Below, one piece after another: positions 1-56,467 of a stretch of 56,467 bases of DNA; positions within the stretch are counted from its first letter, which is position 1, and every line of letters starts with the position of its first letter. A model generated the notes under the pieces. That model was not told the origin of the DNA. It saw only the letters and a list, made by a program, of their open reading frames with translations, and did not search any database. The position numbers and the translations under genes were made by a program. This DNA is from Pseudomonadota bacterium (GTDB lineage Bacteria; Pseudomonadota; Gammaproteobacteria; Steroidobacterales; Steroidobacteraceae). The stretch covers positions 1-56,467 of the forward strand of contig JAJYLP010000010.1 in NCBI GenBank assembly GCA_021787615.1, in the 5' to 3' direction.

Positions 1-100
1 AGAGCCGGGCCGTGCCGATGCGCTGGGCCGTGCGCTGCAGCGCGGCGACGCGCGCTTCCCGGTCCGCGAGCCTGGCGGGGTACTCTTCGCTCGGCGTCAC
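1..100 (-). CDS. N-terminal fragment of a possible MutS-related protein (runs off the window)
   Basis: A GTG at 98-100 on the minus strand opens a frame that stays open for 33 codons to the window edge. The translation (…EEYPARLADREARVAAL…) resembles the charged helical start of short MutS-family ATPases that begin with a Tyr-x-x-Arg-Leu segment followed by Ala/Arg-rich helix. No MutS ATPase or clamp domain is inside the window, so the name rests on one short segment. The start would be divergent from the transporter at 295, with about 190 bases between them. Confidence 0.35.
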   Translation of the reverse strand, partial: MTPSEEYPARLADREARVAALQRTAQRIGTARL

Positions 101-294
101 CGGCGCAGTATAGCGGCAGCGCGCCCGGGCGTGTGGCGCGACCGGCGTGCGCTCGGGGAGCGCGGCAACGATGGTAGGATCGCAGGCCAGGCGGGCTCGG
201 CGCGGCTCTGGGGTGCGGGCCGGCTGGGGGTCAAGGCGAGTTCTCCCGAACCGCGCCGTGGTGAATGACAATTCGCGAAAGGCGGTATGAGCGG

Positions 295-1773
295 ATGGAA
301 AACGACAAGACGCTGACGCCCGAGGGCGGCACGGCGCAGACGCTTTGGGGTCATCCTCGCCAACTGTGGATGCTGCTTCTCGTCACGGTCGGCTTCAACT
401 TCTCTTTTTACGGCTTTCGCGCCTATCTGGCTCCCTATATCGCCGAGCAGTTCTACCACGGACTGTCGGCGGCCGCCGCACAGCGCCATGCCGATTTGCT
501 GGCGAGCGGCTTTCTGGCGCTGATGTACGCCACGCCCATTGCCGGCGGCTACGTCGCCGACAAGATCCTCGGCGAAGTGCGGGCGCTCGCAATGTCGCTG
601 TGGCTGCTGATCGTGGCCATGGTGCTGATGACGTTGCCGAGCCTGTTCGGCTTCGAGGTCGGCATGGCGCTGCTCGCACTGTCGGTGGGGCTCAGCATCC
701 CCCTGACCGTGCTCATCGGGCGCAATTACGCCGACACTGACCCGCGCCGCGAGGGCGGCTATACGCTCTACTACCTCGCCATCAACTTCGGCGCGTTCAT
801 CGCGCCGTTCGTGTGCGCGGATCTGATCGGCCATCGCTACGGCTACCGCTGGGGGTTCATCGCGGCCGCGGCGGGGGAGCTGGTCGCGGCGCTCGTGTTT
901 CAACTGCGCCTGCACAAGCTGCGTGCGGTGGTCCCGAGCAGCGAGAAGCTCGAGCGTCCCATCGCGACGCTGTGGGTGCTGATCGGAATCGCCGTGCTGG
1001 CGGTGCCGACGGCGCTGCTGCTGTCGCGGCCGCAGATCCTCGGCTGGATGATGTATGCGTTGATGGCGGCGCTGATGCTGTACTTCGTGGTCGGCTGTGT
1101 CCGCCGCGGTGAGCGGGTGCAGACACAGCGCTACATCGCGCTGCTGGTGCTGTTCGTCGCGCTGGTGGTGTTCTGGACGTTCAGTTACCAGAGCGTGACC
1201 TCGCTGAACTTCTTCGCGCGCGATTACGTGAAGGCGCCGTTCAATTACACGCTGTTCCAGGCGGCCAATCCGCTCTACATCCTGATATTCGCACCGTTGA
1301 TGGCACTGCTGTGGCCCTGGCTCGGCAAGCGCGGCTGGGACCCGTCCACGCCGCGCAAGTTCGGCATCGGATTGCTGCTGGTGGCGCTCAGCTACGGCAT
1401 CATGGTCGCCGGGATCCGCTACGGGACGGCCGCCGACGGCAAGATCGGCTGGGGCGTGCTCGCGGCGTGCTATCTCGCGGCGACGATCGGCGAGCTCGCG
1501 CTCTCGCCGATAGGCTACGGTCTGGTGGGGCTGCTGGCGGCGCCGGAGGAAGCCTCCTTCGCCATGGGGGGATGGTTCTTCGGAGTGGCCCTTGCCTACC
1601 AGATCGCCGGCTGGATCGCCACGCTCACCACCGGGTCGGCCAGCGCCGCGCACCCCGGGATTGCCGATTACGAGCACGTCTACCTGCGGATGTTCGTGTT
1701 CGGCATTGCGGCGAGCCTCGTGTACCTGCTCGGGGCGCCGCAGATCCGCAAGCTCATGCACGGAGTGCACTGA
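295..1773 (+). CDS. POT/PTR-type major facilitator transporter
   Basis: A 492-residue inner-membrane protein with about 12 to 14 hydrophobic helices. It probably takes up small peptides or related solutes with protons. Family marks are an early Phe-Tyr-Gly-x-Arg-Ala-Tyr segment, the GGYVADKILG loop between helices 2 and 3, and the YYLAINFGAF segment, all at positions typical of proton-dependent oligopeptide transporters. I chose the ATG at 295, which follows AAAGGCGG at 278-285. The longer frame begins at an ATG at 265 that has no ribosome site. The ExxERF-like proton motif of true peptide carriers is not evident at the N-terminus, so the substrate is uncertain. It is convergent with the MFS gene at 1799, with 25 bases between them. 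Confidence 0.8.
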   Translation: MENDKTLTPEGGTAQTLWGHPRQLWMLLLVTVGFNFSFYGFRAYLAPYIAEQFYHGLSAAAAQRHADLLASGFLALMYATPIAGGYVADKILGEVRALAMSLWLLIVAMVLMTLPSLFGFEVGMALLALSVGLSIPLTVLIGRNYADTDPRREGGYTLYYLAINFGAFIAPFVCADLIGHRYGYRWGFIAAAAGELVAALVFQLRLHKLRAVVPSSEKLERPIATLWVLIGIAVLAVPTALLLSRPQILGWMMYALMAALMLYFVVGCVRRGERVQTQRYIALLVLFVALVVFWTFSYQSVTSLNFFARDYVKAPFNYTLFQAANPLYILIFAPLMALLWPWLGKRGWDPSTPRKFGIGLLLVALSYGIMVAGIRYGTAADGKIGWGVLAACYLAATIGELALSPIGYGLVGLLAAPEEASFAMGGWFFGVALAYQIAGWIATLTTGSASAAHPGIADYEHVYLRMFVFGIAASLVYLLGAPQIRKLMHGVH

Positions 1774-1798
1774 GCGGACGGGCGGGTGGAACAGCGCC

Positions 1799-3031
1799 TC
1801 AGCGGCGCAAACGGCGCTCGATGCGGATCAGAATCACGGCGAGCGGCAGCGTGACGGTGAGCAGCGCGCCAAGAACGCCGAGCGGTACGGTCGGCCCGCA
1901 GCGCGCGATCGCCTCCAGACCCGTGATCGGGCCGAGGCTGCCGCCGATGTCGCCGGCGACCTGATAGATGCCGATTGCGCGCCCATAGCGCTGCGGGCTG
2001 ATCAGCTCGCCCATGACGACGATGAGCGGCACGCTGATGCCGCCGAGGCCGATGCCGATCACACCGAGCGCGAGGGCCGCCGGCAGCAGCGTGTGCGCCA
2101 ACGCCAGCACAGCGAAGCCGCACGCCAGGCTTGCGGCGGCCGGCAGCAGGATGCGCGTCTTGTTGCCCCGCTCATCGATCGAGCGGCCCGCGATCCAGGA
2201 GACGATCGCCGAAGCGCCGAGCATGACGGCCATCAGCATGCCGGCCGAGCCCTCGGCATTGAGTCCCGGCAGCATCAGGTGACGCTCGCGCACGATGAGC
2301 ACCAGCGCCGAGAGGATCACGCCCTGCACAGAGAAGAACACGATGAAATTGAACAGCCATATGATCCACAGCGGTCCCGGCCGCAGCAGATCGCGCAGCA
2401 CAGCGGCACCGGAGGGCGGCGGCGCCTGGTGGCGCTTCTCGGCGCCCGCGCCCCGCTTGCGAGGCGCGATGAAGTAAGCGGCGATCATGCCGCCGAAAGT
2501 GATGAACGTGGCGGACAGGAACGCCGCCCGCGCCGAGACCAGGTCGGCCACCAGCCCGCCGAGCAGCAGCCCTGCCGGGACACCGAAGCTGAGCGCCATG
2601 CGAACCAGCGCGGTGGCGCGGCCGCGCTCGGCAGCGGAACTGACAATGAGGGCGGCGGCCAGCGATCCGACCAGCAGCAGCGAGGACCCAACGCCCCAGA
2701 GCGCGCGCCCGAGGAGGAACCAGCCGGCGGCATGAGCGCTCGCGAGCCCTCTCGTGTAGCACAGCGTGGCGAGCCCTTCGACCAGCAGGCCGCCGACCAG
2801 CGGCCAGCGCGCGCCGAAGCGGTCCACCAGGTGGCCCGTCAGCGGGTTGATGCCGAGGCGCGTGATGCGGTTCAGCGAGAGAATCAGGCCAATCATGGCC
2901 GGGGCGATGCCGAGCGCTTGGCCCACGATCGGGAGGATCGGAAACACCACGCCACCGCCGAGCCCGCCGGTGAATCCCAGAGCCGCCAGCGCCCAGAGCG
3001 AGGCGTTGATGCCGCGTCCCGCGTCCCTCAT
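1799..3031 (-). CDS. MFS transporter, probable drug/metabolite exporter
   Basis: A 410-residue major facilitator protein with about 12 transmembrane helices. Between helices 2 and 3 lies GHLVDRFGARWPL, a good match to the MFS motif A (GxxxDRxGRR), and the N-terminal half carries a Gly-rich helix 1 (GGLGGGVVFPILP) usual in DHA1-type exporters. The gene is divergent from a MarR-GNAT regulator at 3228; a six-base inverted repeat sits just upstream of that regulator. Exporter next to divergent MarR is a common arrangement for self-controlled efflux, so I infer ligand-induced export. The substrate cannot be read from the sequence. Confidence 0.85.
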   Translation of the reverse strand: MRDAGRGINASLWALAALGFTGGLGGGVVFPILPIVGQALGIAPAMIGLILSLNRITRLGINPLTGHLVDRFGARWPLVGGLLVEGLATLCYTRGLASAHAAGWFLLGRALWGVGSSLLLVGSLAAALIVSSAAERGRATALVRMALSFGVPAGLLLGGLVADLVSARAAFLSATFITFGGMIAAYFIAPRKRGAGAEKRHQAPPPSGAAVLRDLLRPGPLWIIWLFNFIVFFSVQGVILSALVLIVRERHLMLPGLNAEGSAGMLMAVMLGASAIVSWIAGRSIDERGNKTRILLPAAASLACGFAVLALAHTLLPAALALGVIGIGLGGISVPLIVVMGELISPQRYGRAIGIYQVAGDIGGSLGPITGLEAIARCGPTVPLGVLGALLTVTLPLAVILIRIERRLRR

Positions 3032-3210
3032 GCGGCCACGTCGGCTGCGCAGGCCCGCCGCTTATGCGGCGGGTGATGCCGGCACGATGCGCACTCGAGT
3101 CTCATCGAGGCACTTTACGGCACGCCGATCTGCCTTCCAAGGGTTCATGCGCGGGAGCAGTCGCGCCTGTGGGCGTGAACTGCGGGCGGGCGTTGCACGC
3201 GTGAAGATCT

Positions 3211-3224
3211 CTGACTAGAGTCAG
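3211..3224. promoter_or_regulatory. Inverted repeat, candidate MarR operator
   Basis: CTGACT-AG-AGTCAG is a perfect six-base inverted repeat ending three bases before the ATG of the MarR-GNAT gene. Its position over the ribosome-binding region and the divergent MFS gene suggest an operator for autoregulation. This is inference from symmetry and place only. Confidence 0.45.
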
Positions 3225-3227
3225 CGT

Positions 3228-4112
3228 ATGCGCCGCGAGCTTCAAACAGTCCGGGCATTCAACCGTGCGCTCACGCGGCGGTGGCGCTCGGCGAGCGGGC
3301 CGGCCCCGCTCGCCGAGCGCGAGCAGGGCGTGGATCGCGTGCTCCTCGGCGTCGGCCGCCGAGGATCATCTGAGCGAGCGCTGCGCGAACGATTGGCGCT
3401 CGATTCCGGTTATCTCAGCCGTCTGTTGCGGGCGCTCGAACGGCAGGGGCTGGTCCGCAGCGAGGCGCGCAGCGGTGAGGATGCCCGCAGGCGCTTCATC
3501 GTCCTCACGCGTGCGGGCCTTGCGCGTTTGCGCCGCTTCGATGCGCAGGACCGGGCGCGAGTGCGCTCGCTGCTGGCGCCGCTGACGGCCTGCGAATCGC
3601 AGCAGCTGCTCGAGGCGATGGCGCTGATCGAGCGGCTGCTCAGGCGTTCGGGCGTCGTCATCGGAGCGGTGGATCCGGCCGGCGCGGCCGCCCGCTGGTG
3701 TTTCGCGCAATATTTCGACGAGCTTGATGCGCGCTTCCCGGGAGGCTTCGACCGCCGGACTGGCCGCGGAGCGGTGCGTGCGGAACTGCTGCCACCGCGC
3801 GGCCGGTTACTCATCGCGAGGCTGGACGGGGCGCCCGTCGGCTGCGGGGCGATCCGCGAGTTGGCGCCGGGAGTGCTCGAGATCAAGCGCATGTGGGTTG
3901 CGCCAAGCGCGCGCGGACTCGGTATCGGCCGGGAGCTGCTTGAAGCGCTCGAGCGCATCGCCCGCCGGCGCAGGGCGCGCCTCATCCGGCTTGATACGCA
4001 CGCGACGCTCAATGAAGCGTTGCGGCTGTATCGCAAGGCCGGTTATCGGCGTATCGCCCGCTACAACGACAATCCATACGCCCAGCGCTGGTTCGAGAAG
4101 CGGCTGCGGTGA
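3228..4112 (+). CDS. MarR-type regulator fused to a GNAT acetyltransferase
   Basis: A 294-residue two-domain protein. Residues about 1-140 form a MarR winged helix: recognition-helix region LDSGYLSRLLRALERQGLV followed by the wing segment RSGEDARRRFIVLT and a C-terminal helix. Residues about 155-294 are a GNAT acyltransferase with the acetyl-CoA loop RGLGIG and the late segment ALRLYRKAGY typical of motif B. Such MarR-GNAT fusions are a known family; some act both as repressors and as acetylases of small molecules or proteins. The gene is divergent from the MFS exporter at 1799-3031, fitting a detoxification unit in which one protein senses, the other exports. The acetylation target is unknown. 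Confidence 0.85.
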   Translation: MRRELQTVRAFNRALTRRWRSASGPAPLAEREQGVDRVLLGVGRRGSSERALRERLALDSGYLSRLLRALERQGLVRSEARSGEDARRRFIVLTRAGLARLRRFDAQDRARVRSLLAPLTACESQQLLEAMALIERLLRRSGVVIGAVDPAGAAARWCFAQYFDELDARFPGGFDRRTGRGAVRAELLPPRGRLLIARLDGAPVGCGAIRELAPGVLEIKRMWVAPSARGLGIGRELLEALERIARRRRARLIRLDTHATLNEALRLYRKAGYRRIARYNDNPYAQRWFEKRLR

Positions 4113-4153
4113 GGCAATGAGCCGGCCGCAAGACGGCCCTTAGCGTCCGCTCC

Positions 4154-5237
4154 TCACGCGGCTGCATCGCGCGGCCGCATGGCATGCTCGAGCTGCGCGA
4201 ATGAGCATTGACGTGTCTCACCGGTTTCGAGCGCCGTGAAGTCACGTTCCGCCAAACGGTGCCGCCTGTGCGCGGCGGCGCGCTCGCGCAGCGGTTCATC
4301 GAAGCCCTCCTCGCTCAGCCTGAAGCAGCCAAAATGGGTTCCCACCGAGACTGGGGGCGGCCAGATCGCGGTGCGCCCGCACGGCCTCATCGGGGTCCAT
4401 GTGATGCGGCGCCTCGTACCCGCGCGGCGCGTAGGCGCCGATGGGCAGCAGGGCGAGATCGGCCGGGCCAAGCCGTCTGCGGATGTCGTGGAAGTGAGCC
4501 CCGTAGCCGGTGTCGCCGGCGAAGTGCACGGCGCAATCGGAGGCGCGAACGTGAAAGCGGCCCCAAAGCGTCCGATTGCGCTCGAACAGTCCGCGTCCCG
4601 ACCAGTGCTGCGCCGGTGTGAGCGTGACGGTCGCGCGCGGCAATTCCAATTGTTGCCACCAGTCGAGCTCGCGCACTTGCGCCAGGCCCGCGCGGCGCAG
4701 CGCGGCGCCGTGGCCGAGGCCTGTGAGGTAAAGCGGCCGGTGTGCGTGCCCGAGCCTGCGCAAGGTATCGAGCTCAAGATGGTCGTAGTGCTCGCGCGAG
4801 AGCAAGACCAGATCGACCGGCGGCAGCGCCTCAAACGGCAGGTCCGGGGCGCGCACGCGCCGCGGGCCGATCTGTCGCAACGGGCTGACGCGCTCGCAGT
4901 GCACCGGGACGGTAAGGATGTTGAGGCCAGGCAGCTGCATCAGAAAGGTGATGTGATTGATGAACGTGAGCGCGAGCTGCCGCGGGAGGAGGCGCGGCAG
5001 CGGGGCGGGCCGCGCCTGATTCTCGATGCGCATGGGCCAAGCTCGGGGCCGCGCGGTCACGGCCCAGTGCAGCAAGTGCAGCCATCCGCGCCCGGCGCAG
5101 GCCTGTGGATTGAAAAAATGCCGGCCGTCGCAATGGTCCGAGAGCCGACCGTCGTGCGGCGCACGGCCCGTTTGCGCCCGGCCGGCGAGCGGCGCACCCG
5201 ATGAATCCGTGTCTGGCAGGTCGCCCGTCGAGAGCAT
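4154..5237 (-). pseudogene. MBL-fold hydrolase (NAPE-PLD/UlaG-like), frameshifted and missing a metal ligand
   Basis: The reading from the ATG at 5237 follows the metallo-beta-lactamase-fold lipoprotein/phosphodiesterase-like family: HCDGRHFFNP near the start, SREHYDH, PAQHWS, AGDTGY and HMDPDEA in order. At a run of five G (4353-4357 on the plus strand) it jumps frame. Dropping one base there continues into SVGTHFGCFRLSEEGFDEPL and ends at 4154, giving a composite of about 360 residues with a normal C-terminus. Unrepaired, the frame ends at 4296. Independently, the family's HxHxDH motif reads R-E-H-Y-D-H: the first metal-binding His is Arg (CGC instead of CAC), and the usual Asp in ILTDPV is Val. 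The frameshift alone could be a homopolymer error; the ligand loss argues for real decay. Convergent with the MarR-GNAT gene. Confidence 0.75.
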
Positions 5238-5482
5238 GTCATCACACGCTGCGGCGGCTGCATTTCGCCGAACGAGAGAGTAGCGCCCGAGCGTTACCGT
5301 TTTATTGCAGCAGGCAACACCATGAGGCGTCTCGATGGGCGCGATGCCGCAACGCGACCGGCGCGGGCAGCACGACGTGAGCATGGGCTCATGGCAATGC
5401 TCCCCGGGGGGTTGTTTCGCGAGTCAGGCCCCTGCTACGGTACGCCTCCGGTCAACGGATCGGTGTGTCGGGGTAAGGCAGC

Positions 5483-5848
5483 ATGAGTGAGCACGCCATC
5501 AATCTGCGTGGCAAGTTCGACCTTTTCACGCAGCAGTGGTCGCCGCGCGTCATCGCGCAGATGAATGATTATCAGTTCAAATTGGTGCGTATCCAGGGCG
5601 ATTTCATCTGGCACGATCACCCTGACACCGATGAGACTTTCCTCGTGCTCGAGGGGCGGCTGCGCATCGAATTCGAGGACGGCAGCGTGGAGCTTAAGGC
5701 GGGCGAGCTGTACGTGGTGACGAAGGGGCGCCGCCACAAACCTTCTGCGAGCGAGGAGGCTAAAGTGATGCTGATCGAGCCGCGCGGCGTAGTGAACACC
5801 GGGCGCGAGGGCGGCCCGCGGACGGCGGAAAATGATCTCTGGATCTGA
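5483..5848 (+). CDS. Small cupin-domain protein
   Basis: A 121-residue single-domain cupin. The first cupin motif appears as WHDHPDTDETFLVLEG (two His and a Glu in place to bind metal) and the second as GELYVVTKGRRHKPSA with the late His. The family contains isomerases, dioxygenases and binding proteins, so no reaction is assigned. The ATG follows a GTAAGGCAGC segment. The stop overlaps the start of the GNAT gene by 17 bases, suggesting one transcript and coupled translation. Confidence 0.8.
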   Translation: MSEHAINLRGKFDLFTQQWSPRVIAQMNDYQFKLVRIQGDFIWHDHPDTDETFLVLEGRLRIEFEDGSVELKAGELYVVTKGRRHKPSASEEAKVMLIEPRGVVNTGREGGPRTAENDLWI

Positions 5849-6353
5849 TCAGAATTGCCCGCCGGAGAAAGCCGCAGCCGAGCCGGCTGGCGTGCTTGAG
5901 CGGGTGGGCGAGTATGTCATCTCGGACGACCCGGCGCGGATCAATGTAACGGCTGTGCACGCGTATCTGCAACGCGCGTACTGGTCGAAGGGCATTCCCT
6001 TCGAGATCGTGGAGCGGGCTGTGCGGGCCTCGCTGTGCATCGGCGCATACGCACCCGGCGGCGCCCAGGTCGGGTTCTGCCGGTTGGTCAGCGACTACTC
6101 GATTTTCTGCTATGTCGCCGACGTGTACGTGCTCGAGGAGCATCGCGGGCGTGGCCTGTCGAAGGCCATGATGAGGGCGGCGCTCGGGCATCCGCGGCTG
6201 CAGGGGTTGCGCCGCTGGTCGCTGGTGACGCACGACGCCCAGCGGCTCTACGAGCAGTTCGGGTTCCGTCTCGTTGCGCATCCGCAGCGGCACATGGAGC
6301 GGCTCGATCCGCAGATCTATCTCAATGACACGCCGGGCGACGAGCGGGAGTAG
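5832..6353 (+). CDS. GNAT-family N-acetyltransferase
   Basis: A 173-residue acetyltransferase. Motif A reads VLEEHRGRGLSKAMM with the acetyl-CoA-binding Arg-Gly-x-Gly loop. Later, HDAQRLYEQFGF matches the usual C-terminal motif (…LYeklGF), and the order of segments is the common GNAT order. The ATG lies inside the end of the cupin gene (17-base overlap) after GGCGGAAA. Substrate unknown; neighbours give no hint beyond the cupin pairing. Confidence 0.85.
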   Translation: MISGSDQNCPPEKAAAEPAGVLERVGEYVISDDPARINVTAVHAYLQRAYWSKGIPFEIVERAVRASLCIGAYAPGGAQVGFCRLVSDYSIFCYVADVYVLEEHRGRGLSKAMMRAALGHPRLQGLRRWSLVTHDAQRLYEQFGFRLVAHPQRHMERLDPQIYLNDTPGDERE

Positions 6354-6468
6354 ATCCGCGTGAAGCGCGCGTGTCCTCACGTCTCTGAGGCGGGGCGCGG
6401 CTAGAGACGGTCGCATTCATCCCGGCCGTAGGCACGGGGAAACGCCGCTGCGCGAGGAGGCCGCGCAG

Positions 6469-6480
6469 GGTACTTGTACC
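6469..6480. promoter_or_regulatory. Inverted repeat upstream of MarR gene
   Basis: GGTAC-TT-GTACC is a perfect five-base inverted repeat about 105 bases before the MarR start. A TTACTATAA stretch, a possible -10 region, lies just downstream. A role as the MarR operator is inferred from symmetry and position. Confidence 0.35.
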
Positions 6481-6585
6481 GGATGAGCGGCGTTACTATA
6501 AGCAGCATTGATGACGGATACTACGGTTGCGAGCCGCAGCGCTGGAACACAACGCCGAATGGCATGCCACCCAACGGGAGAGTCA

Positions 6586-7038
6586 ATGTCCCCCATCACG
6601 CGGTCCGGACCTGAGCGGGCGCACGGGCGCGAACTCTCGCTCGCCGATTACCAGCTGCTTGCGGAGTTTCGGCACGTGCTTGCGCGGTTCCTCGCGTTCA
6701 GCGCCGAGGCGGCGCAGGCGTCCGGACTGGCGCCCCGGCAGCACCAGGCGCTGCTCGCCATAAAGGGATCTCCGAGCGGACAGCCGATGACGGTGGGCGA
6801 TCTGGCCGCGCGGCTCATCATCCGTCACCACAGTGCCGTTGAGCTGGTCGATCGGATGGCCAGGAGCGGCTTTCTGCGCCGGCGAACGGATGCGAGCGAT
6901 CGCCGGCGGGCGATCCTCATGCTCACGGCGGCAGGTGAGCGGGTGCTCGCAGACCTCTCGGCCGTGCACCGGGCCGAACTGCGGCGCATCGCGCCGCTGC
7001 TTGGCACCTTGATCAGGCAGCTGGGCTCCGCGCAATGA
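6586..7038 (+). CDS. MarR-family transcriptional regulator
   Basis: A 150-residue MarR protein. Start at the ATG at 6586, preceded by GGGAG at good spacing; longer starts at 6508 lack a ribosome site and add unrelated residues. Order: helix 1 with AEFRHVLARFLAFSAEAA, the segment QALLAIKG, DNA-binding helices MTVGDLAARLIIRHHSAVELVDRM, the wing around RRRTDASDRRRAILM, then a dimerisation helix. The decayed regulator at 53313-53779 is a paralog with the same AEFR and QALLAIKG landmarks. No obvious target gene is adjacent. Confidence 0.88.
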   Translation: MSPITRSGPERAHGRELSLADYQLLAEFRHVLARFLAFSAEAAQASGLAPRQHQALLAIKGSPSGQPMTVGDLAARLIIRHHSAVELVDRMARSGFLRRRTDASDRRRAILMLTAAGERVLADLSAVHRAELRRIAPLLGTLIRQLGSAQ

Positions 7039-7171
7039 AGCGAGCGCGGACGCTTGCGGCCCCGTCGGCTTGAGCCACTTGCGCAGCGTCCGCGCAATAC
7101 GCGTGGCTCGGCCCACGAACATGCGCAGCCCGCCGCCCTGCGGGAAGCAATTACCCTGGAAATGCTCTTCC

Positions 7172-7200
7172 TGACCGGCCCGCCGTGAGCGGGCCGGTCA
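7172..7200. terminator. Twelve-base-pair GC-rich hairpin between convergent genes
   Basis: TGACCGGCCCGC (7172-7183), loop CGTGA, then the exact complement GCGGGCCGGTCA (7189-7200). It sits between the end of the MarR gene and the end of the PNPOx-like gene. Neither side has a T run, so it is a strong hairpin but not a textbook intrinsic terminator. Confidence 0.5.
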
Positions 7201-7231
7201 CGGCGGGCCATGACGGCGTTTAGAAGCGGCG

Positions 7232-7888
7232 CTAGCGCGCTCGCCGGTAGCGCTGCAGCGACTGGGGCAGCCCGACGGCTGGCGCCAGCGCCGGATCAGC
7301 GAGCGGCGCACCGGCGGTGAGCTTGAGCGGGAGCACCCCGGCCCAGCACGGCTGCGCATAGTCCCGCTCATCGTCGAGCGGCGGCCCGGTGCGGATCTTG
7401 GCCGAGGCTTCCTCGATCGGCAGGCTGAGCACGGTGGTGGCCCGGGTCTCGATGTCGTCGGGGGCGCGCACCTCGCGGCTGCGCCCCGCGACGATATGTT
7501 CGAGCAGTGCGGCGAACACCCGGCGCTTCTCCTCAGGGTCGGTCACCTCCTGGGCCGAGCCGAGCACCACCACGGAACGGTAATTCATGGAGTGATGAAA
7601 CGCGGAGCGGGCGAGCACCAGTCCATCGAGCAGCGTGACCGTCACGCATACCTGAGCGCCCTCGCGCAACGCGCGCAGCATGCGGCTGCCGACCGACCCG
7701 TGCACGTAGAGCCGGGTGCCGATGCGCACATGCACGGTCGGCAGCACGTAGGGTTGGCCCTCGAGCGCGAATCCGATGTGACAAACGAGTGCCTCATCGA
7801 GTATGGCATCGATAGTCGCTCGGTCGAACGAGCCCCGCTCGGCGCGGCGCGCCAGCCGGGTTCGGGGGGTGACGGGAAGCGTACTCAT
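7232..7888 (-). CDS. Pyridoxamine 5'-phosphate oxidase-like flavin-binding split-barrel protein
   Basis: A 218-residue member of the PNPOx-like split barrel. Residues about 25-75 (…ILDEALVCHIGFALEGQPYVLPTVHV…) and the segment YVHGSVGSRMLRAL with MNYRSVVVLG are typical of FMN- or heme-binding members annotated as pyridoxamine 5'-phosphate oxidase family. The ATG at 7888 follows GGAGATCTC. It is divergent from a MocR/PdxR regulator at 7964 with an inverted repeat between and inside that regulator start, the usual layout for a vitamin B6-linked or flavin-linked target of a MocR protein. The specific reaction is not shown. Confidence 0.85.
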   Translation of the reverse strand: MSTLPVTPRTRLARRAERGSFDRATIDAILDEALVCHIGFALEGQPYVLPTVHVRIGTRLYVHGSVGSRMLRALREGAQVCVTVTLLDGLVLARSAFHHSMNYRSVVVLGSAQEVTDPEEKRRVFAALLEHIVAGRSREVRAPDDIETRATTVLSLPIEEASAKIRTGPPLDDERDYAQPCWAGVLPLKLTAGAPLADPALAPAVGLPQSLQRYRRAR

Positions 7889-7932
7889 GAGATCTCCGCT
7901 GGGCTGCATCGGTGCCAAGAGTGCGCCTAAAA

Positions 7933-7976
7933 TGGTCTGGTCTAAAGAGCCAGTTTTGAAAATATGCGTAGACCAG
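7933..7976. promoter_or_regulatory. CTGGTCTA…TAGACCAG repeat, candidate MocR operator
   Basis: CTGGTCTA (7937-7944) and its exact complement TAGACCAG (7969-7976) lie 32 bases apart centre to centre. A second, overlapping TGGTCT precedes the first (7933-7938). The right half lies inside the first codons of the regulator. TGGTCTA-like half sites are known for MocR/PdxR proteins. The divergent spacing of 75 bases leaves room for both promoters, so one bound dimer could control both genes. Confidence 0.6.
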
Positions 7977-9433
7977 TTCACCGCTGGGAGCTCGGGCTCA
8001 GTCTCGATGAGTCCGACGGGGCACCCCTGTCCCGGCGCATCGCTCGCGCCATCATGGACGAAGTGCGCCGCGGCCGGCTGATGCCGGGGGCGAGGCTCCC
8101 GGGGAGCCGCTCGCTCGCGCATGTGCTGCACGTGCACCGCAACACAGTGATCGCCGCCTACGAGCAGTTGGCCGGCGAAGGCTGGACCGAGCCGCTGCGT
8201 GCCCGCGGGACATTCATTGCGCGATCTGTTCCGCGCATGCCGCGGCGAACGTCGCGCGCAACGACGCCCATTCATGCGAAGCCGCTGCAGGTCAGGTTCG
8301 ATGTTCCGGCAGACACCAAGCTTGACGTGAAGCACGGTGGGACAGGCTTGAGATCGCTGAGCGATGGTGTACCCGATGTTCGGCTCGCCCCCGTGGCGGC
8401 GCTTACGAGAGCCTATCGTCGGGTGTTGCGTCAGGATCCCCAGGACCTGCTCGCGTACGGGCACCCGCAGGGCCATCCGCGCCTGCGCACCGCGTTAGGC
8501 GAGATGTTGCGCTCGCGGCGTGGGCTGATGGCAGAGGCTGACGATGTGTTGGTGACGTCGGGCAGCCAGATGGCACTCGAGCTGGTCGCCCGCGCCCTGT
8601 TGCGCCCCGGCGATACCGTGGCGGTTGAGGCATTGGGCTACCGGCCGGCCTGGACGGTGTTCCGCCAGTACGGCGCGGCGCTTGCGCCGCTGCCGCTCGA
8701 TGCATGCGGGCTCGACGTTACGGCGCTCGAGGCGCTCTGTGAGCGAAGCGCGCCGCGCGCAGTCTACGTTACGCCGCATCACCAGTACCCAACGACTGTC
8801 ACGCTGACGGCTCCGCGGCGCATTGCGTTGCTCGAGCTTGCGCGGCGCAAGCGCTTCGCGATCATCGAAGACGACTATGATCACGAGTATCACTACGAGG
8901 GCCGGCCCGTGCTGCCCATGGCCAGCGCCGACGGCGCGGGTGTGGTTCTGTATGTCGGCAGTCTTGCGAAGGTGCTCGCACCCGGCGTGCGCCTGGGCTA
9001 TCTCGTCGCTCCGCGCCCGCTGCTTGCGCTCGTTACTGCGTTGCGCGCGAGCATCGATCGGCAGGGTGATCACGCGCTCGAGTGCGCGGTTGCGGACCTG
9101 CTCGAGCGGGGAGAGGTGCAGCGTCACGCGCAGCGTGCCCGGCGCATTTACGGAGCGCGAAGGGATGCGCTGACGCAGGCGCTGGGGCGCGAGCTTGGCA
9201 GCGAACTGGCATTTGTTACGCCCTCGGGAGGCATGACCTTGTGGGCGGCAGTGGCCGACGGCCTTGATGTCGAGGCCTGGGCGGATCGTCTGCGAGCGGA
9301 TGGACTGATGCTCTACACCGGTCGCCGGTACGCCTATGATGGCAAGGTCAGAGGAAACGTACGCCTGGCGTTCGCACCCTTTGACGAACAGGAGCTGGCG
9401 CAGTGGGTGCGACTGCTGCGCAAGGCGCTGTGA
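7964..9433 (+). CDS. MocR/PdxR-type GntR regulator with aminotransferase-like domain
   Basis: A 489-residue chimera. Residues about 20-85 form a GntR winged helix (LSRRIARAIMDEVRRGRL, then LPGSRSLAHVLHVHRNTVIAAYEQL). Residues about 120-489 are a fold-type I PLP domain: TSGSQMALELVARALL, EDDYDHEY, and the Schiff-base Lys in VGSLAKVLAPGVRLGY. Such regulators bind PLP and often control B6 synthesis or amino-acid genes. It is divergent from the PNPOx-like gene, and the inverted repeat across the shared region suggests auto- and cross-regulation. Confidence 0.9.
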   Translation: MRRPVHRWELGLSLDESDGAPLSRRIARAIMDEVRRGRLMPGARLPGSRSLAHVLHVHRNTVIAAYEQLAGEGWTEPLRARGTFIARSVPRMPRRTSRATTPIHAKPLQVRFDVPADTKLDVKHGGTGLRSLSDGVPDVRLAPVAALTRAYRRVLRQDPQDLLAYGHPQGHPRLRTALGEMLRSRRGLMAEADDVLVTSGSQMALELVARALLRPGDTVAVEALGYRPAWTVFRQYGAALAPLPLDACGLDVTALEALCERSAPRAVYVTPHHQYPTTVTLTAPRRIALLELARRKRFAIIEDDYDHEYHYEGRPVLPMASADGAGVVLYVGSLAKVLAPGVRLGYLVAPRPLLALVTALRASIDRQGDHALECAVADLLERGEVQRHAQRARRIYGARRDALTQALGRELGSELAFVTPSGGMTLWAAVADGLDVEAWADRLRADGLMLYTGRRYAYDGKVRGNVRLAFAPFDEQELAQWVRLLRKAL

Positions 9434-9512
9434 GGCGCGCCGGCCCGGATCGCGTAATTCGTGGCGCAGTTCCTGGCAAAGGTGGAGGGCGGCGCGTAAT
9501 CAGGGCCGAATC

Positions 9513-9674
9513 ATGCGCGGGATGTTCTCATTCATCGGCACCACCATCCTCGGATCAATCGGCTGGGCGATGGGGATGTACGTCGGCTACGGCACGGCTA
9601 TCGTCCTGAGCTGCGTCGGCAGCGGCTTTGGCATGTACTACGGCCGCAAGCTCTTCGACCAGTGGCTCGGCTAA
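9513..9674 (+). CDS. 53-residue glycine-rich small membrane protein
   Basis: An ATG at 9513 opens a 53-residue frame: MRGMFSF, then a Gly/Ala-spaced hydrophobic stretch (GSIGWAMGMYVGYGTAIVL), a second hydrophobic half ending SGFGMYYGRKLFD. Glycine zippers and the basic end suggest one or two packed membrane helices. Similar short uncharacterised proteins occur in gammaproteobacteria as I recall. No function assigned; the ribosome site (AGGGCCGAATC) is modest. Confidence 0.65.
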   Translation: MRGMFSFIGTTILGSIGWAMGMYVGYGTAIVLSCVGSGFGMYYGRKLFDQWLG

Positions 9675-9878
9675 AGCTCTAGCCCGCGCTTCGCCTTCCC
9701 TGGATGCCTCCATCGCGCCCGAGCGGGGTGCCTCAGCCTGTCGCTCGCGCAGGCCGGCCGCGGACTCGGCGCTCGGGCCATGGGGCCGCGCTGTGCTCAA
9801 GTGGGGGAATGTCGCGATTGATCTGTAGCCCATTGCCCCTCTAATAGGACAAATGGGGAGCGCTGCGAGAGCCGGCGG

Positions 9879-10484
9879 ATGCATGAAGAGGACATAAAAC
9901 TGGTGGGTCGATTGCTGTCGCGGGAACAGGCGGCATTCCGTGAATTTTTCGACGATTACTTTCCCCGGCTGTTCCGGTTCGCGCTGCGGCGCATCGACGA
10001 TGACCAGGAAGCCGCGCGCGACATCGTGCAAGCGGCGCTGACGCGCGGTGTGCGGCGTCTGGAGACCTACCGGGGCGAGGCGAGCCTCTTTACATGGCTG
10101 TGCCAGATCACCCGTCGCGAGCTGTCCGACTACGTGACCCGCCTCAAACGCGAACAGACCTACGTGCATCGGCTGGTCGAACTGGAGGAAGACCCGCACA
10201 ATCGCGCGGTACTGGAGTCGATCCCGGCCGACGCAGCGGCCGAGCCGGAAGCCGTGGCGCATCGCGAGGATCTGGCGGCGCGGGTGCATGCGGCGCTCGA
10301 CTACCTGCCGAGCCGTTACGCCAAAGTGCTCGAGCTGAAATATCTTGAGGATTTATCGGTTGAGGCGATCGCGACCCAGCTCGACGTCAGCGTGATCGCC
10401 GTTCAATCCCTGCTCGCCCGCGCTCGGCAGGCGTTCCGGGACGTCGGGAGCACGTTACTGCCGAGCCCCGGGGGAGCAAGATGA
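9879..10484 (+). CDS. ECF-type RNA polymerase sigma factor
   Basis: A 201-residue group IV sigma factor. Region 2 lies at residues about 15-85 (FDDYFPRLFRFALRRI, then ARDIVQAALTRG and FTWLCQITRRELSDY). Region 4 is at about 130-190 (LDYLPSRYAKVLELKYLEDLSVEAIATQL, VSVIAVQSLLARARQAF). The stop overlaps the FecR-like gene by four bases (ATGA), and a TonB receptor follows. In known Fec-type circuits the sigma factor is freed when the receptor senses its ligand. Confidence 0.92.
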   Translation: MHEEDIKLVGRLLSREQAAFREFFDDYFPRLFRFALRRIDDDQEAARDIVQAALTRGVRRLETYRGEASLFTWLCQITRRELSDYVTRLKREQTYVHRLVELEEDPHNRAVLESIPADAAAEPEAVAHREDLAARVHAALDYLPSRYAKVLELKYLEDLSVEAIATQLDVSVIAVQSLLARARQAFRDVGSTLLPSPGGAR

Positions 10485-11488
10485 TTCATGAACGAGACCC
10501 ACGATCCGAAGAACCGGACGATATCGGCCGGCTGATCGTCTCAGCGGGTCCGAGACCCGAGCCGGCAAGACAGATCGAGGAAACCGTGCGCTCGGCGGTC
10601 GAGCAGGCATGGCGTGAATCAGTCGGCCGGCGCAATGCGCACCGGCGCCAGCGCTGGCTGGCGGTTGCCGCGACACTGGTCGCCATCACCGGGGGATTGC
10701 TGTGGCTCGGTGAGCGCCACGAGTCCGTGGAGCCACCGGCTGATGCGACCCTGCTTGCCGTACGGGGCGATGTCACGGTGGCGGCGGCGCACGAACAACG
10801 ATTGATCGTCGCGGGCAGCCGGCTGCCGCACGGCACGATAGTGCGCACCGGGAAGAATGGATTCGCGCTGATGACTATCGCCCAGGAATCGCTGCGCGTC
10901 GGACCGAACAGCCGCCTGCGGATCGGCTCGGGAGGCCATGTCCGCTTGTCCGACGGGCGGATTTATGTGGAGACGAGCGGCCCGGGCGGCGGCCCGCCGC
11001 TGATCGTCAGGACTCCATTCGGACGGGTCTCGCATCTGGGCACGCAGTTCCAGGTCGCGGTCGGCTCCACGGGCATGGCGGTGAGCGTGCGCAGCGGTCA
11101 TGTGCGGGTGACCGAGGCCAGCGGCCGCGCCGAGCGGCTGACCATCGGCGAGGGGGTCGAGGTGCTGCCCGGGGGCGCGGTTCAGCGCATTGCGGTCAAG
11201 CCCTACGGTCCGGATTGGGCGTGGGCGGATTCGCTGGTGCCGGACCTGCCGATCGACGGCCGCCCGCTGTCGGAATTCCTCGCCTGGTATACGCGCGAAA
11301 CGGGGTTGAAACTGGTGCTGCTGGGATCGGGAACGGCAACGGCTCTGCGCCACACCATCCTTTCGGGCAGCATCGCGGGCTTGACTCCCGACCAGGCGCT
11401 CGAGGCGGTCATGGCGAGCACCCGATTCGCATATGATAGGAAGCGTCCCGGAGAACTGCGGATCCGCATGCGCGGCCGCGCGAACTGA
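10481..11488 (+). CDS. FecR-like anti-sigma factor/signal transducer
   Basis: A 335-residue inner-membrane protein. The cytoplasmic N-terminus (about 1-55) should hold the sigma factor, one membrane helix follows (WLAVAATLVAITGGLLWL), and the periplasmic part carries the FecR domain (GSRLPHGTIVRTGKNGFALM … LIVRTPFGRVSHLGTQF). The C-terminal 80 residues (LSEFLAWYTRETGLKLVL … LTPDQALEAVMAST) look like an STN-type fold meeting the receptor. The start overlaps the sigma-factor stop; the receptor begins 28 bases after this stop. The order sigma-FecR-receptor is a cell-surface signalling operon. Confidence 0.9.
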   Translation: MIHERDPRSEEPDDIGRLIVSAGPRPEPARQIEETVRSAVEQAWRESVGRRNAHRRQRWLAVAATLVAITGGLLWLGERHESVEPPADATLLAVRGDVTVAAAHEQRLIVAGSRLPHGTIVRTGKNGFALMTIAQESLRVGPNSRLRIGSGGHVRLSDGRIYVETSGPGGGPPLIVRTPFGRVSHLGTQFQVAVGSTGMAVSVRSGHVRVTEASGRAERLTIGEGVEVLPGGAVQRIAVKPYGPDWAWADSLVPDLPIDGRPLSEFLAWYTRETGLKLVLLGSGTATALRHTILSGSIAGLTPDQALEAVMASTRFAYDRKRPGELRIRMRGRAN

Positions 11489-11516
11489 GGTGCCTGAGGT
11501 GAGTCGGCGGTTCTGA

Positions 11517-13811
11517 TTGCGAGGCTCTCGATACGTGTTGGCCGTGCTCCTGCTGGCGGCAGGGCACTGGGCCACGGCCGCCGCCGCGCGTGCCGATCAC
11601 CCCCTGGTGACTCAGGTTCTCGAGCGAATCGCGAGGACGGGAATACGTCTCATCTACAGTTCGCAGGTCATCCCAGCGGGCCTGCGCGCGCGTCAACCCG
11701 TTCACGGCACGACGGCGCTCGAGCAGCTGCATTCGCTGCTTGCGCCGCTCGGTCTTAGCGTTCGCCGCGTGGCCAGCGGGGCTTACGTCATCGTGCCGGC
11801 GCCGAAGGGCGCCGTGCGCGGGGAGTCGAGTGAGCCGCCGGCGACGATGCTGGCGCGCGTGGTCGTGCAGACCAGCCGGTATCGAACGAGCATACTCTCG
11901 AGCCGCACCGCGACCCGTACGGAGCTGGAAAACTCCCCCGAGACTCACAACGACGCGGTACGGGCGCTGCAGGTCATCCCGGGCACCACCGCGGCCGGTT
12001 ATACCGCGCGCACGCACGTGCGCGGCAGCCGAGACGATGAAGTGCTGTTCCGCTATGACGGGGTGACGCTGCACGAGCCGTACCACCTGAAGGAGCTGCA
12101 AAGCCTATTCAGTCCCGTCGACCCGCTTGCGGTTGCATCCGTAACCGCCTGGACCGGTCTGGCGCCAATCGAATACGGCAACGCGATCGGTGGCGTTGTC
12201 AGCATGCGGCCGCGGCGCATCACGCGCCCCACGCTCGATCTGCAGCTGTCCGAACAGGGTGCAAGCGCCATGGCAGGCACGGTATTCGGCGCCGGCCGCG
12301 GCAGCGTCTTCGCGGATTTGCGCCTGCAGAACCAGTTCGCGCCGGTCGGATGGATCGATTCGGGAATCGGCAAGCCGACGCTCAATGATCTGATCGTGCA
12401 CGGGACATGGGCGGCGAGTGCGCGCACGCGGTTCGCCGCTGGCGTTCTCGCCATTGACGATCGGCGCAAGTACTTCTCGACCGAAAACCAGCAGAGCAAG
12501 GGCGTCTCGGGGTCGGAGTACTACGCCTGGCTCCGCCTCGACCATCTTTTCCCCCACTCGGTCAGCAGCATGACGGAGTTGTCCGCCGAGCAGTCGCATG
12601 AGAACGTCTCGGGCAGTGTGGATGAGCCGACCATCGTGACAGGATCGCTGTTCGAGCACAGCTCGCACGCCATTTACACGCTGCGGGAGGAGGTGCGGGC
12701 CGTGCCAACGGCGCGCTGGTACTGGCACCTCGGCGCAGCGGCCAGCTGGGTGAACCTGGTCGATCTTTCCGCCGGCTCCGCGCTGTTCGCGCCGCCGTTC
12801 TATCCGGGCCTGCAGCCGGTGAGCACGGTTCTCGCCAATGAGTCGATTGCCGCGCACGCCTTCACCTACGCGCTGTATGGCTCGGCTCGGTGGCAGGCGG
12901 GACGGCGCACGACGATCGATCTGGGCGTGCGGCGCAACGCCCGCCACTATATCGGCGGGCCCGGCGATGCGCAGTGGAACGTCCGCGCGAACCTCCGTTA
13001 CCTGTTGACGTCCAGAACGACGCTGCGCCTCGGCTGGGGCCAGCAAACCCAGGCGAGCGTACTGGATCCGCACCTCGAGCATGGCCGCTTCGATCCACAG
13101 GATGTGCGGCGTGTGACCCAGACGGACTTCAGCATGGATCATCGCTTCGTGGATCGCACCGCAGTGCGTGCCGAGCTCTACTACAAGGACGAAGGCTCGC
13201 CGTCGAGTTATTCGGCCCACGTGTTCTCGCCGTTCGCTCTGCTGCCGGAATTGGCGGTCGACAGAGTGCACATCGTTTCGCAGCGATCGCGAATGTACGG
13301 CGTCGAGCTGAGCGCCGCGACCGATGAGTCCCGGCCCCTCAGCGGCACGGTCTCCTATGCTTGGTCGCGCGCCGAGGATCAGATCGGCGGCGTCTGGGTC
13401 CCGCGCTCATGGGACGAGCCGAGCTCGGTCAAGGTCAATGCATTGTGGCGCCATGCTCCGTTTGCAACAGCAGCCTCACTGACGTGGCACAGCGGGTGGC
13501 CGTACACCCCGCTGCTGGCATCGGCGTTGAGTTGGACTGATCCGGCGGCGGTTCAGCTCGCCTTCGGCCGATTCAACAGCGCACGCCTTCCTTCGTTCTT
13601 TACGTTGGATCTGCGCTTCAGCTGGCAGCATCGTCTCGGCCGTGGGACCTTTCAAGCATTTCTTGACATCTATGACGCCACGAACGCCGCGAGTACCTGC
13701 TGTTACAGCTACTCGGTGTATCGCTCCGAGTCCGGGGTCTACACCCTGAGCCAGACGCGCTCGCCGTGGCTCGACTTCACACCCATATTCGGCGTTCGCT
13801 GGCACCTCTGA
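11517..13811 (+). CDS. TonB-dependent receptor with STN signalling domain
   Basis: A 764-residue outer-membrane receptor. Start is TTG at 11517, forced by an in-frame TGA just before. Residues 1-26 are a signal peptide ending AAARA. About 28-95 is an STN domain (RIARTGIRLIYSS … LEQLHSLLAPLGLSV). A plug with NDAVRALQVIPG and HVRGSRDDEVLFRYDGV follows (about 120-230), then a long beta barrel to the end at RWHL. The final residue is Leu rather than the usual aromatic. No iron or vitamin gene is adjacent; the next genes build a glycan, so the ligand is open. Confidence 0.9.
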   Translation: MRGSRYVLAVLLLAAGHWATAAAARADHPLVTQVLERIARTGIRLIYSSQVIPAGLRARQPVHGTTALEQLHSLLAPLGLSVRRVASGAYVIVPAPKGAVRGESSEPPATMLARVVVQTSRYRTSILSSRTATRTELENSPETHNDAVRALQVIPGTTAAGYTARTHVRGSRDDEVLFRYDGVTLHEPYHLKELQSLFSPVDPLAVASVTAWTGLAPIEYGNAIGGVVSMRPRRITRPTLDLQLSEQGASAMAGTVFGAGRGSVFADLRLQNQFAPVGWIDSGIGKPTLNDLIVHGTWAASARTRFAAGVLAIDDRRKYFSTENQQSKGVSGSEYYAWLRLDHLFPHSVSSMTELSAEQSHENVSGSVDEPTIVTGSLFEHSSHAIYTLREEVRAVPTARWYWHLGAAASWVNLVDLSAGSALFAPPFYPGLQPVSTVLANESIAAHAFTYALYGSARWQAGRRTTIDLGVRRNARHYIGGPGDAQWNVRANLRYLLTSRTTLRLGWGQQTQASVLDPHLEHGRFDPQDVRRVTQTDFSMDHRFVDRTAVRAELYYKDEGSPSSYSAHVFSPFALLPELAVDRVHIVSQRSRMYGVELSAATDESRPLSGTVSYAWSRAEDQIGGVWVPRSWDEPSSVKVNALWRHAPFATAASLTWHSGWPYTPLLASALSWTDPAAVQLAFGRFNSARLPSFFTLDLRFSWQHRLGRGTFQAFLDIYDATNAASTCCYSYSVYRSESGVYTLSQTRSPWLDFTPIFGVRWHL

Positions 13812-13997
13812 GCTCGTACGCCTGAGGCGCGATCACTGCGCCGTTCCCGCCCGCCGGGGCCGGACGCTGTCACCGGTTGGCGACAGACAGCCGATGCGCC
13901 GATTGATCCTCGCCGGCGCACCCGTCTCACGTTCAGAAGGACCGGCGCTGACCGGTTCACAGCCGAACAGGCGTCGAACTTGACGGGTAGGTGAAGC

Positions 13998-15308
13998 ATG
14001 GATCAATGCGTGTCGGTCGCGGACCATCCGGAACGCAGTTTCAGCGCGCAGCGCATTCTTGGCGCGGGGCGAAGCGGCGCATCGGCGGTGAGCGTCTGCA
14101 TTTACTCGCACGATACCTTCGGACTGGGGCACCTGAGGCGCAATCTGGCGATCGCCGATCAGCTGTTGCGCAGCGAGGAGCACTTCGATGTGTGGTTGCT
14201 CACGGGCTCACCGGTCATCCGCCAGTGGAATCTGCCCGCAGGACTTCACGTGCAGCCGCTGCCGCCGGTGGTCAAGACCGGCGCCGAGCGCTACGCCGCG
14301 CGTGCGCCGGGGCAGGTATTCGGGCTGACCAAGGGGTATCGCGAAGCGCTCATTCTGAAGCTCATCGAGGAGCAGCGGCCGGACGTGTTTCTGGTCGACC
14401 ATGCCCCGGCCGGGATGAATGGCGAGTTGCTCTCGACACTGGCGCTGATCCGCAACGAGATGCCCGAGACGCGCACCGTGCTCGGGCTGCGCGACATACT
14501 CGACAGCCCGGCGAGCGTGCGCCGGAGCTGGCAGGAGCAAGAGCTGCACGCGCTGATCGAGCACGCGTACGACGACGTGTTCGTGTACGGAAGCGAGCAG
14601 CTGTTCGATGTCGTGGGCGGGTACGGCCTGTCGGCGGCTGCGGCCCGGCGAGTGAAGTACTGCGGCTACGTGGTCGGCCGCTCGCGTTTTGAGCAGCTGA
14701 GCGGCGCGGCGCGCGGCAGCATCTGTTGGGATGCGCGGCGGGCGGCAGGTCGGCCGGTGGTATTGGTCACGGCCGGCGGGGGCGGTGACGGATATTTCAT
14801 GATGAGCGCGTATCTGCAGGGACTGTGTGCGGTGCGCGCCAACGGCTTCTATTCCGTGATAGTCACCGGACCGTTGATGCCGCGGGCGCAGAGTGAAGCG
14901 CTGCACGCGGCGGTCGCAGGGCGGGATGACGTGCAGATCGTCGCCTATACGACGGAGCTCGTGCCGAGCATCCGCGCGGCGGAGCTGGTGGTGTCGATGG
15001 CCGGTTACAACACGAGCGTCGAGCTGCTTGCGGCGCGAAAGAAGGCGATTCTGGTTCCGCGCTCCGTGCCGCGGGAAGAGCAGAAGCTGCGCGCGCAGCT
15101 GCTAGCGAAGCTCGGATTGTTTGATTTCGTGCCCGCCGACGAGGATCTTGCCGCCTCGCTGGCGCACAAAGTGCCGCGGGCGATCGGCGCGCCGGCGGTT
15201 CACGAGCGGTTATGGTCGGCGGTCGATTTGCGTGGCGCCGAGCGGGTCGCGGTGGAGCTGGCCGGTCGCGGTCTGCGCAGTGAGGCCCGCGTGCAGGGTG
15301 CGGCATGA
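13998..15308 (+). CDS. MurG-like (GT28/GT-B) glycosyltransferase
   Basis: A 436-residue cytoplasmic GT-B protein. Near residue 35, YSHDTFGLGHLRRNLAIAD is the N-terminal loop of MurG-type enzymes (…GxGHxxR). The C-terminal half has VLVTAGGGGDGYFMM and VVSMAGYNTSVELLAARKKAILVPR, the usual donor-sugar fold with the late Gly-Tyr-Asn-Thr/Glu stretch. The ATG follows GGTAGGTGAAGC. It is the first gene of a run of ATGA/GTGA overlaps reaching 20548. Donor and acceptor cannot be read, although a UDP-sugar is likely given the UDP-glucose dehydrogenase downstream. Confidence 0.85.
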   Translation: MDQCVSVADHPERSFSAQRILGAGRSGASAVSVCIYSHDTFGLGHLRRNLAIADQLLRSEEHFDVWLLTGSPVIRQWNLPAGLHVQPLPPVVKTGAERYAARAPGQVFGLTKGYREALILKLIEEQRPDVFLVDHAPAGMNGELLSTLALIRNEMPETRTVLGLRDILDSPASVRRSWQEQELHALIEHAYDDVFVYGSEQLFDVVGGYGLSAAAARRVKYCGYVVGRSRFEQLSGAARGSICWDARRAAGRPVVLVTAGGGGDGYFMMSAYLQGLCAVRANGFYSVIVTGPLMPRAQSEALHAAVAGRDDVQIVAYTTELVPSIRAAELVVSMAGYNTSVELLAARKKAILVPRSVPREEQKLRAQLLAKLGLFDFVPADEDLAASLAHKVPRAIGAPAVHERLWSAVDLRGAERVAVELAGRGLRSEARVQGAA

Positions 15309-16639
15309 GTCAGCAGCCGCGTGATCCGGTCGCCTACGTCCTCAAGCGCTATCCGCGCCTGACCGAGACGTTCATACTCAACGAGATTCGCGCCATGGAG
15401 CGGCTTGGCGAGCGACTGCACATCTTCTCGCTCCTGCCGCCGGAGCCGCCGCCGCACCATCCGATGGTTGCCGAGGTTCGCGCGCCGGTTCATGTGCCTC
15501 CGGAGGGCTGGAGGGCGAAAGCGCGGGTGACGATCAGGGCGCACATGGCGATGCTGCGCGCATTCCCCGGCCGCTATCTGCGCAGCGCCGCTCTTGCGAT
15601 CGCCCGCACGCTCACCTCGCGTCACCCGGTTTCACTGTGGCGTCAATTTGCACGCGCGGGCGTGGTCGCTGACATGTGTCGGCGGGAGGGTGTGCGGCAC
15701 ATTCATGCACACTTCGCCAATGCGCCGACCTCGGTCGCCCACTTCGCGCACCGCATGAGCGGCATCCCCTTCAGCTTTACCGCCCACGCCAAGGACATCT
15801 ACCTGTCCCGCCCGGTGATCCTGCGCAGGCATCTGCACGCAGCTGAATTCGTGGCGACCTGCACTGCATACAACGCCGCATACCTGCGGCAGGTCGCGCC
15901 CCGGCTCGATGCGCGCCGGATTCATCTGGTCTATCACGGGATCGATCTGCAGAGCTTCGCGTGCGCCGAGGCGCGTTCGGTGAGGCGTGCCGGTCATCGG
16001 CCGAGAATCCTGGCGGTCGGACGGCTGGTTCCGAAGAAGGGTCACGAGGATCTGCTCGCCGCGTGTGCGCTGCTGCGCGATCAGGGAGTCGAATTCGAGT
16101 GCGAAATCGTCGGCTCGGGGCCGCTGCACGAGGCGCTGCGCGGCGAAGTGCACCGCCAGGACCTGACGGATCGGGTGAGACTTTGCGGTGCGATGACGCA
16201 TCATGAGCTGATCACGCGCTATCGGGAAGCGGATCTGTTCGTACTGGCGCCGCGTATCGCCGACGACGGGGACCGGGACGGAATTCCGAACGTCATCGCC
16301 GAGGCGATGGCAGTCGGCGTGCCGGTTGTCGCAACGGATGTGTCGGGAATTCCGGAGCTGGTCCGGCATGGACAGACTGGTCTGCTTGCGCCGTCACGGG
16401 ATCCAGCCGCACTCGCAGCGGCAATCAAGCGCCTGCTCGAGGATCGGGAGCTCGGCGAATCCCTGGCGGGGGCGGCTGGCGATGTGCTGCGCCGTCACTT
16501 CGATCTGTGGCAGACCACGCGCGGGCTGCATGACTTGATGCGCCACCCGCGGTGTTGCGTTACGGATGCGGTGCCGGGAGAGGCCAGAATGGCCCGGGCC
16601 GAAGTCAGTTCGCCTGTGATCGGGGAGGGCGTCCGGTGA
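15305..16639 (+). CDS. GT4-family glycosyltransferase
   Basis: A 444-residue GT-B enzyme. The opening KRYPRLTETFILNEIRAME is typical of exopolysaccharide glycosyltransferases. In the C-terminal domain I see AVGRLVPKKGHEDLLAA, RYREADLFVLAPRI and GIPNVIAEAMAVGVPVVATDVSG (the E-x7-E donor motif). The start overlaps the previous stop by four bases, so the two are translated together. Function is inferred as one step of a surface or secreted glycan. Confidence 0.88.
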   Translation: MSQQPRDPVAYVLKRYPRLTETFILNEIRAMERLGERLHIFSLLPPEPPPHHPMVAEVRAPVHVPPEGWRAKARVTIRAHMAMLRAFPGRYLRSAALAIARTLTSRHPVSLWRQFARAGVVADMCRREGVRHIHAHFANAPTSVAHFAHRMSGIPFSFTAHAKDIYLSRPVILRRHLHAAEFVATCTAYNAAYLRQVAPRLDARRIHLVYHGIDLQSFACAEARSVRRAGHRPRILAVGRLVPKKGHEDLLAACALLRDQGVEFECEIVGSGPLHEALRGEVHRQDLTDRVRLCGAMTHHELITRYREADLFVLAPRIADDGDRDGIPNVIAEAMAVGVPVVATDVSGIPELVRHGQTGLLAPSRDPAALAAAIKRLLEDRELGESLAGAAGDVLRRHFDLWQTTRGLHDLMRHPRCCVTDAVPGEARMARAEVSSPVIGEGVR

Positions 16640-17889
16640 GAATCCTGTACCTGAATTTCGACCGTGGCATTCCCGTACTCGGAGACAAGGGCGCCTCGGT
16701 GCATGTGCGCGAATTCGTTCGAGCGGCGGCGGCTCTCGGACACGAAGTTGTCGTGGTCTGCGCTCGTGCTGGGGAGGGCAACGCAGGCCCGCCGGCGGTG
16801 CTCATCGAACTCGCCCCGCAATGCCCGGGTGAGTGCGCAGATGGAGTCGCTCGGGAGCGCGGCGCGGAAGCCTCTGGGGCGGACGCGGCGCTGCTCGCCG
16901 GCGAGCTTGCGAAGCTCGCCTACGATCGGTCGGTCGGTGATCGCGTGTGTAGCGAACTCCGCGCCCGCAACTTCAGGCCGGATTTCGTCTATGAGCGCCA
17001 CGCGCTCTTTTCCAGCGCCGGTGCGCGGATCGCGGCGCGCTTCGATTGTCCGCGGGTTCTCGAGGTCAATGCGCCGCTCGCTGAAGAGCAGAAGCGCTTC
17101 CGCGGTTTGAGCCTGGAATCGCTTGCACGGCGCCTGGAAGCGGTCTCCTTCGCCAGTGCCGATGTAATTGTCGCGGTGTCCGAGGCCGTCAAAGCGTACG
17201 TAGAGGCTCTGGTGCCGGAGCGAGCGCAGCGCATCCAGGTGATGGCCAATGGAGTGGACGTGCGGCGCTTTGCTGCGGGAAGGATGCAGCGCGAGGGGAT
17301 CCGGGCGCGCCTCAGAGTCGGGCCGGACACCGGCGTGATCGGCTTCGTCGGAAGCTTCAAGTCCTGGCATGGCACGGACCTGCTGCTCGAGGTGTACCGA
17401 GCCGTCGCCAGGGTACGGGACGTGCACCTTGTGGCGGTCGGCGAGGGGCCGCGGTGGGAGGAGTTCCGTAACAGGGTGTCAGTTGCGCCATGCCGAGAGA
17501 GCGTGACGCTTGCCGGTCGTGTGCCGCATGCGGATATCCCGGGGTGGACGGCGGCCTGCGACGTCGTTGTTGCCCCATATCAGGCCGCGGCTGATTTCTA
17601 CTTTTCTCCCCTGAAGGTGATTGAGGCTCTGGCCTGCGGTCGGCCGGTGGTTGCACCGCGTCTGGGTCAGCTGGCCGAGCTCATCGCAGAGGAAAGGACG
17701 GGATTGTTGTACCACCCGGATGATGCGGTGGACTGCCGGCGCGCAATCCTCAAGATCCTCGATGATCGGGATCTGCGCACCGCGATGGGACGGGCGGCCC
17801 AGGCGAGCGTCGCCGCGCGTGGCTGGGACCGAATCGTGCAGCGCGTGACCGAGCTCGTGCGCGCAGCTCGCATGGGAGCAGCGGCGTGA
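16636..17889 (+). CDS. GT4-family glycosyltransferase
   Basis: A 417-residue GT-B enzyme starting at GTG 16636, which overlaps the previous stop (GTGA) and follows GGGGAGGG. N-terminus MRILYLNFDRGIPVLGDKGAS, with the ligand loop GASVHVREFVRAA. C-terminal motifs are GFVGSFKSWHGTDLLLEV and FYFSPLKVIEALACGRPVV (E-x7-E region). A longer upstream frame exists but lies inside the previous gene and lacks a start signal. It is one of three transferases in this operon, consistent with a repeat unit of several sugars. Confidence 0.88.
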   Translation: MRILYLNFDRGIPVLGDKGASVHVREFVRAAAALGHEVVVVCARAGEGNAGPPAVLIELAPQCPGECADGVARERGAEASGADAALLAGELAKLAYDRSVGDRVCSELRARNFRPDFVYERHALFSSAGARIAARFDCPRVLEVNAPLAEEQKRFRGLSLESLARRLEAVSFASADVIVAVSEAVKAYVEALVPERAQRIQVMANGVDVRRFAAGRMQREGIRARLRVGPDTGVIGFVGSFKSWHGTDLLLEVYRAVARVRDVHLVAVGEGPRWEEFRNRVSVAPCRESVTLAGRVPHADIPGWTAACDVVVAPYQAAADFYFSPLKVIEALACGRPVVAPRLGQLAELIAEERTGLLYHPDDAVDCRRAILKILDDRDLRTAMGRAAQASVAARGWDRIVQRVTELVRAARMGAAA

Positions 17890-19706
17890 GCGGGACACGA
17901 TCGCAGACACTGCATTGGCTCGGCCCTTATCTCCGAGGCGAATGGCGACGCCTGGGTGCGGGCTCGGCGGCGATGGCGTTGCGTGCGGGGGTGCTGCTGC
18001 TGCTGCCATGGCCGCTGAAGTTCATCGTTGACAGCGTCATTTTTCACAAGCCGCTCGGCCTGTGGGCGGCGGCGATCCTGCCCAACCCGCTGACGCACCG
18101 GCTCGAGCTGCTGCATGCACTGGGTCTGGCGATTCTTCTGCTCGGACTCGCCGAAGCGGGGCTGGCGTATCTCGGCAACCGGCTGCTGCTCGATGCCGCT
18201 CAATGCATCGGCTTTTCGGTCCGGCGCGACTTCTTCTCGCACCTGGTGCGTCTCCCGCTGGCGTTTCACCGCCAGCGTCTCAGCGGCGAGCTGGCCGCGC
18301 GGATCGGCGGCGACGTCAACGCGCTGCAGCAGTTCGTCGCGGCGGTGGGACTGGATCTGCTGCCGCACGTTTTGACGATCTCAGGAGTCTTCGCCGTGTT
18401 GCTGGCGATGAATTGGCGCTACGGCCTGCTCACCTTGGCCATCGCCCCGGTGCTGATGTGGATCGCCCACCACTTCGCCGGCGAGATTCGCAGCACGGCA
18501 CGCATCACCCGGCGGCGTGAGGGGGAGCAGAGCGGCGCGACGCAGGAGGTGCTCGGCAACATCCAGCTCGTGCAGGCGTGTGCGCGCGAGCCGTTCGAGG
18601 AGCGGCAGTTCACCGCCCGAGCGGACTCGGTGCTCGAAGCGGCGCTGCGCGGCAATCGCGCGCAGGCCGGGTTTGCGCCGTCGATGAACCTGGCGATTGC
18701 GGTTGCGACCGGCGGTATCGCCTGGTACGGGGCCCTGCTGGTGCTGAAAGGATCGCTCACCGCGGGCGATCTGCTGGTCTTTCTCGCCTATCTGCGGGCG
18801 ATCGCGGCGCCGGCACGCCAGCTGGCCAAGGCCGGGCGGGTGTTCGGTCGCGCAGCGGTCGCAATTGAGCGCATCGCCGAGTATCGGGCCGAAACCGGTG
18901 CGATCCGCGAGTCCGACGGTGCGTTGACGCCGCAGCATTGCGCAGGACACGTCGAGTTCCGCTCGGTGTCGTTCAGCTATGGCCAGGATAACCCGGCCGT
19001 CCGAGACATATCCTTTGCGCTGGAGCCCGGACGGATGGTGGCGCTGGTCGGTACGACGGGGGCGGGCAAATCGACCATTGCCGCACTTGCGGCCCGGTTT
19101 CACGATCCGCAATGCGGTGCAGTGCTGCTCGACGGGCGAGATTTGCGCGAGCTCAGTCTGCGCTTCGTGCGGACGCGGATCGCGATGATCCCGCAGGAGC
19201 CGCTGCTGTTCCACGCGCCGGTCTGGGCCAACATCGCTTACGGTCGCGAGGGAGCCGGCCGCGCCGAGGCCGTCGCCGCGGCAAAAGCCGCCGGGGTCGA
19301 TGAGCTGATCGCGGCGTTGCCGGACGGGTTCGATTCGACGGTCGGTGAGCGTGGCGCGACGCTCTCGGGAGGACAGCGGCAATGCGTTGCTGTCGCTCGG
19401 GCGCTGCTGAGCGACGCTGCGGTCGTAATCTTCGATGAGCCGAGCAGTAGCGTTGACCCGGCGACCGAGCGGCGCCTGATGCATGCCCTGCGGGTTCTGG
19501 CCCAGGGGCGCACGGTGCTGCTGATCGCGCACCGGCTCGCGACCGTCACTTCCGCAGAGACCATCCTGGTCCTCGAGCGTGGTCAGATTACACAGAGTGG
19601 GACTCATGCCGAACTGATCGGCGCCGCGGGCACGTATGCGAATCTGTGGCAGGCCCACGGGGACGCGCCGGCAAACGCAAACCTGCGCCTTGTTGCTACC
19701 GCATGA
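17886..19706 (+). CDS. ABC exporter, fused membrane and ATPase domains
   Basis: A 606-residue half-transporter beginning at GTG 17886 (four-base overlap). Residues about 20-320 form the six-helix exporter domain. Residues about 355-590 are the ATPase: Walker A GTTGAGKST, Q-loop IPQEP, signature LSGGQRQ, Walker B VVIFDEPSSS, switch His in IAHRL. A dimer would carry a lipid-linked or free glycan from the cytoplasm across the inner membrane. No Wzx flippase, Wzy polymerase or Wza/Wzc gene is in the window, so this fused exporter is the probable export route. Confidence 0.92.
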   Translation: MSGTRSQTLHWLGPYLRGEWRRLGAGSAAMALRAGVLLLLPWPLKFIVDSVIFHKPLGLWAAAILPNPLTHRLELLHALGLAILLLGLAEAGLAYLGNRLLLDAAQCIGFSVRRDFFSHLVRLPLAFHRQRLSGELAARIGGDVNALQQFVAAVGLDLLPHVLTISGVFAVLLAMNWRYGLLTLAIAPVLMWIAHHFAGEIRSTARITRRREGEQSGATQEVLGNIQLVQACAREPFEERQFTARADSVLEAALRGNRAQAGFAPSMNLAIAVATGGIAWYGALLVLKGSLTAGDLLVFLAYLRAIAAPARQLAKAGRVFGRAAVAIERIAEYRAETGAIRESDGALTPQHCAGHVEFRSVSFSYGQDNPAVRDISFALEPGRMVALVGTTGAGKSTIAALAARFHDPQCGAVLLDGRDLRELSLRFVRTRIAMIPQEPLLFHAPVWANIAYGREGAGRAEAVAAAKAAGVDELIAALPDGFDSTVGERGATLSGGQRQCVAVARALLSDAAVVIFDEPSSSVDPATERRLMHALRVLAQGRTVLLIAHRLATVTSAETILVLERGQITQSGTHAELIGAAGTYANLWQAHGDAPANANLRLVATA

Positions 19707-20548
19707 ACGCTGCGCGCAACATCCGAGGGCGTCAGAGCTGGCGTCTCGGCGTCCTCATTCTGATTTACCGGGCGCTGACGATCGGCGCGCATGCCGACGC
19801 ATGGGTGCCACCCGCGGGAGACGGCTCGTTCGACTTCTCGCTGCGGCAGTACGATGCGACCCGGTTGTTCTTGCCCGATCAATACAGTACGGCGACTCTG
19901 CCCGGCAGCGAGCTGCGCTACACCATGCTGCGCATCACCGGGGTTCAGGGACTGGGCGATCGGCTGTCCCTGGAGTATGACCTGCGGGCCGCGCGGGTGC
20001 AGAAGATTCGCATTCATCATGGCCGGCGCATCGTTGAGACGGCGGGCGGCGTTCAGGACCAGGAGGTCGGCCTCAATTTCGCGCTCACGCAGCGCGCGGA
20101 TTTCGCCGACTCCATTACCCTCAATGTGGTGGCGGCTACCGGTTCGGTGAGCAGCACACCGGCTCTGGGAGTGGGGCACACGGCGGTCGAGCCTGATTTG
20201 CAGATCGGGTTCGCCGGGGCGCGATGGCGGGCATCGCTCATGGCCGGGCCCAGGGTGTTCGTCGATGGCGGCGCCGCGCAGATGCGTGCGGAGTTGGATG
20301 CGGACGTGAGATTGACGCGGCGCCTCGATCTCGGTGCCATCGTCTTTTACGTGCGTACCTTGAAGCTGCGCTCGCCGCTGCCGTTGGCCGACAACGCGGA
20401 GCGCTATGACCTTCTGCGGCCGGGACTGCGGCTGAAATACCGCGTAACCGACCACCTGAAGCCGTTCATCGAGTACGAGCAGGATGTGGCCGGCCAGGGC
20501 ATACACGCCGGGCGGCGCATCACCGTCGGCGTGGCGTACTCGTATTGA
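19703..20548 (+). CDS. Predicted outer-membrane beta-barrel protein
   Basis: A 281-residue protein starting at ATG 19703 (ATGA overlap with the exporter). A signal peptide of about 31 residues ends at GAHA. The rest alternates polar and hydrophobic residues in short strands (LSLEYDLRAARVQ, SITLNVVAATGSV, DLGAIVFYVRTLKL) and ends VGVAYSY, with the C-terminal aromatic expected of a barrel. I do not recognise a named family. Its place after the exporter suggests the outer-membrane exit or anchor for the glycan, which is inference. Confidence 0.75.
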   Translation: MNAARNIRGRQSWRLGVLILIYRALTIGAHADAWVPPAGDGSFDFSLRQYDATRLFLPDQYSTATLPGSELRYTMLRITGVQGLGDRLSLEYDLRAARVQKIRIHHGRRIVETAGGVQDQEVGLNFALTQRADFADSITLNVVAATGSVSSTPALGVGHTAVEPDLQIGFAGARWRASLMAGPRVFVDGGAAQMRAELDADVRLTRRLDLGAIVFYVRTLKLRSPLPLADNAERYDLLRPGLRLKYRVTDHLKPFIEYEQDVAGQGIHAGRRITVGVAYSY

Positions 20549-20562
20549 AAGCGGAGCGGGTC

Positions 20563-21159
20563 ATGCGTTTGTTCTTCGTACGCCATGGCGAGACGGCGTG
20601 GAATCTCGAGCGCCGCTATCAGGGCCGCACGGATGTCGACTTGTGCGCTGTGGGACTTGTAACCGCCCGGGGAATCGCCAATGCGCTGCAGGGGTCGCAG
20701 GTGGCGCTGCTGCTCGCGAGCCCGCTGCGACGGGCGCGAGCTACCGCTGGCTTGGTGGGCGAAGCGCTGGGCGGACTGCCGACCGTGCTCGATGAGCGTC
20801 TGACCGAGATTGATTTCGGCCAATGGCAGGGTCTTACACAGCAGGAAGTGAAGGCGCGCTGGCCTCGAGCGCTGCGCCTGTGGAAGCAGGCGCCGCAGAC
20901 CATGCGCTTTCCGGGCGGGGAGTCTCTGTGTGAGGCGCTTGAGCGCCTGCGCGATTTTCTCCGCCACCCGCCATGGGAGGGCCGCACCGTGTCAGGCGAT
21001 GTGCTGGTGGTGACGCATGCCGGGCCCATTCGGCTCGCCGGACTCATTGCGGCGCATCGGCCGCTCGCGCAGTTCCGACAGATTGCGGTGGACCCTGGCG
21101 CCGTGCATGCATTCGAGTGGTTCGCCGGCGGCGGTGTGCGCCGTGTAAGTTTGCAGTAA
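20563..21159 (+). CDS. Histidine phosphatase (phosphoglycerate mutase-like)
   Basis: A 198-residue enzyme. The catalytic motif [10 protein letters not shown] is at the very start (phospho-His in RHG), the second His is in VVTHAGPIR, and [13 protein letters not shown] is the usual middle segment with the acid residue. The ATG at 20563 follows GGAGCGGG; an overlapping TTG at 20545 is less likely. In a glycan operon it may remove phosphate from a sugar intermediate, but cobalamin-type (CobC) phosphatases look similar. Confidence 0.85.
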
Positions 21160-21176
21160 CGAACATAGGATTCGCT

Positions 21177-22574
21177 ATGAAAGTCACGATATTCGGTTCG
21201 GGTTATGTGGGGCTTGTAACGGCGGCGTGCCTTGCCGATGCGGGTAACCACATCGTGTGCGTCGACGTCGATCGGCGCAAAATTGACATGCTGCGCCGCG
21301 GAGAGGTGCCGATCCACGAGCCGGGCCTCGATGAGCTGATCAGGCACAACAACGCCGCGGGCCGGCTGGAATTCACGGTCGACGCCGATGCCGGCGTGGC
21401 CCACGGGCTGTTTCAGATGATTGCGGTGGGGACGCCTGCGGATGAGGACGGCTCGGCGGACCTGCGCCACGTGCTCGCGGTAGCCGATACCATTGGCGCG
21501 CGCATGCACGAGTATCGTGTCGTGATCACGAAATCGACGGTGCCGGTCGGCACCGGGGACAGAGTGCGCGCGGCGGTCTCGGCTGCGCTGGCGCGGCGCG
21601 GCGTCGCGGTGGATTACGACACGGTGTCGAACCCGGAATTCCTCAAGGAAGGTGCGGCAATCGCCGATTTCATGAAGCCGGATCGCATCGTGGTGGGCGC
21701 CGACAGCGGCCGGGCGGTGCAGCTGATGCGGGCCCTGTATGAGCCTTTCACGCGCAACCACGATCGGCTGCTTGCAATGGACGTGCGTTCCGCGGAGCTG
21801 ACCAAGTACGCGGCGAATGCGATGCTCGCAACGCGGATCAGTTTCATGAACGAGCTGGCGAATTTTGCCGAGCGGGCAGGGGCGGACATCGAAAGCGTTC
21901 GTCAGGGCATGGGCTCTGACCCGCGCATCGGCTACGCATTCATCTACCCCGGGCTCGGTTACGGGGGCTCGTGCTTTCCGAAGGACGTCAAAGCACTGGT
22001 GCAATCCGCCACCGCATCGGGCTGTGATCCGGCCATCCTCAGAGCCGTCGAGGCGGTCAACGAGCGCCAGAAGCACAGGCTGTTCGAGAAAATGGTGACC
22101 CACTTCGGGGATCTTGCGGGAAAGACCATCGCCGTGTGGGGTCTGGCGTTCAAACCGAATACGGACGACATGCGGGAGGCGCCGAGCAGAGTGCTGCTTG
22201 AGCGCCTGTGGTCTGCCGGCGCCAGCGTGCGCGCTTACGATCCGGTGGCGATGCAGGAGGCGCAGCGCCTCTACGGCGAGCGCCGCGAGCTCGCGTTGTG
22301 CTCTTCGGCGGCGCAGGCGCTCGAGGGCGCCGATGCGCTTGCGGTCGTGACCGAGTGGCCGGAATTTCGCAGCCCGGATTGGCCATCGATGCGGCGAATG
22401 CTGCGTCAGGCGGTGATCTTCGATGGCCGCAATCTTTACGATCCGGTGCAGCTGGAAGGTCTCGGCTGGCGCTATTATGCGATCGGCCGCGGCGTAAAGG
22501 CCCAGGGCGCGGTACGCGACAGTGCGCACGGGCAGACACGCCGGGATGGTCGGCGCGCCGTTGCTGCAGCGTAA
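21177..22574 (+). CDS. ugd: UDP-glucose 6-dehydrogenase
   Basis: A 465-residue enzyme that oxidises UDP-glucose twice with NAD to UDP-glucuronate, a sugar donor for acidic polysaccharides. N-terminus [21 protein letters not shown] is the NAD-binding turn. The middle has [12 protein letters not shown], and the catalytic Cys is in [10 protein letters not shown]. The C-terminal UDP-binding domain includes [16 protein letters not shown]. The ATG at 21177 follows AGGA at good spacing; longer frames reach into the phosphatase gene. It closes the cluster and implies the product contains a uronic acid. The last 25 residues are polar and appear extra to the family. Confidence 0.95.
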
Positions 22575-22866
22575 GGCTTGTGATGGATGCGGCGCACAAA
22601 ATGTGCGCTGGCCTGCCTGAGCGCTAGCGCGGCCTAAAACCGGGCGCGCTTGCGCTTGCCGAGGGAGATGAGCCCGGACCCGGTGGGGCGGTCTCATCGC
22701 CCGATCGGAACGTCACCTGTGCGGCCGGACGGTGGTGTGCGACCCAGTGCCGGCTCGCGCAGATGACAGGCCGCCCGGTGGCGATCGGCTCGCCGGTGGG
22801 CGTGGCTCGTGCGCAGGCGGCGCGGCCTGTGCTGCGCGGGCGGGCGGTGCGTCGACGCCTGATGGA

Positions 22867-23550
22867 TTACTGCTGCAGCGGCGCGATGAGGTCCGGTCCG
22901 TCGTTGCGCGGGCTGTTCACCCGCAGGCTTACCGGGTGCGCGCTCATGCGCTGTGTCGGATAGGCCGCCAGGGCCGAACGGGCCTCATCGGGAGTGCCGT
23001 CGAGCCAAGCGGCGAACTGGCCGGGTGCGAGGATGGCGGGCATGCGTCCCGGGTGCGTCCCGGCGTTGTGAATGTCGCGCAGCAGTTCGTTAGCCGGCAG
23101 GGTAATGAGGGCGCAGCTTTCGATTGCGGCACCATCGGCGCCAACACTGCGATCCCACAGGCTCGCGAATCCGAACACGGGCTCGTCGGTGAGGTGAATG
23201 AAATACGGCTGCTTGCCTCCTGCCACCTCGAGGTGCCATTCGTAGAACCCCGCGGCCAGCTGAACGCAACGCTGGCCGCGCTTCCAGGGACCGCGCCATG
23301 CCGGTCCGCTCGCGAGCTTCTCGATCGTCGCGTTGATGGTCGAGTACTTCGGCGGCACGCCGTGGGCGAAGAAGGGGATCAGCCCCCAGCGCATCATGAC
23401 GCCCTCGTGCAGGCCCTCCGCGACGCGCACGACCGGAACGGATTGCGACGGCGCGACGTTGTAACGCGCGGTGAATTCCCAATGCACGCGGCCGAGCTGG
23501 ACTGCCCGCTCGAATTTCGCCTGCTGCGCCAGGATGTAGCGCCCGCACAT
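22867..23550 (-). CDS. SRAP-domain protein (HMCES/YedK family)
   Basis: A 227-residue single-domain protein. Cys2 directly after Met (MCGRY) is the residue that forms a thiazolidine crosslink with abasic sites in single-stranded DNA. The other conserved marks are NVAPSQ, the Glu in AAGFYEWH and the HPGRMPAIL segment. This family protects abasic DNA during replication. ATG at 23550 is fixed by the need for Cys at position 2, so the 15 extra upstream codons are not used. Confidence 0.92.
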   Translation of the reverse strand: MCGRYILAQQAKFERAVQLGRVHWEFTARYNVAPSQSVPVVRVAEGLHEGVMMRWGLIPFFAHGVPPKYSTINATIEKLASGPAWRGPWKRGQRCVQLAAGFYEWHLEVAGGKQPYFIHLTDEPVFGFASLWDRSVGADGAAIESCALITLPANELLRDIHNAGTHPGRMPAILAPGQFAAWLDGTPDEARSALAAYPTQRMSAHPVSLRVNSPRNDGPDLIAPLQQ

Positions 23551-23716
23551 GGTGCTACTGTAGCTGATCGGCGCACCGCGAGCTATGCGCAACACTCGCG
23601 CCGGGCACCCGTCGAGATCGAATTGCGGCGGCTCATCAATGCGTTATGCCATCCAGTGCGCACCATTGGTGCGTACTGCATGGACAGCGCGTGCGCGCGC
23701 GGGAAATGCTATCGCC

Positions 23717-23962
23717 ATGGCCCTGCCGCTGACCCCCTCAACCCGCCTCTGCGATCACCGCGACGCACACGTGGAGTTGCGTTGCGGGGCGTGCGGCCAC
23801 CGCCGCGACGTGCACGTCGATGCGCTGGCGCGCATGATCGGCTGGGAGACGTATCTTGCGCGCCGGCTTGAGCGATTCCGCTGCTCGCGCTGCGGCGCAC
23901 GCCGTGTCGAGATCAGTTTCGGTTACGAGCGCAAGCCGCGCGGCTGGGTGAACAACCCCTAG
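23717..23962 (+). CDS. Small zinc-ribbon-like protein
   Basis: An 81-residue frame from ATG 23717 with two CxxC pairs: CGAC and CSRC, 30-odd residues apart, and RKPRGW at the end. This resembles a zinc ribbon of small uncharacterised proteins. No partner or pathway is evident. Longer upstream starts exist, but the residues are unlike protein. A modest ribosome site keeps the confidence low. Confidence 0.6.
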   Translation: MALPLTPSTRLCDHRDAHVELRCGACGHRRDVHVDALARMIGWETYLARRLERFRCSRCGARRVEISFGYERKPRGWVNNP

Positions 23963-24082
23963 CCGTCGTCGCCGATGTTGGGGACGCTACCGATCGAGAG
24001 TGCAAGGTCCTGCGCGGCGCGCGCCGGCGTCGAGCGACACTGGCCAGACTTGAGCGGCAGCTGACCTGGCTTGAGGTCAACC

Positions 24083-24523
24083 TCAGCTTTCCTGCTTGCG
24101 CCCCTGCCGCGCCACCAGGTGCGCAAGCCCGATGAGTTCGGCGGCGATCTCCCCGAGCAGATCGTCTGTCGAGACGAGTCCGAGCAGCTCGCCGTCGCGA
24201 CCCACCACCGGCGCGCGTCGGACCCTTCGGGCCTGCAGGTGGCGGATCGCGTTGGTGAGAGACTCTTGCGCATCGAGTACGAGGGGTGTGCGGGTCATGA
24301 CGTCCGCGACATCGAGCGCGGAGAGCGCGCTGGCATGCTCGAGCCGCGCGCGCACGATATCGCGGTCGGTAATGATGCCCGCCACAGCGGGGCGGCCGCC
24401 TGCATCGTCGGTCACGACGATCGCCCCAACGCTGCACTGCAGCATCTTCTGGGCGGCCTGCTCGAGCGAGGCGCCCAGCGGCACGGTGACGGCGTGTTTG
24501 CTCGCGATCTGACCGATGTTCAC
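24083..24523 (-). CDS. Twin CBS-domain protein
   Basis: A 146-residue protein with two CBS motifs (about 5-65 and 75-130): GIITDRDIVRARLEHA and VSTDDLLGEIAAELIGLA. Such stand-alone CBS pairs bind adenine nucleotides and act as energy or stress sensors. Start GTG 24523 follows GGGAGG; the ATG at 24544 is an alternative. It is divergent from a second CBS protein of the same plan at 24640; both end in the same kind of LIGLA/LIGRQ helix, so they are paralogs. Confidence 0.9.
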   Translation of the reverse strand: MNIGQIASKHAVTVPLGASLEQAAQKMLQCSVGAIVVTDDAGGRPAVAGIITDRDIVRARLEHASALSALDVADVMTRTPLVLDAQESLTNAIRHLQARRVRRAPVVGRDGELLGLVSTDDLLGEIAAELIGLAHLVARQGRKQES

Positions 24524-24577
24524 GGGGTGAAACCTCCCGCACACATTGACGCATGCGCGGCGGCGCAGCGCTATGCG

Positions 24578-24591
24578 TATCAGTGCTGATA
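24578..24591. promoter_or_regulatory. Inverted repeat between divergent CBS genes
   Basis: TATCAG-TG-CTGATA, a perfect six-base inverted repeat near the middle of the 116-base divergent region. It could be an operator for both CBS genes; no bound regulator is encoded next to it. Confidence 0.35.
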
Positions 24592-24639
24592 TCCGCGCCG
24601 CCGCGGTGGTGTGAGAGTGCCGTGCGCGGAGGTATACAC

Positions 24640-25077
24640 ATGCGAATCGGTGATCTGTGCAGCCGCGAGGTCTACATTGCCGAACCGGACGAGCCGCTGC
24701 TCCAAGCGGTGCGGGAGATGCACCGCCAGCACATCGGTTCGGTCGTCGCGATAGAGCGGCACGGTGGCACCGTGCGGCCGGTGGGCATTGTCACGGATCG
24801 GGACGTGATGCGTGGTGAAATCACGCGTCAGGCGGATGTCTTCTCCCTGACCGTCGGGGACGTCATGAGCGCCAATCTCCTGGTGCTGGCCGAATCGTGC
24901 GAATTGCCCGAGGCGATCGCGGCGCTGCGGCAACGGGGAGTGCGGCGGGCTCCGGTCGTGGACGGGCACGGCGATCTTATCGGCATCGTCACCCTCGATG
25001 ATCTGCTGCCGGCGGTGGCGGAACAGCTCGAAGGCCTCGCGGAGCTGATCGGCCGCCAGGCGCGGCACGAGAGCTGA
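24640..25077 (+). CDS. Twin CBS-domain protein
   Basis: A 145-residue twin CBS protein: MRIGDLCSREVYIAEPDEPL, then GIVTDRDVMRGEITRQADVF in the first motif, and GIVTLDDLLPAVAEQLEGLAEL in the second. ATG 24640 follows GCGGAGG. It shares plan and length with the divergent CBS protein at 24083, and a gene duplication is likely. Nucleotide sensing is the family's general role; the effector it controls is not in the window. Confidence 0.9.
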   Translation: MRIGDLCSREVYIAEPDEPLLQAVREMHRQHIGSVVAIERHGGTVRPVGIVTDRDVMRGEITRQADVFSLTVGDVMSANLLVLAESCELPEAIAALRQRGVRRAPVVDGHGDLIGIVTLDDLLPAVAEQLEGLAELIGRQARHES

Positions 25078-25326
25078 GCGCGCCCTCGCAACGCCGTGTC
25101 GGGCGCTCCAGCGGGCGAGGCGGATGCCCCAGGCGCTGCCGGCGCGAATTCCCCCCCGGACGCCGACCTGCGATGCGCGATTGCCTGACTCGCCCAGCGA
25201 GTGATCAGTGCGGACTTTCCGCAATGCCGAGCCGACTGGCGCACATTAGGTAACTGTCCTGATCCCACCGCCCAATCGCCCGGCGTATATCCCTGCACAG
25301 CGTGATTGGACAGGTGAGGAGTTGCC

Positions 25327-25749
25327 GTGAAAGCCATCGTTCTGGTGCTTGCGCTGGCAGGTGCTCTGGCGCCGGCGCTGCCGCGCGGGGCCCTCGCGCA
25401 GCGCGCCGACGCCTACCGCAGGCTTTACGACCCGAATACCGTCGAGACCGTCTCGGGGCGCGTCGTGTCGATCGAGCATATCGTGCACGGCCGGCGCGGC
25501 TACTACGGTGAGCATCTTGTGCTGAGCACGCATCAGGGTCGGCTCGTGGAGCACCTCGGGCCGGGCTGGTTCATGGAAAAACAGGCGCTGCAGATCACGC
25601 CGCATGAGGAGCTGAGCATCACCGGGTCGCGGGTGCTGCTCGGGGGCAAGCCGGCGCTGATCGCCGCGCGGGTCGTCAAGGGCAATGAGACCCGGGTGCT
25701 GCGCAATGCGCAGGGGCTGCTCGTGTGGCGCGGCTCGCGGTATCCGTAG
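25327..25749 (+). CDS. Secreted OB-fold-like periplasmic protein
   Basis: A 140-residue protein with a signal peptide (cleavage near GALAQ) and a small beta-rich body: YDPNTVETVSGRVVSIEHIV … LVEHLGPGWFMEKQAL … ITGSRVLLGGKPALIAARVVKG. The pattern matches a family of short exported proteins, often annotated only as hypothetical, whose fold looks like an OB barrel. It lies 55 bases upstream of a diheme peroxidase, so both may act on the same redox process in the periplasm. Function unknown. Confidence 0.75.
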   Translation: MKAIVLVLALAGALAPALPRGALAQRADAYRRLYDPNTVETVSGRVVSIEHIVHGRRGYYGEHLVLSTHQGRLVEHLGPGWFMEKQALQITPHEELSITGSRVLLGGKPALIAARVVKGNETRVLRNAQGLLVWRGSRYP

Positions 25750-25804
25750 TTCGTCGAGGCGCCGTCCTGCGGTCGCGGCAGCCGGTGGTCGAGGAGTGAT
25801 GATC

Positions 25805-26845
25805 ATGAACGGAAAGCTCATCCCGCTTGTAATGTTTGGCCTTCTCGCCGGTGTCGCGGCGGCCGCCGCGACACCGGTTCACTGGCAGGCGCTGCCGACG
25901 ACGGCGCCCGCGCCGGCGGACAACCCGACGACTCCGGCCAAGGTGCAGCTCGGCAAGATGCTGTTTTTCGATCCGCGCCTCTCCTCGACCGGCACGGTGT
26001 CGTGCTTCTCGTGTCACAACGTCATGGAGGGCGGCGATGACCATCGGCCGGTATCGATCGGCGTCGAAGCACAGCGCGGCGGCCGCAACGCCCCGACCGT
26101 GTGGAATGCGGCATTTCTGTCGGTGCAGTTCTGGGACGGGCGCGCGGCGACGCTCGAGGATCAGGCCAAGGGCCCTCCGGCCAATCCCATCGAAATGGGC
26201 ATGAAGAATCTGCGCATGGTCATCGAGCGCATCCGGCGCATTCCCGGCTACGCACCGTATTTTCATCGGGCGTTCGGGCCGGGCGATGTGATCACCATGG
26301 ACAATACCGCCAAGGCCATCGCCGCCTATGAGCGCACGCTCATCACCCCGGGCAGCGCCTACGACCGCTACGTGCAGGGCGATCATTCCGCGCTCACTCC
26401 CCAACAGGTGCGCGGCATGAATGATTTCGCCGCGGTCGGCTGCGCCGGCTGCCACCAGGGAGCGAACTTCAGCGGTCCGCCGTTGCCTGTGGGCACGGGG
26501 TTTTTCGTCAAATTCCCGATCTATACCGACAATCCGTACGTGAAGAAATACGACCTCATGGCCGACCTCGGACGGTACGAGGTCACGCACCGCGATGCGG
26601 ACAAGCACATGTGGCGTGTGCCGGGGCTGCGTAACCTGGTCTACACCGCGCCTTACTTGCATAACGGCTCGGTGAAGTCCCTGCCCGAGGCCGTACGGGT
26701 CATGGCCGCCACGCAGCTCAATCGCACGCTCAGTCCCGCCCAGGTGCGCGACATCGTCGCCTTTCTCACCTCGCTCACCGGACCGTTCCCCGTGCAGACC
26801 ATGCCGCGCCTGCCGCCGACGCCGGGCAATCTGCTCAGCCGGTGA
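25805..26845 (+). CDS. Diheme cytochrome c peroxidase/MauG family protein
   Basis: A 346-residue periplasmic protein with a signal peptide ending near AAAAAT. Two heme sites: CFSCH in the N-terminal domain (after LGKMLFFDPRLSSTG) and CAGCH in the second. The segment RNAPTVWNAAF … FWDGRA is standard for bacterial peroxidases that reduce hydrogen peroxide with electrons from a small cytochrome. ATG 25805 is six to eight bases after GAGGAG; the ATG at 25799 is too close to that site. The c4 cytochrome or bc1 complex further on could feed electrons, which is inference. Confidence 0.9.
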   Translation: MNGKLIPLVMFGLLAGVAAAAATPVHWQALPTTAPAPADNPTTPAKVQLGKMLFFDPRLSSTGTVSCFSCHNVMEGGDDHRPVSIGVEAQRGGRNAPTVWNAAFLSVQFWDGRAATLEDQAKGPPANPIEMGMKNLRMVIERIRRIPGYAPYFHRAFGPGDVITMDNTAKAIAAYERTLITPGSAYDRYVQGDHSALTPQQVRGMNDFAAVGCAGCHQGANFSGPPLPVGTGFFVKFPIYTDNPYVKKYDLMADLGRYEVTHRDADKHMWRVPGLRNLVYTAPYLHNGSVKSLPEAVRVMAATQLNRTLSPAQVRDIVAFLTSLTGPFPVQTMPRLPPTPGNLLSR

Positions 26846-26916
26846 GCGCAACGGGCTGCTGAGCGCCTCGTCCGAGACGGTGTGCAGAGCCCCACTGTGA
26901 TTCGCGGGTGCCTGAT

Positions 26917-27813
26917 ATGAAACGCATCATCTGGTTCGCCGCGGTCAACATCGCCGTGCTCGTGGTGATCACGGTGATCGTCGAGGCATTCGGGCTCGAC
27001 CGCTACCTCGGCGCTTACGGGCTCAGCCTCGGAGGTTTGCTCGCACTCAGTGCGGTGTTCGGCTTCGGCGGCGCGTTCGTGTCGCTGGCGCTCTCGAAAT
27101 GGCTCGCCATTCATTCCATGGGGGTGCGGGTGATCGGTCAGCCGCAGAACGCGTTCGAGAGCCAGGTGCTCTCGAGCGTCTCCGCCCACGCGCAGCGCCT
27201 GGGGCTCGGGATGCCTCAGGTCGGCGTGTTCGAATCCCCGGTCATGAACGCCTTTGCCACCGGTGCGCGGCGCCACCACGCGCTCGTCGCGGTGAGCAGC
27301 GCTCTGAGCTCGGCGATGGGACCTGAGGAGCTCGATGCGGTGCTCGGACACGAGATGACGCACGTCGCCAATGGCGACATGATCACGCTCGGCTTGCTGC
27401 AGGGGGTGCTCAATACCTTCGTCATCTTCCTCGCCCGCGTGATCGGCTCGGCCATCGACGGCGCGCTCGGCAGCCGGCGCGAGGGCTCAGGGCGGGGCGG
27501 ACTCTTCTATTTCCTGATCGTCATTGCGCTCGAGATCCTCTTCGGCGTGCTCGCGACCTTGATCGTGATGGCATTCTCGCGGCGGCGCGAGTACCGGGCC
27601 GATGCGGGTGGTGCGGCGCTTGCCGGTACGGCGAGCATGATCGGGGCGCTACGCACTCTGCAGCGCGGCCTTGCCGCGCCGCTACCCGGTCAGCTGCGGG
27701 CGTTCGGCATCCGCGCCGAGTCCGAGGGCGGAGTGATCCGGCGCCTGTTCATGAGTCATCCGCCGATCGAGGATCGTATTGTCGCATTGCAACGGGCGAG
27801 TAGCCGAGGGTGA
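26917..27813 (+). CDS. htpX: HtpX membrane metalloprotease
   Basis: A 298-residue inner-membrane zinc protease that cleaves damaged membrane proteins. Four hydrophobic helices (two N-terminal, two in the middle), the zinc motif VLGHEMTHVANGD, and later the third ligand Glu in SRRREYRADAGG. ATG 26917 gives MKRI, the typical start; GTG 26908 is possible. The 3' end overlaps the convergent gene at 27749 by 65 bases. Confidence 0.93.
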   Translation: MKRIIWFAAVNIAVLVVITVIVEAFGLDRYLGAYGLSLGGLLALSAVFGFGGAFVSLALSKWLAIHSMGVRVIGQPQNAFESQVLSSVSAHAQRLGLGMPQVGVFESPVMNAFATGARRHHALVAVSSALSSAMGPEELDAVLGHEMTHVANGDMITLGLLQGVLNTFVIFLARVIGSAIDGALGSRREGSGRGGLFYFLIVIALEILFGVLATLIVMAFSRRREYRADAGGAALAGTASMIGALRTLQRGLAAPLPGQLRAFGIRAESEGGVIRRLFMSHPPIEDRIVALQRASSRG

Positions 27814-28297
27814 GCCGCCCGGTGAGCGGCGGCTGACGGCAGGTGGCGGCCAGCTGCAGCGTACGGATGAGCGCCCACTGGTCGCTCACCGGCTCTCCTG
27901 CCGCCCCGAGCTCCTCGAAGTGCTGAACGATGTCCGTCACCAGCTCCGCGAGCCGCATCACGCGCCCGCCGCCGATGGCGCGGTGCGTCGGCGCCATGGG
28001 CGTGGCGATCAATGCGATCTGCTCGATGTGCAGCTGCGGGGCGATCCCGAACAGCCGGTGCAGGTACTTCTTGCCAGCATCGAACTTGGTGCGCAAGTGC
28101 GTCTCGCGCTCTGCGAAGGGCAGCAGATCGAAGATCGGCTCGATCTGCACGACGTGGCGATGCAGCGGATGGAACGCCACTACGTCGAGCTCGCATTCGT
28201 AGCTGCCGTCCGGTCCGAGTCCCACCGAGAGCGCCTGGCGCACGAAATAGCCCTGGAACTCGTACCACTCGCGCACCAGATTCTCAAGGTAGTCCAT
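27749..28297 (-). CDS. Conserved protein with possible PD-(D/E)xK nuclease-like core
   Basis: A 182-residue soluble protein: MDYLENLVREWYEFQGYFV, then ECELDVVAFHPLHRHVVQIEP, which looks like the Asp…Glu-x-Lys-type acid pair of a restriction-endonuclease fold, though the usual Lys is replaced (QIEP). ATG 28297 has a good AAGGAG. The gene runs into htpX from the other strand, and its last 65 bases are antisense to the protease end. I can name no partner; DNA or RNA cleavage is only a fold-based guess. Confidence 0.7.
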   Translation of the reverse strand: MDYLENLVREWYEFQGYFVRQALSVGLGPDGSYECELDVVAFHPLHRHVVQIEPIFDLLPFAERETHLRTKFDAGKKYLHRLFGIAPQLHIEQIALIATPMAPTHRAIGGGRVMRLAELVTDIVQHFEELGAAGEPVSDQWALIRTLQLAATCRQPPLTGRLTLGYSPVAMRQYDPRSADDS

Positions 28298-28325
28298 TGT
28301 CGTCTCCTTGTTCGAGCCGTGCCGG

Positions 28326-28886
28326 TCATTTCGCTCGGGAGGGCAATGTGCGGGTCCGGCCGGCGATCATGAACTCGCCGCGGCCGAGGTGATGCAGCGT
28401 GCGCAGCGGCTCGCGCGGCGCTCGGTACCAGGCCGCCAGAACCTGCAGCACGAAGAAGTTGTAGCGGGACTTCAGCCGCGCATCGATCACGCGGCACTCC
28501 AGATCAGCGCGGCACTCGGCGATACGCGGCGCCGCGACACGAGTGCCGGGCTCGGGGGTGAGACCGAAGGCGGCGAACTTGTCGAGCGTGCGGCCCGAGG
28601 TGTTGCCGCAGCCGACCACTGCGCGGGCGAGCTCAACGGTGGGGATGTTGATGACGCACTCGCGCGTGCGGGTGAGGGCCTCGAAGCTGTGGTTGGCCTC
28701 GCTCACGACGCAGCCGACCAGCGGCGGTTCGAACTCCATCATCGTGTGCCACGACTGGGTCATGACGTTGAGCCGGCCGCGGTGCGCCGTGGTGAGCAGC
28801 ACCACCGGACCGGGCTCGAGCAGCCGATACACGGTCCCAAGCGGCAGGGGACGTTTGCCCGGCGCGAGATGTGGGGAGCGGGCCAT
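28326..28886 (-). CDS. Flavin reductase-like (FMN-binding split barrel) protein
   Basis: A 186-residue protein of the flavin reductase family: PLPLGTVYRLLEPGPVVLLTT, LNVMTQSWHTMMEFEPPLVGCVV, and CVINIPTVELARAVVGCG, the standard order for FMN-binding members reducing flavin with NAD(P)H. It follows the nitroreductase gene on the same strand with 17 bases between (stop at 28904), so the two are probably one transcript and may form a flavin redox pair. Confidence 0.85.
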   Translation of the reverse strand: MARSPHLAPGKRPLPLGTVYRLLEPGPVVLLTTAHRGRLNVMTQSWHTMMEFEPPLVGCVVSEANHSFEALTRTRECVINIPTVELARAVVGCGNTSGRTLDKFAAFGLTPEPGTRVAAPRIAECRADLECRVIDARLKSRYNFFVLQVLAAWYRAPREPLRTLHHLGRGEFMIAGRTRTLPSRAK

Positions 28887-28903
28887 GAGCCGGGCCGCGG
28901 CGC

Positions 28904-29467
28904 TCAGGCTCCGATCCAGTGGACCTGCGGCGCCCTGCGCGGCACCGCGGGGAGCGGCGATTTCGCATGTCCGATGATGATCGGGGCCACGGGCAGGCTC
29001 ATCGGCGGCAATTGCAGAGCCGCCTTGCCCTCGGGCGTGGCCAGCCACGGCTGCGCAAAGCCGATCCAACAGCTGCCGAGACCGGCCGCGCAGGCGCTCA
29101 GCATGAGGTTCTGGGCGGCAAGCGCGCAGTTCTCGACAGCCCACGGACCATGCGTCGCGTTCGAGATCACGATCAGCGCGGGCGCCTGATAGAAGATGTC
29201 GAATGCCGGCTCCTCGAGCAGCTCACGCAGGTGGTGCGGCGCCAGGCTTGCCGGCGGCTCGCGCAGCAGATGCGCTTTGGCTTCGTGCGAGATGCCCGCG
29301 AGCAGCGCGCGATCCTGCACGACAGTAAAGAGCCAGGACTGTTCGTTGAGCGCGCTCGGAGCCTGGATCGCCGCCTCGATCAGCTTCACCAGCGTGGCTT
29401 TGGCCACCGGTTCCTCGCTGTACTCACGCACGGCGCGGCGCGCGTAGATGGCTTGCTCGAGTTCCAT
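28904..29467 (-). CDS. Nitroreductase-family flavoprotein
   Basis: A 187-residue FMN protein: MELEQAIYARRAVREYSEE at the start (the Arg-Arg-Ser/Ala-x-Arg motif binding FMN), APSALNEQSW, and the late AACAAGLGSCWIGFA-type helix. It reduces nitroaromatics, quinones or similar compounds with NAD(P)H. ATG 29467 follows GAGGT; an upstream start at 29515 adds non-family residues. Same transcript as the flavin reductase-like gene. Confidence 0.9.
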   Translation of the reverse strand: MELEQAIYARRAVREYSEEPVAKATLVKLIEAAIQAPSALNEQSWLFTVVQDRALLAGISHEAKAHLLREPPASLAPHHLRELLEEPAFDIFYQAPALIVISNATHGPWAVENCALAAQNLMLSACAAGLGSCWIGFAQPWLATPEGKAALQLPPMSLPVAPIIIGHAKSPLPAVPRRAPQVHWIGA

Positions 29468-29832
29468 GACGTACCTCGTGTTGCGGGCGAGAACCCCAGC
29501 CGGTTCCGCAGCCATGGTGAGCCGGATACAACGGATCTGACCGTACTGCCGCGCAGAGCGCCGGGCAATTCGTGTCTTTTACCTATCCGCGGCGCGCTGC
29601 ACGCGGCGAAGTGCCCGCAGCCGCTCCACACGGCGCACTGGAAAGTTCCGTGACCGTTGGGTACTGTATTTGTCTGAGAAGTGACTGCCACGATGGGCCG
29701 GGTGCGCAACGGCGCAGCGGCTGGTGAGCCGGCGAACGCCACGAGAGCGGGGCCGCCCACCGGGCGGGAAGACCGGCAGTCGGCGGCGGAGGCGTGGCGG
29801 CCCCGGGGGGCGCTTTGGTTGGAGACACATCG
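29468..29832. other. Gene-free divergent region
   Basis: 365 bases between the nitroreductase start and the aldose-epimerase start. I see no ORF with protein-like composition, no strong symmetry and no clear promoter pair. It must hold promoters for both sides. Confidence 0.5.
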
Positions 29833-30987
29833 GTGAATAAGATTCGCTTCGCGTGCGCCGCGGTGACCTGCGGTGCGCTCCTCGCGGTTGGGATCGGCCC
29901 GGCGGGGGCGGTGACGGCGGTCCGCTCGGTGTTCGGCCGCATGCCCGACGGCCGGCCGGTCTATGCCGTGACGATGCACAATGCGCACGGGATCACCGTG
30001 CGGATCATCACCTACGGGGCGCGAGTGCAGTCGATCATCACGCCCGATCGCCACGGGCACCTGGCCGATATCGCCCTCGGCTACGCCAACCTCGCCGGCT
30101 ATCTCAGCAAGGCCGATCCGTATTTTGGGGCGAGCGTCGGTCGCTATGCCAATCGCATCGCACGCGGACGCTTCACGCTCGACGGCCACCCCTATCAGCT
30201 CACCATCAATGATGGACCTAACTCTCTGCACGGGGGCGTCAAGGGTTTCGACCGGCACCTCTGGCGCATCATGCGCATCCATCAGGGCAGGACGGCGAGC
30301 GTCACGATGCGTCTCGTCAGCCCGAACGGCGATCAGGGGTATCCGGGTACGCTCACCGTCACGGCGACTTATGCGCTCGATCCGGACAATCGCCTGCGGA
30401 TCGCCTACGGGGCGAGCACGAACGCGCCGACCATCGTCAATATCACCAATCACACGTATTGGAATCTCTCCGGCGAGGGCTCCGGCAGCATTCTCGGGGA
30501 GTGGATGATGATCGCCGGCCGCGAAATCACGCCGGTCGACGCCACGCAGATCCCGACCGGGAGGATCGAGACGGTCGTCGGCACGCCGTTCGATTTCCTC
30601 ACGGCGAAGCCCATCGGCCGGGACATTCGCGACGGGCATTCGCGCCAGCTCGTGATCGGTCGCGGCTACGACATGAACTGGGTCATCAGCCGCAAGCCCG
30701 TGGCGAGGCTGCGCCTGGTGGCACGCGTGACCGATCCGCGCTCGGGCCGCGAGCTCGAGCTCTACTCGATGCAGCCGGGCCTGCAGTTCTACACGGGCAA
30801 TTTCCTAAACGGCACTATCGTCGGCACCTCGGGGCACATCTACCGCCAGTCCGATGCCTTCGTGCTCGAGCCGCAGCTGTTCCCCGACACGCCGAATCAC
30901 CCGAATTTCGGCTCGGCGGTGCTGCGCCCCGGGGCGCGCTACCGCAATGTGATGGTCTACCGCTTCTCGACGGTACGCGCTCGCTGA
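29833..30987 (+). CDS. galM: Aldose 1-epimerase, exported
   Basis: A 384-residue mutarotase with a signal peptide of about 28 residues (ends GIGPAGA). The two catalytic His lie in NSLHGG and NHTYWNLSG; the general-base Glu is in FVLEPQ. It interconverts the alpha and beta forms of galactose, glucose and related sugars, here in the periplasm. GTG 29833 follows GGAGA at good spacing; the ATG at 29794 adds residues that spoil the signal peptide. Confidence 0.9.
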   Translation: MNKIRFACAAVTCGALLAVGIGPAGAVTAVRSVFGRMPDGRPVYAVTMHNAHGITVRIITYGARVQSIITPDRHGHLADIALGYANLAGYLSKADPYFGASVGRYANRIARGRFTLDGHPYQLTINDGPNSLHGGVKGFDRHLWRIMRIHQGRTASVTMRLVSPNGDQGYPGTLTVTATYALDPDNRLRIAYGASTNAPTIVNITNHTYWNLSGEGSGSILGEWMMIAGREITPVDATQIPTGRIETVVGTPFDFLTAKPIGRDIRDGHSRQLVIGRGYDMNWVISRKPVARLRLVARVTDPRSGRELELYSMQPGLQFYTGNFLNGTIVGTSGHIYRQSDAFVLEPQLFPDTPNHPNFGSAVLRPGARYRNVMVYRFSTVRAR

Positions 30988-31055
30988 GCGCGCCGGCGGG
31001 TCCGGGACCGGCGCGGCGTGCTATCCTTTCGCGAGCTGCACCACTGGGGGCGACG

Positions 31056-32198
31056 ATGGATGCCAAAGCGGGAGCGCGCGAGCGTTTCGAGGCGGTCCGC
31101 GATGGGTTGATCGAGATCAGCCATCGCATCCATGCCCACCCGGAACTCGGGTTCGAGGAGGAAAAGGCGAGCACTTGGCTGTGCGAGCGCCTGAGCGAGG
31201 CGGGCTTCGCCGTCGAGAAGGGCATCTGTGATCTGCCCACGGCGTTTCGGGCCCGGGTTGGCTCGGGTCCGGTGCACGTCGCCATCTGCGCCGAGTACGA
31301 CAGCCTGCCCGTCATCGGGCACGCCTGCGGCCACAACATCATCGCCGCCTCGGCGCTGGGTGCGGCCATTGCCGCGGCCCAGGTGGCCGATGAGGTCGGA
31401 CTCACGGTGAGCGTGATCGGCACGCCGGCCGAAGAGGTGGGCAACGCCAGCGGGAAGATCCTGCTGCTCGAGCGCGGCGCGTTCGCGGGCGTGGATGCGG
31501 CGATGATGGTCCATCCGGCACCGATCGACGTGTGCCGGGCGAAAGTCATCGCCGCTTCGATGTTTAATGTGCACTGCACCGGCAAGGCCTCGCATGCCTC
31601 GGCGTTCCCGGAGCTCGGCATCAACGCCGCCGATGCGCTGACGGTGGCGCAAACCGCCATTGGGCTGCTGCGCCAGCACATCCGCGATACCGACCGCATT
31701 CACGGCATCGTGACCCACGGCGGCGATGCGCCGAATGTGGTTCCGGCGCACACCTCGGCACGCTATATCATCCGCTCCGAGACGCTCGAGCAGCTCACCG
31801 AGCTGCGCGGCCGGGTGTACCGGTGCTTCGAGGCGGGAGCGCTCGCCACCGGTGCGAAGCTCGAGATTCTCGGGGGCGATAAGCCCTACGCGCAGATGCG
31901 CCACGACGCGCGCCTCGCGCAGCTGTACCAGCGCAATGCCGAGCGCCTCGGGCGGACCTTCCCCGATCCTCAAGTGTGGGAGAACCGCCCCACGGGCTCG
32001 ACGGATATGGGCAACGTGTCGCTCGCGATGCCTTCGATTCACCCGATGATCGGAATCAACTCCCTGCCTGCGGTCAACCATCAGCCGGAGTTCGCCGCGC
32101 ACTGCGTCACTCCCGAGGCCGATCAGGCGCTCATCGACGGAGCGATCGCGATGGCGTGGACCTGCATCGATCTGGCCGCGCTCTGCGGCAACGCCTGA
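31056..32198 (+). CDS. M20-family amidohydrolase (PM20D2/AbgB-like)
   Basis: A 380-residue metallohydrolase: HRIHAHPELGFEEEKAS at the N-terminus, VIGHACGHNII (metal His and Asp region), GTPAEEVGNASGK (catalytic Glu), and CTGKASHASAFPELGINAAD in the lid domain. This subgroup cleaves amide bonds of N-acyl amino acids or dipeptides and repairs faulty dipeptides. ATG 31056 follows GGGGGCG. It is convergent with the ABC operon at 32227. Confidence 0.88.
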   Translation: MDAKAGARERFEAVRDGLIEISHRIHAHPELGFEEEKASTWLCERLSEAGFAVEKGICDLPTAFRARVGSGPVHVAICAEYDSLPVIGHACGHNIIAASALGAAIAAAQVADEVGLTVSVIGTPAEEVGNASGKILLLERGAFAGVDAAMMVHPAPIDVCRAKVIAASMFNVHCTGKASHASAFPELGINAADALTVAQTAIGLLRQHIRDTDRIHGIVTHGGDAPNVVPAHTSARYIIRSETLEQLTELRGRVYRCFEAGALATGAKLEILGGDKPYAQMRHDARLAQLYQRNAERLGRTFPDPQVWENRPTGSTDMGNVSLAMPSIHPMIGINSLPAVNHQPEFAAHCVTPEADQALIDGAIAMAWTCIDLAALCGNA

Positions 32199-32226
32199 CG
32201 GTCTTTCCCCGCGAGCCCGCGTCGGC

Positions 32227-32904
32227 TCAGTGCATCCGGCCGTCGAGCATCGGCACGATGCGCCCGGCGCGCGCGGCGAGGCCCGCATCGTGCGTCACCA
32301 GGCACAGCGTGGTGCCTGCGGCGTTCAGTTCCGCGAGCAACGCCATCACCGCCTCGGCGCTGTGGCTGTCGAGGTTGCCGGTCGGCTCGTCCGCCAGGAT
32401 CAAGTCCGGCTCTCCGACCAGGGCGCGTGCGATCGCGACGCGCTGCTGCTGACCGCCGGAGAGCTGGTGGGGATAGTGTCCGAGGCGCTCTTCGAGTCCG
32501 ACGCGCGCGAGCACCGCGCGGGCCCGCCGCTCGCGCTCTCGGCGTGCCACGCCTCCGCGCAACTTCAGCGGCAGGGCGACGTTCTCGAGCACCGTCAGTT
32601 CGCTGATCAAATTGAATGATTGGAACACGAAACCGATGTGGCGGTTGCGCACCACAGCACGGGTGTCGCCATCGAGGTCGCTGACGTCGCGTCCGGCCAG
32701 CAGATAGCGCCCGTGATCGAACGGAAGCAGCAGCCCCATGACTGCCATGAGCGTCGACTTGCCGCACCCGGAAGGCCCGGTGACCGCAACGAACTCACCG
32801 CGCTCGATGCGCAGATTCACCTCGCGCAGCGCATAGGTGTCGAGCGCCTCGAGACGGTAGCGCTTGGTGAGCCCCGCCAGCTCGATCACCGCAATCTCAG
32901 TCAT
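32227..32904 (-). CDS. MacB/LolD-type ABC transporter ATPase
   Basis: A 225-residue ATP-binding subunit: Walker A GPSGCGKST, Q-loop in VFQSFNLI, signature LSGGQQQR, Walker B LILADEPTGNLD. It powers the permease at 34214 and is encoded after the adaptor on the same strand. In typical MacB the ATPase and permease are one chain, here they are separate. It has 27 bases to the adaptor gene, so it is likely the last gene of the operon. Confidence 0.92.
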   Translation of the reverse strand: MTEIAVIELAGLTKRYRLEALDTYALREVNLRIERGEFVAVTGPSGCGKSTLMAVMGLLLPFDHGRYLLAGRDVSDLDGDTRAVVRNRHIGFVFQSFNLISELTVLENVALPLKLRGGVARRERERRARAVLARVGLEERLGHYPHQLSGGQQQRVAIARALVGEPDLILADEPTGNLDSHSAEAVMALLAELNAAGTTLCLVTHDAGLAARAGRIVPMLDGRMH

Positions 32905-32931
32905 GGGTGAATTCCCGCGTCCATGCGCGTC

Positions 32932-34224
32932 TCAACGCAGCTCGAGCACCTGATCGCCCGAGTAGGCGGAGGTATCGGAGAGCACAATGCGCTCACCGGC
33001 GTGCAGCCCCGAGAGCACCTGAATGCGGCTGATGGAGCCAACACCAAAGCGCACCGACCGGCGCACGGCGCGCTTGCCTTTCGGGTCCAGGACGAACACA
33101 TGATTCTTCTTGCTGCCCACCGCCCCGGCCGGCCGGACGACAAAATCGACGCCGTGCAGTATGGCAACCCGAATGGTGGCATCGACACTCTCATTGGCAC
33201 GCGAGCCGGCTGGCGGGGTGCCGGTCAGGCGCACATCGACGGTGACCACGCCCTCTTTGACCGTGGGGTCGACGCGCACGACCCGCCCCGCGACCAGGCC
33301 GTCATGGGTGTCGATGCGCACGGCGAGTCCGGGCTTGACGCTGCCGGCGGAATACTGGCTGACGTGCAGCTGGGCCATGAGCGCATCGGGCGAGGTCACG
33401 CGGGCCAGGTCGGTCCCGACGGTGACCTGTTGGCCCATCTGGGCATCGATCTCCTCGATCTGCCCGGCGACCGGCGCGCGCACCGTGAGTCGCGCGAGCT
33501 CCGATTCGCGCAACGCCGTCAGCACCTTTTGCTGCTCGACCCGTTCGCGCTCGGCGCGCAGCAGGGCGCGATTGCCGGATTTCAGACGCGCGAGGCGCTG
33601 CTGCTCGAGGTGCAGCTGCTTCTGCTGCAGGCCATAGCGCAGCTTCTCATCGGTGTATTGGTAATGCCCGACGATGCCCTCGGCGGCGAGCTTGCCGTCG
33701 GCCGCGACGTGCATGGCCGAGCTTTCCAGGTCGACCCTCATGCTGGCGATTCGCGAGCGCTCATTGAGCACGGCGCTCTCCTCGCTCTCCTCCTGGGCGA
33801 TCAGCTCGGCCCGCGCGGCGGCGAGTGCGGCCGCGGCGCTTTGCGCGGCATTGGCCATCTGCGGGTTTGACAGTGTCACCAGCGGCTCGCCCGGCTTGAC
33901 CTGCTGGCCCGGCTCGACCCATACCGCCTCGACCACACCGGTGGCGGGCGCGGCGATCCACCGCGATTGCGCCGGAATCAGCTTGCCGGTCGCCTGCACA
34001 CGCACGGCGAACGTGCCGTGCTGCACGGTGCCGATGTACAGAGAGCGCAGTGGCACCTCCGCGACGTTGCGGGCATTGACCTGCCAGGCCCAGCCGGCTC
34101 CGCCGAGCACCATCACGGCCCCCGCCACGGCCCAGGTCGAATGCCGCCGCCACCACGGCCGCTTCGGCCGCGCGCGGTGCTCGTCCATGGTGGTGAACAG
34201 GTCGGATTTTCGCTCAGAGCTCAT
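32932..34224 (-). CDS. HlyD/MacA-type periplasmic adaptor
   Basis: A 430-residue adaptor: one membrane helix near residues 35-50, a lipoyl-like half (SRWIAAPATGVVEAVWVEPGQ), a long coiled coil (about 115-230; ERVEQQKVLTALRESELARLTVRAPVAGQI is its end), then beta barrel. ATG 34224 overlaps the permease stop by 11 bases. It joins the inner-membrane transporter to an outer-membrane channel, which is not in the window. Confidence 0.9.
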   Translation of the reverse strand: MSSERKSDLFTTMDEHRARPKRPWWRRHSTWAVAGAVMVLGGAGWAWQVNARNVAEVPLRSLYIGTVQHGTFAVRVQATGKLIPAQSRWIAAPATGVVEAVWVEPGQQVKPGEPLVTLSNPQMANAAQSAAAALAAARAELIAQEESEESAVLNERSRIASMRVDLESSAMHVAADGKLAAEGIVGHYQYTDEKLRYGLQQKQLHLEQQRLARLKSGNRALLRAERERVEQQKVLTALRESELARLTVRAPVAGQIEEIDAQMGQQVTVGTDLARVTSPDALMAQLHVSQYSAGSVKPGLAVRIDTHDGLVAGRVVRVDPTVKEGVVTVDVRLTGTPPAGSRANESVDATIRVAILHGVDFVVRPAGAVGSKKNHVFVLDPKGKRAVRRSVRFGVGSISRIQVLSGLHAGERIVLSDTSAYSGDQVLELR

Positions 34225-36643
34225 GCAGACTCTCCGCCGGCGCTTCGCGCGCTGCCAACCGCGCCGGACCATGTACTACGGCGGCCACTGCCGCCCATAA
34301 GATAATCAATGCGGCCCCGCTCGCCGCGCCGTACGGAGATGCCGGCGCATCCGAGAGGAACTCGAACTGGCGCGCCAGCCACGGCAGCGTGAGCAGGGTC
34401 AGGGCCATTCCCGCCGCCGCCAGCGCCAGGGGTCCGCCGAGTACTCGGCGATACATCCAGCGCGGACTGGCGCCGAGGGCGGCGTGAATCGCGCGCACCC
34501 GCTTGCCGGTGATGAGGAACAGCCTCAGCTGGGCAAAAACGCCCGAAAGCGCCACGATCCACGCGAACAGGGCGATCCCGGCGAACAGCCGGGCCTGAGC
34601 GCTCTCGGGAGAGGCCAGCCAAGCGCGCTCGGCGCGGGTCGATTTCGGCGGCTCAACTTGCACGCTCAGACCCGCTTGTGTCAACACCTGCATGAACCGA
34701 TGGCGCAGCAGCTCACGCTCCCCCGGGCTCAGCGCTGCGCCGATCGCCAGAGTCGCGGGATTGAGCATCTGCCCGAGATGCGCGCGCAGGTCCTCGACCA
34801 CCAGCGGGCAGGCGGGCTGTGCGGCGCCGCGCAGGTGCATCGGTGCGAGCGCGCCGATGATGCGCTCGGGGCGTCGCGCGAATTCCAGGCTCCTGCCCAA
34901 CGCCTCTCCCGGTGAGCCGAATAGCGTGCGCGCCACCTGGGTGTCGATGAGAACCGCGCCGCCATCGTTTCGACCCGACGGGAACAGTTCGCCGGCCTGC
35001 AGATGTGCGCCGACGGCCCGCAGCCAGCCGCTCGAGGCGATCGCGGTGCAGGCGCTCGTGATCCGCTTGCCGGCGCGGACTGCCCGCAGAAATTCAAAGC
35101 CGTGCGTGGGCTCGATATTGGGGCCTATTCCCACTGCGGCGCCCGGCGCCAGGACGTGAGTCACCCCGATGATGCGATTCAGCGCGAGCCCGGCTGCCGT
35201 GCCGGCGTGCCGGATCGCGAGGTTCGGGCCTGCCCAGCGCGTCGCCATTAGTGTTGCCGGCCGAGCGAGAAAGCCGAGCGGTGCCTCATGAGTGCGCCAG
35301 GCGTACGAGATGGACCAGGAAGCCGCGACGGTGAGCAGCGCCGCGAGCATCACTTCCAGACCGATGAGCGCGGCGCTCGCTGCGCGGTCCGCCTGCGTGA
35401 GGGTTGCCATGCGCTCGGTCTCCAGCGCCTCGCGGCGCAGCAGCACCGCGAGCGGCAGGGCCTTGGCGAGCACCACGACGAGTGCGAGCAGAGGTATGAG
35501 CCAGCTCAGCGTCGGTGCGAGGGCGCCATGGGTCAGCACTCCCGCATACCGGGGCGCGAAATGGCGCAGGACGAGCACCGCGCCGGCCACCAAGGCGACA
35601 CTCACGGCAAGCACGAACGCAAGCGAAGCCAGTGCCTCGAGCGTGAAGCGTCTGAGCAGATAGCCGCGGCGCGCGCCGAGCACGCGCTCGATGCGCAGCG
35701 TTGCCCGGCGCCGCAACCAGACCAGCCAGGCGACCACCAGAAGATTGAGCGCGGCGATGGCGAGAGTCGCGAACGCAATGGCCATCGCGAGGCGGATGCG
35801 CCTCGCGCGCGCGCGCTGTATGGCGGGGAAGGGCGAGTACGGCCGGTGCGTCGCGAACCCCGTCACGTCGCGCGGCAAAATGCCGGCCGCCGACTTGCGC
35901 AGCCGCCGCAGGGTCAATGCCAATTGCGCCGGGGTGAGACGTCGCGGGACACTCAGCAGCGCGGCCGGCCCCAGAATCGGCAGCGCGGCGACCATGTTGG
36001 GCTTCGGCAGGCCCTTCGGCCAGCGGCCCAACTGCACGGCAACCATGACCGTATAGGGCACCCAGAGATTCGTTCGGGCGCGCCCGATAGCACCGAGTCC
36101 GCCCCGAAACGCCTGCGGCAGCACGCCAATCACGCGCAGCTCAAAGCCGTGCCGCGTGAAGACGCTTCGTCCGACCGCCGCCTGCGGCGTGCCGAACAGG
36201 CGCTGTGCCAGCGGCTCAGACATGAGCGTGACGGCCGCGCCGCGGCGCTGCTCCCCCGCGCTGATCAGCCGCCCAACCAGGGGGTGGACATGCAGAGCGC
36301 GCAGGTAGCCGCCGATCACCGTCACGGTATTCTCGCGCGTGAAGGGTCCTTGCGGACGCGTGCCGAGCGCGACGCGGCTGCCGAAGGCCATGCCGAGCCC
36401 GAATCCCGGCGGCAGCAGCGGCTCGAGCTCGAACACCTGCTGGCTCACCAGGCCGGAGTAGTGCGTGCCGTTGGCGCGCCGATAGCCGAGCGCCAGGTAG
36501 TGATAGCCCGGCGCGGCGCCAGGGATCGCCGGCGACTGCCACGCCTGCAGCATCGCCAGACTCAGTGCGCTCGCCGCGACGGCGACGGCGAACACGCCGT
36601 GGGTCACTGCGGAGAGGACTCGGTTGATCGGAATCGACGGCAT
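34214..36643 (-). CDS. Double-length MacB-like ABC permease (ADOP type)
   Basis: An 809-residue membrane protein with two MacB-core plus FtsX repeats. One helix is near residues 12-32, then a periplasmic domain, and three FtsX-type helices at about 280-445. A further helix begins the second repeat, then a second periplasmic domain and three helices at about 685-805. The sequence YLALGYRR near residue 48 and the repeated GSRVALGT/GFELRVIGV region match the periplasmic half. It lacks its own ATPase, which is gene 32227. Such double permeases are known as ADOP proteins. First gene of the operon, export of antibiotics or lipids inferred. Confidence 0.85.
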   Translation of the reverse strand: MPSIPINRVLSAVTHGVFAVAVAASALSLAMLQAWQSPAIPGAAPGYHYLALGYRRANGTHYSGLVSQQVFELEPLLPPGFGLGMAFGSRVALGTRPQGPFTRENTVTVIGGYLRALHVHPLVGRLISAGEQRRGAAVTLMSEPLAQRLFGTPQAAVGRSVFTRHGFELRVIGVLPQAFRGGLGAIGRARTNLWVPYTVMVAVQLGRWPKGLPKPNMVAALPILGPAALLSVPRRLTPAQLALTLRRLRKSAAGILPRDVTGFATHRPYSPFPAIQRARARRIRLAMAIAFATLAIAALNLLVVAWLVWLRRRATLRIERVLGARRGYLLRRFTLEALASLAFVLAVSVALVAGAVLVLRHFAPRYAGVLTHGALAPTLSWLIPLLALVVVLAKALPLAVLLRREALETERMATLTQADRAASAALIGLEVMLAALLTVAASWSISYAWRTHEAPLGFLARPATLMATRWAGPNLAIRHAGTAAGLALNRIIGVTHVLAPGAAVGIGPNIEPTHGFEFLRAVRAGKRITSACTAIASSGWLRAVGAHLQAGELFPSGRNDGGAVLIDTQVARTLFGSPGEALGRSLEFARRPERIIGALAPMHLRGAAQPACPLVVEDLRAHLGQMLNPATLAIGAALSPGERELLRHRFMQVLTQAGLSVQVEPPKSTRAERAWLASPESAQARLFAGIALFAWIVALSGVFAQLRLFLITGKRVRAIHAALGASPRWMYRRVLGGPLALAAAGMALTLLTLPWLARQFEFLSDAPASPYGAASGAALIILWAAVAAVVHGPARLAAREAPAESLHEL

Positions 36644-37184
36644 TTCGATTCAGCGGCGCGCGAGGCGCGCCGGCTGTGATTTTCTCCGTAGGGCTGAGCA
36701 GGCCGTCCCTGACGCCCGAGGGGCCGCGGACGGTTCCCGAGAGATCAATGTTCTGGTCCGGGGCTTTGGGGCGCGGGGCCGCAGCCGCAATTCTTCTGCC
36801 TCTATCCGCACCCTGATTCGGTTCATCCGCGCCGAGGACTCATTCAATATTACCTCAGGGCGCCCGAGTCAAGCGCATATGTATCCGGCCGGGCATGCGT
36901 TTCGCAGCCGCACCGTGTGCGAGCACGAAAGCAAGCAAATGCGCCTTGCAGGTTAGAGAGGATGTTGGCAGCGGCGCCAAGGCCGGGGCGTGGAGCACTC
37001 ACCCAGTTCGGGGCGGTCGGCACCGGCCGCCGTGCTGGCCCCGCACGGCGGGCTTCTTATTGCGTGCGGCATCCTCAGATGCCGATGAGCGCCGGACACT
37101 CACCGCGAGGGCGGGTGGGGGCGTTCGGTCAGTTCGTGCGCAACAGTGCTCCGGCACGCGAGTTCATCGCTCCCGCGCAAGTCG
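36644..37184. other. Gene-poor intergenic region
   Basis: 541 bases between the permease start and the stop of the DoxX gene. No protein-like frame is seen. The part near 36840-36880 is AT-richer and holds the candidate promoter for the ABC operon listed separately. The remainder (36950-37180) shows only scattered frames of low protein character. Confidence 0.5.
36844..36872 (-). promoter_or_regulatory. Candidate promoter for the ABC operon
   Basis: On the minus strand TTGACT (36872-36867), a 17-base spacer, then TATTGA; a TAATAT overlaps this -10 region at 36852-36847. The -35 is close to consensus, the -10 only partly. It lies about 200 bases before the permease start. Confidence 0.35.
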
Positions 37185-37586
37185 TCACCGTCGCGCCGGA
37201 AGCAGGGCAAATGCACCGTCGCCGAGCAGCGAGAGCGCCACCAGGCTGATTGCCCAGAAGGCCGGGTACTCCCAGCCACCGCCGGCGTTGGTGAAGAGCC
37301 AGCCGTTGTGGCCGTGCACCAGCACGATCGTGCCGAGCATCTCGAGGGCGAGCGGCACCGCTACCCACGGCGCGTAGATGCCGAGCACCAGGGCGAGGCC
37401 GCCGATCAGCTCGAGCGTGATCACGCCGTAAGCTGCGATTGCCGGCAGGCCGAGCGTCGCGAAATAGCCGACGAATCCCGGGATCGTGAACACGAAGAGC
37501 TTCAGAGCGACGTGCGCCAGAAACAGCACACCGAGGCTCACCCGCAGCAAGGTCGCGCCATACGGCGCCGTCGATTGATTGATCAT
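37185..37586 (-). CDS. DoxX-family membrane protein
   Basis: A 133-residue protein with four hydrophobic helices: LLRVSLGVLFLAHVALKLF, AYGVITLELIGGLALVLGIY, PLALEMLGTIVLVHG and the last at FWAISLVALSLLGDG. ATG 37586 follows GGAGA. DoxX proteins are often involved in thiosulfate or quinone-linked redox reactions, but the family is broad. It is divergent from a LysR regulator, a frequent pairing. Confidence 0.88.
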   Translation of the reverse strand: MINQSTAPYGATLLRVSLGVLFLAHVALKLFVFTIPGFVGYFATLGLPAIAAYGVITLELIGGLALVLGIYAPWVAVPLALEMLGTIVLVHGHNGWLFTNAGGGWEYPAFWAISLVALSLLGDGAFALLPARR

Positions 37587-37746
37587 GTCTGTTTCTCCAG
37601 TGCGAACGGTGGCTCGAAAACATTCCGGCGGATCTTCTGGCCATCGCGCCAGCGCAGGGACGGGTGGTGTTTCGTCCCCTGTGCGCTGCCTTGGAAAGGT
37701 TTCGCCTCGCGATGCGGACCGTGTGCGTACTATGTGATTGATTAGA

Positions 37747-37763
37747 ATGGCATAAAATGCCAT
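37747..37763. promoter_or_regulatory. ATGGCAT-AAA-ATGCCAT repeat, candidate LysR operator
   Basis: A perfect seven-base inverted repeat with a three-base centre, in the AT-rich 222-base region between the divergent DoxX and LysR genes. It is 46 bases from the LysR start, the usual place for an auto- and cross-regulatory site. An AT-rich stretch (TTAATAATTAATAATT) follows. Confidence 0.5.
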
Positions 37764-37808
37764 CGTTAATAATTAATAATTGCAATATTCGGAATAAAAG
37801 GCAACACG

Positions 37809-38747
37809 ATGGATATCACCTACGCCATGCGCATTCTGCTGCAGGTCGTTGATTCAGGGAGCTTTGCAGGCGCTGCGGAGGCACTCGACCTGTCCAATCC
37901 GGCGGTGACGCGCCAAGTCGCCGCACTGGAACGTCATCTCGGCGCGCGGCTGCTGAACCGCACCACACGCCGGCTTTCGTTGACCGATGCGGGCGCCGAA
38001 TTCTGTGCGCGGGCGCGCCTCATTCTCGAGCAGATCGGCGAGGCAGAGTCAGTCGCCGCGGCGCGCGTCGCGCAGCCGACGGGACTGCTGCGCATCTCGG
38101 CGCCGCTGTCGTTCGGCGTGCTTCGCCTGAGCAGGATTCTTCCGGCCTTCCGCGCACGCTACCCGGATCTGCGGCTGGACATCGATCTGTCGGACCGGGT
38201 CGTGGATCTGGCCAACGAGGGCATTGATCTGGCGCTGCGCATTGCCAGCGCCATCGACGGCAATCTCATCGCGCGGCGCATCGGTCCGATCAGCTTGGTG
38301 GTGTGCGCGGCCCCGGGATACCTGCGGCAGCACGGCACGCCGCGCGCGCCTGGCGATCTTGAGCGGCATGCAGTCCTCAGTTACAGGTATTTGTGGTCTG
38401 GCGACGAGTGGTCGTTCACCGACCCGGCGGGCAAGGTCACGCGTGTGCGCGTGCGGCCGGCCGTTCACGCGACGAACGGGGATCTGCTGTGCGCGCTGGC
38501 CGAGGCCGACGGCGGGATCGTCATGCAGCCCAGCTTCATCGTCGAGGATGCGATACGCCGCGGACGCCTCGTGCCGATCCTCGAGGAGTACCGCAAGACG
38601 CAGATGAACCTCTTCGCGGTCTATCTCACTCATCAGCACCTGCCCATCAAGGTGCGGGTGTTCATCGACTACGTGCTCGAAACGATGGGCGGTTCGTCGC
38701 GGGAACAGGGCAGGGAGCGCGGCACGCGCGCCGCGGTCGGCGACTGA
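37809..38747 (+). CDS. LysR-family transcriptional regulator
   Basis: A 312-residue regulator. Winged helix at residues 1-60 (MRILLQVVDSGSFAGAAEAL, AVTRQVAALERHLGARLLNR), linker, then an effector domain at about 90-300 (LLRISAPLSFGVLRLSRI … RIGPISLVVCAAPGYL). The subgroup pattern with LRISAP and an aromatic-rich end resembles regulators of redox or antibiotic response. It is divergent from the DoxX gene and probably regulates it; the ligand is unknown. Confidence 0.92.
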   Translation: MDITYAMRILLQVVDSGSFAGAAEALDLSNPAVTRQVAALERHLGARLLNRTTRRLSLTDAGAEFCARARLILEQIGEAESVAAARVAQPTGLLRISAPLSFGVLRLSRILPAFRARYPDLRLDIDLSDRVVDLANEGIDLALRIASAIDGNLIARRIGPISLVVCAAPGYLRQHGTPRAPGDLERHAVLSYRYLWSGDEWSFTDPAGKVTRVRVRPAVHATNGDLLCALAEADGGIVMQPSFIVEDAIRRGRLVPILEEYRKTQMNLFAVYLTHQHLPIKVRVFIDYVLETMGGSSREQGRERGTRAAVGD

Positions 38748-38790
38748 CTCGCTTGCTGCGCTAGGCCGGCTCCCGCGGACGGGCAATCCG

Positions 38791-39582
38791 TCAGCCGACC
38801 GGTGCGCGCAGTAGCAGAGGACTCTGTCCGCGCGCCGCCGGCCCCATCGCGTACAGATAGGGGCCGGTCACCTGCTCGGGAAATGGATGCGCATCGCCCG
38901 CCTCGCCCGGGTAGTGCAGGCGCCGTCCCGGAGTCATGACCGCGCCGGTATCGATGCCGAACAGGCGCACCGGGTGGGCGCTGTGCGCGTGATATTCGTC
39001 CGCCAGGACGCCGATGAGCGCCTCTTGTGCGGCCTTGGCCATGGCGAAACCGCCCCAATACGCGCGGCTGGCGGCATGGAGGGAGAAGCCGACGACGGGG
39101 TCCTCGGCCTTGTGCAGCAGCGGCATGCACCATTGTGTCAGGAAGAACGGCGCGGCGAGATTCACGTTCATGACCTTGGTCCAGGCCGCCGGCGGGCAAT
39201 GTTCGAACGGGCTCAGCGCTGCGATCCAGGCGGCGTTGTTGAGCAGACCGTCGAGCCGCCCGAAGCGCGCGCCGATGCGATCGACGATTTCCCGCAGCCC
39301 GCTGATCGTGATTCCGGAAAGATCGGCGGGGCACAGCAGCGGCTCGCTGCCGCCCTGTGCCGCGATTTCATCGCTGAGGCTATCGAGTCCCGCGCGGTCC
39401 CAGTCGAGCAGAATCAGGTTCGCGCCGTGCCGCGCGTAGCGCAGTGAGACGGCGCGGCCGATGCCTTGCGCGGCTCCGGTCACGAGGACGATACGCTGCG
39501 CGAGAAGATCAGTCGGGGCATTGTACTGAAGCAGCTGAAGATAGTCGGCCGACTGTGATTCCATCGGGTGCATCGCAAACAT
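38791..39582 (-). CDS. YciK-like short-chain dehydrogenase lacking the catalytic tyrosine
   Basis: About 263 residues. The NAD(P) site is TGAAQGIGRAVSLRYAR, with LLNNAAWIAAL following, and the tail resembles YciK. The active-site segment reads WGGFAMAK: the Tyr of the Y-x-x-x-K motif is Phe (TTC; 39046-39048), while Lys is kept. The start is chosen as the first of three close ATGs (39582, 39573, 39564), and none has a clear ribosome site. It is divergent from petA, and an SDR (SdrA) is part of the bc1 operons of A. ferrooxidans, so the locus is probably a variant of that module. Loss of Tyr suggests a non-enzymatic or altered role. Confidence 0.8.
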   Translation of the reverse strand: MFAMHPMESQSADYLQLLQYNAPTDLLAQRIVLVTGAAQGIGRAVSLRYARHGANLILLDWDRAGLDSLSDEIAAQGGSEPLLCPADLSGITISGLREIVDRIGARFGRLDGLLNNAAWIAALSPFEHCPPAAWTKVMNVNLAAPFFLTQWCMPLLHKAEDPVVGFSLHAASRAYWGGFAMAKAAQEALIGVLADEYHAHSAHPVRLFGIDTGAVMTPGRRLHYPGEAGDAHPFPEQVTGPYLYAMGPAARGQSPLLLRAPVG

Positions 39583-40072
39583 CGACTGGCAGATTGAAAT
39601 CAATATACGGTAATGCGCCGCGATGCGTCGGCCCTCTTGAGCCCGGCTGGCGACGCGTGACAATGATCAGCTTTCACGCACGTCGGGTCGAATTGAACTT
39701 CTCTTCACGACAGCGCTCGATATCATACGCGCCTCAAAGGAACCGAGGCGATCGGGCGGCCTGCCGGAATCCAACAGCAGGCCCACGGAGCCGCTCGGAC
39801 GATCGCGATTTCTGCAATAGGATTTGATTTTTGCCTTTGGATCCGTTTGCTTCGAAGAGGAACCAGCGCGGCCTCTGCCGCGTGGTATCCGCCACGGTCC
39901 GGCGCCGTCTCGAGAATCGCCGGCAATACTCGTTTGATGCAACGGTGCTGAAGGTGGGCGCGCCGCCCGATAATCTGTGGAGCAGAAATTCGATCGGAAC
40001 GATTTCCGCTCGCTTTGAGATCCGTTTTGTTTCAACGCATTGCAGCAGGTACAGGGCAGAAAGGCGCAAGGC
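39583..40072. other. Divergent control region between the SDR and petA
   Basis: 490 bases with no convincing gene. The centre (39700-40050) is AT-richer than its neighbours, with scattered TTGATTTTT, CTTTGAGATCC and TTTTGTTTC stretches that could hold promoters. I could not identify a clear -35/-10 pair or operator. Confidence 0.45.
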
Positions 40073-40753
40073 ATGAAAGATGACGCGAAGCAGGCCGCAC
40101 CTGAGGTGGTCATGGACTCCATCCGGCCTGCACCGACGACGGACAAGAACCGCAGGCGCTTTCTGGTTTCCACCGCTGGCGTGTTGGGCGCCGGCGCCGT
40201 GGGGCTCCTCGCTGATGCCCTGATCGACAACATGAACCCGGGCAAGGCGGTCGAGGCGCTCGGGGCGCCCATCGAAGTGGATGTCAGCCGCATGGAGCCT
40301 GGGCAATTGATTCTCGCCGAGTGGAAACAGAAACCAATCTGGATCCTCCGGCGCGAGCCATGGATGCTGAAGACGCTCGCCGCACCCTCGTTGCGCCAGC
40401 GCCTGAAGGATCCCGACAGCAAGCAGAATCAGCAGCCGGCGCCGCAGTTCGTCAACGGTGACTATAGAGCGCTGCGCCCTGAGTACTTCATTGCCGTTGG
40501 GCTCTGCACGCACATGCAGTGCATCCCGGGATACCGGCCTGCGCCGCACACCGTGACCCCGTGGTGGCCGGGTGGATTTCACTGCGCATGCCACGGGTCG
40601 ATGTACGACTTCTCCGCGCGCGTCATCGAGGGCTCGCCGGCACCGCTCAACATTCCGATCCCGCCGTACTACTGGATGTCCGAGACGGTGGCGCGCATCG
40701 GCGAGGTGAATGCCTCGGGGTTCGACAAGAACTGGTCGCCCGACATCTGGTGA
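40073..40753 (+). CDS. petA: Ubiquinol-cytochrome c reductase, Rieske iron-sulfur subunit
   Basis: A 226-residue Rieske protein of the bc1 complex. Tat-type twin-Arg signal anchor (KNRRRFLVSTAGVLGAGAVG) near residue 38. The cluster loops read CTHMQC and CACHGSMYD, so all four ligands and both disulfide Cys are present; the common CTHLGC is altered to M-Q. The Ser and Tyr of the second loop that raise the potential are kept. ATG 40073 follows AAGGC. It takes electrons from quinol and passes them to cytochrome c1. First gene of the bc1 operon. Confidence 0.93.
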   Translation: MKDDAKQAAPEVVMDSIRPAPTTDKNRRRFLVSTAGVLGAGAVGLLADALIDNMNPGKAVEALGAPIEVDVSRMEPGQLILAEWKQKPIWILRREPWMLKTLAAPSLRQRLKDPDSKQNQQPAPQFVNGDYRALRPEYFIAVGLCTHMQCIPGYRPAPHTVTPWWPGGFHCACHGSMYDFSARVIEGSPAPLNIPIPPYYWMSETVARIGEVNASGFDKNWSPDIW

Positions 40754-40813
40754 CGGGGCCGCCGTGTGCGGCCTGTCCCTCGGCCCGATCACGAAGAGAA
40801 GGAAACCATAGCA

Positions 40814-41620
40814 ATGAAATCCGCCTTGGCAGCGCTCCTGGTCGCCGTTCTCGCCGTCCCGTCGGTGTACGGTAAGGACGATTACCATGGTCTGCCTCCC
40901 GCCGGCGCCGCGGCACAGGGGGCGGCCAAAATCACCGTGTGCGCCGCCTGTCACGGCGTCAACGGCATCGGCGTGACTCCTGCGCACCCGAATCTCGCAG
41001 GGCAGAATTACAACTACCTGCTCAAGGAGCTCGAGAACTTCCGCAGCGGTGCGAGAACGTCGAGCATCATGAGCGGGATGGCCATGACCATCCCGCCGTC
41101 ACCCGCGAACGCGAATCTCAAGGACATTGCCGCATACTTTTCGAAGCTGCGCCCAATGTGGGCCTACGCCACCGCGCCGGGCGCACCGGCGGCGTCCCCC
41201 GATGAGATCGCACTGGGCAAGGTGATCTACGAGCGCGGCATCGCGGGCGAGAACATCCCCTCGTGCGCGGCTTGCCACGGACTTGCCGGCGAGGGCAACG
41301 GGCCGATGGCGATACCGGCGCTCGCCGGACAGCACGCCCCGTATCTGGTCGCACAGCTCGTTCGATTCGCGGACGGCAAACGCTCCAACAGCCCGGGAAA
41401 TGTGATGTACACGATCGCGCGGGCGATGACCGCAGCGCAGGACACCGCGGTGGCCGCCTACCTGCAGCAGCTCAACCCGAACACGACGCTAGGCATCGGT
41501 CCGAAGGACTTCACCGAGTACGCGAGCGGGATTGAAAGGAAGAGCGCAGCTCACGGCGGCACCGGGCCCGGGGGCGCACGGGCGGGCGCTGCCGCCGGCG
41601 CTGCGCCGAAAGTGCACTGA
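40814..41620 (+). CDS. Diheme cytochrome c4
   Basis: A 268-residue periplasmic cytochrome with a signal peptide (about 20 residues, ends SVYG). Two domains each with CAACHG (residues about 45 and 155), and axial Met candidates in MSGMAMTIPP and NVMYTIARAM. The last 35 residues are Gly/Ala-rich and longer than usual for c4. It lies between petA and petB, where classical operons have none, so it should accept electrons from c1 and hand them to an oxidase. ATG 40814 follows AAGGAA. Confidence 0.9.
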   Translation: MKSALAALLVAVLAVPSVYGKDDYHGLPPAGAAAQGAAKITVCAACHGVNGIGVTPAHPNLAGQNYNYLLKELENFRSGARTSSIMSGMAMTIPPSPANANLKDIAAYFSKLRPMWAYATAPGAPAASPDEIALGKVIYERGIAGENIPSCAACHGLAGEGNGPMAIPALAGQHAPYLVAQLVRFADGKRSNSPGNVMYTIARAMTAAQDTAVAAYLQQLNPNTTLGIGPKDFTEYASGIERKSAAHGGTGPGGARAGAAAGAAPKVH

Positions 41621-41630
41621 CAAGGCGGCC

Positions 41631-41714
41631 ATGCGAACCGGCGGCATGGTCTTTCGCGCGCTTGCCGCAGGGGCGATCGATTACGTACTGGAAGGTCTGA
41701 AGATCCATGAATAG
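41631..41714 (+). CDS. Possible 27-residue ORF overlapping petB start
   Basis: ATG 41631 follows AAGG at five-base spacing, and the frame (MRTGGMVFRALAAGAIDYVL…) ends in a TAG at 41712-41714 that overlaps the petB start by eight bases. It may couple translation of petB or be chance. No homologue is recognised. Confidence 0.25.
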   Translation: MRTGGMVFRALAAGAIDYVLEGLKIHE

Positions 41715-43140
41715 CAGCAACCCATCGAGAATGCGCCGCGTGTTCGGCTGGTTCGACGACCGGCTGCCGATCTCCGCCATGTGGCGCAGTCAGCTGACGC
41801 GCTATCCGGCGCCGAAGAACTTCAACCTCTGGTACTTCTTCGGCTCGCTGGCCATGGTGGTTCTGGTGCTGCAGCTGGCGACCGGGCTGTTCCTGGCCAT
41901 CCACTATCAGCCCAATCCCGACCTCGCTTACTGGTCCGTACTGCGCGGCATCGAGCGCGATTCGCGCTGGGGCTGGCTGATCCGCGACATGCATATCGTC
42001 GGGGCCTCGGCATTCTTCCTGCTGGTCTACCTGCACATGTATCGCGGCATCATGTACGGCTCGTACAAGAAGCCACGCGAGCTGCTGTGGCTGATCGGCA
42101 TCTTCATCTATCTGGCGCTCGCGGCCGAGGCGTTCCTCGGCTACCTGCTGCCCTGGGGACAGATGTCGTACTGGGGTTCGGCCGTTGTGACCAACTTTGT
42201 CACCGCCGTGCCGGTGATCGGCAAGCCGATTGCGACCTGGCTGCGCGGCTCGTTCGTGGTCGGGCTGCCCACACTGAACCGCTTCTTCATCTTTCACGTG
42301 TTCCTGGTGCCGGTACTGCTGCTCGCGCTGGTGCTCGTGCACCTGATTGCGCTGCATCACGTGGGCTCGAACAATCCCGATGGCGTGGAAATACACGACA
42401 ACGTCAATGATTCCTCCTGGCCGCGCGACGGCATTCCCTTCCATCCCTATTACACGGTGAAGGATCTGTTCGGCGTCAGCGTGTTCTTCGTGGCCTTCTT
42501 CTGGTTCGTGTTCTACAACCCCGGCGGGTGGGGCCTGCTGCTCGACAAACTCAACTATACGCCGGCGAATATTCTGCACACGCCCGCCGACATCCATCCG
42601 CTGTGGTTCTTCCTGCCGTTCTACGCCATGTTGCGCGGTGTGCCGGACAAGCTCTACGGCATTTTGGCGTTTGGCGCCTCGTTCGTGCTGCTCGCGTGCC
42701 TGCCGTTGCTCGACCGCAGCCCGGTTCGCTCGATTCGCTACCGGTCCGTGCTTTACAAGCTCAACATCCTGATGATGGCGTTCTCATTCCTGTGGCTTGG
42801 GTACATCGCGCATGGATTCGCGACCGAGCACAACATGGTCTACGGACTGCACGTGACCGAGGTGTTCTATTCGACGTTCCTGCTGCTGCCGTTCTTTAAC
42901 CGCCGGCGCTCGGCGCGCGTCAAGATCGTATGGTTGTTTGCGGCCGAGGCAGTGGTGTGGCTAATCGATCTGTGGATGTACTCCATCCACGCGCATGGCT
43001 GGGACCTGATGCTGCTGACGGACTGGATTCCGACGCTTTATCTGTTGTTGCTGTTCGGGCTGGCAATCGTATTCCCCGCTCTCGCCCACGATAGGCGCCA
43101 GCTGCCGCAGCGGCTGACCGCAGGCGGCCTCTTTCATTGA
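41707..43140 (+). CDS. petB: Ubiquinol-cytochrome c reductase, cytochrome b
   Basis: A 477-residue inner-membrane protein. Heme ligands: His pairs in RDMHIVGASAFFLLVYLH and in FHVFLVPVLLLALVLVH; then GSNNPDGVEI. The Qo-site motif usually PEWY (often PVWY in beta/gamma proteobacteria) reads PLWF at 42598-42609, so neither the Glu nor the Tyr is present. The C-terminus (about 400-477) adds two hydrophobic segments and is longer than many cytochromes b. ATG 41707 has GGAAGG upstream. It oxidises quinol at Qo and reduces quinone at Qi. Confidence 0.95.
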   Translation: MNSSNPSRMRRVFGWFDDRLPISAMWRSQLTRYPAPKNFNLWYFFGSLAMVVLVLQLATGLFLAIHYQPNPDLAYWSVLRGIERDSRWGWLIRDMHIVGASAFFLLVYLHMYRGIMYGSYKKPRELLWLIGIFIYLALAAEAFLGYLLPWGQMSYWGSAVVTNFVTAVPVIGKPIATWLRGSFVVGLPTLNRFFIFHVFLVPVLLLALVLVHLIALHHVGSNNPDGVEIHDNVNDSSWPRDGIPFHPYYTVKDLFGVSVFFVAFFWFVFYNPGGWGLLLDKLNYTPANILHTPADIHPLWFFLPFYAMLRGVPDKLYGILAFGASFVLLACLPLLDRSPVRSIRYRSVLYKLNILMMAFSFLWLGYIAHGFATEHNMVYGLHVTEVFYSTFLLLPFFNRRRSARVKIVWLFAAEAVVWLIDLWMYSIHAHGWDLMLLTDWIPTLYLLLLFGLAIVFPALAHDRRQLPQRLTAGGLFH

Positions 43141-43222
43141 GAGCGGATCGGGAAGGAAGCGGCACATGCCGGCGCTCGAGACGGGTCGAAAACACACGCA
43201 ATTCATTCGGCAGGAACAGGCC

Positions 43223-44035
43223 ATGACGAAGCACAATGCACCGCTCGTGAACCACCGGGTCCTGCTCGCGCTGGCCGTGGGTCTGCTGGGCTCCTTCGGC
43301 GGCGCGGCGCGCAGTTCGGTGGCGACGACGCAACCGCCGCTGCGGCCCATTACGGTCAACCTGCAAGACAAGGCGGCCTTGCGTAATGGAGCGCTGTACA
43401 CGCTGCACATGTGCGTGGCCTGCCATTCCCTGCAGGGGGTGCGCTACAGCTCGCTGCGCAAGATGCTCGGTATGAACCGGACGCAGTACGAGCAAGTCAT
43501 CGGAACGAACGGGAGCCATTATCACGACACGATTATCAGCACGATGCCCTCGGGCGTCATCGATGCGTTCGTGAAGATTCTGCCGCCGGATCTGACGGTC
43601 ATTGCCCGGCGCCGCTCGCCGGCGTGGCTGTATACGTACCTCACGTCGTTCTACGTCGATCCATCGCGCCCGAATGGAGTCAACAACACTGTCCGGTACA
43701 ACGTGGCGATGCCGGATGTCTTTGCGCCGATGCAGGGGCTGCAGAAGCCGGTCATGGTCGCCGGGCTGCGCTTCGGCAGTCCGGCGCAGGTGGCGGTCGG
43801 TGTGCAGCCGTTGACGCAGGGCAGCATGTCTCGGGCCCAGTTCGACCGTACCGCGCGGGACATTGTGGACTTCCTCTACGCGGTGGGGCACCCGCATGAG
43901 CAGGAGCGTGCCCGCCTGGGACCCTGGATCCTCGGATTGTTCCTCGTGCTCTCGGTGCTGACCTATCTGATCTATCGGCTGTACTGGCGGCGGGTCATCA
44001 CCAGCGAGGAGCGGTGGTGGAGGGTCGGCAAGTGA
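43223..44035 (+). CDS. petC: Ubiquinol-cytochrome c reductase, cytochrome c1
   Basis: A 270-residue membrane-anchored cytochrome. Signal segment (VLLALAVGLLGSFGG), heme site CVACHS near residue 65, axial Met candidate in YNVAMPDVFAPM, and the C-terminal anchor LGLFLVLSVLTYLIYRLYW. ATG 43223 follows AGGAACAGG; the longer frame at 43166 lacks a site. It passes electrons from the Rieske protein to soluble cytochrome such as the c4 encoded upstream. Its stop meets the next gene as TGATG. Confidence 0.93.
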   Translation: MTKHNAPLVNHRVLLALAVGLLGSFGGAARSSVATTQPPLRPITVNLQDKAALRNGALYTLHMCVACHSLQGVRYSSLRKMLGMNRTQYEQVIGTNGSHYHDTIISTMPSGVIDAFVKILPPDLTVIARRRSPAWLYTYLTSFYVDPSRPNGVNNTVRYNVAMPDVFAPMQGLQKPVMVAGLRFGSPAQVAVGVQPLTQGSMSRAQFDRTARDIVDFLYAVGHPHEQERARLGPWILGLFLVLSVLTYLIYRLYWRRVITSEERWWRVGK

Positions 44036-44391
44036 TGGACGCCGTTGCCGCCGAGGGAACGCTCCAGCTCGAGAGCGATGAAGCAGCGGCGCGGCGCTCG
44101 GGGCGCGCGTATGTTGCGCTTGCGCTTGGCGCGGTGCTGTTCGTCTTCACGATCTGGTACCAGGTCTACGGCGATACGCGCAGGGATGCGCAAGCCTGGA
44201 CCGACCCGCTTCTGCAGAGTCACCGGCAATGGCGCGTGCGCACCGCCTTCGTGTTTCTGGTGTGGTCGATCCTGGCGGGATTCTGCGTTCCGTTCGGTTT
44301 CGGTGCACTGGTGTTTGCGCCGGTTTGGCTATGGTTCGTGTACCGGGTGATCAGGGGCAGCGTCCTGTTCGCTCGCCGGCGCGTCATTTGA
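44035..44391 (+). CDS. Small membrane protein attached to the bc1 operon
   Basis: A 118-residue protein that starts at ATG 44035 in a TGATG overlap with petC. Two hydrophobic helices (AYVALALGAVLFVFTIWYQVYG and VRTAFVFLVWSILAGFCVPFGFGALVF), with a polar N-terminus rich in Ala/Glu. Its family is not recognised. Overlap with petC suggests a role linked to the complex, for instance assembly or an accessory subunit. Confidence 0.75.
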   Translation: MDAVAAEGTLQLESDEAAARRSGRAYVALALGAVLFVFTIWYQVYGDTRRDAQAWTDPLLQSHRQWRVRTAFVFLVWSILAGFCVPFGFGALVFAPVWLWFVYRVIRGSVLFARRRVI

Positions 44392-44403
44392 GCGGGTGAA
44401 GCG

Positions 44404-44418
44404 CCCCGCCGGGCGGGG
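44404..44418. terminator. Weak hairpin after the bc1 operon
   Basis: CCCCGCC-G-GGCGGGG, a seven-base stem with a one-base loop as written, so the real loop must be larger. It lies 13 bases after the last gene of the operon. No T run follows, so it is a weak terminator candidate. Confidence 0.3.
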
Positions 44419-44532
44419 ACGGTCAAATGGGAGGATTGCGGGCGATCCTCCTGTGGCGATTACGCATTGCCGTGCCGCGGACAAGAGCGAATAAGGGACG
44501 CTGGCGATGCAAAGCGACCGAGGACACGCCGT

Positions 44533-44931
44533 ATGGCCGCCACCGATTTACGATTCCTCTATCCTCATTTCGAGAACAAGCTGCGGGACCGTCTGCGCGT
44601 CCTGCGCGGTGAGATCCGCGCAGCTTTGCTGCGCGGCGATACGGAGACGTACGGGGAGCTCGCCGGCGAGATTCATGATGTCGACGAGGAGTCCATGGCG
44701 GACCTCCTGACCGACGTGAATTACGCCGGCATCTCCCGCGAGGTGCAGGAGGTGCGTGACATCGACGCAGCCCTCAGGCGCATCGCCGCGGGCACGTACG
44801 GGGAGTGCGTGGACTGCGGGGAACAGATTGATCCGGCGCGGCTCGAGGCCTATCCGACCGCCAGGCGGTGCCTCGCGTGCCAGCGGGCGTACGAATCGCA
44901 GCCGGCCGCGAAATCCCCGCCGAAGTTATAG
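44533..44931 (+). CDS. TraR/DksA-family zinc-finger protein
   Basis: A 132-residue protein with an N-terminal coiled coil (ENKLRDRLRVLRGEIRAALLRGD) and a four-Cys zinc finger (CVDCG … CLACQ) near residue 95. DksA-like proteins bind the secondary channel of RNA polymerase and alter initiation. The DksA acidic tip with two Asp is replaced here by the DVDEESMADLLTDVNYAG stretch, so ppGpp-type action is uncertain. ATG 44533 follows GAGGAC. Confidence 0.88.
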   Translation: MAATDLRFLYPHFENKLRDRLRVLRGEIRAALLRGDTETYGELAGEIHDVDEESMADLLTDVNYAGISREVQEVRDIDAALRRIAAGTYGECVDCGEQIDPARLEAYPTARRCLACQRAYESQPAAKSPPKL

Positions 44932-45042
44932 GGGGCATTGCGGCCGCAGCCGCTCCGGTACCGAAGGCCGGTGGACACGGCCCTGCGGCAGGCAATGCAG
45001 GATGGGCGGCGGCCAGCGCACTCACGCAGCGGCCGGATGAGC

Positions 45043-45447
45043 TCAGCGCACCCCTTTCGAGCGCAGAAATTCCGAGTAGCTTCGGTCGTCCTTCATGATG
45101 TGCTCAGTCAGCCATTTCTTGAGGAATCCGAACGTCTTGAGCGAGATCGGCGCACCGGCATTCGACTGCTTCTGCAGCTCTTGCAGCTGCGCCACCAGGC
45201 TCGAATGCGAGTTCAGGTGTGACGGCGCCTGCGGGTAGGCGTATTGCCTGAAGAGGCGTTCTTCGTAGGAGAAGTGCGTGATGGTGTAGTGCGCGAGATC
45301 GGCCAGCACCTTGCGCATGCCGGCGTTCGCCTTGCCCTCGTGCATTGAATCGTACAGATTGTTGATGATTCCGATCAGAGTCTTGTGCTGCTCATCGATG
45401 GATGGGATTTGGACGGACAGCTCGTCGGTCCAGGAGATGAAAGACAT
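45043..45447 (-). CDS. Bacteriohemerythrin
   Basis: A 134-residue di-iron oxygen-binding protein. Ligands in order: His in DEQHKTLI, His/Glu in HYTITHFSYEERLF, His in HLNSHSSL, and His/Asp in HIMKDDRSY, all seven positions present. ATG 45447 follows GAGGGGC. It binds or senses oxygen in the cytoplasm. Confidence 0.93.
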   Translation of the reverse strand: MSFISWTDELSVQIPSIDEQHKTLIGIINNLYDSMHEGKANAGMRKVLADLAHYTITHFSYEERLFRQYAYPQAPSHLNSHSSLVAQLQELQKQSNAGAPISLKTFGFLKKWLTEHIMKDDRSYSEFLRSKGVR

Positions 45448-45851
45448 CGGCGCCCCTCGCGTGTACGGAAGAATTGTTGACGAATCGCGTGTATCTACAG
45501 AGTGTCGACGATCCGCATACGTCAAAACTGTGTGGTGTATCGCTGCTCGCAATTGCGGTGCGGGCGAATAAATGACATTCGTCATGTCGTGTGTCTATTG
45601 TGCATTTGCAGAGGGTAGCGTGCGGAGTCATTGCACGAGTGCGCTCATCGAAGCGATGCGCATGATTTGCGCCTGCTGTGAGGCGCGCTGCGGGCCGGTG
45701 TGCAGTTGCATCGGCAACGCCCCCGGGATCCCACGGGGCGAGCCACACGTGCTGCGTATGACCTATGCAATCTCGGGCGAGTGCGGCGCCGCGCACGGCG
45801 CCTTCGTCGGAACAGCGTTGCGGCGTGCGTGGAAGTGGCGCCGCAACGGTC
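45448..45851. other. Gene-free region between hemerythrin and DUF2267 genes
   Basis: 404 bases. No convincing ORF. An inverted repeat ATGAC-ATTC-GTCAT (45572-45585) lies about 125 bases from the hemerythrin start in AT-richer sequence and may be a regulatory site of that gene. The remainder shows nothing clear. Confidence 0.45.
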
Positions 45852-46286
45852 TCAGGCCGCGAGTTCCCAAAGCTCGCGCAGATCGGAGGGAAGCTGGTCT
45901 TTCACGTGCTGCATCTCGCCGGCGCTGACGTGATTCGCAAGAAGCCGGAACACCGCGCGAGTCGCGCTTTCGCAGTCGCGGTCGGACAGCCCGGGGTACA
46001 GCTGCTGCACGTGCCGCAGGAATTGCGCTCTGTGGCGGAACCTCGGCCTGCGCGCCGATGGACGCCAGCCCTCGTAGTAGAAGCCTCTGATCAGCATCGG
46101 CAGCTGGGCTCCGAGGTCGGCCGCCTCGCCGACGGTCAGGCGATCGCGCAGCGTATGCAGCACGGCGCGCAGCACGGAGTAGGCCTGTTGGGGGTGCGAG
46201 GTGCCGAGCTCCTGCATCAACTGCACCAGCCACTCGCCCGTCCTTTCGATCGTTTCCGAGAACAGTTCAGCCGAGGTGGGGTGCAT
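45852..46286 (-). CDS. DUF2267-family protein
   Basis: A 144-residue soluble helical protein: YSVLRAVLHTLRDRLTVGEAADLGAQLPMLIRGFYYEGW is the signature of DUF2267, a family of uncharacterised helical-repeat proteins often found near stress genes. Start at ATG 46286; an upstream GTG at 46331 adds residues of unclear value. Function unknown. Confidence 0.85.
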   Translation of the reverse strand: MHPTSAELFSETIERTGEWLVQLMQELGTSHPQQAYSVLRAVLHTLRDRLTVGEAADLGAQLPMLIRGFYYEGWRPSARRPRFRHRAQFLRHVQQLYPGLSDRDCESATRAVFRLLANHVSAGEMQHVKDQLPSDLRELWELAA

Positions 46287-46453
46287 GGCAGATTCCGGGC
46301 CGCGGGTCGCCGGTGACTCAGGGTGACTCACTTTTACCGGGCAGCCATCCCGTCCGCAGTGCGGATCAGTACGTACCCCTGAGGTCCTCGCCAGCGCCCC
46401 TCAGGCCACGCTCTGGCTGCGCTTCAATGCGCGATGCAGCCTTCTTCGGTCGC

Positions 46454-47788
46454 TCAGCGAGTCCGCCGGTCGACGGCGTCGGCGAGCGCCTGGAGTGCTG
46501 GGGCGATGGTCACGGCATAGGCGGTGGTCGATGAGAGCTGCCGCAGGGCTTGCGGCAGATGAGCCAGCTCGGTGCGGCTGCGCTGGCGCAGCTCATCCAG
46601 CGGCGGTGATGGGCCCAACCGCCGTCCGGCCCGCATGACGGGCGCAAGCAGCGGACTGCCCGGCTGCACATCGTTCTCGACAGTAAGGGTGTCGCCCGCC
46701 ATCCGGCCGCTCGCCTCGAACTGACGGAACACCTGCTTGCGCCCGGGCCAAGTTTCCTTGCCCTCGGAGCGCTTGCGGCGCGGCATGCCGGCATATTCCT
46801 GCATCTTGTAAACACAGTCCAGGTAAGGGCGGTCGGCCGAGGTGTTCATCCGGGTGCCGACGCCGAAGCCATTGATCGGGGCTGCGGTCGCGACAAGATC
46901 GGCCACGACGTACTCGTCCAGGCTGCCGCTGACGAAAATGCTGACCTGGCTCAGTCCGCCCGCGTCCAGTATCGCGCGCACTCGCCGCGCGTGCTCGCCG
47001 AGGTTGCCGCTGTCGAGGCGCACCGCCTGCACCGCGATGCCGTCCGCGGCCAGTTTCGCGGCGAGCGGCACCACGGCGCGCGCCGCCGTCTCGACATCGT
47101 AAGTGTCGATCAGCAGGGTATTGGCCTTGGGGTGGGAGCGCGCGAAGTGCTCGAATGCGGCAGTCTCATCGGCATGGGCCTGGATGAAAGAGTGCGCCAT
47201 CGTGCCGAAGACCGGGATGTTCCAGCGCATGCCGGCGAGGACATTCGAGCTGCCGTCGAAGCCGGCCAGGTAGCTGGCGCGGGCCGAGAGCAGGCCGGCC
47301 TCGGCTCCGTGGGCGCGCCGCAAACCGAAGTCGACCAGCAGCCCGTCCGTTGCAGCGAGGCGCACCCGGGCCGCCTTGGCGGCGACCATGGTCTGAAACT
47401 GCAGCAGGTTGATGACGCGGGTCTCGATGAGCTGCGCTTCGCGCAGCGGAGCGGTGACCCGCAGAATCGGCTCATTGGGAAAGAACACCGTGCCTTCCGG
47501 CATCGCCGCGACATCGCCGGTGAAGCGCAGGTCGGCCAGCGAGGCGACGAAGCGCGGATGAAAGCGGCCACAGCGCTCGAGCCATGTCAGCTCCTCGTCG
47601 GTGAAACGCAGCGTCTCCAGGTACTCGAGCACCTGCTCGAGGCCCGCGGCCAGCAGGAAATTGCGTCCTTCGGGCAGCTTGCGCACGAAGAACTCGAACA
47701 CCGCGGTTTCGTTCATGCCTTGGTCGAAATAGGCCTGGAGCATGGTCAGCTGGTACAGATCGGTCAGCAGTGCGCTCGCGTCAGTCAT
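46454..47788 (-). CDS. pncB: Nicotinate phosphoribosyltransferase
   Basis: A 444-residue enzyme that joins nicotinate to PRPP, the second step of NAD salvage from nicotinamide. N-terminus LLTDLYQLTMLQAYF, then FGLRRAHGAEAGLL and SYLAGFDGSSN; later GTMAHSFIQ and RLDSGNLGEHARRVRAILDAGG, all typical. Three ATGs in a row (47794, 47791, 47788) overlap the stop of the nicotinamidase gene. I chose the third, as AAGGA is six bases before it. Translation is coupled to pncA. Confidence 0.93.
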   Translation of the reverse strand: MTDASALLTDLYQLTMLQAYFDQGMNETAVFEFFVRKLPEGRNFLLAAGLEQVLEYLETLRFTDEELTWLERCGRFHPRFVASLADLRFTGDVAAMPEGTVFFPNEPILRVTAPLREAQLIETRVINLLQFQTMVAAKAARVRLAATDGLLVDFGLRRAHGAEAGLLSARASYLAGFDGSSNVLAGMRWNIPVFGTMAHSFIQAHADETAAFEHFARSHPKANTLLIDTYDVETAARAVVPLAAKLAADGIAVQAVRLDSGNLGEHARRVRAILDAGGLSQVSIFVSGSLDEYVVADLVATAAPINGFGVGTRMNTSADRPYLDCVYKMQEYAGMPRRKRSEGKETWPGRKQVFRQFEASGRMAGDTLTVENDVQPGSPLLAPVMRAGRRLGPSPPLDELRQRSRTELAHLPQALRQLSSTTAYAVTIAPALQALADAVDRRTR

Positions 47789-47790
47789 CA

Positions 47791-48381
47791 TCATTCCTTC
47801 AGGACCCGGGCGCCTGCCTGGATCATCGCTGCCGTGGCGCGTGCGCCGTCGCCCGGATGCACCTCGACCGGCCGGATCGCCGATTCCAGAAGTACAACTT
47901 CGTAACCCAGCCGGCAGGCATCGGTGACCGTGTTCAGCACGCAGTAATCGGTGGCCAGGCCGCCGACGAACAGCCGGCGTGCCGCAGCTCCCTGCAGGCG
48001 GGTATGCAGATCCGTGCCCTGGAAGCCGGAATACGCATCGGCGTCGGGGTCTGTGCCCTTGTCGATCACGGTGAGCCGGCTGCCGCCACGCAGTTGCAGC
48101 CCAGGGGCGAATTGCGCCCCGCGGGTGCCGGCGACGCAGTGGGGCGGCCACGGCCCGCCCCGGGCGGCAAACGAACAGTGCTCGGGCGGGTGCCAATCGC
48201 GTGTGGCGAAAACCGGCAGACGGGCCGCGGAGAACCTCGCGAGCCAGCGATTGATCGGCTCGAGGATCTGATCCCCCTCCGGCACCGCCAGACTCCCACC
48301 CGGCAGAAAATCATTCTGAACGTCGACGAGCACCAGCGCATCGCCGGTCTGCAATGGAATGGCCTCAGAGCTCACGGTCAT
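47791..48381 (-). CDS. pncA: Nicotinamidase
   Basis: A 196-residue enzyme that hydrolyses nicotinamide to nicotinate and ammonia. Catalytic triad: Asp in LVDVQNDF, Lys in VIDKGTD and Cys in ATDYCVLNT. Metal-binding Asp and His in TRDWHPPEH. Start ATG 48381 follows AAGG; the GTG at 48387 is possible. It overlaps the nicotinate phosphoribosyltransferase, giving a two-gene NAD salvage operon. Confidence 0.95.
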   Translation of the reverse strand: MTVSSEAIPLQTGDALVLVDVQNDFLPGGSLAVPEGDQILEPINRWLARFSAARLPVFATRDWHPPEHCSFAARGGPWPPHCVAGTRGAQFAPGLQLRGGSRLTVIDKGTDPDADAYSGFQGTDLHTRLQGAAARRLFVGGLATDYCVLNTVTDACRLGYEVVLLESAIRPVEVHPGDGARATAAMIQAGARVLKE

Positions 48382-49450
48382 GGACACCTTCTACACGGTA
48401 TTCCTCAGGGATGACCCGCTGGTGACGGTACGCGGCGATGGCACGTCGATCCGAACTGGCGAAGTGCAATGCGATGTTTGACCTCGCTCCAGTATCGAGT
48501 CGGGACGGCCGCCCCCTCGCGGCAGGCGTCAGCCGCCTTGAGCGAGGCTCGTGCTCGTCCTCTCTCGCGGCGTGAACAATCGAGTGGATTGGAGGCCTGC
48601 CGCGAGCAACCCCAATGGGTCCGGGATGCTGGCCGTGGTGACCGAGGCGCCGAGGCGCCTGGCATTGGGCACGTCGTGGTCCTGATTGAGGATCGCAACG
48701 TCTTCTGTGGCGGAGTCGTGCAGGCGTCCGGAATCGATTACGACTGACTGTCCAGGTTCAATCATGTTCATTGCGGCAGGAGACCAAGAGAGACTCTTGC
48801 CGGACGCGCGATGCGCGCGTCCGGGCTACTCGAGCCTGGCGATAGAATACGCGGTACGCACGCGATCTGCGTGGATTTCGCCGCGCCGATCGCGAATTCA
48901 GGCGACGCATTCATGCGCTTGGCTCCGCCATTGCGCCGCGGCGGGGCCCCCACGAGCGCGCTCGAATCAAAAAAAAGACTCACGGCATCGCTGATGTCTA
49001 CCTGCGGCCTAAGCTGCCCGATATGAGGGGGGAATCGGGGTGGCACCGCCGGTGATGACCGATACCGTGAGCGCAAATCGCTGACGGACACCGTACTCCG
49101 CTCTCCCGGAAAGTCGATCCGCGAATGTGCGTAGGCGCAGGCGCCATACGGCCTCAATGTTCGGCGTCGACGCGGCCTGGTGCGGTGAGCCGGTTCCCGC
49201 AGAGCATCGCGCCTCACAGCAGGCGCGGGACCGCCGGGCCCTGTTGCGCCCGCTCGCTCGGCACCCGCCAGGCATCGGGTCCGAGGCGATTCGCAGTGCC
49301 TGCGGCGAGAAGGCAGGCTGCGGGGCCGGTAAGCCTCACCACCGGGGAAGCGGGTACGCCGTATCCCGGCGACTGCGCGAAAAACTACCGATTTTCGCCG
49401 CGCGCAATGCGCGGTAGCGTCTTGGCGCCCAGTCATCAGGGGAGAGCGCC
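48382..49450. other. Gene-poor kilobase between pncA and the zinc-binding protein
   Basis: About 1070 bases with only short, poorly supported frames. On the minus strand, 48529-48765 reads MIEPGQSVVIDSGRLHDS at its start, faintly like a fragment of a DeoR-type sensor domain, but it lacks a ribosome site. A run of eight A is at 48969-48976 without a hairpin before it. CTACCG (49385-49390) pairs with CGGTAG (49412-49417) around a smaller CCGCGC/GCGCGG stem, just before the next gene. Low coding quality and no mobile-element ends suggest decay. Confidence 0.45.
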
Positions 49451-49684
49451 ATGACACGCTGCGAGACCTGTGGAAATGAATACGCGCATCCGATCACGGT
49501 GACCGTCGACGGGGAGGCGCACGATTTCGATTCGTTCGAGTGCGCGATTCATGCGCTCGCGCCGACGTGCGGACACTGCGGTATCCGAATTGTCGGGCAC
49601 GGCGTCGAGAGCGGCGTACACATCTACTGCGGCGCGAACTGCGCCCGGCAGGCCGGTGCCCGCGGACTTGTTGACCATACTTGA
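49451..49684 (+). CDS. Small metal-binding (metallothionein/TRASH-like) protein
   Basis: A 77-residue protein with eight potential ligand positions: CETCG, ECAIH, CGHCG and YCGANC. This resembles short bacterial metallothionein-like or zinc-finger proteins. ATG 49451 follows GGGGAGA. Metal storage or regulation is likely, the metal is unknown. Confidence 0.8.
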   Translation: MTRCETCGNEYAHPITVTVDGEAHDFDSFECAIHALAPTCGHCGIRIVGHGVESGVHIYCGANCARQAGARGLVDHT

Positions 49685-49748
49685 TGCTCGGCGCTTCCCG
49701 CTGTCCTCGGCCATTTACTTCGGCGTCGGACTCGCATTCGTCTAGCTG

Positions 49749-50045
49749 ATGGCGCTGTTGTCGATCCCGGCGCTGACGGCCGGTCTCTCGGCAGGAGTGC
49801 GGCGCCTGCTCTTCACAGTGGAGATGGAGTACGTCGCGCTCGCGTTCCTGCGCGATTTTCTGCACGACCCGTTGGGGCACGGGATCAAGAATTTTCTCGC
49901 CTACATGCCATTTCTGGTGCTTGCCTTCAGCGGGGCACTGCTGCGCATCGCTCTCTACGCGACGCGCCTGTGGCGGTGGATCGGGACGCTCCGTGCCGGC
50001 GCGGCCGCCGCTGCCGCGCCGCGTATCAGCGTTCTCGACCGCTAA
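49749..50045 (+). CDS. Possible membrane protein, perhaps interrupted by a stop
   Basis: A 98-residue frame (about two hydrophobic segments, MALLSIPALTAGLSAG and NFLAYMPFLVLAFSGALLRIAL). Directly upstream in the same frame, from about TTG 49671, hydrophobic protein-like sequence (SAIYFGVGLAFV) ends at TAG 49743-49745. The two parts read well as one membrane protein of about 125 residues cut by one nonsense codon. No ribosome site precedes ATG 49749. Either a small gene or a pseudogene. Confidence 0.4.
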   Translation: MALLSIPALTAGLSAGVRRLLFTVEMEYVALAFLRDFLHDPLGHGIKNFLAYMPFLVLAFSGALLRIALYATRLWRWIGTLRAGAAAAAAPRISVLDR

Positions 50046-50208
50046 GCCCCGCATCATCCGGCGGCCATGGGTCGGCCGATCGGCGGCCCGCGCATCATCC
50101 ATCCGTCCTGTCGAATTCTCGCGCGTGAGCGCCGTAGAGGTCTCAGTGCGCGCACAGCGAAATCCGCTGACGAGCCGTCCCGCTACAACCAACGCGCCGT
50201 CGAGTCGC

Positions 50209-51471
50209 TCAGTCGCTCTCGAGTCTCGCCACTTCGGCGGCCGTGTCGGAGGCGATTCGCGCTGGGTGGGCTCCCGCCAAAGGATACGTCTTCGACCACA
50301 AGATCGAGTCATTGGCGACCGAGTTGATTCGGATCGTCAGGGCCAGCTTGGTAGCGTGTCCGAGGATGCCCCCGTATAGAACGTAATTCGAATGTTCTGT
50401 ACGTCCCCGCGCCTCAGCGGCGGCCGAATCGAGAGAGAGCAGGGGCGTGACGCTCAGCACAATGTGCTCGTGCCACGTGGCGATCAGCCGGCCGTACACT
50501 TTCGCGAACACGGTCGTGGCGAACTTCAAGGCGTGACTGTCGCCAGGCGGGGCGAAGAACGGGATGACCAGCGCCGAAGGTTGGGCATTGGGCGCAGCCG
50601 ATGTCGCCGCAGCAGCCGTGCTCGTGATTTTGGCGGGCTTGTTCGCGGCATTTGCATCTGATGGGCTGCCCGAGCCGTTCTTCAGAGCCAACGCGAGCCG
50701 CTCGATCTGCGCAATATTCTTGACTTGGGCCGGTGAGAGCACTTGGGTGTCATGGCGTGATGAGCTGGTGCCCCATTGCAGGAGCAAGACGGCAATCCAG
50801 AAGTAGACGATGACCCGTACCCACTTGGGAAAGCGCTGGAAGCCGACCCATGTCGACTGGAGCGTCCAGATCACCACCCGCGCCCAGAAGCGCGCCCTTT
50901 GCCCGGGTTGCTCGCGAGGGAATGCGGGAAATTCGCGACGCCGCGGCGGAGGCGGCGCGCGGTGCCGGGCCCGCGTACGCGTGGCGGGCGTTTGGACGGG
51001 CGGTGCTTCCGCCTCACCCGAAACCAGACGATGACAGAGCGCTTGGAGTGCCGCATTGGGCTGTCCGCCGGGAATTCGCGTCCATTGCACGGTGCGAAAC
51101 TTGTCCGGAACGCGCGCAGGGGCCTCGGCGGTGTCATCCAGGACGACGGGCACCAGAAATACCGTATCGTCGGTCATGTCGAGCGTTCGCTCGACGGCGA
51201 GGCGCCACTCTCTGCGGAAATAGCCTTCGCGCCGCGCTTCGGTGTTCGCCGAGATGACGGGCATGAAGAAGTCGCAGTCGCGGATCTGCCGGCGGATCTT
51301 CTGGTCCCATGCGTCCCCGCCCAGCAGATCGCTCTCGTCGTACCAGGCCTCGAGGCCAAAATTCGGGAGGGCGTCGCGGATGAGCTGCACCGCCGCCCGG
51401 TCTTCCTTGGCGTAGCTCAGGAATACCGTGGGACACGGGCAATCAGGAGTCTGGAGATCGTCAGCGGACAT
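50209..51471 (-). CDS. TIR-domain membrane protein with FlgO/TolB-like C-terminus
   Basis: A 420-residue protein. A TIR domain at residues about 14-150: TVFLSYAKEDRAAVQ (box 1), EAWYDESDLLGGDAW, then FMPVISANTEARREGYFRREW. A Pro/Arg-rich linker, one membrane helix near 215-235 (VIVYFWIAVLLLQW), a low-complexity Ser/Ala stretch, and a periplasmic C-terminal half (ALVIPFFAPPGD … YVLYGGILGHATKLALTIRI) like TolB-N or FlgO. Similar TIR proteins occur in Gammaproteobacteria; I cannot place the catalytic Glu of TIR NADases with certainty. The ATG 51471 lacks a clear ribosome site. Confidence 0.82.
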   Translation of the reverse strand: MSADDLQTPDCPCPTVFLSYAKEDRAAVQLIRDALPNFGLEAWYDESDLLGGDAWDQKIRRQIRDCDFFMPVISANTEARREGYFRREWRLAVERTLDMTDDTVFLVPVVLDDTAEAPARVPDKFRTVQWTRIPGGQPNAALQALCHRLVSGEAEAPPVQTPATRTRARHRAPPPPRRREFPAFPREQPGQRARFWARVVIWTLQSTWVGFQRFPKWVRVIVYFWIAVLLLQWGTSSSRHDTQVLSPAQVKNIAQIERLALALKNGSGSPSDANAANKPAKITSTAAAATSAAPNAQPSALVIPFFAPPGDSHALKFATTVFAKVYGRLIATWHEHIVLSVTPLLSLDSAAAEARGRTEHSNYVLYGGILGHATKLALTIRINSVANDSILWSKTYPLAGAHPARIASDTAAEVARLESD

Positions 51472-51687
51472 CTGGCGTGATCGGTTCAGGCGGGTCCGGC
51501 AGGCGGGCTTTGTTCTCGTTGCGGCTCGTTTGTTGTCGAGTTCCCTGCCAGAGGATAGCAGGCCGAGCGCTCTGAGGCACGGTGGGCGTCGTGGGCAGTC
51601 GGAACAGGGGCAATATCGCGTTGCGGTCTGGGCTAGTGTACTGGGCGCAGCGGGGGGGAGGGGCCTTTGGCGCCCGCAAGCGCCCGG

Positions 51688-53157
51688 TCAGTAGGCGCCG
51701 GCGCTCTGCAGCTCCGCCACTTTCTCGGCGAGCACCTGCAGCGCCAGATCGATTGTTTCCATGTGCGTCCGGAAGTGAAGCACCGCGAGACGCAGGAAAT
51801 TGTTCCCGCCAATGCGGGTGGAGGACACAAAGACGCGCCCGTCCCGGTGGATGGCCCGCACCAGAGCGGCGTTGAACGCATCGGCATCGCCGTGCTTGGG
51901 CACCCACCGGTACGTGCTCACCGTGAGTTCAGGCTCCGGACCAACCTCGAACCCCAGGGCTCGCACCCGCTCGTGGAAATACCGTGTGAGCAGGAGCTTC
52001 TCCTCGAGGCACGCCCGGAAGGGTGCGATGCCGTGCAGCAGCAGCGGTAGCCAGAGCCTCGGGCCGCGGAAATGCTTGCTGAGCTCGGGTGAGAGGTCGG
52101 CCGGCGAGTCTGCAGCCCGTGTGTCCGCGACGGCGTCCTGCATGTAGTCCGCCCGGTACTCGTGCGCCCGGGCCAGCGTGACGCCGTCCCTAACGAGCAC
52201 GGCGCCAAGTCCGTAGGGGAGGAAGAGGCTCTTGTGCGGGTCCATCACGAGTGAGTCTGAGAGCGCAAGCCCGCGCAGGCGCTCGCGCACCTGCGGGCAA
52301 AGGACGAAGAAGCCACCGTATGCCGCGTCGATGTGGAACCAGAGTCGCTCGGCCTTCGCGACCCGTCCGATCTGCTCCAGTGGATCTATCGCTCCGACAT
52401 CGGTGCTTCCCGCGGCGGCCAGCACCAGCCACGGGCGCAGCCCCTGCGCCCGGTCGAGCGCAATGATCTCCTGCAGCGCCCTGGGATCCATGCGCTGGCG
52501 CGTGTCGGTGGACACACGGCGCAGCACGCACTCGCCGAGTCCGGCGATGCGCAGGGCCTTTTCCAGGGAGTGGTGCGCTTGCCCGGTGAGGTAGACGACC
52601 GCCTTCGGAACGTCTGCGCAGCGCACCCCGTGCGCCTCGCGGGCCGTGACCACTGCAATGAGGTTCGAGATGCTCCCACCGGAGGCGAGGTTGCCCTGCG
52701 CACCGGCAGGGTAGCCGACCAGGTCGGCCATCCAACGAAGCAGCAGATTTTCCATTTCCACCGCGCCGGGACCCGCGAAGCGCACTCCGGCGTATTCGTT
52801 CGTCACGGCGGCCAGAAAATCGCCGAGCGCTGAGGCATACAGTCCCCCGCCGGGTATATAGGCCAGGTGTCCGCCCGAGGCGGCCTTGACGCCGGTGTCC
52901 TCCACACTTTCCCGGAACAGATGCAGGAGCTCATCGAGCGCCCCCGGTTCGTCAGCGGGCCTCCGTCGGGCAAGCTCCTCGGCGGGGCGCGGGTTGCCCT
53001 CGAACACACGTGCCGTCGGGAGTCTCTTCAGAAAGCCCTCGGCATGAGCGCCTACGGCCTCGAAGAGGGCGCGGCGTTGCGGCGCGTCTGGCTCGAGGGG
53101 CGCCGCCGAGCGTTGCAGCTCGCGGATGCGGCCGATGAGTTCTTCAGTGCTGTCCAT
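51688..53157 (-). CDS. Group II PLP-dependent decarboxylase
   Basis: A 489-residue enzyme of the aromatic-L-amino-acid/glutamate decarboxylase group: GHLAYIPGGGLYASALGDFLAAVTNEY in the N-terminal half, ASGGSISNLIAV, FHIDAAYGGFF, and the Schiff-base Lys in VMDPHKSLFLPYG. It removes CO2 from an aromatic or related amino acid; sequence alone does not settle which. Start ATG 53157; a longer frame at 53250 is unlikely. Confidence 0.9.
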   Translation of the reverse strand: MDSTEELIGRIRELQRSAAPLEPDAPQRRALFEAVGAHAEGFLKRLPTARVFEGNPRPAEELARRRPADEPGALDELLHLFRESVEDTGVKAASGGHLAYIPGGGLYASALGDFLAAVTNEYAGVRFAGPGAVEMENLLLRWMADLVGYPAGAQGNLASGGSISNLIAVVTAREAHGVRCADVPKAVVYLTGQAHHSLEKALRIAGLGECVLRRVSTDTRQRMDPRALQEIIALDRAQGLRPWLVLAAAGSTDVGAIDPLEQIGRVAKAERLWFHIDAAYGGFFVLCPQVRERLRGLALSDSLVMDPHKSLFLPYGLGAVLVRDGVTLARAHEYRADYMQDAVADTRAADSPADLSPELSKHFRGPRLWLPLLLHGIAPFRACLEEKLLLTRYFHERVRALGFEVGPEPELTVSTYRWVPKHGDADAFNAALVRAIHRDGRVFVSSTRIGGNNFLRLAVLHFRTHMETIDLALQVLAEKVAELQSAGAY

Positions 53158-53312
53158 CCGACGGCGCTCTGACGATGCAGTGATTCGCCGGGAGTATACC
53201 CGCCGCTCGAGCGGCGCAACGTACAGGTGATGCGGCGGTGGGAGCCGCAAAGGCTCCCGCGCACGATCCGCGGGATCGGTTCTCTCGCGAGTGCTCCGGG
53301 AAGTCTGGGGCT

Positions 53313-53779
53313 TTACATCCTGCCTCGAATCTCCGACGTACCGCGCCGGCTCAGCAGCGAGTGCAGCAGCGGCGCAACGCGCCGAAGCTCCCGGCTGTGC
53401 GCCACAGACAGTCCGGCCAGAACCCGCTCAACCTGAAGCGGTGAGCTCCAGAGACATCCTCCGCCGATCGTGCGGGCCCTCACGCCGGCTGAGGTAGCCC
53501 CGGCTCGCCAGCCGCTCGACGAGACCGACTGCACTGTAGTGACGGATGCCGAGCCGCCAGATCGCCGACAGACACATCCCCGCCGCCCGGCTAGCCCTTG
53601 ATGGCGAGCAGCGCCTGAGGTTGATGTGGCGCCGACCCCGCCTCATTTGCCGCCTGCTCGCTGAATGCCGAATACCGCATCAACAGGTAACGGAATTCTG
53701 CCAGGATCTCATACTTGTGCGGCGCAAGCTCATGCGGCATTGAAGTCCGTGGCCGCTGCGGTTTGGAGGTTGTGGACAT
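53313..53779 (-). pseudogene. Decayed MarR-family regulator, three lesions
   Basis: From ATG 53779 the frame reads YEILAEFRYLLMRYSAFSEQAA … QALLAIKG, then hits TAG (53591-53593), where TCG or similar is expected. The same frame continues VSVGDLAAR, then shifts: RLGIRHYSAVGLVERL follows in another frame, fitting the loss of one copy of a CGGCT repeat. At 53430-53440 one extra T in GGTTGAG shifts the frame again into ERVLAGLSVAHSRELRRVAPLL. Together these cover a whole MarR protein like the intact paralog at 6586-7038. The upstream palindrome at 53801-53815 is undamaged. Confidence 0.8.
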
Positions 53780-53800
53780 CGAATCCCTCGTGGGAAAGAA

Positions 53801-53815
53801 TATCGTAGTACGATA
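53801..53815. promoter_or_regulatory. Perfect 15-base palindrome, candidate MarR operator
   Basis: TATCGTA-G-TACGATA, a seven-base inverted repeat with one central base, between the decayed MarR gene and the ClC channel. It is 42 bases from the channel start, a likely place for control of the channel. The adjacent repressor gene is dead, so either another MarR protein binds it or the channel is no longer repressed. Confidence 0.6.
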
Positions 53816-53857
53816 TACAGAGCACGCCCTCTGCCTTCAGCCTGTCATCGGAGAATC

Positions 53858-55636
53858 ATGAAGAGTTCCCCTTCCACCCACGGGGTGCGCGACACCCTGC
53901 GCGACTTCACCGCCGATCGGCGCCTGCTGCTGCTTTGCGCAATGGCGCTCGTCACGGGCTGTTTCGGCGCATGGGTCGCCTGGGTGCTTCTGAAATTGAT
54001 TGCGCTCGTCACCAACTTCGCCTACTACCACGTCATCTCCACGACGACGACCTATCTGAGCCACGCGAAGCTCACGCCAAGCTCCATCCTCATACCGGTC
54101 GTCGGCGGGCTCGTTGTCGGTGTCATCGGCCGCTATGGCACAGACAAGATCCGCGGGCACGGCATTCCCGAGGCGCTGGAGGCGATCCTGATCGGCCAGA
54201 GCCGCATCCAGCCGAGGGTGGCACTGTGGAAGCCGCTGTCCTCCGCGATCGCGATCGGTACCGGGGGGCCTTTCGGCGCCGAAGGCCCGATCATCATGAC
54301 CGGCGGCGCGCTGGGCTCGCTATTCGCGCAGTTCTTCAGCCTGAGCTCAGCAGAGCGCAAGACGCTACTGGCTGCCGGTGCGGCCGCGGGCATGACCGCG
54401 ATCTTCGGCACGCCGGTCGCTGCCGTTCTGCTTGCCATCGAAGTGATGCTGTTCGAGTGGAAACCGCGCAGTTTCGTGCCCGTGGTGGTTTCGGCAATCG
54501 TCGCAATCGCCTGGCGGCCCTGGTTGGTGGGAGCCTGGCCGCTGTTCCCGCATGCCGGAGTGCCTGCGATGCCGTCGTGGGGTCTGGCATTGTGCGCAGG
54601 CGTCGGTGTCATCGCGGGCCTTCAGTCAGCCATGACCACAGGTGCGCTTTACTGGTTCGAGGCGCTGTACGAGAAGCTACCCATCCATTGGATGTGGTGG
54701 CCTGCGATCGGCGGCATCGTCGTTGGCGTCGGCGGATTGCTCGATCCGGCGGCTCTCGGGGTCGGATACGACAACATCCAGGCGCTGATCAACGGTGCAG
54801 TCGCGCTGCATGCGGCGATCGTGCTGCTCATCGTGAAATCGACCATCTGGGTCGTCGCGCTCGCCTCAGGCACATCGGGCGGAACCTTGGCGCCGCTGCT
54901 GATGATGGGTGGCGCGGTCGGCGTGCTCGAGGCGCACATTCTGCCATTTGGCGACTCCGGCTTCTGGGCTCTGTTGGCGATGGCGGCGGTGCTGGGAGGA
55001 ACTCTGCGCTGTCCGCTGACGGCGACCATATTCGCAGTCGAGCTGACGGGAGACCTGCGTGTGATGCCGGCTGTGATCACCGCATGTGGTGCATCATTTG
55101 CCGTCACCGTGCTGCTGATGCGCCGCTCCATACTGACGGAGCGCCTTGCCCGCCGCGGCCGACATCTGACATGCGAGTTCACCGTCGATCCGTTCGAGGT
55201 GATGCGCGTGAGCGAGATCATGGCGCATCCGCCGCATACTCTGCTAGCGAGCGTGTCGACAGAGGACGCACTCGCATTCTTCGACGCAGAGCCCGGCATC
55301 AAGCGCCACAGAAGCTATCCCGTAGTCGACGACACAGGGCATCTGGCCGGGATGGTCTCGAGGTCGGACGTTCTGCGCTGGTCACGCGAGGGCTGGCAGA
55401 GCGGGAAGACGTTGGCGGACCGGCTCGACCCGCGGGATGTCTTCATGGGCTACCCGGATGAGCGGGTGGGCGAGCTCGCGGATCGTATGGTGGCGGCCGA
55501 CGTCGGCCGTGTGCCGATCATTGATCGTCGTAATGGCAGACTGGTGGGCCTGGTCGCAAGGCGCGACCTGCTGCGCGTGCGCGCTCGCGCCGCGCAGCTG
55601 GAGCGGGACCGCGCTCGTCTCATGACGGTATGTTGA
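53858..55636 (+). CDS. ClC-family chloride channel/antiporter with CBS domains
   Basis: A 592-residue membrane protein. ClC marks: GHGIPEALEAI (the GSGIP-type anion loop), GPFGAEGPIIM (gating Glu), AIEVMLFEW with the proton Glu, and SGTSGGTLAP. About residues 1-430 are the membrane core; two cytoplasmic CBS motifs follow at about 450-510 and 525-580 (VSRSDVLRWS, VARRDLLRVR). It exchanges chloride for protons, and in bacteria helps to survive acid. ATG 53858 follows GGAG. The dead MarR gene and palindrome precede it. Confidence 0.93.
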   Translation: MKSSPSTHGVRDTLRDFTADRRLLLLCAMALVTGCFGAWVAWVLLKLIALVTNFAYYHVISTTTTYLSHAKLTPSSILIPVVGGLVVGVIGRYGTDKIRGHGIPEALEAILIGQSRIQPRVALWKPLSSAIAIGTGGPFGAEGPIIMTGGALGSLFAQFFSLSSAERKTLLAAGAAAGMTAIFGTPVAAVLLAIEVMLFEWKPRSFVPVVVSAIVAIAWRPWLVGAWPLFPHAGVPAMPSWGLALCAGVGVIAGLQSAMTTGALYWFEALYEKLPIHWMWWPAIGGIVVGVGGLLDPAALGVGYDNIQALINGAVALHAAIVLLIVKSTIWVVALASGTSGGTLAPLLMMGGAVGVLEAHILPFGDSGFWALLAMAAVLGGTLRCPLTATIFAVELTGDLRVMPAVITACGASFAVTVLLMRRSILTERLARRGRHLTCEFTVDPFEVMRVSEIMAHPPHTLLASVSTEDALAFFDAEPGIKRHRSYPVVDDTGHLAGMVSRSDVLRWSREGWQSGKTLADRLDPRDVFMGYPDERVGELADRMVAADVGRVPIIDRRNGRLVGLVARRDLLRVRARAAQLERDRARLMTVC

Positions 55637-55830
55637 TTATGGGACCCCCAAAAGGAATCGTGGCGCGACGCGCAGTGGCGAGAACCGCGGCGTTGTCTCT
55701 TGCCGACGGCCAGTCCAGGCCCTGCGCAGCTCGCGTCCCCCGCAACGTCCGCGGAGATCAGCGCGTCTACAGCGGCATTACCCGACCGACGGTGTCGCCA
55801 CGGATGATCGCAGATATCCCGTGCTACCGG

Positions 55831-56370
55831 TCAGCTCCGAAAGCACCAATGCCAGGGTTCGTATGCATAGCCCTGGGGGTTGCTGCGCGGGTAGGACAGG
55901 AAAAACCTGAATGCATGGGCATTTGCGCAGAGCCAGCGATACGCCGCGGTATTCTCGAACTCCTGCTCCAGCGCGCGCGTACCGGAAGTGGTGATATCGA
56001 CTGCCCTGCCGGTGTGATGCTCGCTGTAACCCGGCGGGGCGCTGAGCGTGAGAATCTGCTCGAGCGGGACGCCGGCCGCGAGTTTCGAGCGAATGATCTC
56101 GACCTGCCGATCGACGGAGCGGAACGCCGAGGCGATCTGCAGCACGACGCCCTGCGAGGATGCGCTTGTCTTCATCGCTCGCCAAGCTCCCGCCGCCGCG
56201 GGCCTCAGGCGATGCTCGCGGCCTCGTCCGTCAATCTCTGCCACGATCAGGTTCTGGGCTTGCTCACAAAGGGGCAGTGATCGGGCCGTGAGACTTCCGG
56301 GGGAAATTCCGAGCGACTGCAATAAGGCATTGACCCGGGCCTCGTATACGTTGTCATTCAGGCTCGCCAT
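55831..56370 (-). CDS. M15-family D,D-carboxypeptidase-like protein (VanY type)
   Basis: A 179-residue metallopeptidase. Zinc site GYSEHHTGRAVDIT (first His and Asp) and EPWHW with the last His. Substrate groove ASAFRSVDRQVEII is typical. It would trim the terminal D-Ala of peptidoglycan peptides. No signal peptide is evident at MASLNDNVYEARV, which is unusual for a periplasmic enzyme. It overlaps an upstream minus-strand frame by 13 bases. Confidence 0.85.
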   Translation of the reverse strand: MASLNDNVYEARVNALLQSLGISPGSLTARSLPLCEQAQNLIVAEIDGRGREHRLRPAAAGAWRAMKTSASSQGVVLQIASAFRSVDRQVEIIRSKLAAGVPLEQILTLSAPPGYSEHHTGRAVDITTSGTRALEQEFENTAAYRWLCANAHAFRFFLSYPRSNPQGYAYEPWHWCFRS

Positions 56371-56467
56371 GGGACAGCAAACGCACCTGTGGCCGCGATC
56401 AGGCCAGTTTGGCCGCTTGCCGCTGACCCTGCAACAGCCTCGTTGGCAATGGCGCGCAGCCGTGCGG
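56358..56467 (-). CDS. Possible C-terminal fragment of an upstream gene
   Basis: A minus-strand frame from the window edge to TGA at 56358-56360 reads ARLRAIANEAVAGSAASG and on to AVPWRA. It overlaps the M15 peptidase start by 13 bases, like coupled genes. Only 36 codons are visible, and I cannot name a family. Confidence 0.3.
   Translation of the reverse strand, partial: ARLRAIANEAVAGSAASGQTGLIAATGAFAVPWRA

Follow-up and report, generated by a model that had tools for sequence, protein, structure and literature searches.

An additional cytochrome bc1 operon with a cytochrome c4 gene between petA and petB, a divergent short-chain dehydrogenase gene and a small membrane protein gene in a member of the Steroidobacteraceae

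Operons that combine petABC, for the cytochrome bc1 complex, with genes for a diheme cytochrome c4 and a short-chain dehydrogenase (SDR) are known from Acidithiobacillus ferrooxidans. In the published descriptions, petI and petII are both ordered cycA-sdrA-petA-petB-petC, petII with hip in addition (PMC2754497, PMC10654088), petI is induced on Fe(II) (PMC2754497), and cycA-sdrA-petABC clusters are recorded for Acidithiobacillus and Acidiferrobacter (PMC10654088). The same kinds of genes stand in another order in the window analysed herewith, a stretch of 56,467 nucleotides from a Steroidobacteraceae bacterium (contig JAJYLP010000010.1), which raises the question of whether this locus is a relative of petI serving reverse electron flow, or a bc1 system of another kind. 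All six genes claimed in a preceding sequence-only reading, i.e., a divergent SDR gene, petA, a diheme c4 gene, petB, petC and a small overlapping membrane protein gene, were found at this place (Table 1).

Table 1. Features of the six-gene locus, numbered from the first nucleotide of the window
Feature	Position	Strand	Remarks
SDR, YciK-like short-chain dehydrogenase, Phe at the catalytic Tyr	38791..39573	-	divergent from petA; start Met by alignment of module homologues
SDR/petA divergent intergenic region	39574..40072	.	poorly conserved except immediately upstream of petA
petA, Rieske iron-sulfur subunit, Tat signal	40073..40753	+	TIGR01416 above cut-off; start by homologue alignment
Diheme cytochrome c4, signal-like N-terminus, two CAACH motifs	40814..41620	+	start by homologue alignment
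petB, cytochrome b, 477 aa, PLWF at the Qo site	41707..43140	+	Cytochrome_B, 210 bits
petC, cytochrome c1, one CVACH motif	43223..44035	+	Cytochrom_C1; start by homologue alignment
Small membrane protein, 125 aa, no known family	44014..44391	+	gene overlaps petC by 22 bp

The operon encodes what is expected of a bc1 complex, that is, a Rieske protein (183 bits against TIGR01416, cut-off 97), a cytochrome b with four histidines (H96, H110, H197 and H212, which we take to be the heme ligands) that are invariant in 198 of 198 PetB rows, and a cytochrome c1 with a CXXCH motif. Ordinary proteobacterial petABC operons likewise encode a Rieske protein with a Tat signal, a cytochrome b with four invariant histidines and a c1 with a single CXXCH, but in the module the c4 gene lies inside the operon, and its PetB stands apart from the other rows. 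Between the SDR gene and petA is a gap of about 0.5 kb, where a search by eye for a conserved regulatory motif gave none. For the SDR, the longer ORF of the sequence-only reading extends to 39663.

The six-gene order is identical in all 16 loci with the module petB or SDR, from the present genome, 14 genomes of the same genus and one named MAG, and the 22-bp overlap between petC and the membrane protein gene is found in every one of them according to tblastn coordinates. Being the same throughout, the order is more than chance, and the proposal of a module with its own gene order and an extra membrane protein is borne out; since all 16 loci belong to a single clade in the trees, the shared order does not amount to 16 independent observations. 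The flanks vary: when the four genes displayed on either side are compared, no other gene family recurs beyond 8 of the 16 loci. At several loci the flanks are short because these stop at contig ends. As an exception, L121 and L122 have a generic SDR close to the module that clusters by similarity with the module SDR. Among 41 members of the genus, the module petB and the module SDR occur in precisely the same 12 genomes, and the whole module was found in each of three further SDR-positive genomes that were read.

The order petA-c4-petB-petC is present also in four genomes of two other families (G439, G461, G583 and G584), the last two found by a later gene-order search. In the class survey (369 genomes, 214 of them searched for petB, and 80 petB regions from 77 searched with the window proteins), a c4 gene between petA and petB was identified in 2 of the 80 regions, and in one (L003) of 80 named loci. 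The membrane protein gene accompanies the c4-type operon in one of the four genomes of other families (G439, at 45%). An SDR gene lies beside the operon in none of G439, G461, G583 and G584, and for this reason the SDR gene seems to have been added later in the lineage of the window.

The trees of PetA, PetB and PetC, with duplicate loci left out, agree in the topology ((module, G439), G461 group); chosen subsets were used for PetA (66 of 196 rows) and PetC (63 of 196). For PetA, the c4-type rows, 20 in all, are joined at a support of 93, under the starred level, and in the PetB tree the very long row L283, which was retained there, unsettles the c4-type grouping at the drawn root. Elsewhere in the present genome lies an ordinary petB-petC pair (L124), which falls among those of its own genus, supporting the earlier claim that the operon represents an additional bc1 beside the ordinary one. 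That the operon arose by recent duplication of the ordinary petABC was ruled out, because the ordinary petB (C140) groups with the genus and the module petB with G439. A total of 16 PetB columns are fixed in 19-20 of the 20 c4-type rows and occur in less than 5% of 178 other rows, a count from which L283 was excluded for its very long branch and in which one gene stands twice (L096 and L126). Several of these signature residues lie at the Qo site, where all 20 c4-type rows carry PLWF, against PxWY in 175 of the 178 others. Loss of the Qo glutamate was rejected as a special mark, and only the other changes are diagnostic, since V or L replaces this glutamate in 176 of the 178 other rows as well. 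In addition, the C-terminus of PetB is about 70 residues longer than in most petB matches. As judged from sequence comparison, the operon encodes a distinct bc1 variant and not a copy of the ordinary bc1 of the genome, and this variant has probably spread horizontally.

The c4 protein carries two CXXCH motifs in 13 of 13 aligned module rows and matches c4 structures with a phmmer E-value of 1e-30, identifying it as a cytochrome c4; its tail is rich in Ala and Gly and ends with His. Pairwise identity, by which relationships were judged, is highest for the c4 proteins encoded between petA and petB in the other families (42-48%), and the four other c4 proteins in the fetched loci reach 37% at most. 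A likeness is found in PDB entries 8smr and 8snh, presumably the bc1-cbb3 supercomplex of Pseudomonas aeruginosa, in which cytochrome b and c4 are present together in one entry. As one element of the overall reading given below, and with the same restrained confidence, we consider c4 the dedicated electron partner of the second bc1.

The membrane protein matched no Pfam or NCBIfam model at E 0.001, and Pfam lists extended to E 10 for 10 members held nothing convincing, the best being FA_desaturase at E 0.0014 in one of the 10 members, with the match of the member shown below the cut-off. DUF4870, also considered, was absent from these lists. The structural model is all-helical with three helices, at low confidence (pLDDT 67). 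The protein is probably an accessory subunit of the complex. In G439 the gene next after it belongs to SCO1/SenC, a family of copper-oxidase assembly.

The SDR matches adh_short at E 4e-28, and its best NCBIfam model is YciK NF006509, for which 195 bits fall short of the cut-off of 269 for membership. Among the catalytic residues, N, S and K are retained and Tyr is replaced by Phe in all 16 module rows; this replacement is no mark of the module, since it occurs also in 12 of 36 other SDR rows. In the tree, built without the duplicates L128, L129, L264-L266 and L135-L154, the module SDR forms a long branch beside YciK-like proteins of many families. Around the 20 best SDR matches that the class survey gave outside the genus, no pet genes were found in the fetched stretches, some of which end at contig ends. 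For the next 129 listed matches, which include 125 genomes with a petB row, positions were compared by script using the best SDR listed per genome, and no SDR-petB pair within 10 kb was detected; 20 genomes have both genes on one contig, and the nearest pair is 13 kb apart (G344). In such a scan weaker pet-linked SDRs could be missed, and separate contigs may hide a broken neighbourhood. The module SDR is probably an accessory protein that binds a nucleotide without being catalytic.

Gene content, order, conservation, co-occurrence, trees and signature residues are the basis of the reading to which we lean, though by no means strongly: a second, horizontally spread bc1 type with its own dedicated diheme c4, an accessory membrane subunit and a non-catalytic SDR. 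In this system quinol would be oxidised at the remodelled Qo site, electrons would leave via the Rieske protein and c1 to c4, and c4 would pass them to a terminal oxidase; the complex probably runs forwards, and the same wiring could reverse if a high-potential donor reduced c4. The protein encoded by the gene overlapping petC would serve as an accessory subunit and the oppositely transcribed SDR as a nucleotide-binding accessory protein without catalysis. A parallel for the latter is NDUFA9, an SDR-family accessory subunit of complex I that is reported to bind NADPH (PMC8762328), and with which SdrA was compared (PMC2754497). Both NDUFA9 and the module SDR, likened here by description, are SDR-family proteins, but the latter is YciK-like and its association with a complex only putative. 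At its boldest, and very improbably, the system might belong to a bc1 lineage not described before, in which the quinol-oxidation pocket is remodelled and c4 acts as a dedicated wire. Within one genus this lineage would have taken up a catalytically dead SDR that binds nucleotides and, NDUFA9-like on or beside complex III, senses or gates the NAD pool, so that the complex can be switched from forward to reverse flow and back. A bc1 type carrying its own diheme cytochrome can now be separated from ordinary gammaproteobacterial petABC, the residues and genes given here allow recognition of the c4-type bc1, and the locus offers a system outside Acidithiobacillus for testing the puzzling SDR-bc1 association.

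That association might be illusory, if the SDR is an unrelated neighbour filling the YciK role in the present lineage and lying near the operon by shared ancestry alone. Among the matches listed, no module genome has a second SDR better than E 1e-18, 19 other members of the genus carry a YciK-like SDR (37-43%) with no pet genes nearby in the six that were read, and the change of Tyr to Phe is shared by unlinked relatives of YciK. Nevertheless, the SDR gene adjoins petA in 16 of 16 loci despite the changing of other neighbours, and in the tree the module SDR falls outside the YciK lineage of six genus members, which form a separate clade; we regard this explanation as unlikely, albeit a serious one. 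In G191, the sole exception to the single-SDR pattern, the other end of the same SDR gene lies on a second contig. The sequence-only reading would have taken the likeness to petI as chance if the SDR grouped with YciK and the c4 with unrelated cytochromes; the SDR does group with YciK-like proteins, and the c4, by identity, does not group with unrelated cytochromes.

The likeness to petI and petII, judged from the published gene order and residues, is partial. In both systems a single locus unites a diheme c4, an SDR and petABC, and the genomes have more than one bc1, but the module has c4 inserted between petA and petB, a divergent SDR gene and an additional membrane protein gene, so that the published order is not matched; moreover, SdrA1 is reported to retain the catalytic N, S, Y and K (PMC2754497), against Phe for this Tyr in 16 of 16 module SDRs. 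Least probable among the readings is true membership of the petI/petII lineage, with sdrA, cycA and petABC co-inherited from an ancestor shared with Acidithiobacillus and then rearranged: the same gene kinds and the occurrence of cycA-sdrA-petABC in both Acidithiobacillus and Acidiferrobacter favour it, as against the operons of G439 and the G461 group without adjacent SDR and the long branch of the module SDR beside YciK-like proteins of many families. Function could be analogous even so, with c4 taking up electrons from a donor of high potential, e.g., Fe(II), and a reversed bc1 passing them on to quinone, and then to NAD via complex I helped by the SDR. For this rather improbable alternative speak the gene kinds shared with the Fe(II)-induced petI, the second bc1 beside the ordinary one, a RuBisCO large subunit of form I type in the present genome, encoded close to genes for CbbX and transketolase, and the Rhodanobacteraceae label of the closest named contig, a family from which Cyc2 homologues are reported (PMC10654088). 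The different gene order and the SDR without the Tyr reported for SdrA1 argue against it, and a Pfam scan of 40 window proteins revealed no recognisable gene of iron or sulfur oxidation. The Qo changes by themselves do not tell the direction of flow.

The suggested energy metabolism with reverse or low-potential flow gained no positive support in the survey of 58 genus genomes, since form I-type RuBisCO (E <1e-90, two matches partial; the family checked by model in the present genome and taken from the E-value class elsewhere) does not track the module: 6 of 15 module genomes have it, against 21 of the 43 others (Fisher p 0.76). This lack of association rules against autotrophy as the reason for the module, and SDR, c4 and petABC alone are no marker of iron oxidation or reverse electron flow. 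In the present genome autotrophy and reverse flow could still occur because form I-type RuBisCO is present, with large subunit and CbbX over their cut-offs; its small-subunit candidate had no NCBIfam match. RuBisCO matches near E 1e-70, at first read as form II, were dropped as evidence of carbon fixation because the one in the present genome is a RuBisCO-like protein closest to OiaX; it is encoded beside an OiaK-like kinase, both scoring under the model cut-offs.

The window comprises the entire contig C171 (56,467 bases) of a draft genome 3.73 Mb in size and 99.7% complete, and the six-gene set recognized from its sequence, consisting of a divergent SDR gene, petA, a diheme cytochrome c4 gene, petB, petC and a membrane-protein gene that overlaps petC by 22 bp, is present at the place first proposed (see table). 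The identical six genes in identical order were found in a total of 16 loci: the window, the closest named contig by petB (Rhodanobacter sp. FW106-10_bin.24 MAG; 84% identity to the window petB), 11 more genomes of the same genus detected via petB, and three (G573, G575 and G572) recovered by the SDR match only, in which the whole module was present once the surroundings were read. The overlap of petC and the membrane-protein gene is identical in all 16 loci, as judged from tblastn coordinates. Any other gene family among the four flanking genes per side recurs in 8 of the 16 loci or fewer. The one exception is a generic SDR lying close to the module in L121 and L122, which was clustered together with the module SDR [note that several loci stop at contig ends, and that the simple gene caller used for this count overlooked some c4, petA, petC and membrane-protein genes that tblastn shows]. 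The module petB was detected in 12 of 200 genomes of the family, all within the 41 genomes by which the window's genus is represented in this sample; the module SDR is carried by the same 12 of these 41, and by 15 of 58 genus genomes overall. Since the 16 loci form one clade in the trees, this co-occurrence does not represent independent events. In all 13 aligned module proteins, PetB ends with FH (window 43137), and the c4 ends with His after a variable Ala/Gly-rich tail (window 41620).

Features of the module and other genes in the window
Feature	Position	Strand	Remark
SDR	38791-39573	minus	start picked by alignment
petA	40073-40753	plus	
Diheme c4	40814-41620	plus	
petB	41707-43140	plus	
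petC	43223-44035	plus	
Membrane protein	44014-44391	plus	125 aa
Diheme cytochrome c peroxidase/MauG-family gene	25685-26842		
TIR-domain protein	50212-51471		
Glycosyltransferase, ABC transporter and UDP-sugar dehydrogenase gene run	13998-22571		

In the window's genome the module exists side by side with an ordinary bc1, whose PetB is placed among those of its own genus in the PetB tree (199 rows), well away from the module. More than one petB match was obtained in 9 of the 12 module genomes. The window's genome carries a second petB-petC on contig C140 and a second Rieske gene on contig C85, and no petA was found beside petB-petC in the stretch of C140 that was fetched. In two other genus members that were read (L125 and L126), no petA was seen within about 7 kb of petB-petC either.

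Outside the genus, the petA-c4-petB-petC arrangement (c4-type operon) was identified in four genomes, G439 of family f129 and G461, G583 and G584 of family f153; G439 (L248) and G461 (L246) additionally contain an ordinary petABC. In G439 a membrane-protein homologue (45%) comes directly after the operon, with a SCO1/SenC gene behind it; no membrane-gene homologue was found at the operons of the other three, and no SDR match adjoins the operon in the stretches read of all four. The c4 proteins of these operons show 42-48% identity to the window c4, and the four remaining c4 proteins among the fetched loci show 37% or less. Quick trees with SH-aLRT support gave the same topology, ((module, G439), G461 group), for PetB, PetA and PetC, with the module and G439 joined at 99, 98 and 100, respectively. 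All 20 c4-type rows are united in the PetA (93) and PetC (98) trees; in the PetB tree a branch of 99 parts the 178 ordinary rows from the c4-type rows, the grouping relative to the very long row L283 at the drawn root being unsettled. The scattered presence of the operon, which within the window's family is confined to a single genus and otherwise occurs in two far families, suggests its horizontal spread. Other bc-type arrangements were also met with: G461 carries three distinct complexes (L245-L247), one with a split cytochrome b and c4 behind petC; G555 (L283/L307) carries a very divergent complex with an SDR immediately upstream of petA-petB and a 245-aa protein without CXXCH in the place of petC; and in G214 (L186) two stretches that resemble generic SDRs (31% and 28%) lie divergent from an ordinary petABC.

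The c4-type PetB is marked by 16 columns that are fixed in 19-20 of the 20 c4-type rows and found in less than 5% of the 178 other rows. In the PEWY-type motif, Phe replaces Tyr in 20/20 c4-type rows and in 3/178 others. S158 and V161, where Ala (177/178) and Ile (178/178) stand in the other rows, are placed shortly after PWGQMSYWG, which corresponds to cd1 within the Qo site. The proton-exit network of Rhodobacter capsulatus includes E295, H276, D278 and Y147 (PMC10583091). By motif spacing and alignment to solved cytochromes b, H276, D278 and E295 correspond to D280, L282 and L299 of the window; position 280 is Asp in all c4-type rows and Glu in 170 of the 178 others, and position 282 is Leu in all c4-type rows and in none of the others. 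Judging from these substitutions in the alignment, the Qo region of c4-type PetB carries a uniform set of changes. The loss of E295 was rejected as a diagnostic mark, because V or L is found there in 176/178 of the other rows as well.

One lineage of the c4-type bc1 has a constant SDR companion without the catalytic tyrosine: the active-site residues N, S and K are retained and Tyr is replaced by Phe in 16/16 module SDRs. The same replacement occurs in 12 of 36 other aligned SDR rows, none of which is known to adjoin pet genes. In the SDR tree (59 rows), the module proteins form a single clade (100/100) on a long branch, adjoining YciK-like proteins from other families (98/90) and separate from YciK of six sampled genomes of the own genus (100/100); the next SDR within the window's genome shows 29% identity. 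Across 369 class genomes, the best two matches beyond the genus came from G461 (51%) and G439 (48%), which are also the two c4-type operon genomes among the 77 class genomes with petB surroundings read; in both, the SDR is encoded at another place in the genome and shows no special grouping with the module SDR, and the coincidence may be due to chance. NDUFA9, an accessory subunit, is reported to bind NADPH (PMC8762328), and one may speculate by analogy that the module SDR is a non-catalytic binder of NAD(P).

The sequence-only reading regarded the module as a relative of petI and petII of Acidithiobacillus with a different gene order and an extra membrane gene. Acidithiobacillus and Acidiferrobacter are reported to have the gene order cycA-sdrA-petA-petB-petC (PMC10654088, PMC2754497), and SdrA1 of A. 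ferrooxidans is reported to retain N125, S147, Y166 and K170 (PMC2754497). That reading is supported in part. The different order and the extra membrane gene hold true; the gene order and the Phe in the window SDR, where SdrA1 has Tyr, speak against membership in that lineage. In a full-text search of the open-licence literature, none of the papers listed was recognized, from its title and abstract start, as describing petA and petB with a c4 gene in between. The module is a coherent type of bc1 with a built-in c4, and apparently transferable.

The bc1 complex oxidises quinol and hands the electrons on, via Rieske and c1, to a cytochrome in the periplasm, and c4 is such a carrier. Cytochrome b and c4 are present together in one solved structure (8smr). 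The operon c4 would be the dedicated partner of the module bc1, with forward flow to an oxidase as the default, and the SCO1/SenC gene fits an oxidase link in G439. Reverse flow, raised by the sequence-only reading, could occur given a high-potential donor. Autotrophy of the window's organism is also possible, since its genome encodes a RuBisCO large subunit of form I type, near which CbbX and transketolase genes lie; form I-type RuBisCO was found in 6 of 15 module genomes versus 21 of 43 other genus genomes.

The same genome encodes on contig C93 (L292) a RuBisCO-like protein, closest to OiaX, adjoining an OiaK-like kinase, a pair perhaps involved in isoapionate breakdown; PF00016 matches of its E-value class were found in 10 of 15 module genomes versus 7 of 43 others (one short fragment excluded). 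In the window itself, the gene run with the glycosyltransferase perhaps serves polysaccharide synthesis.
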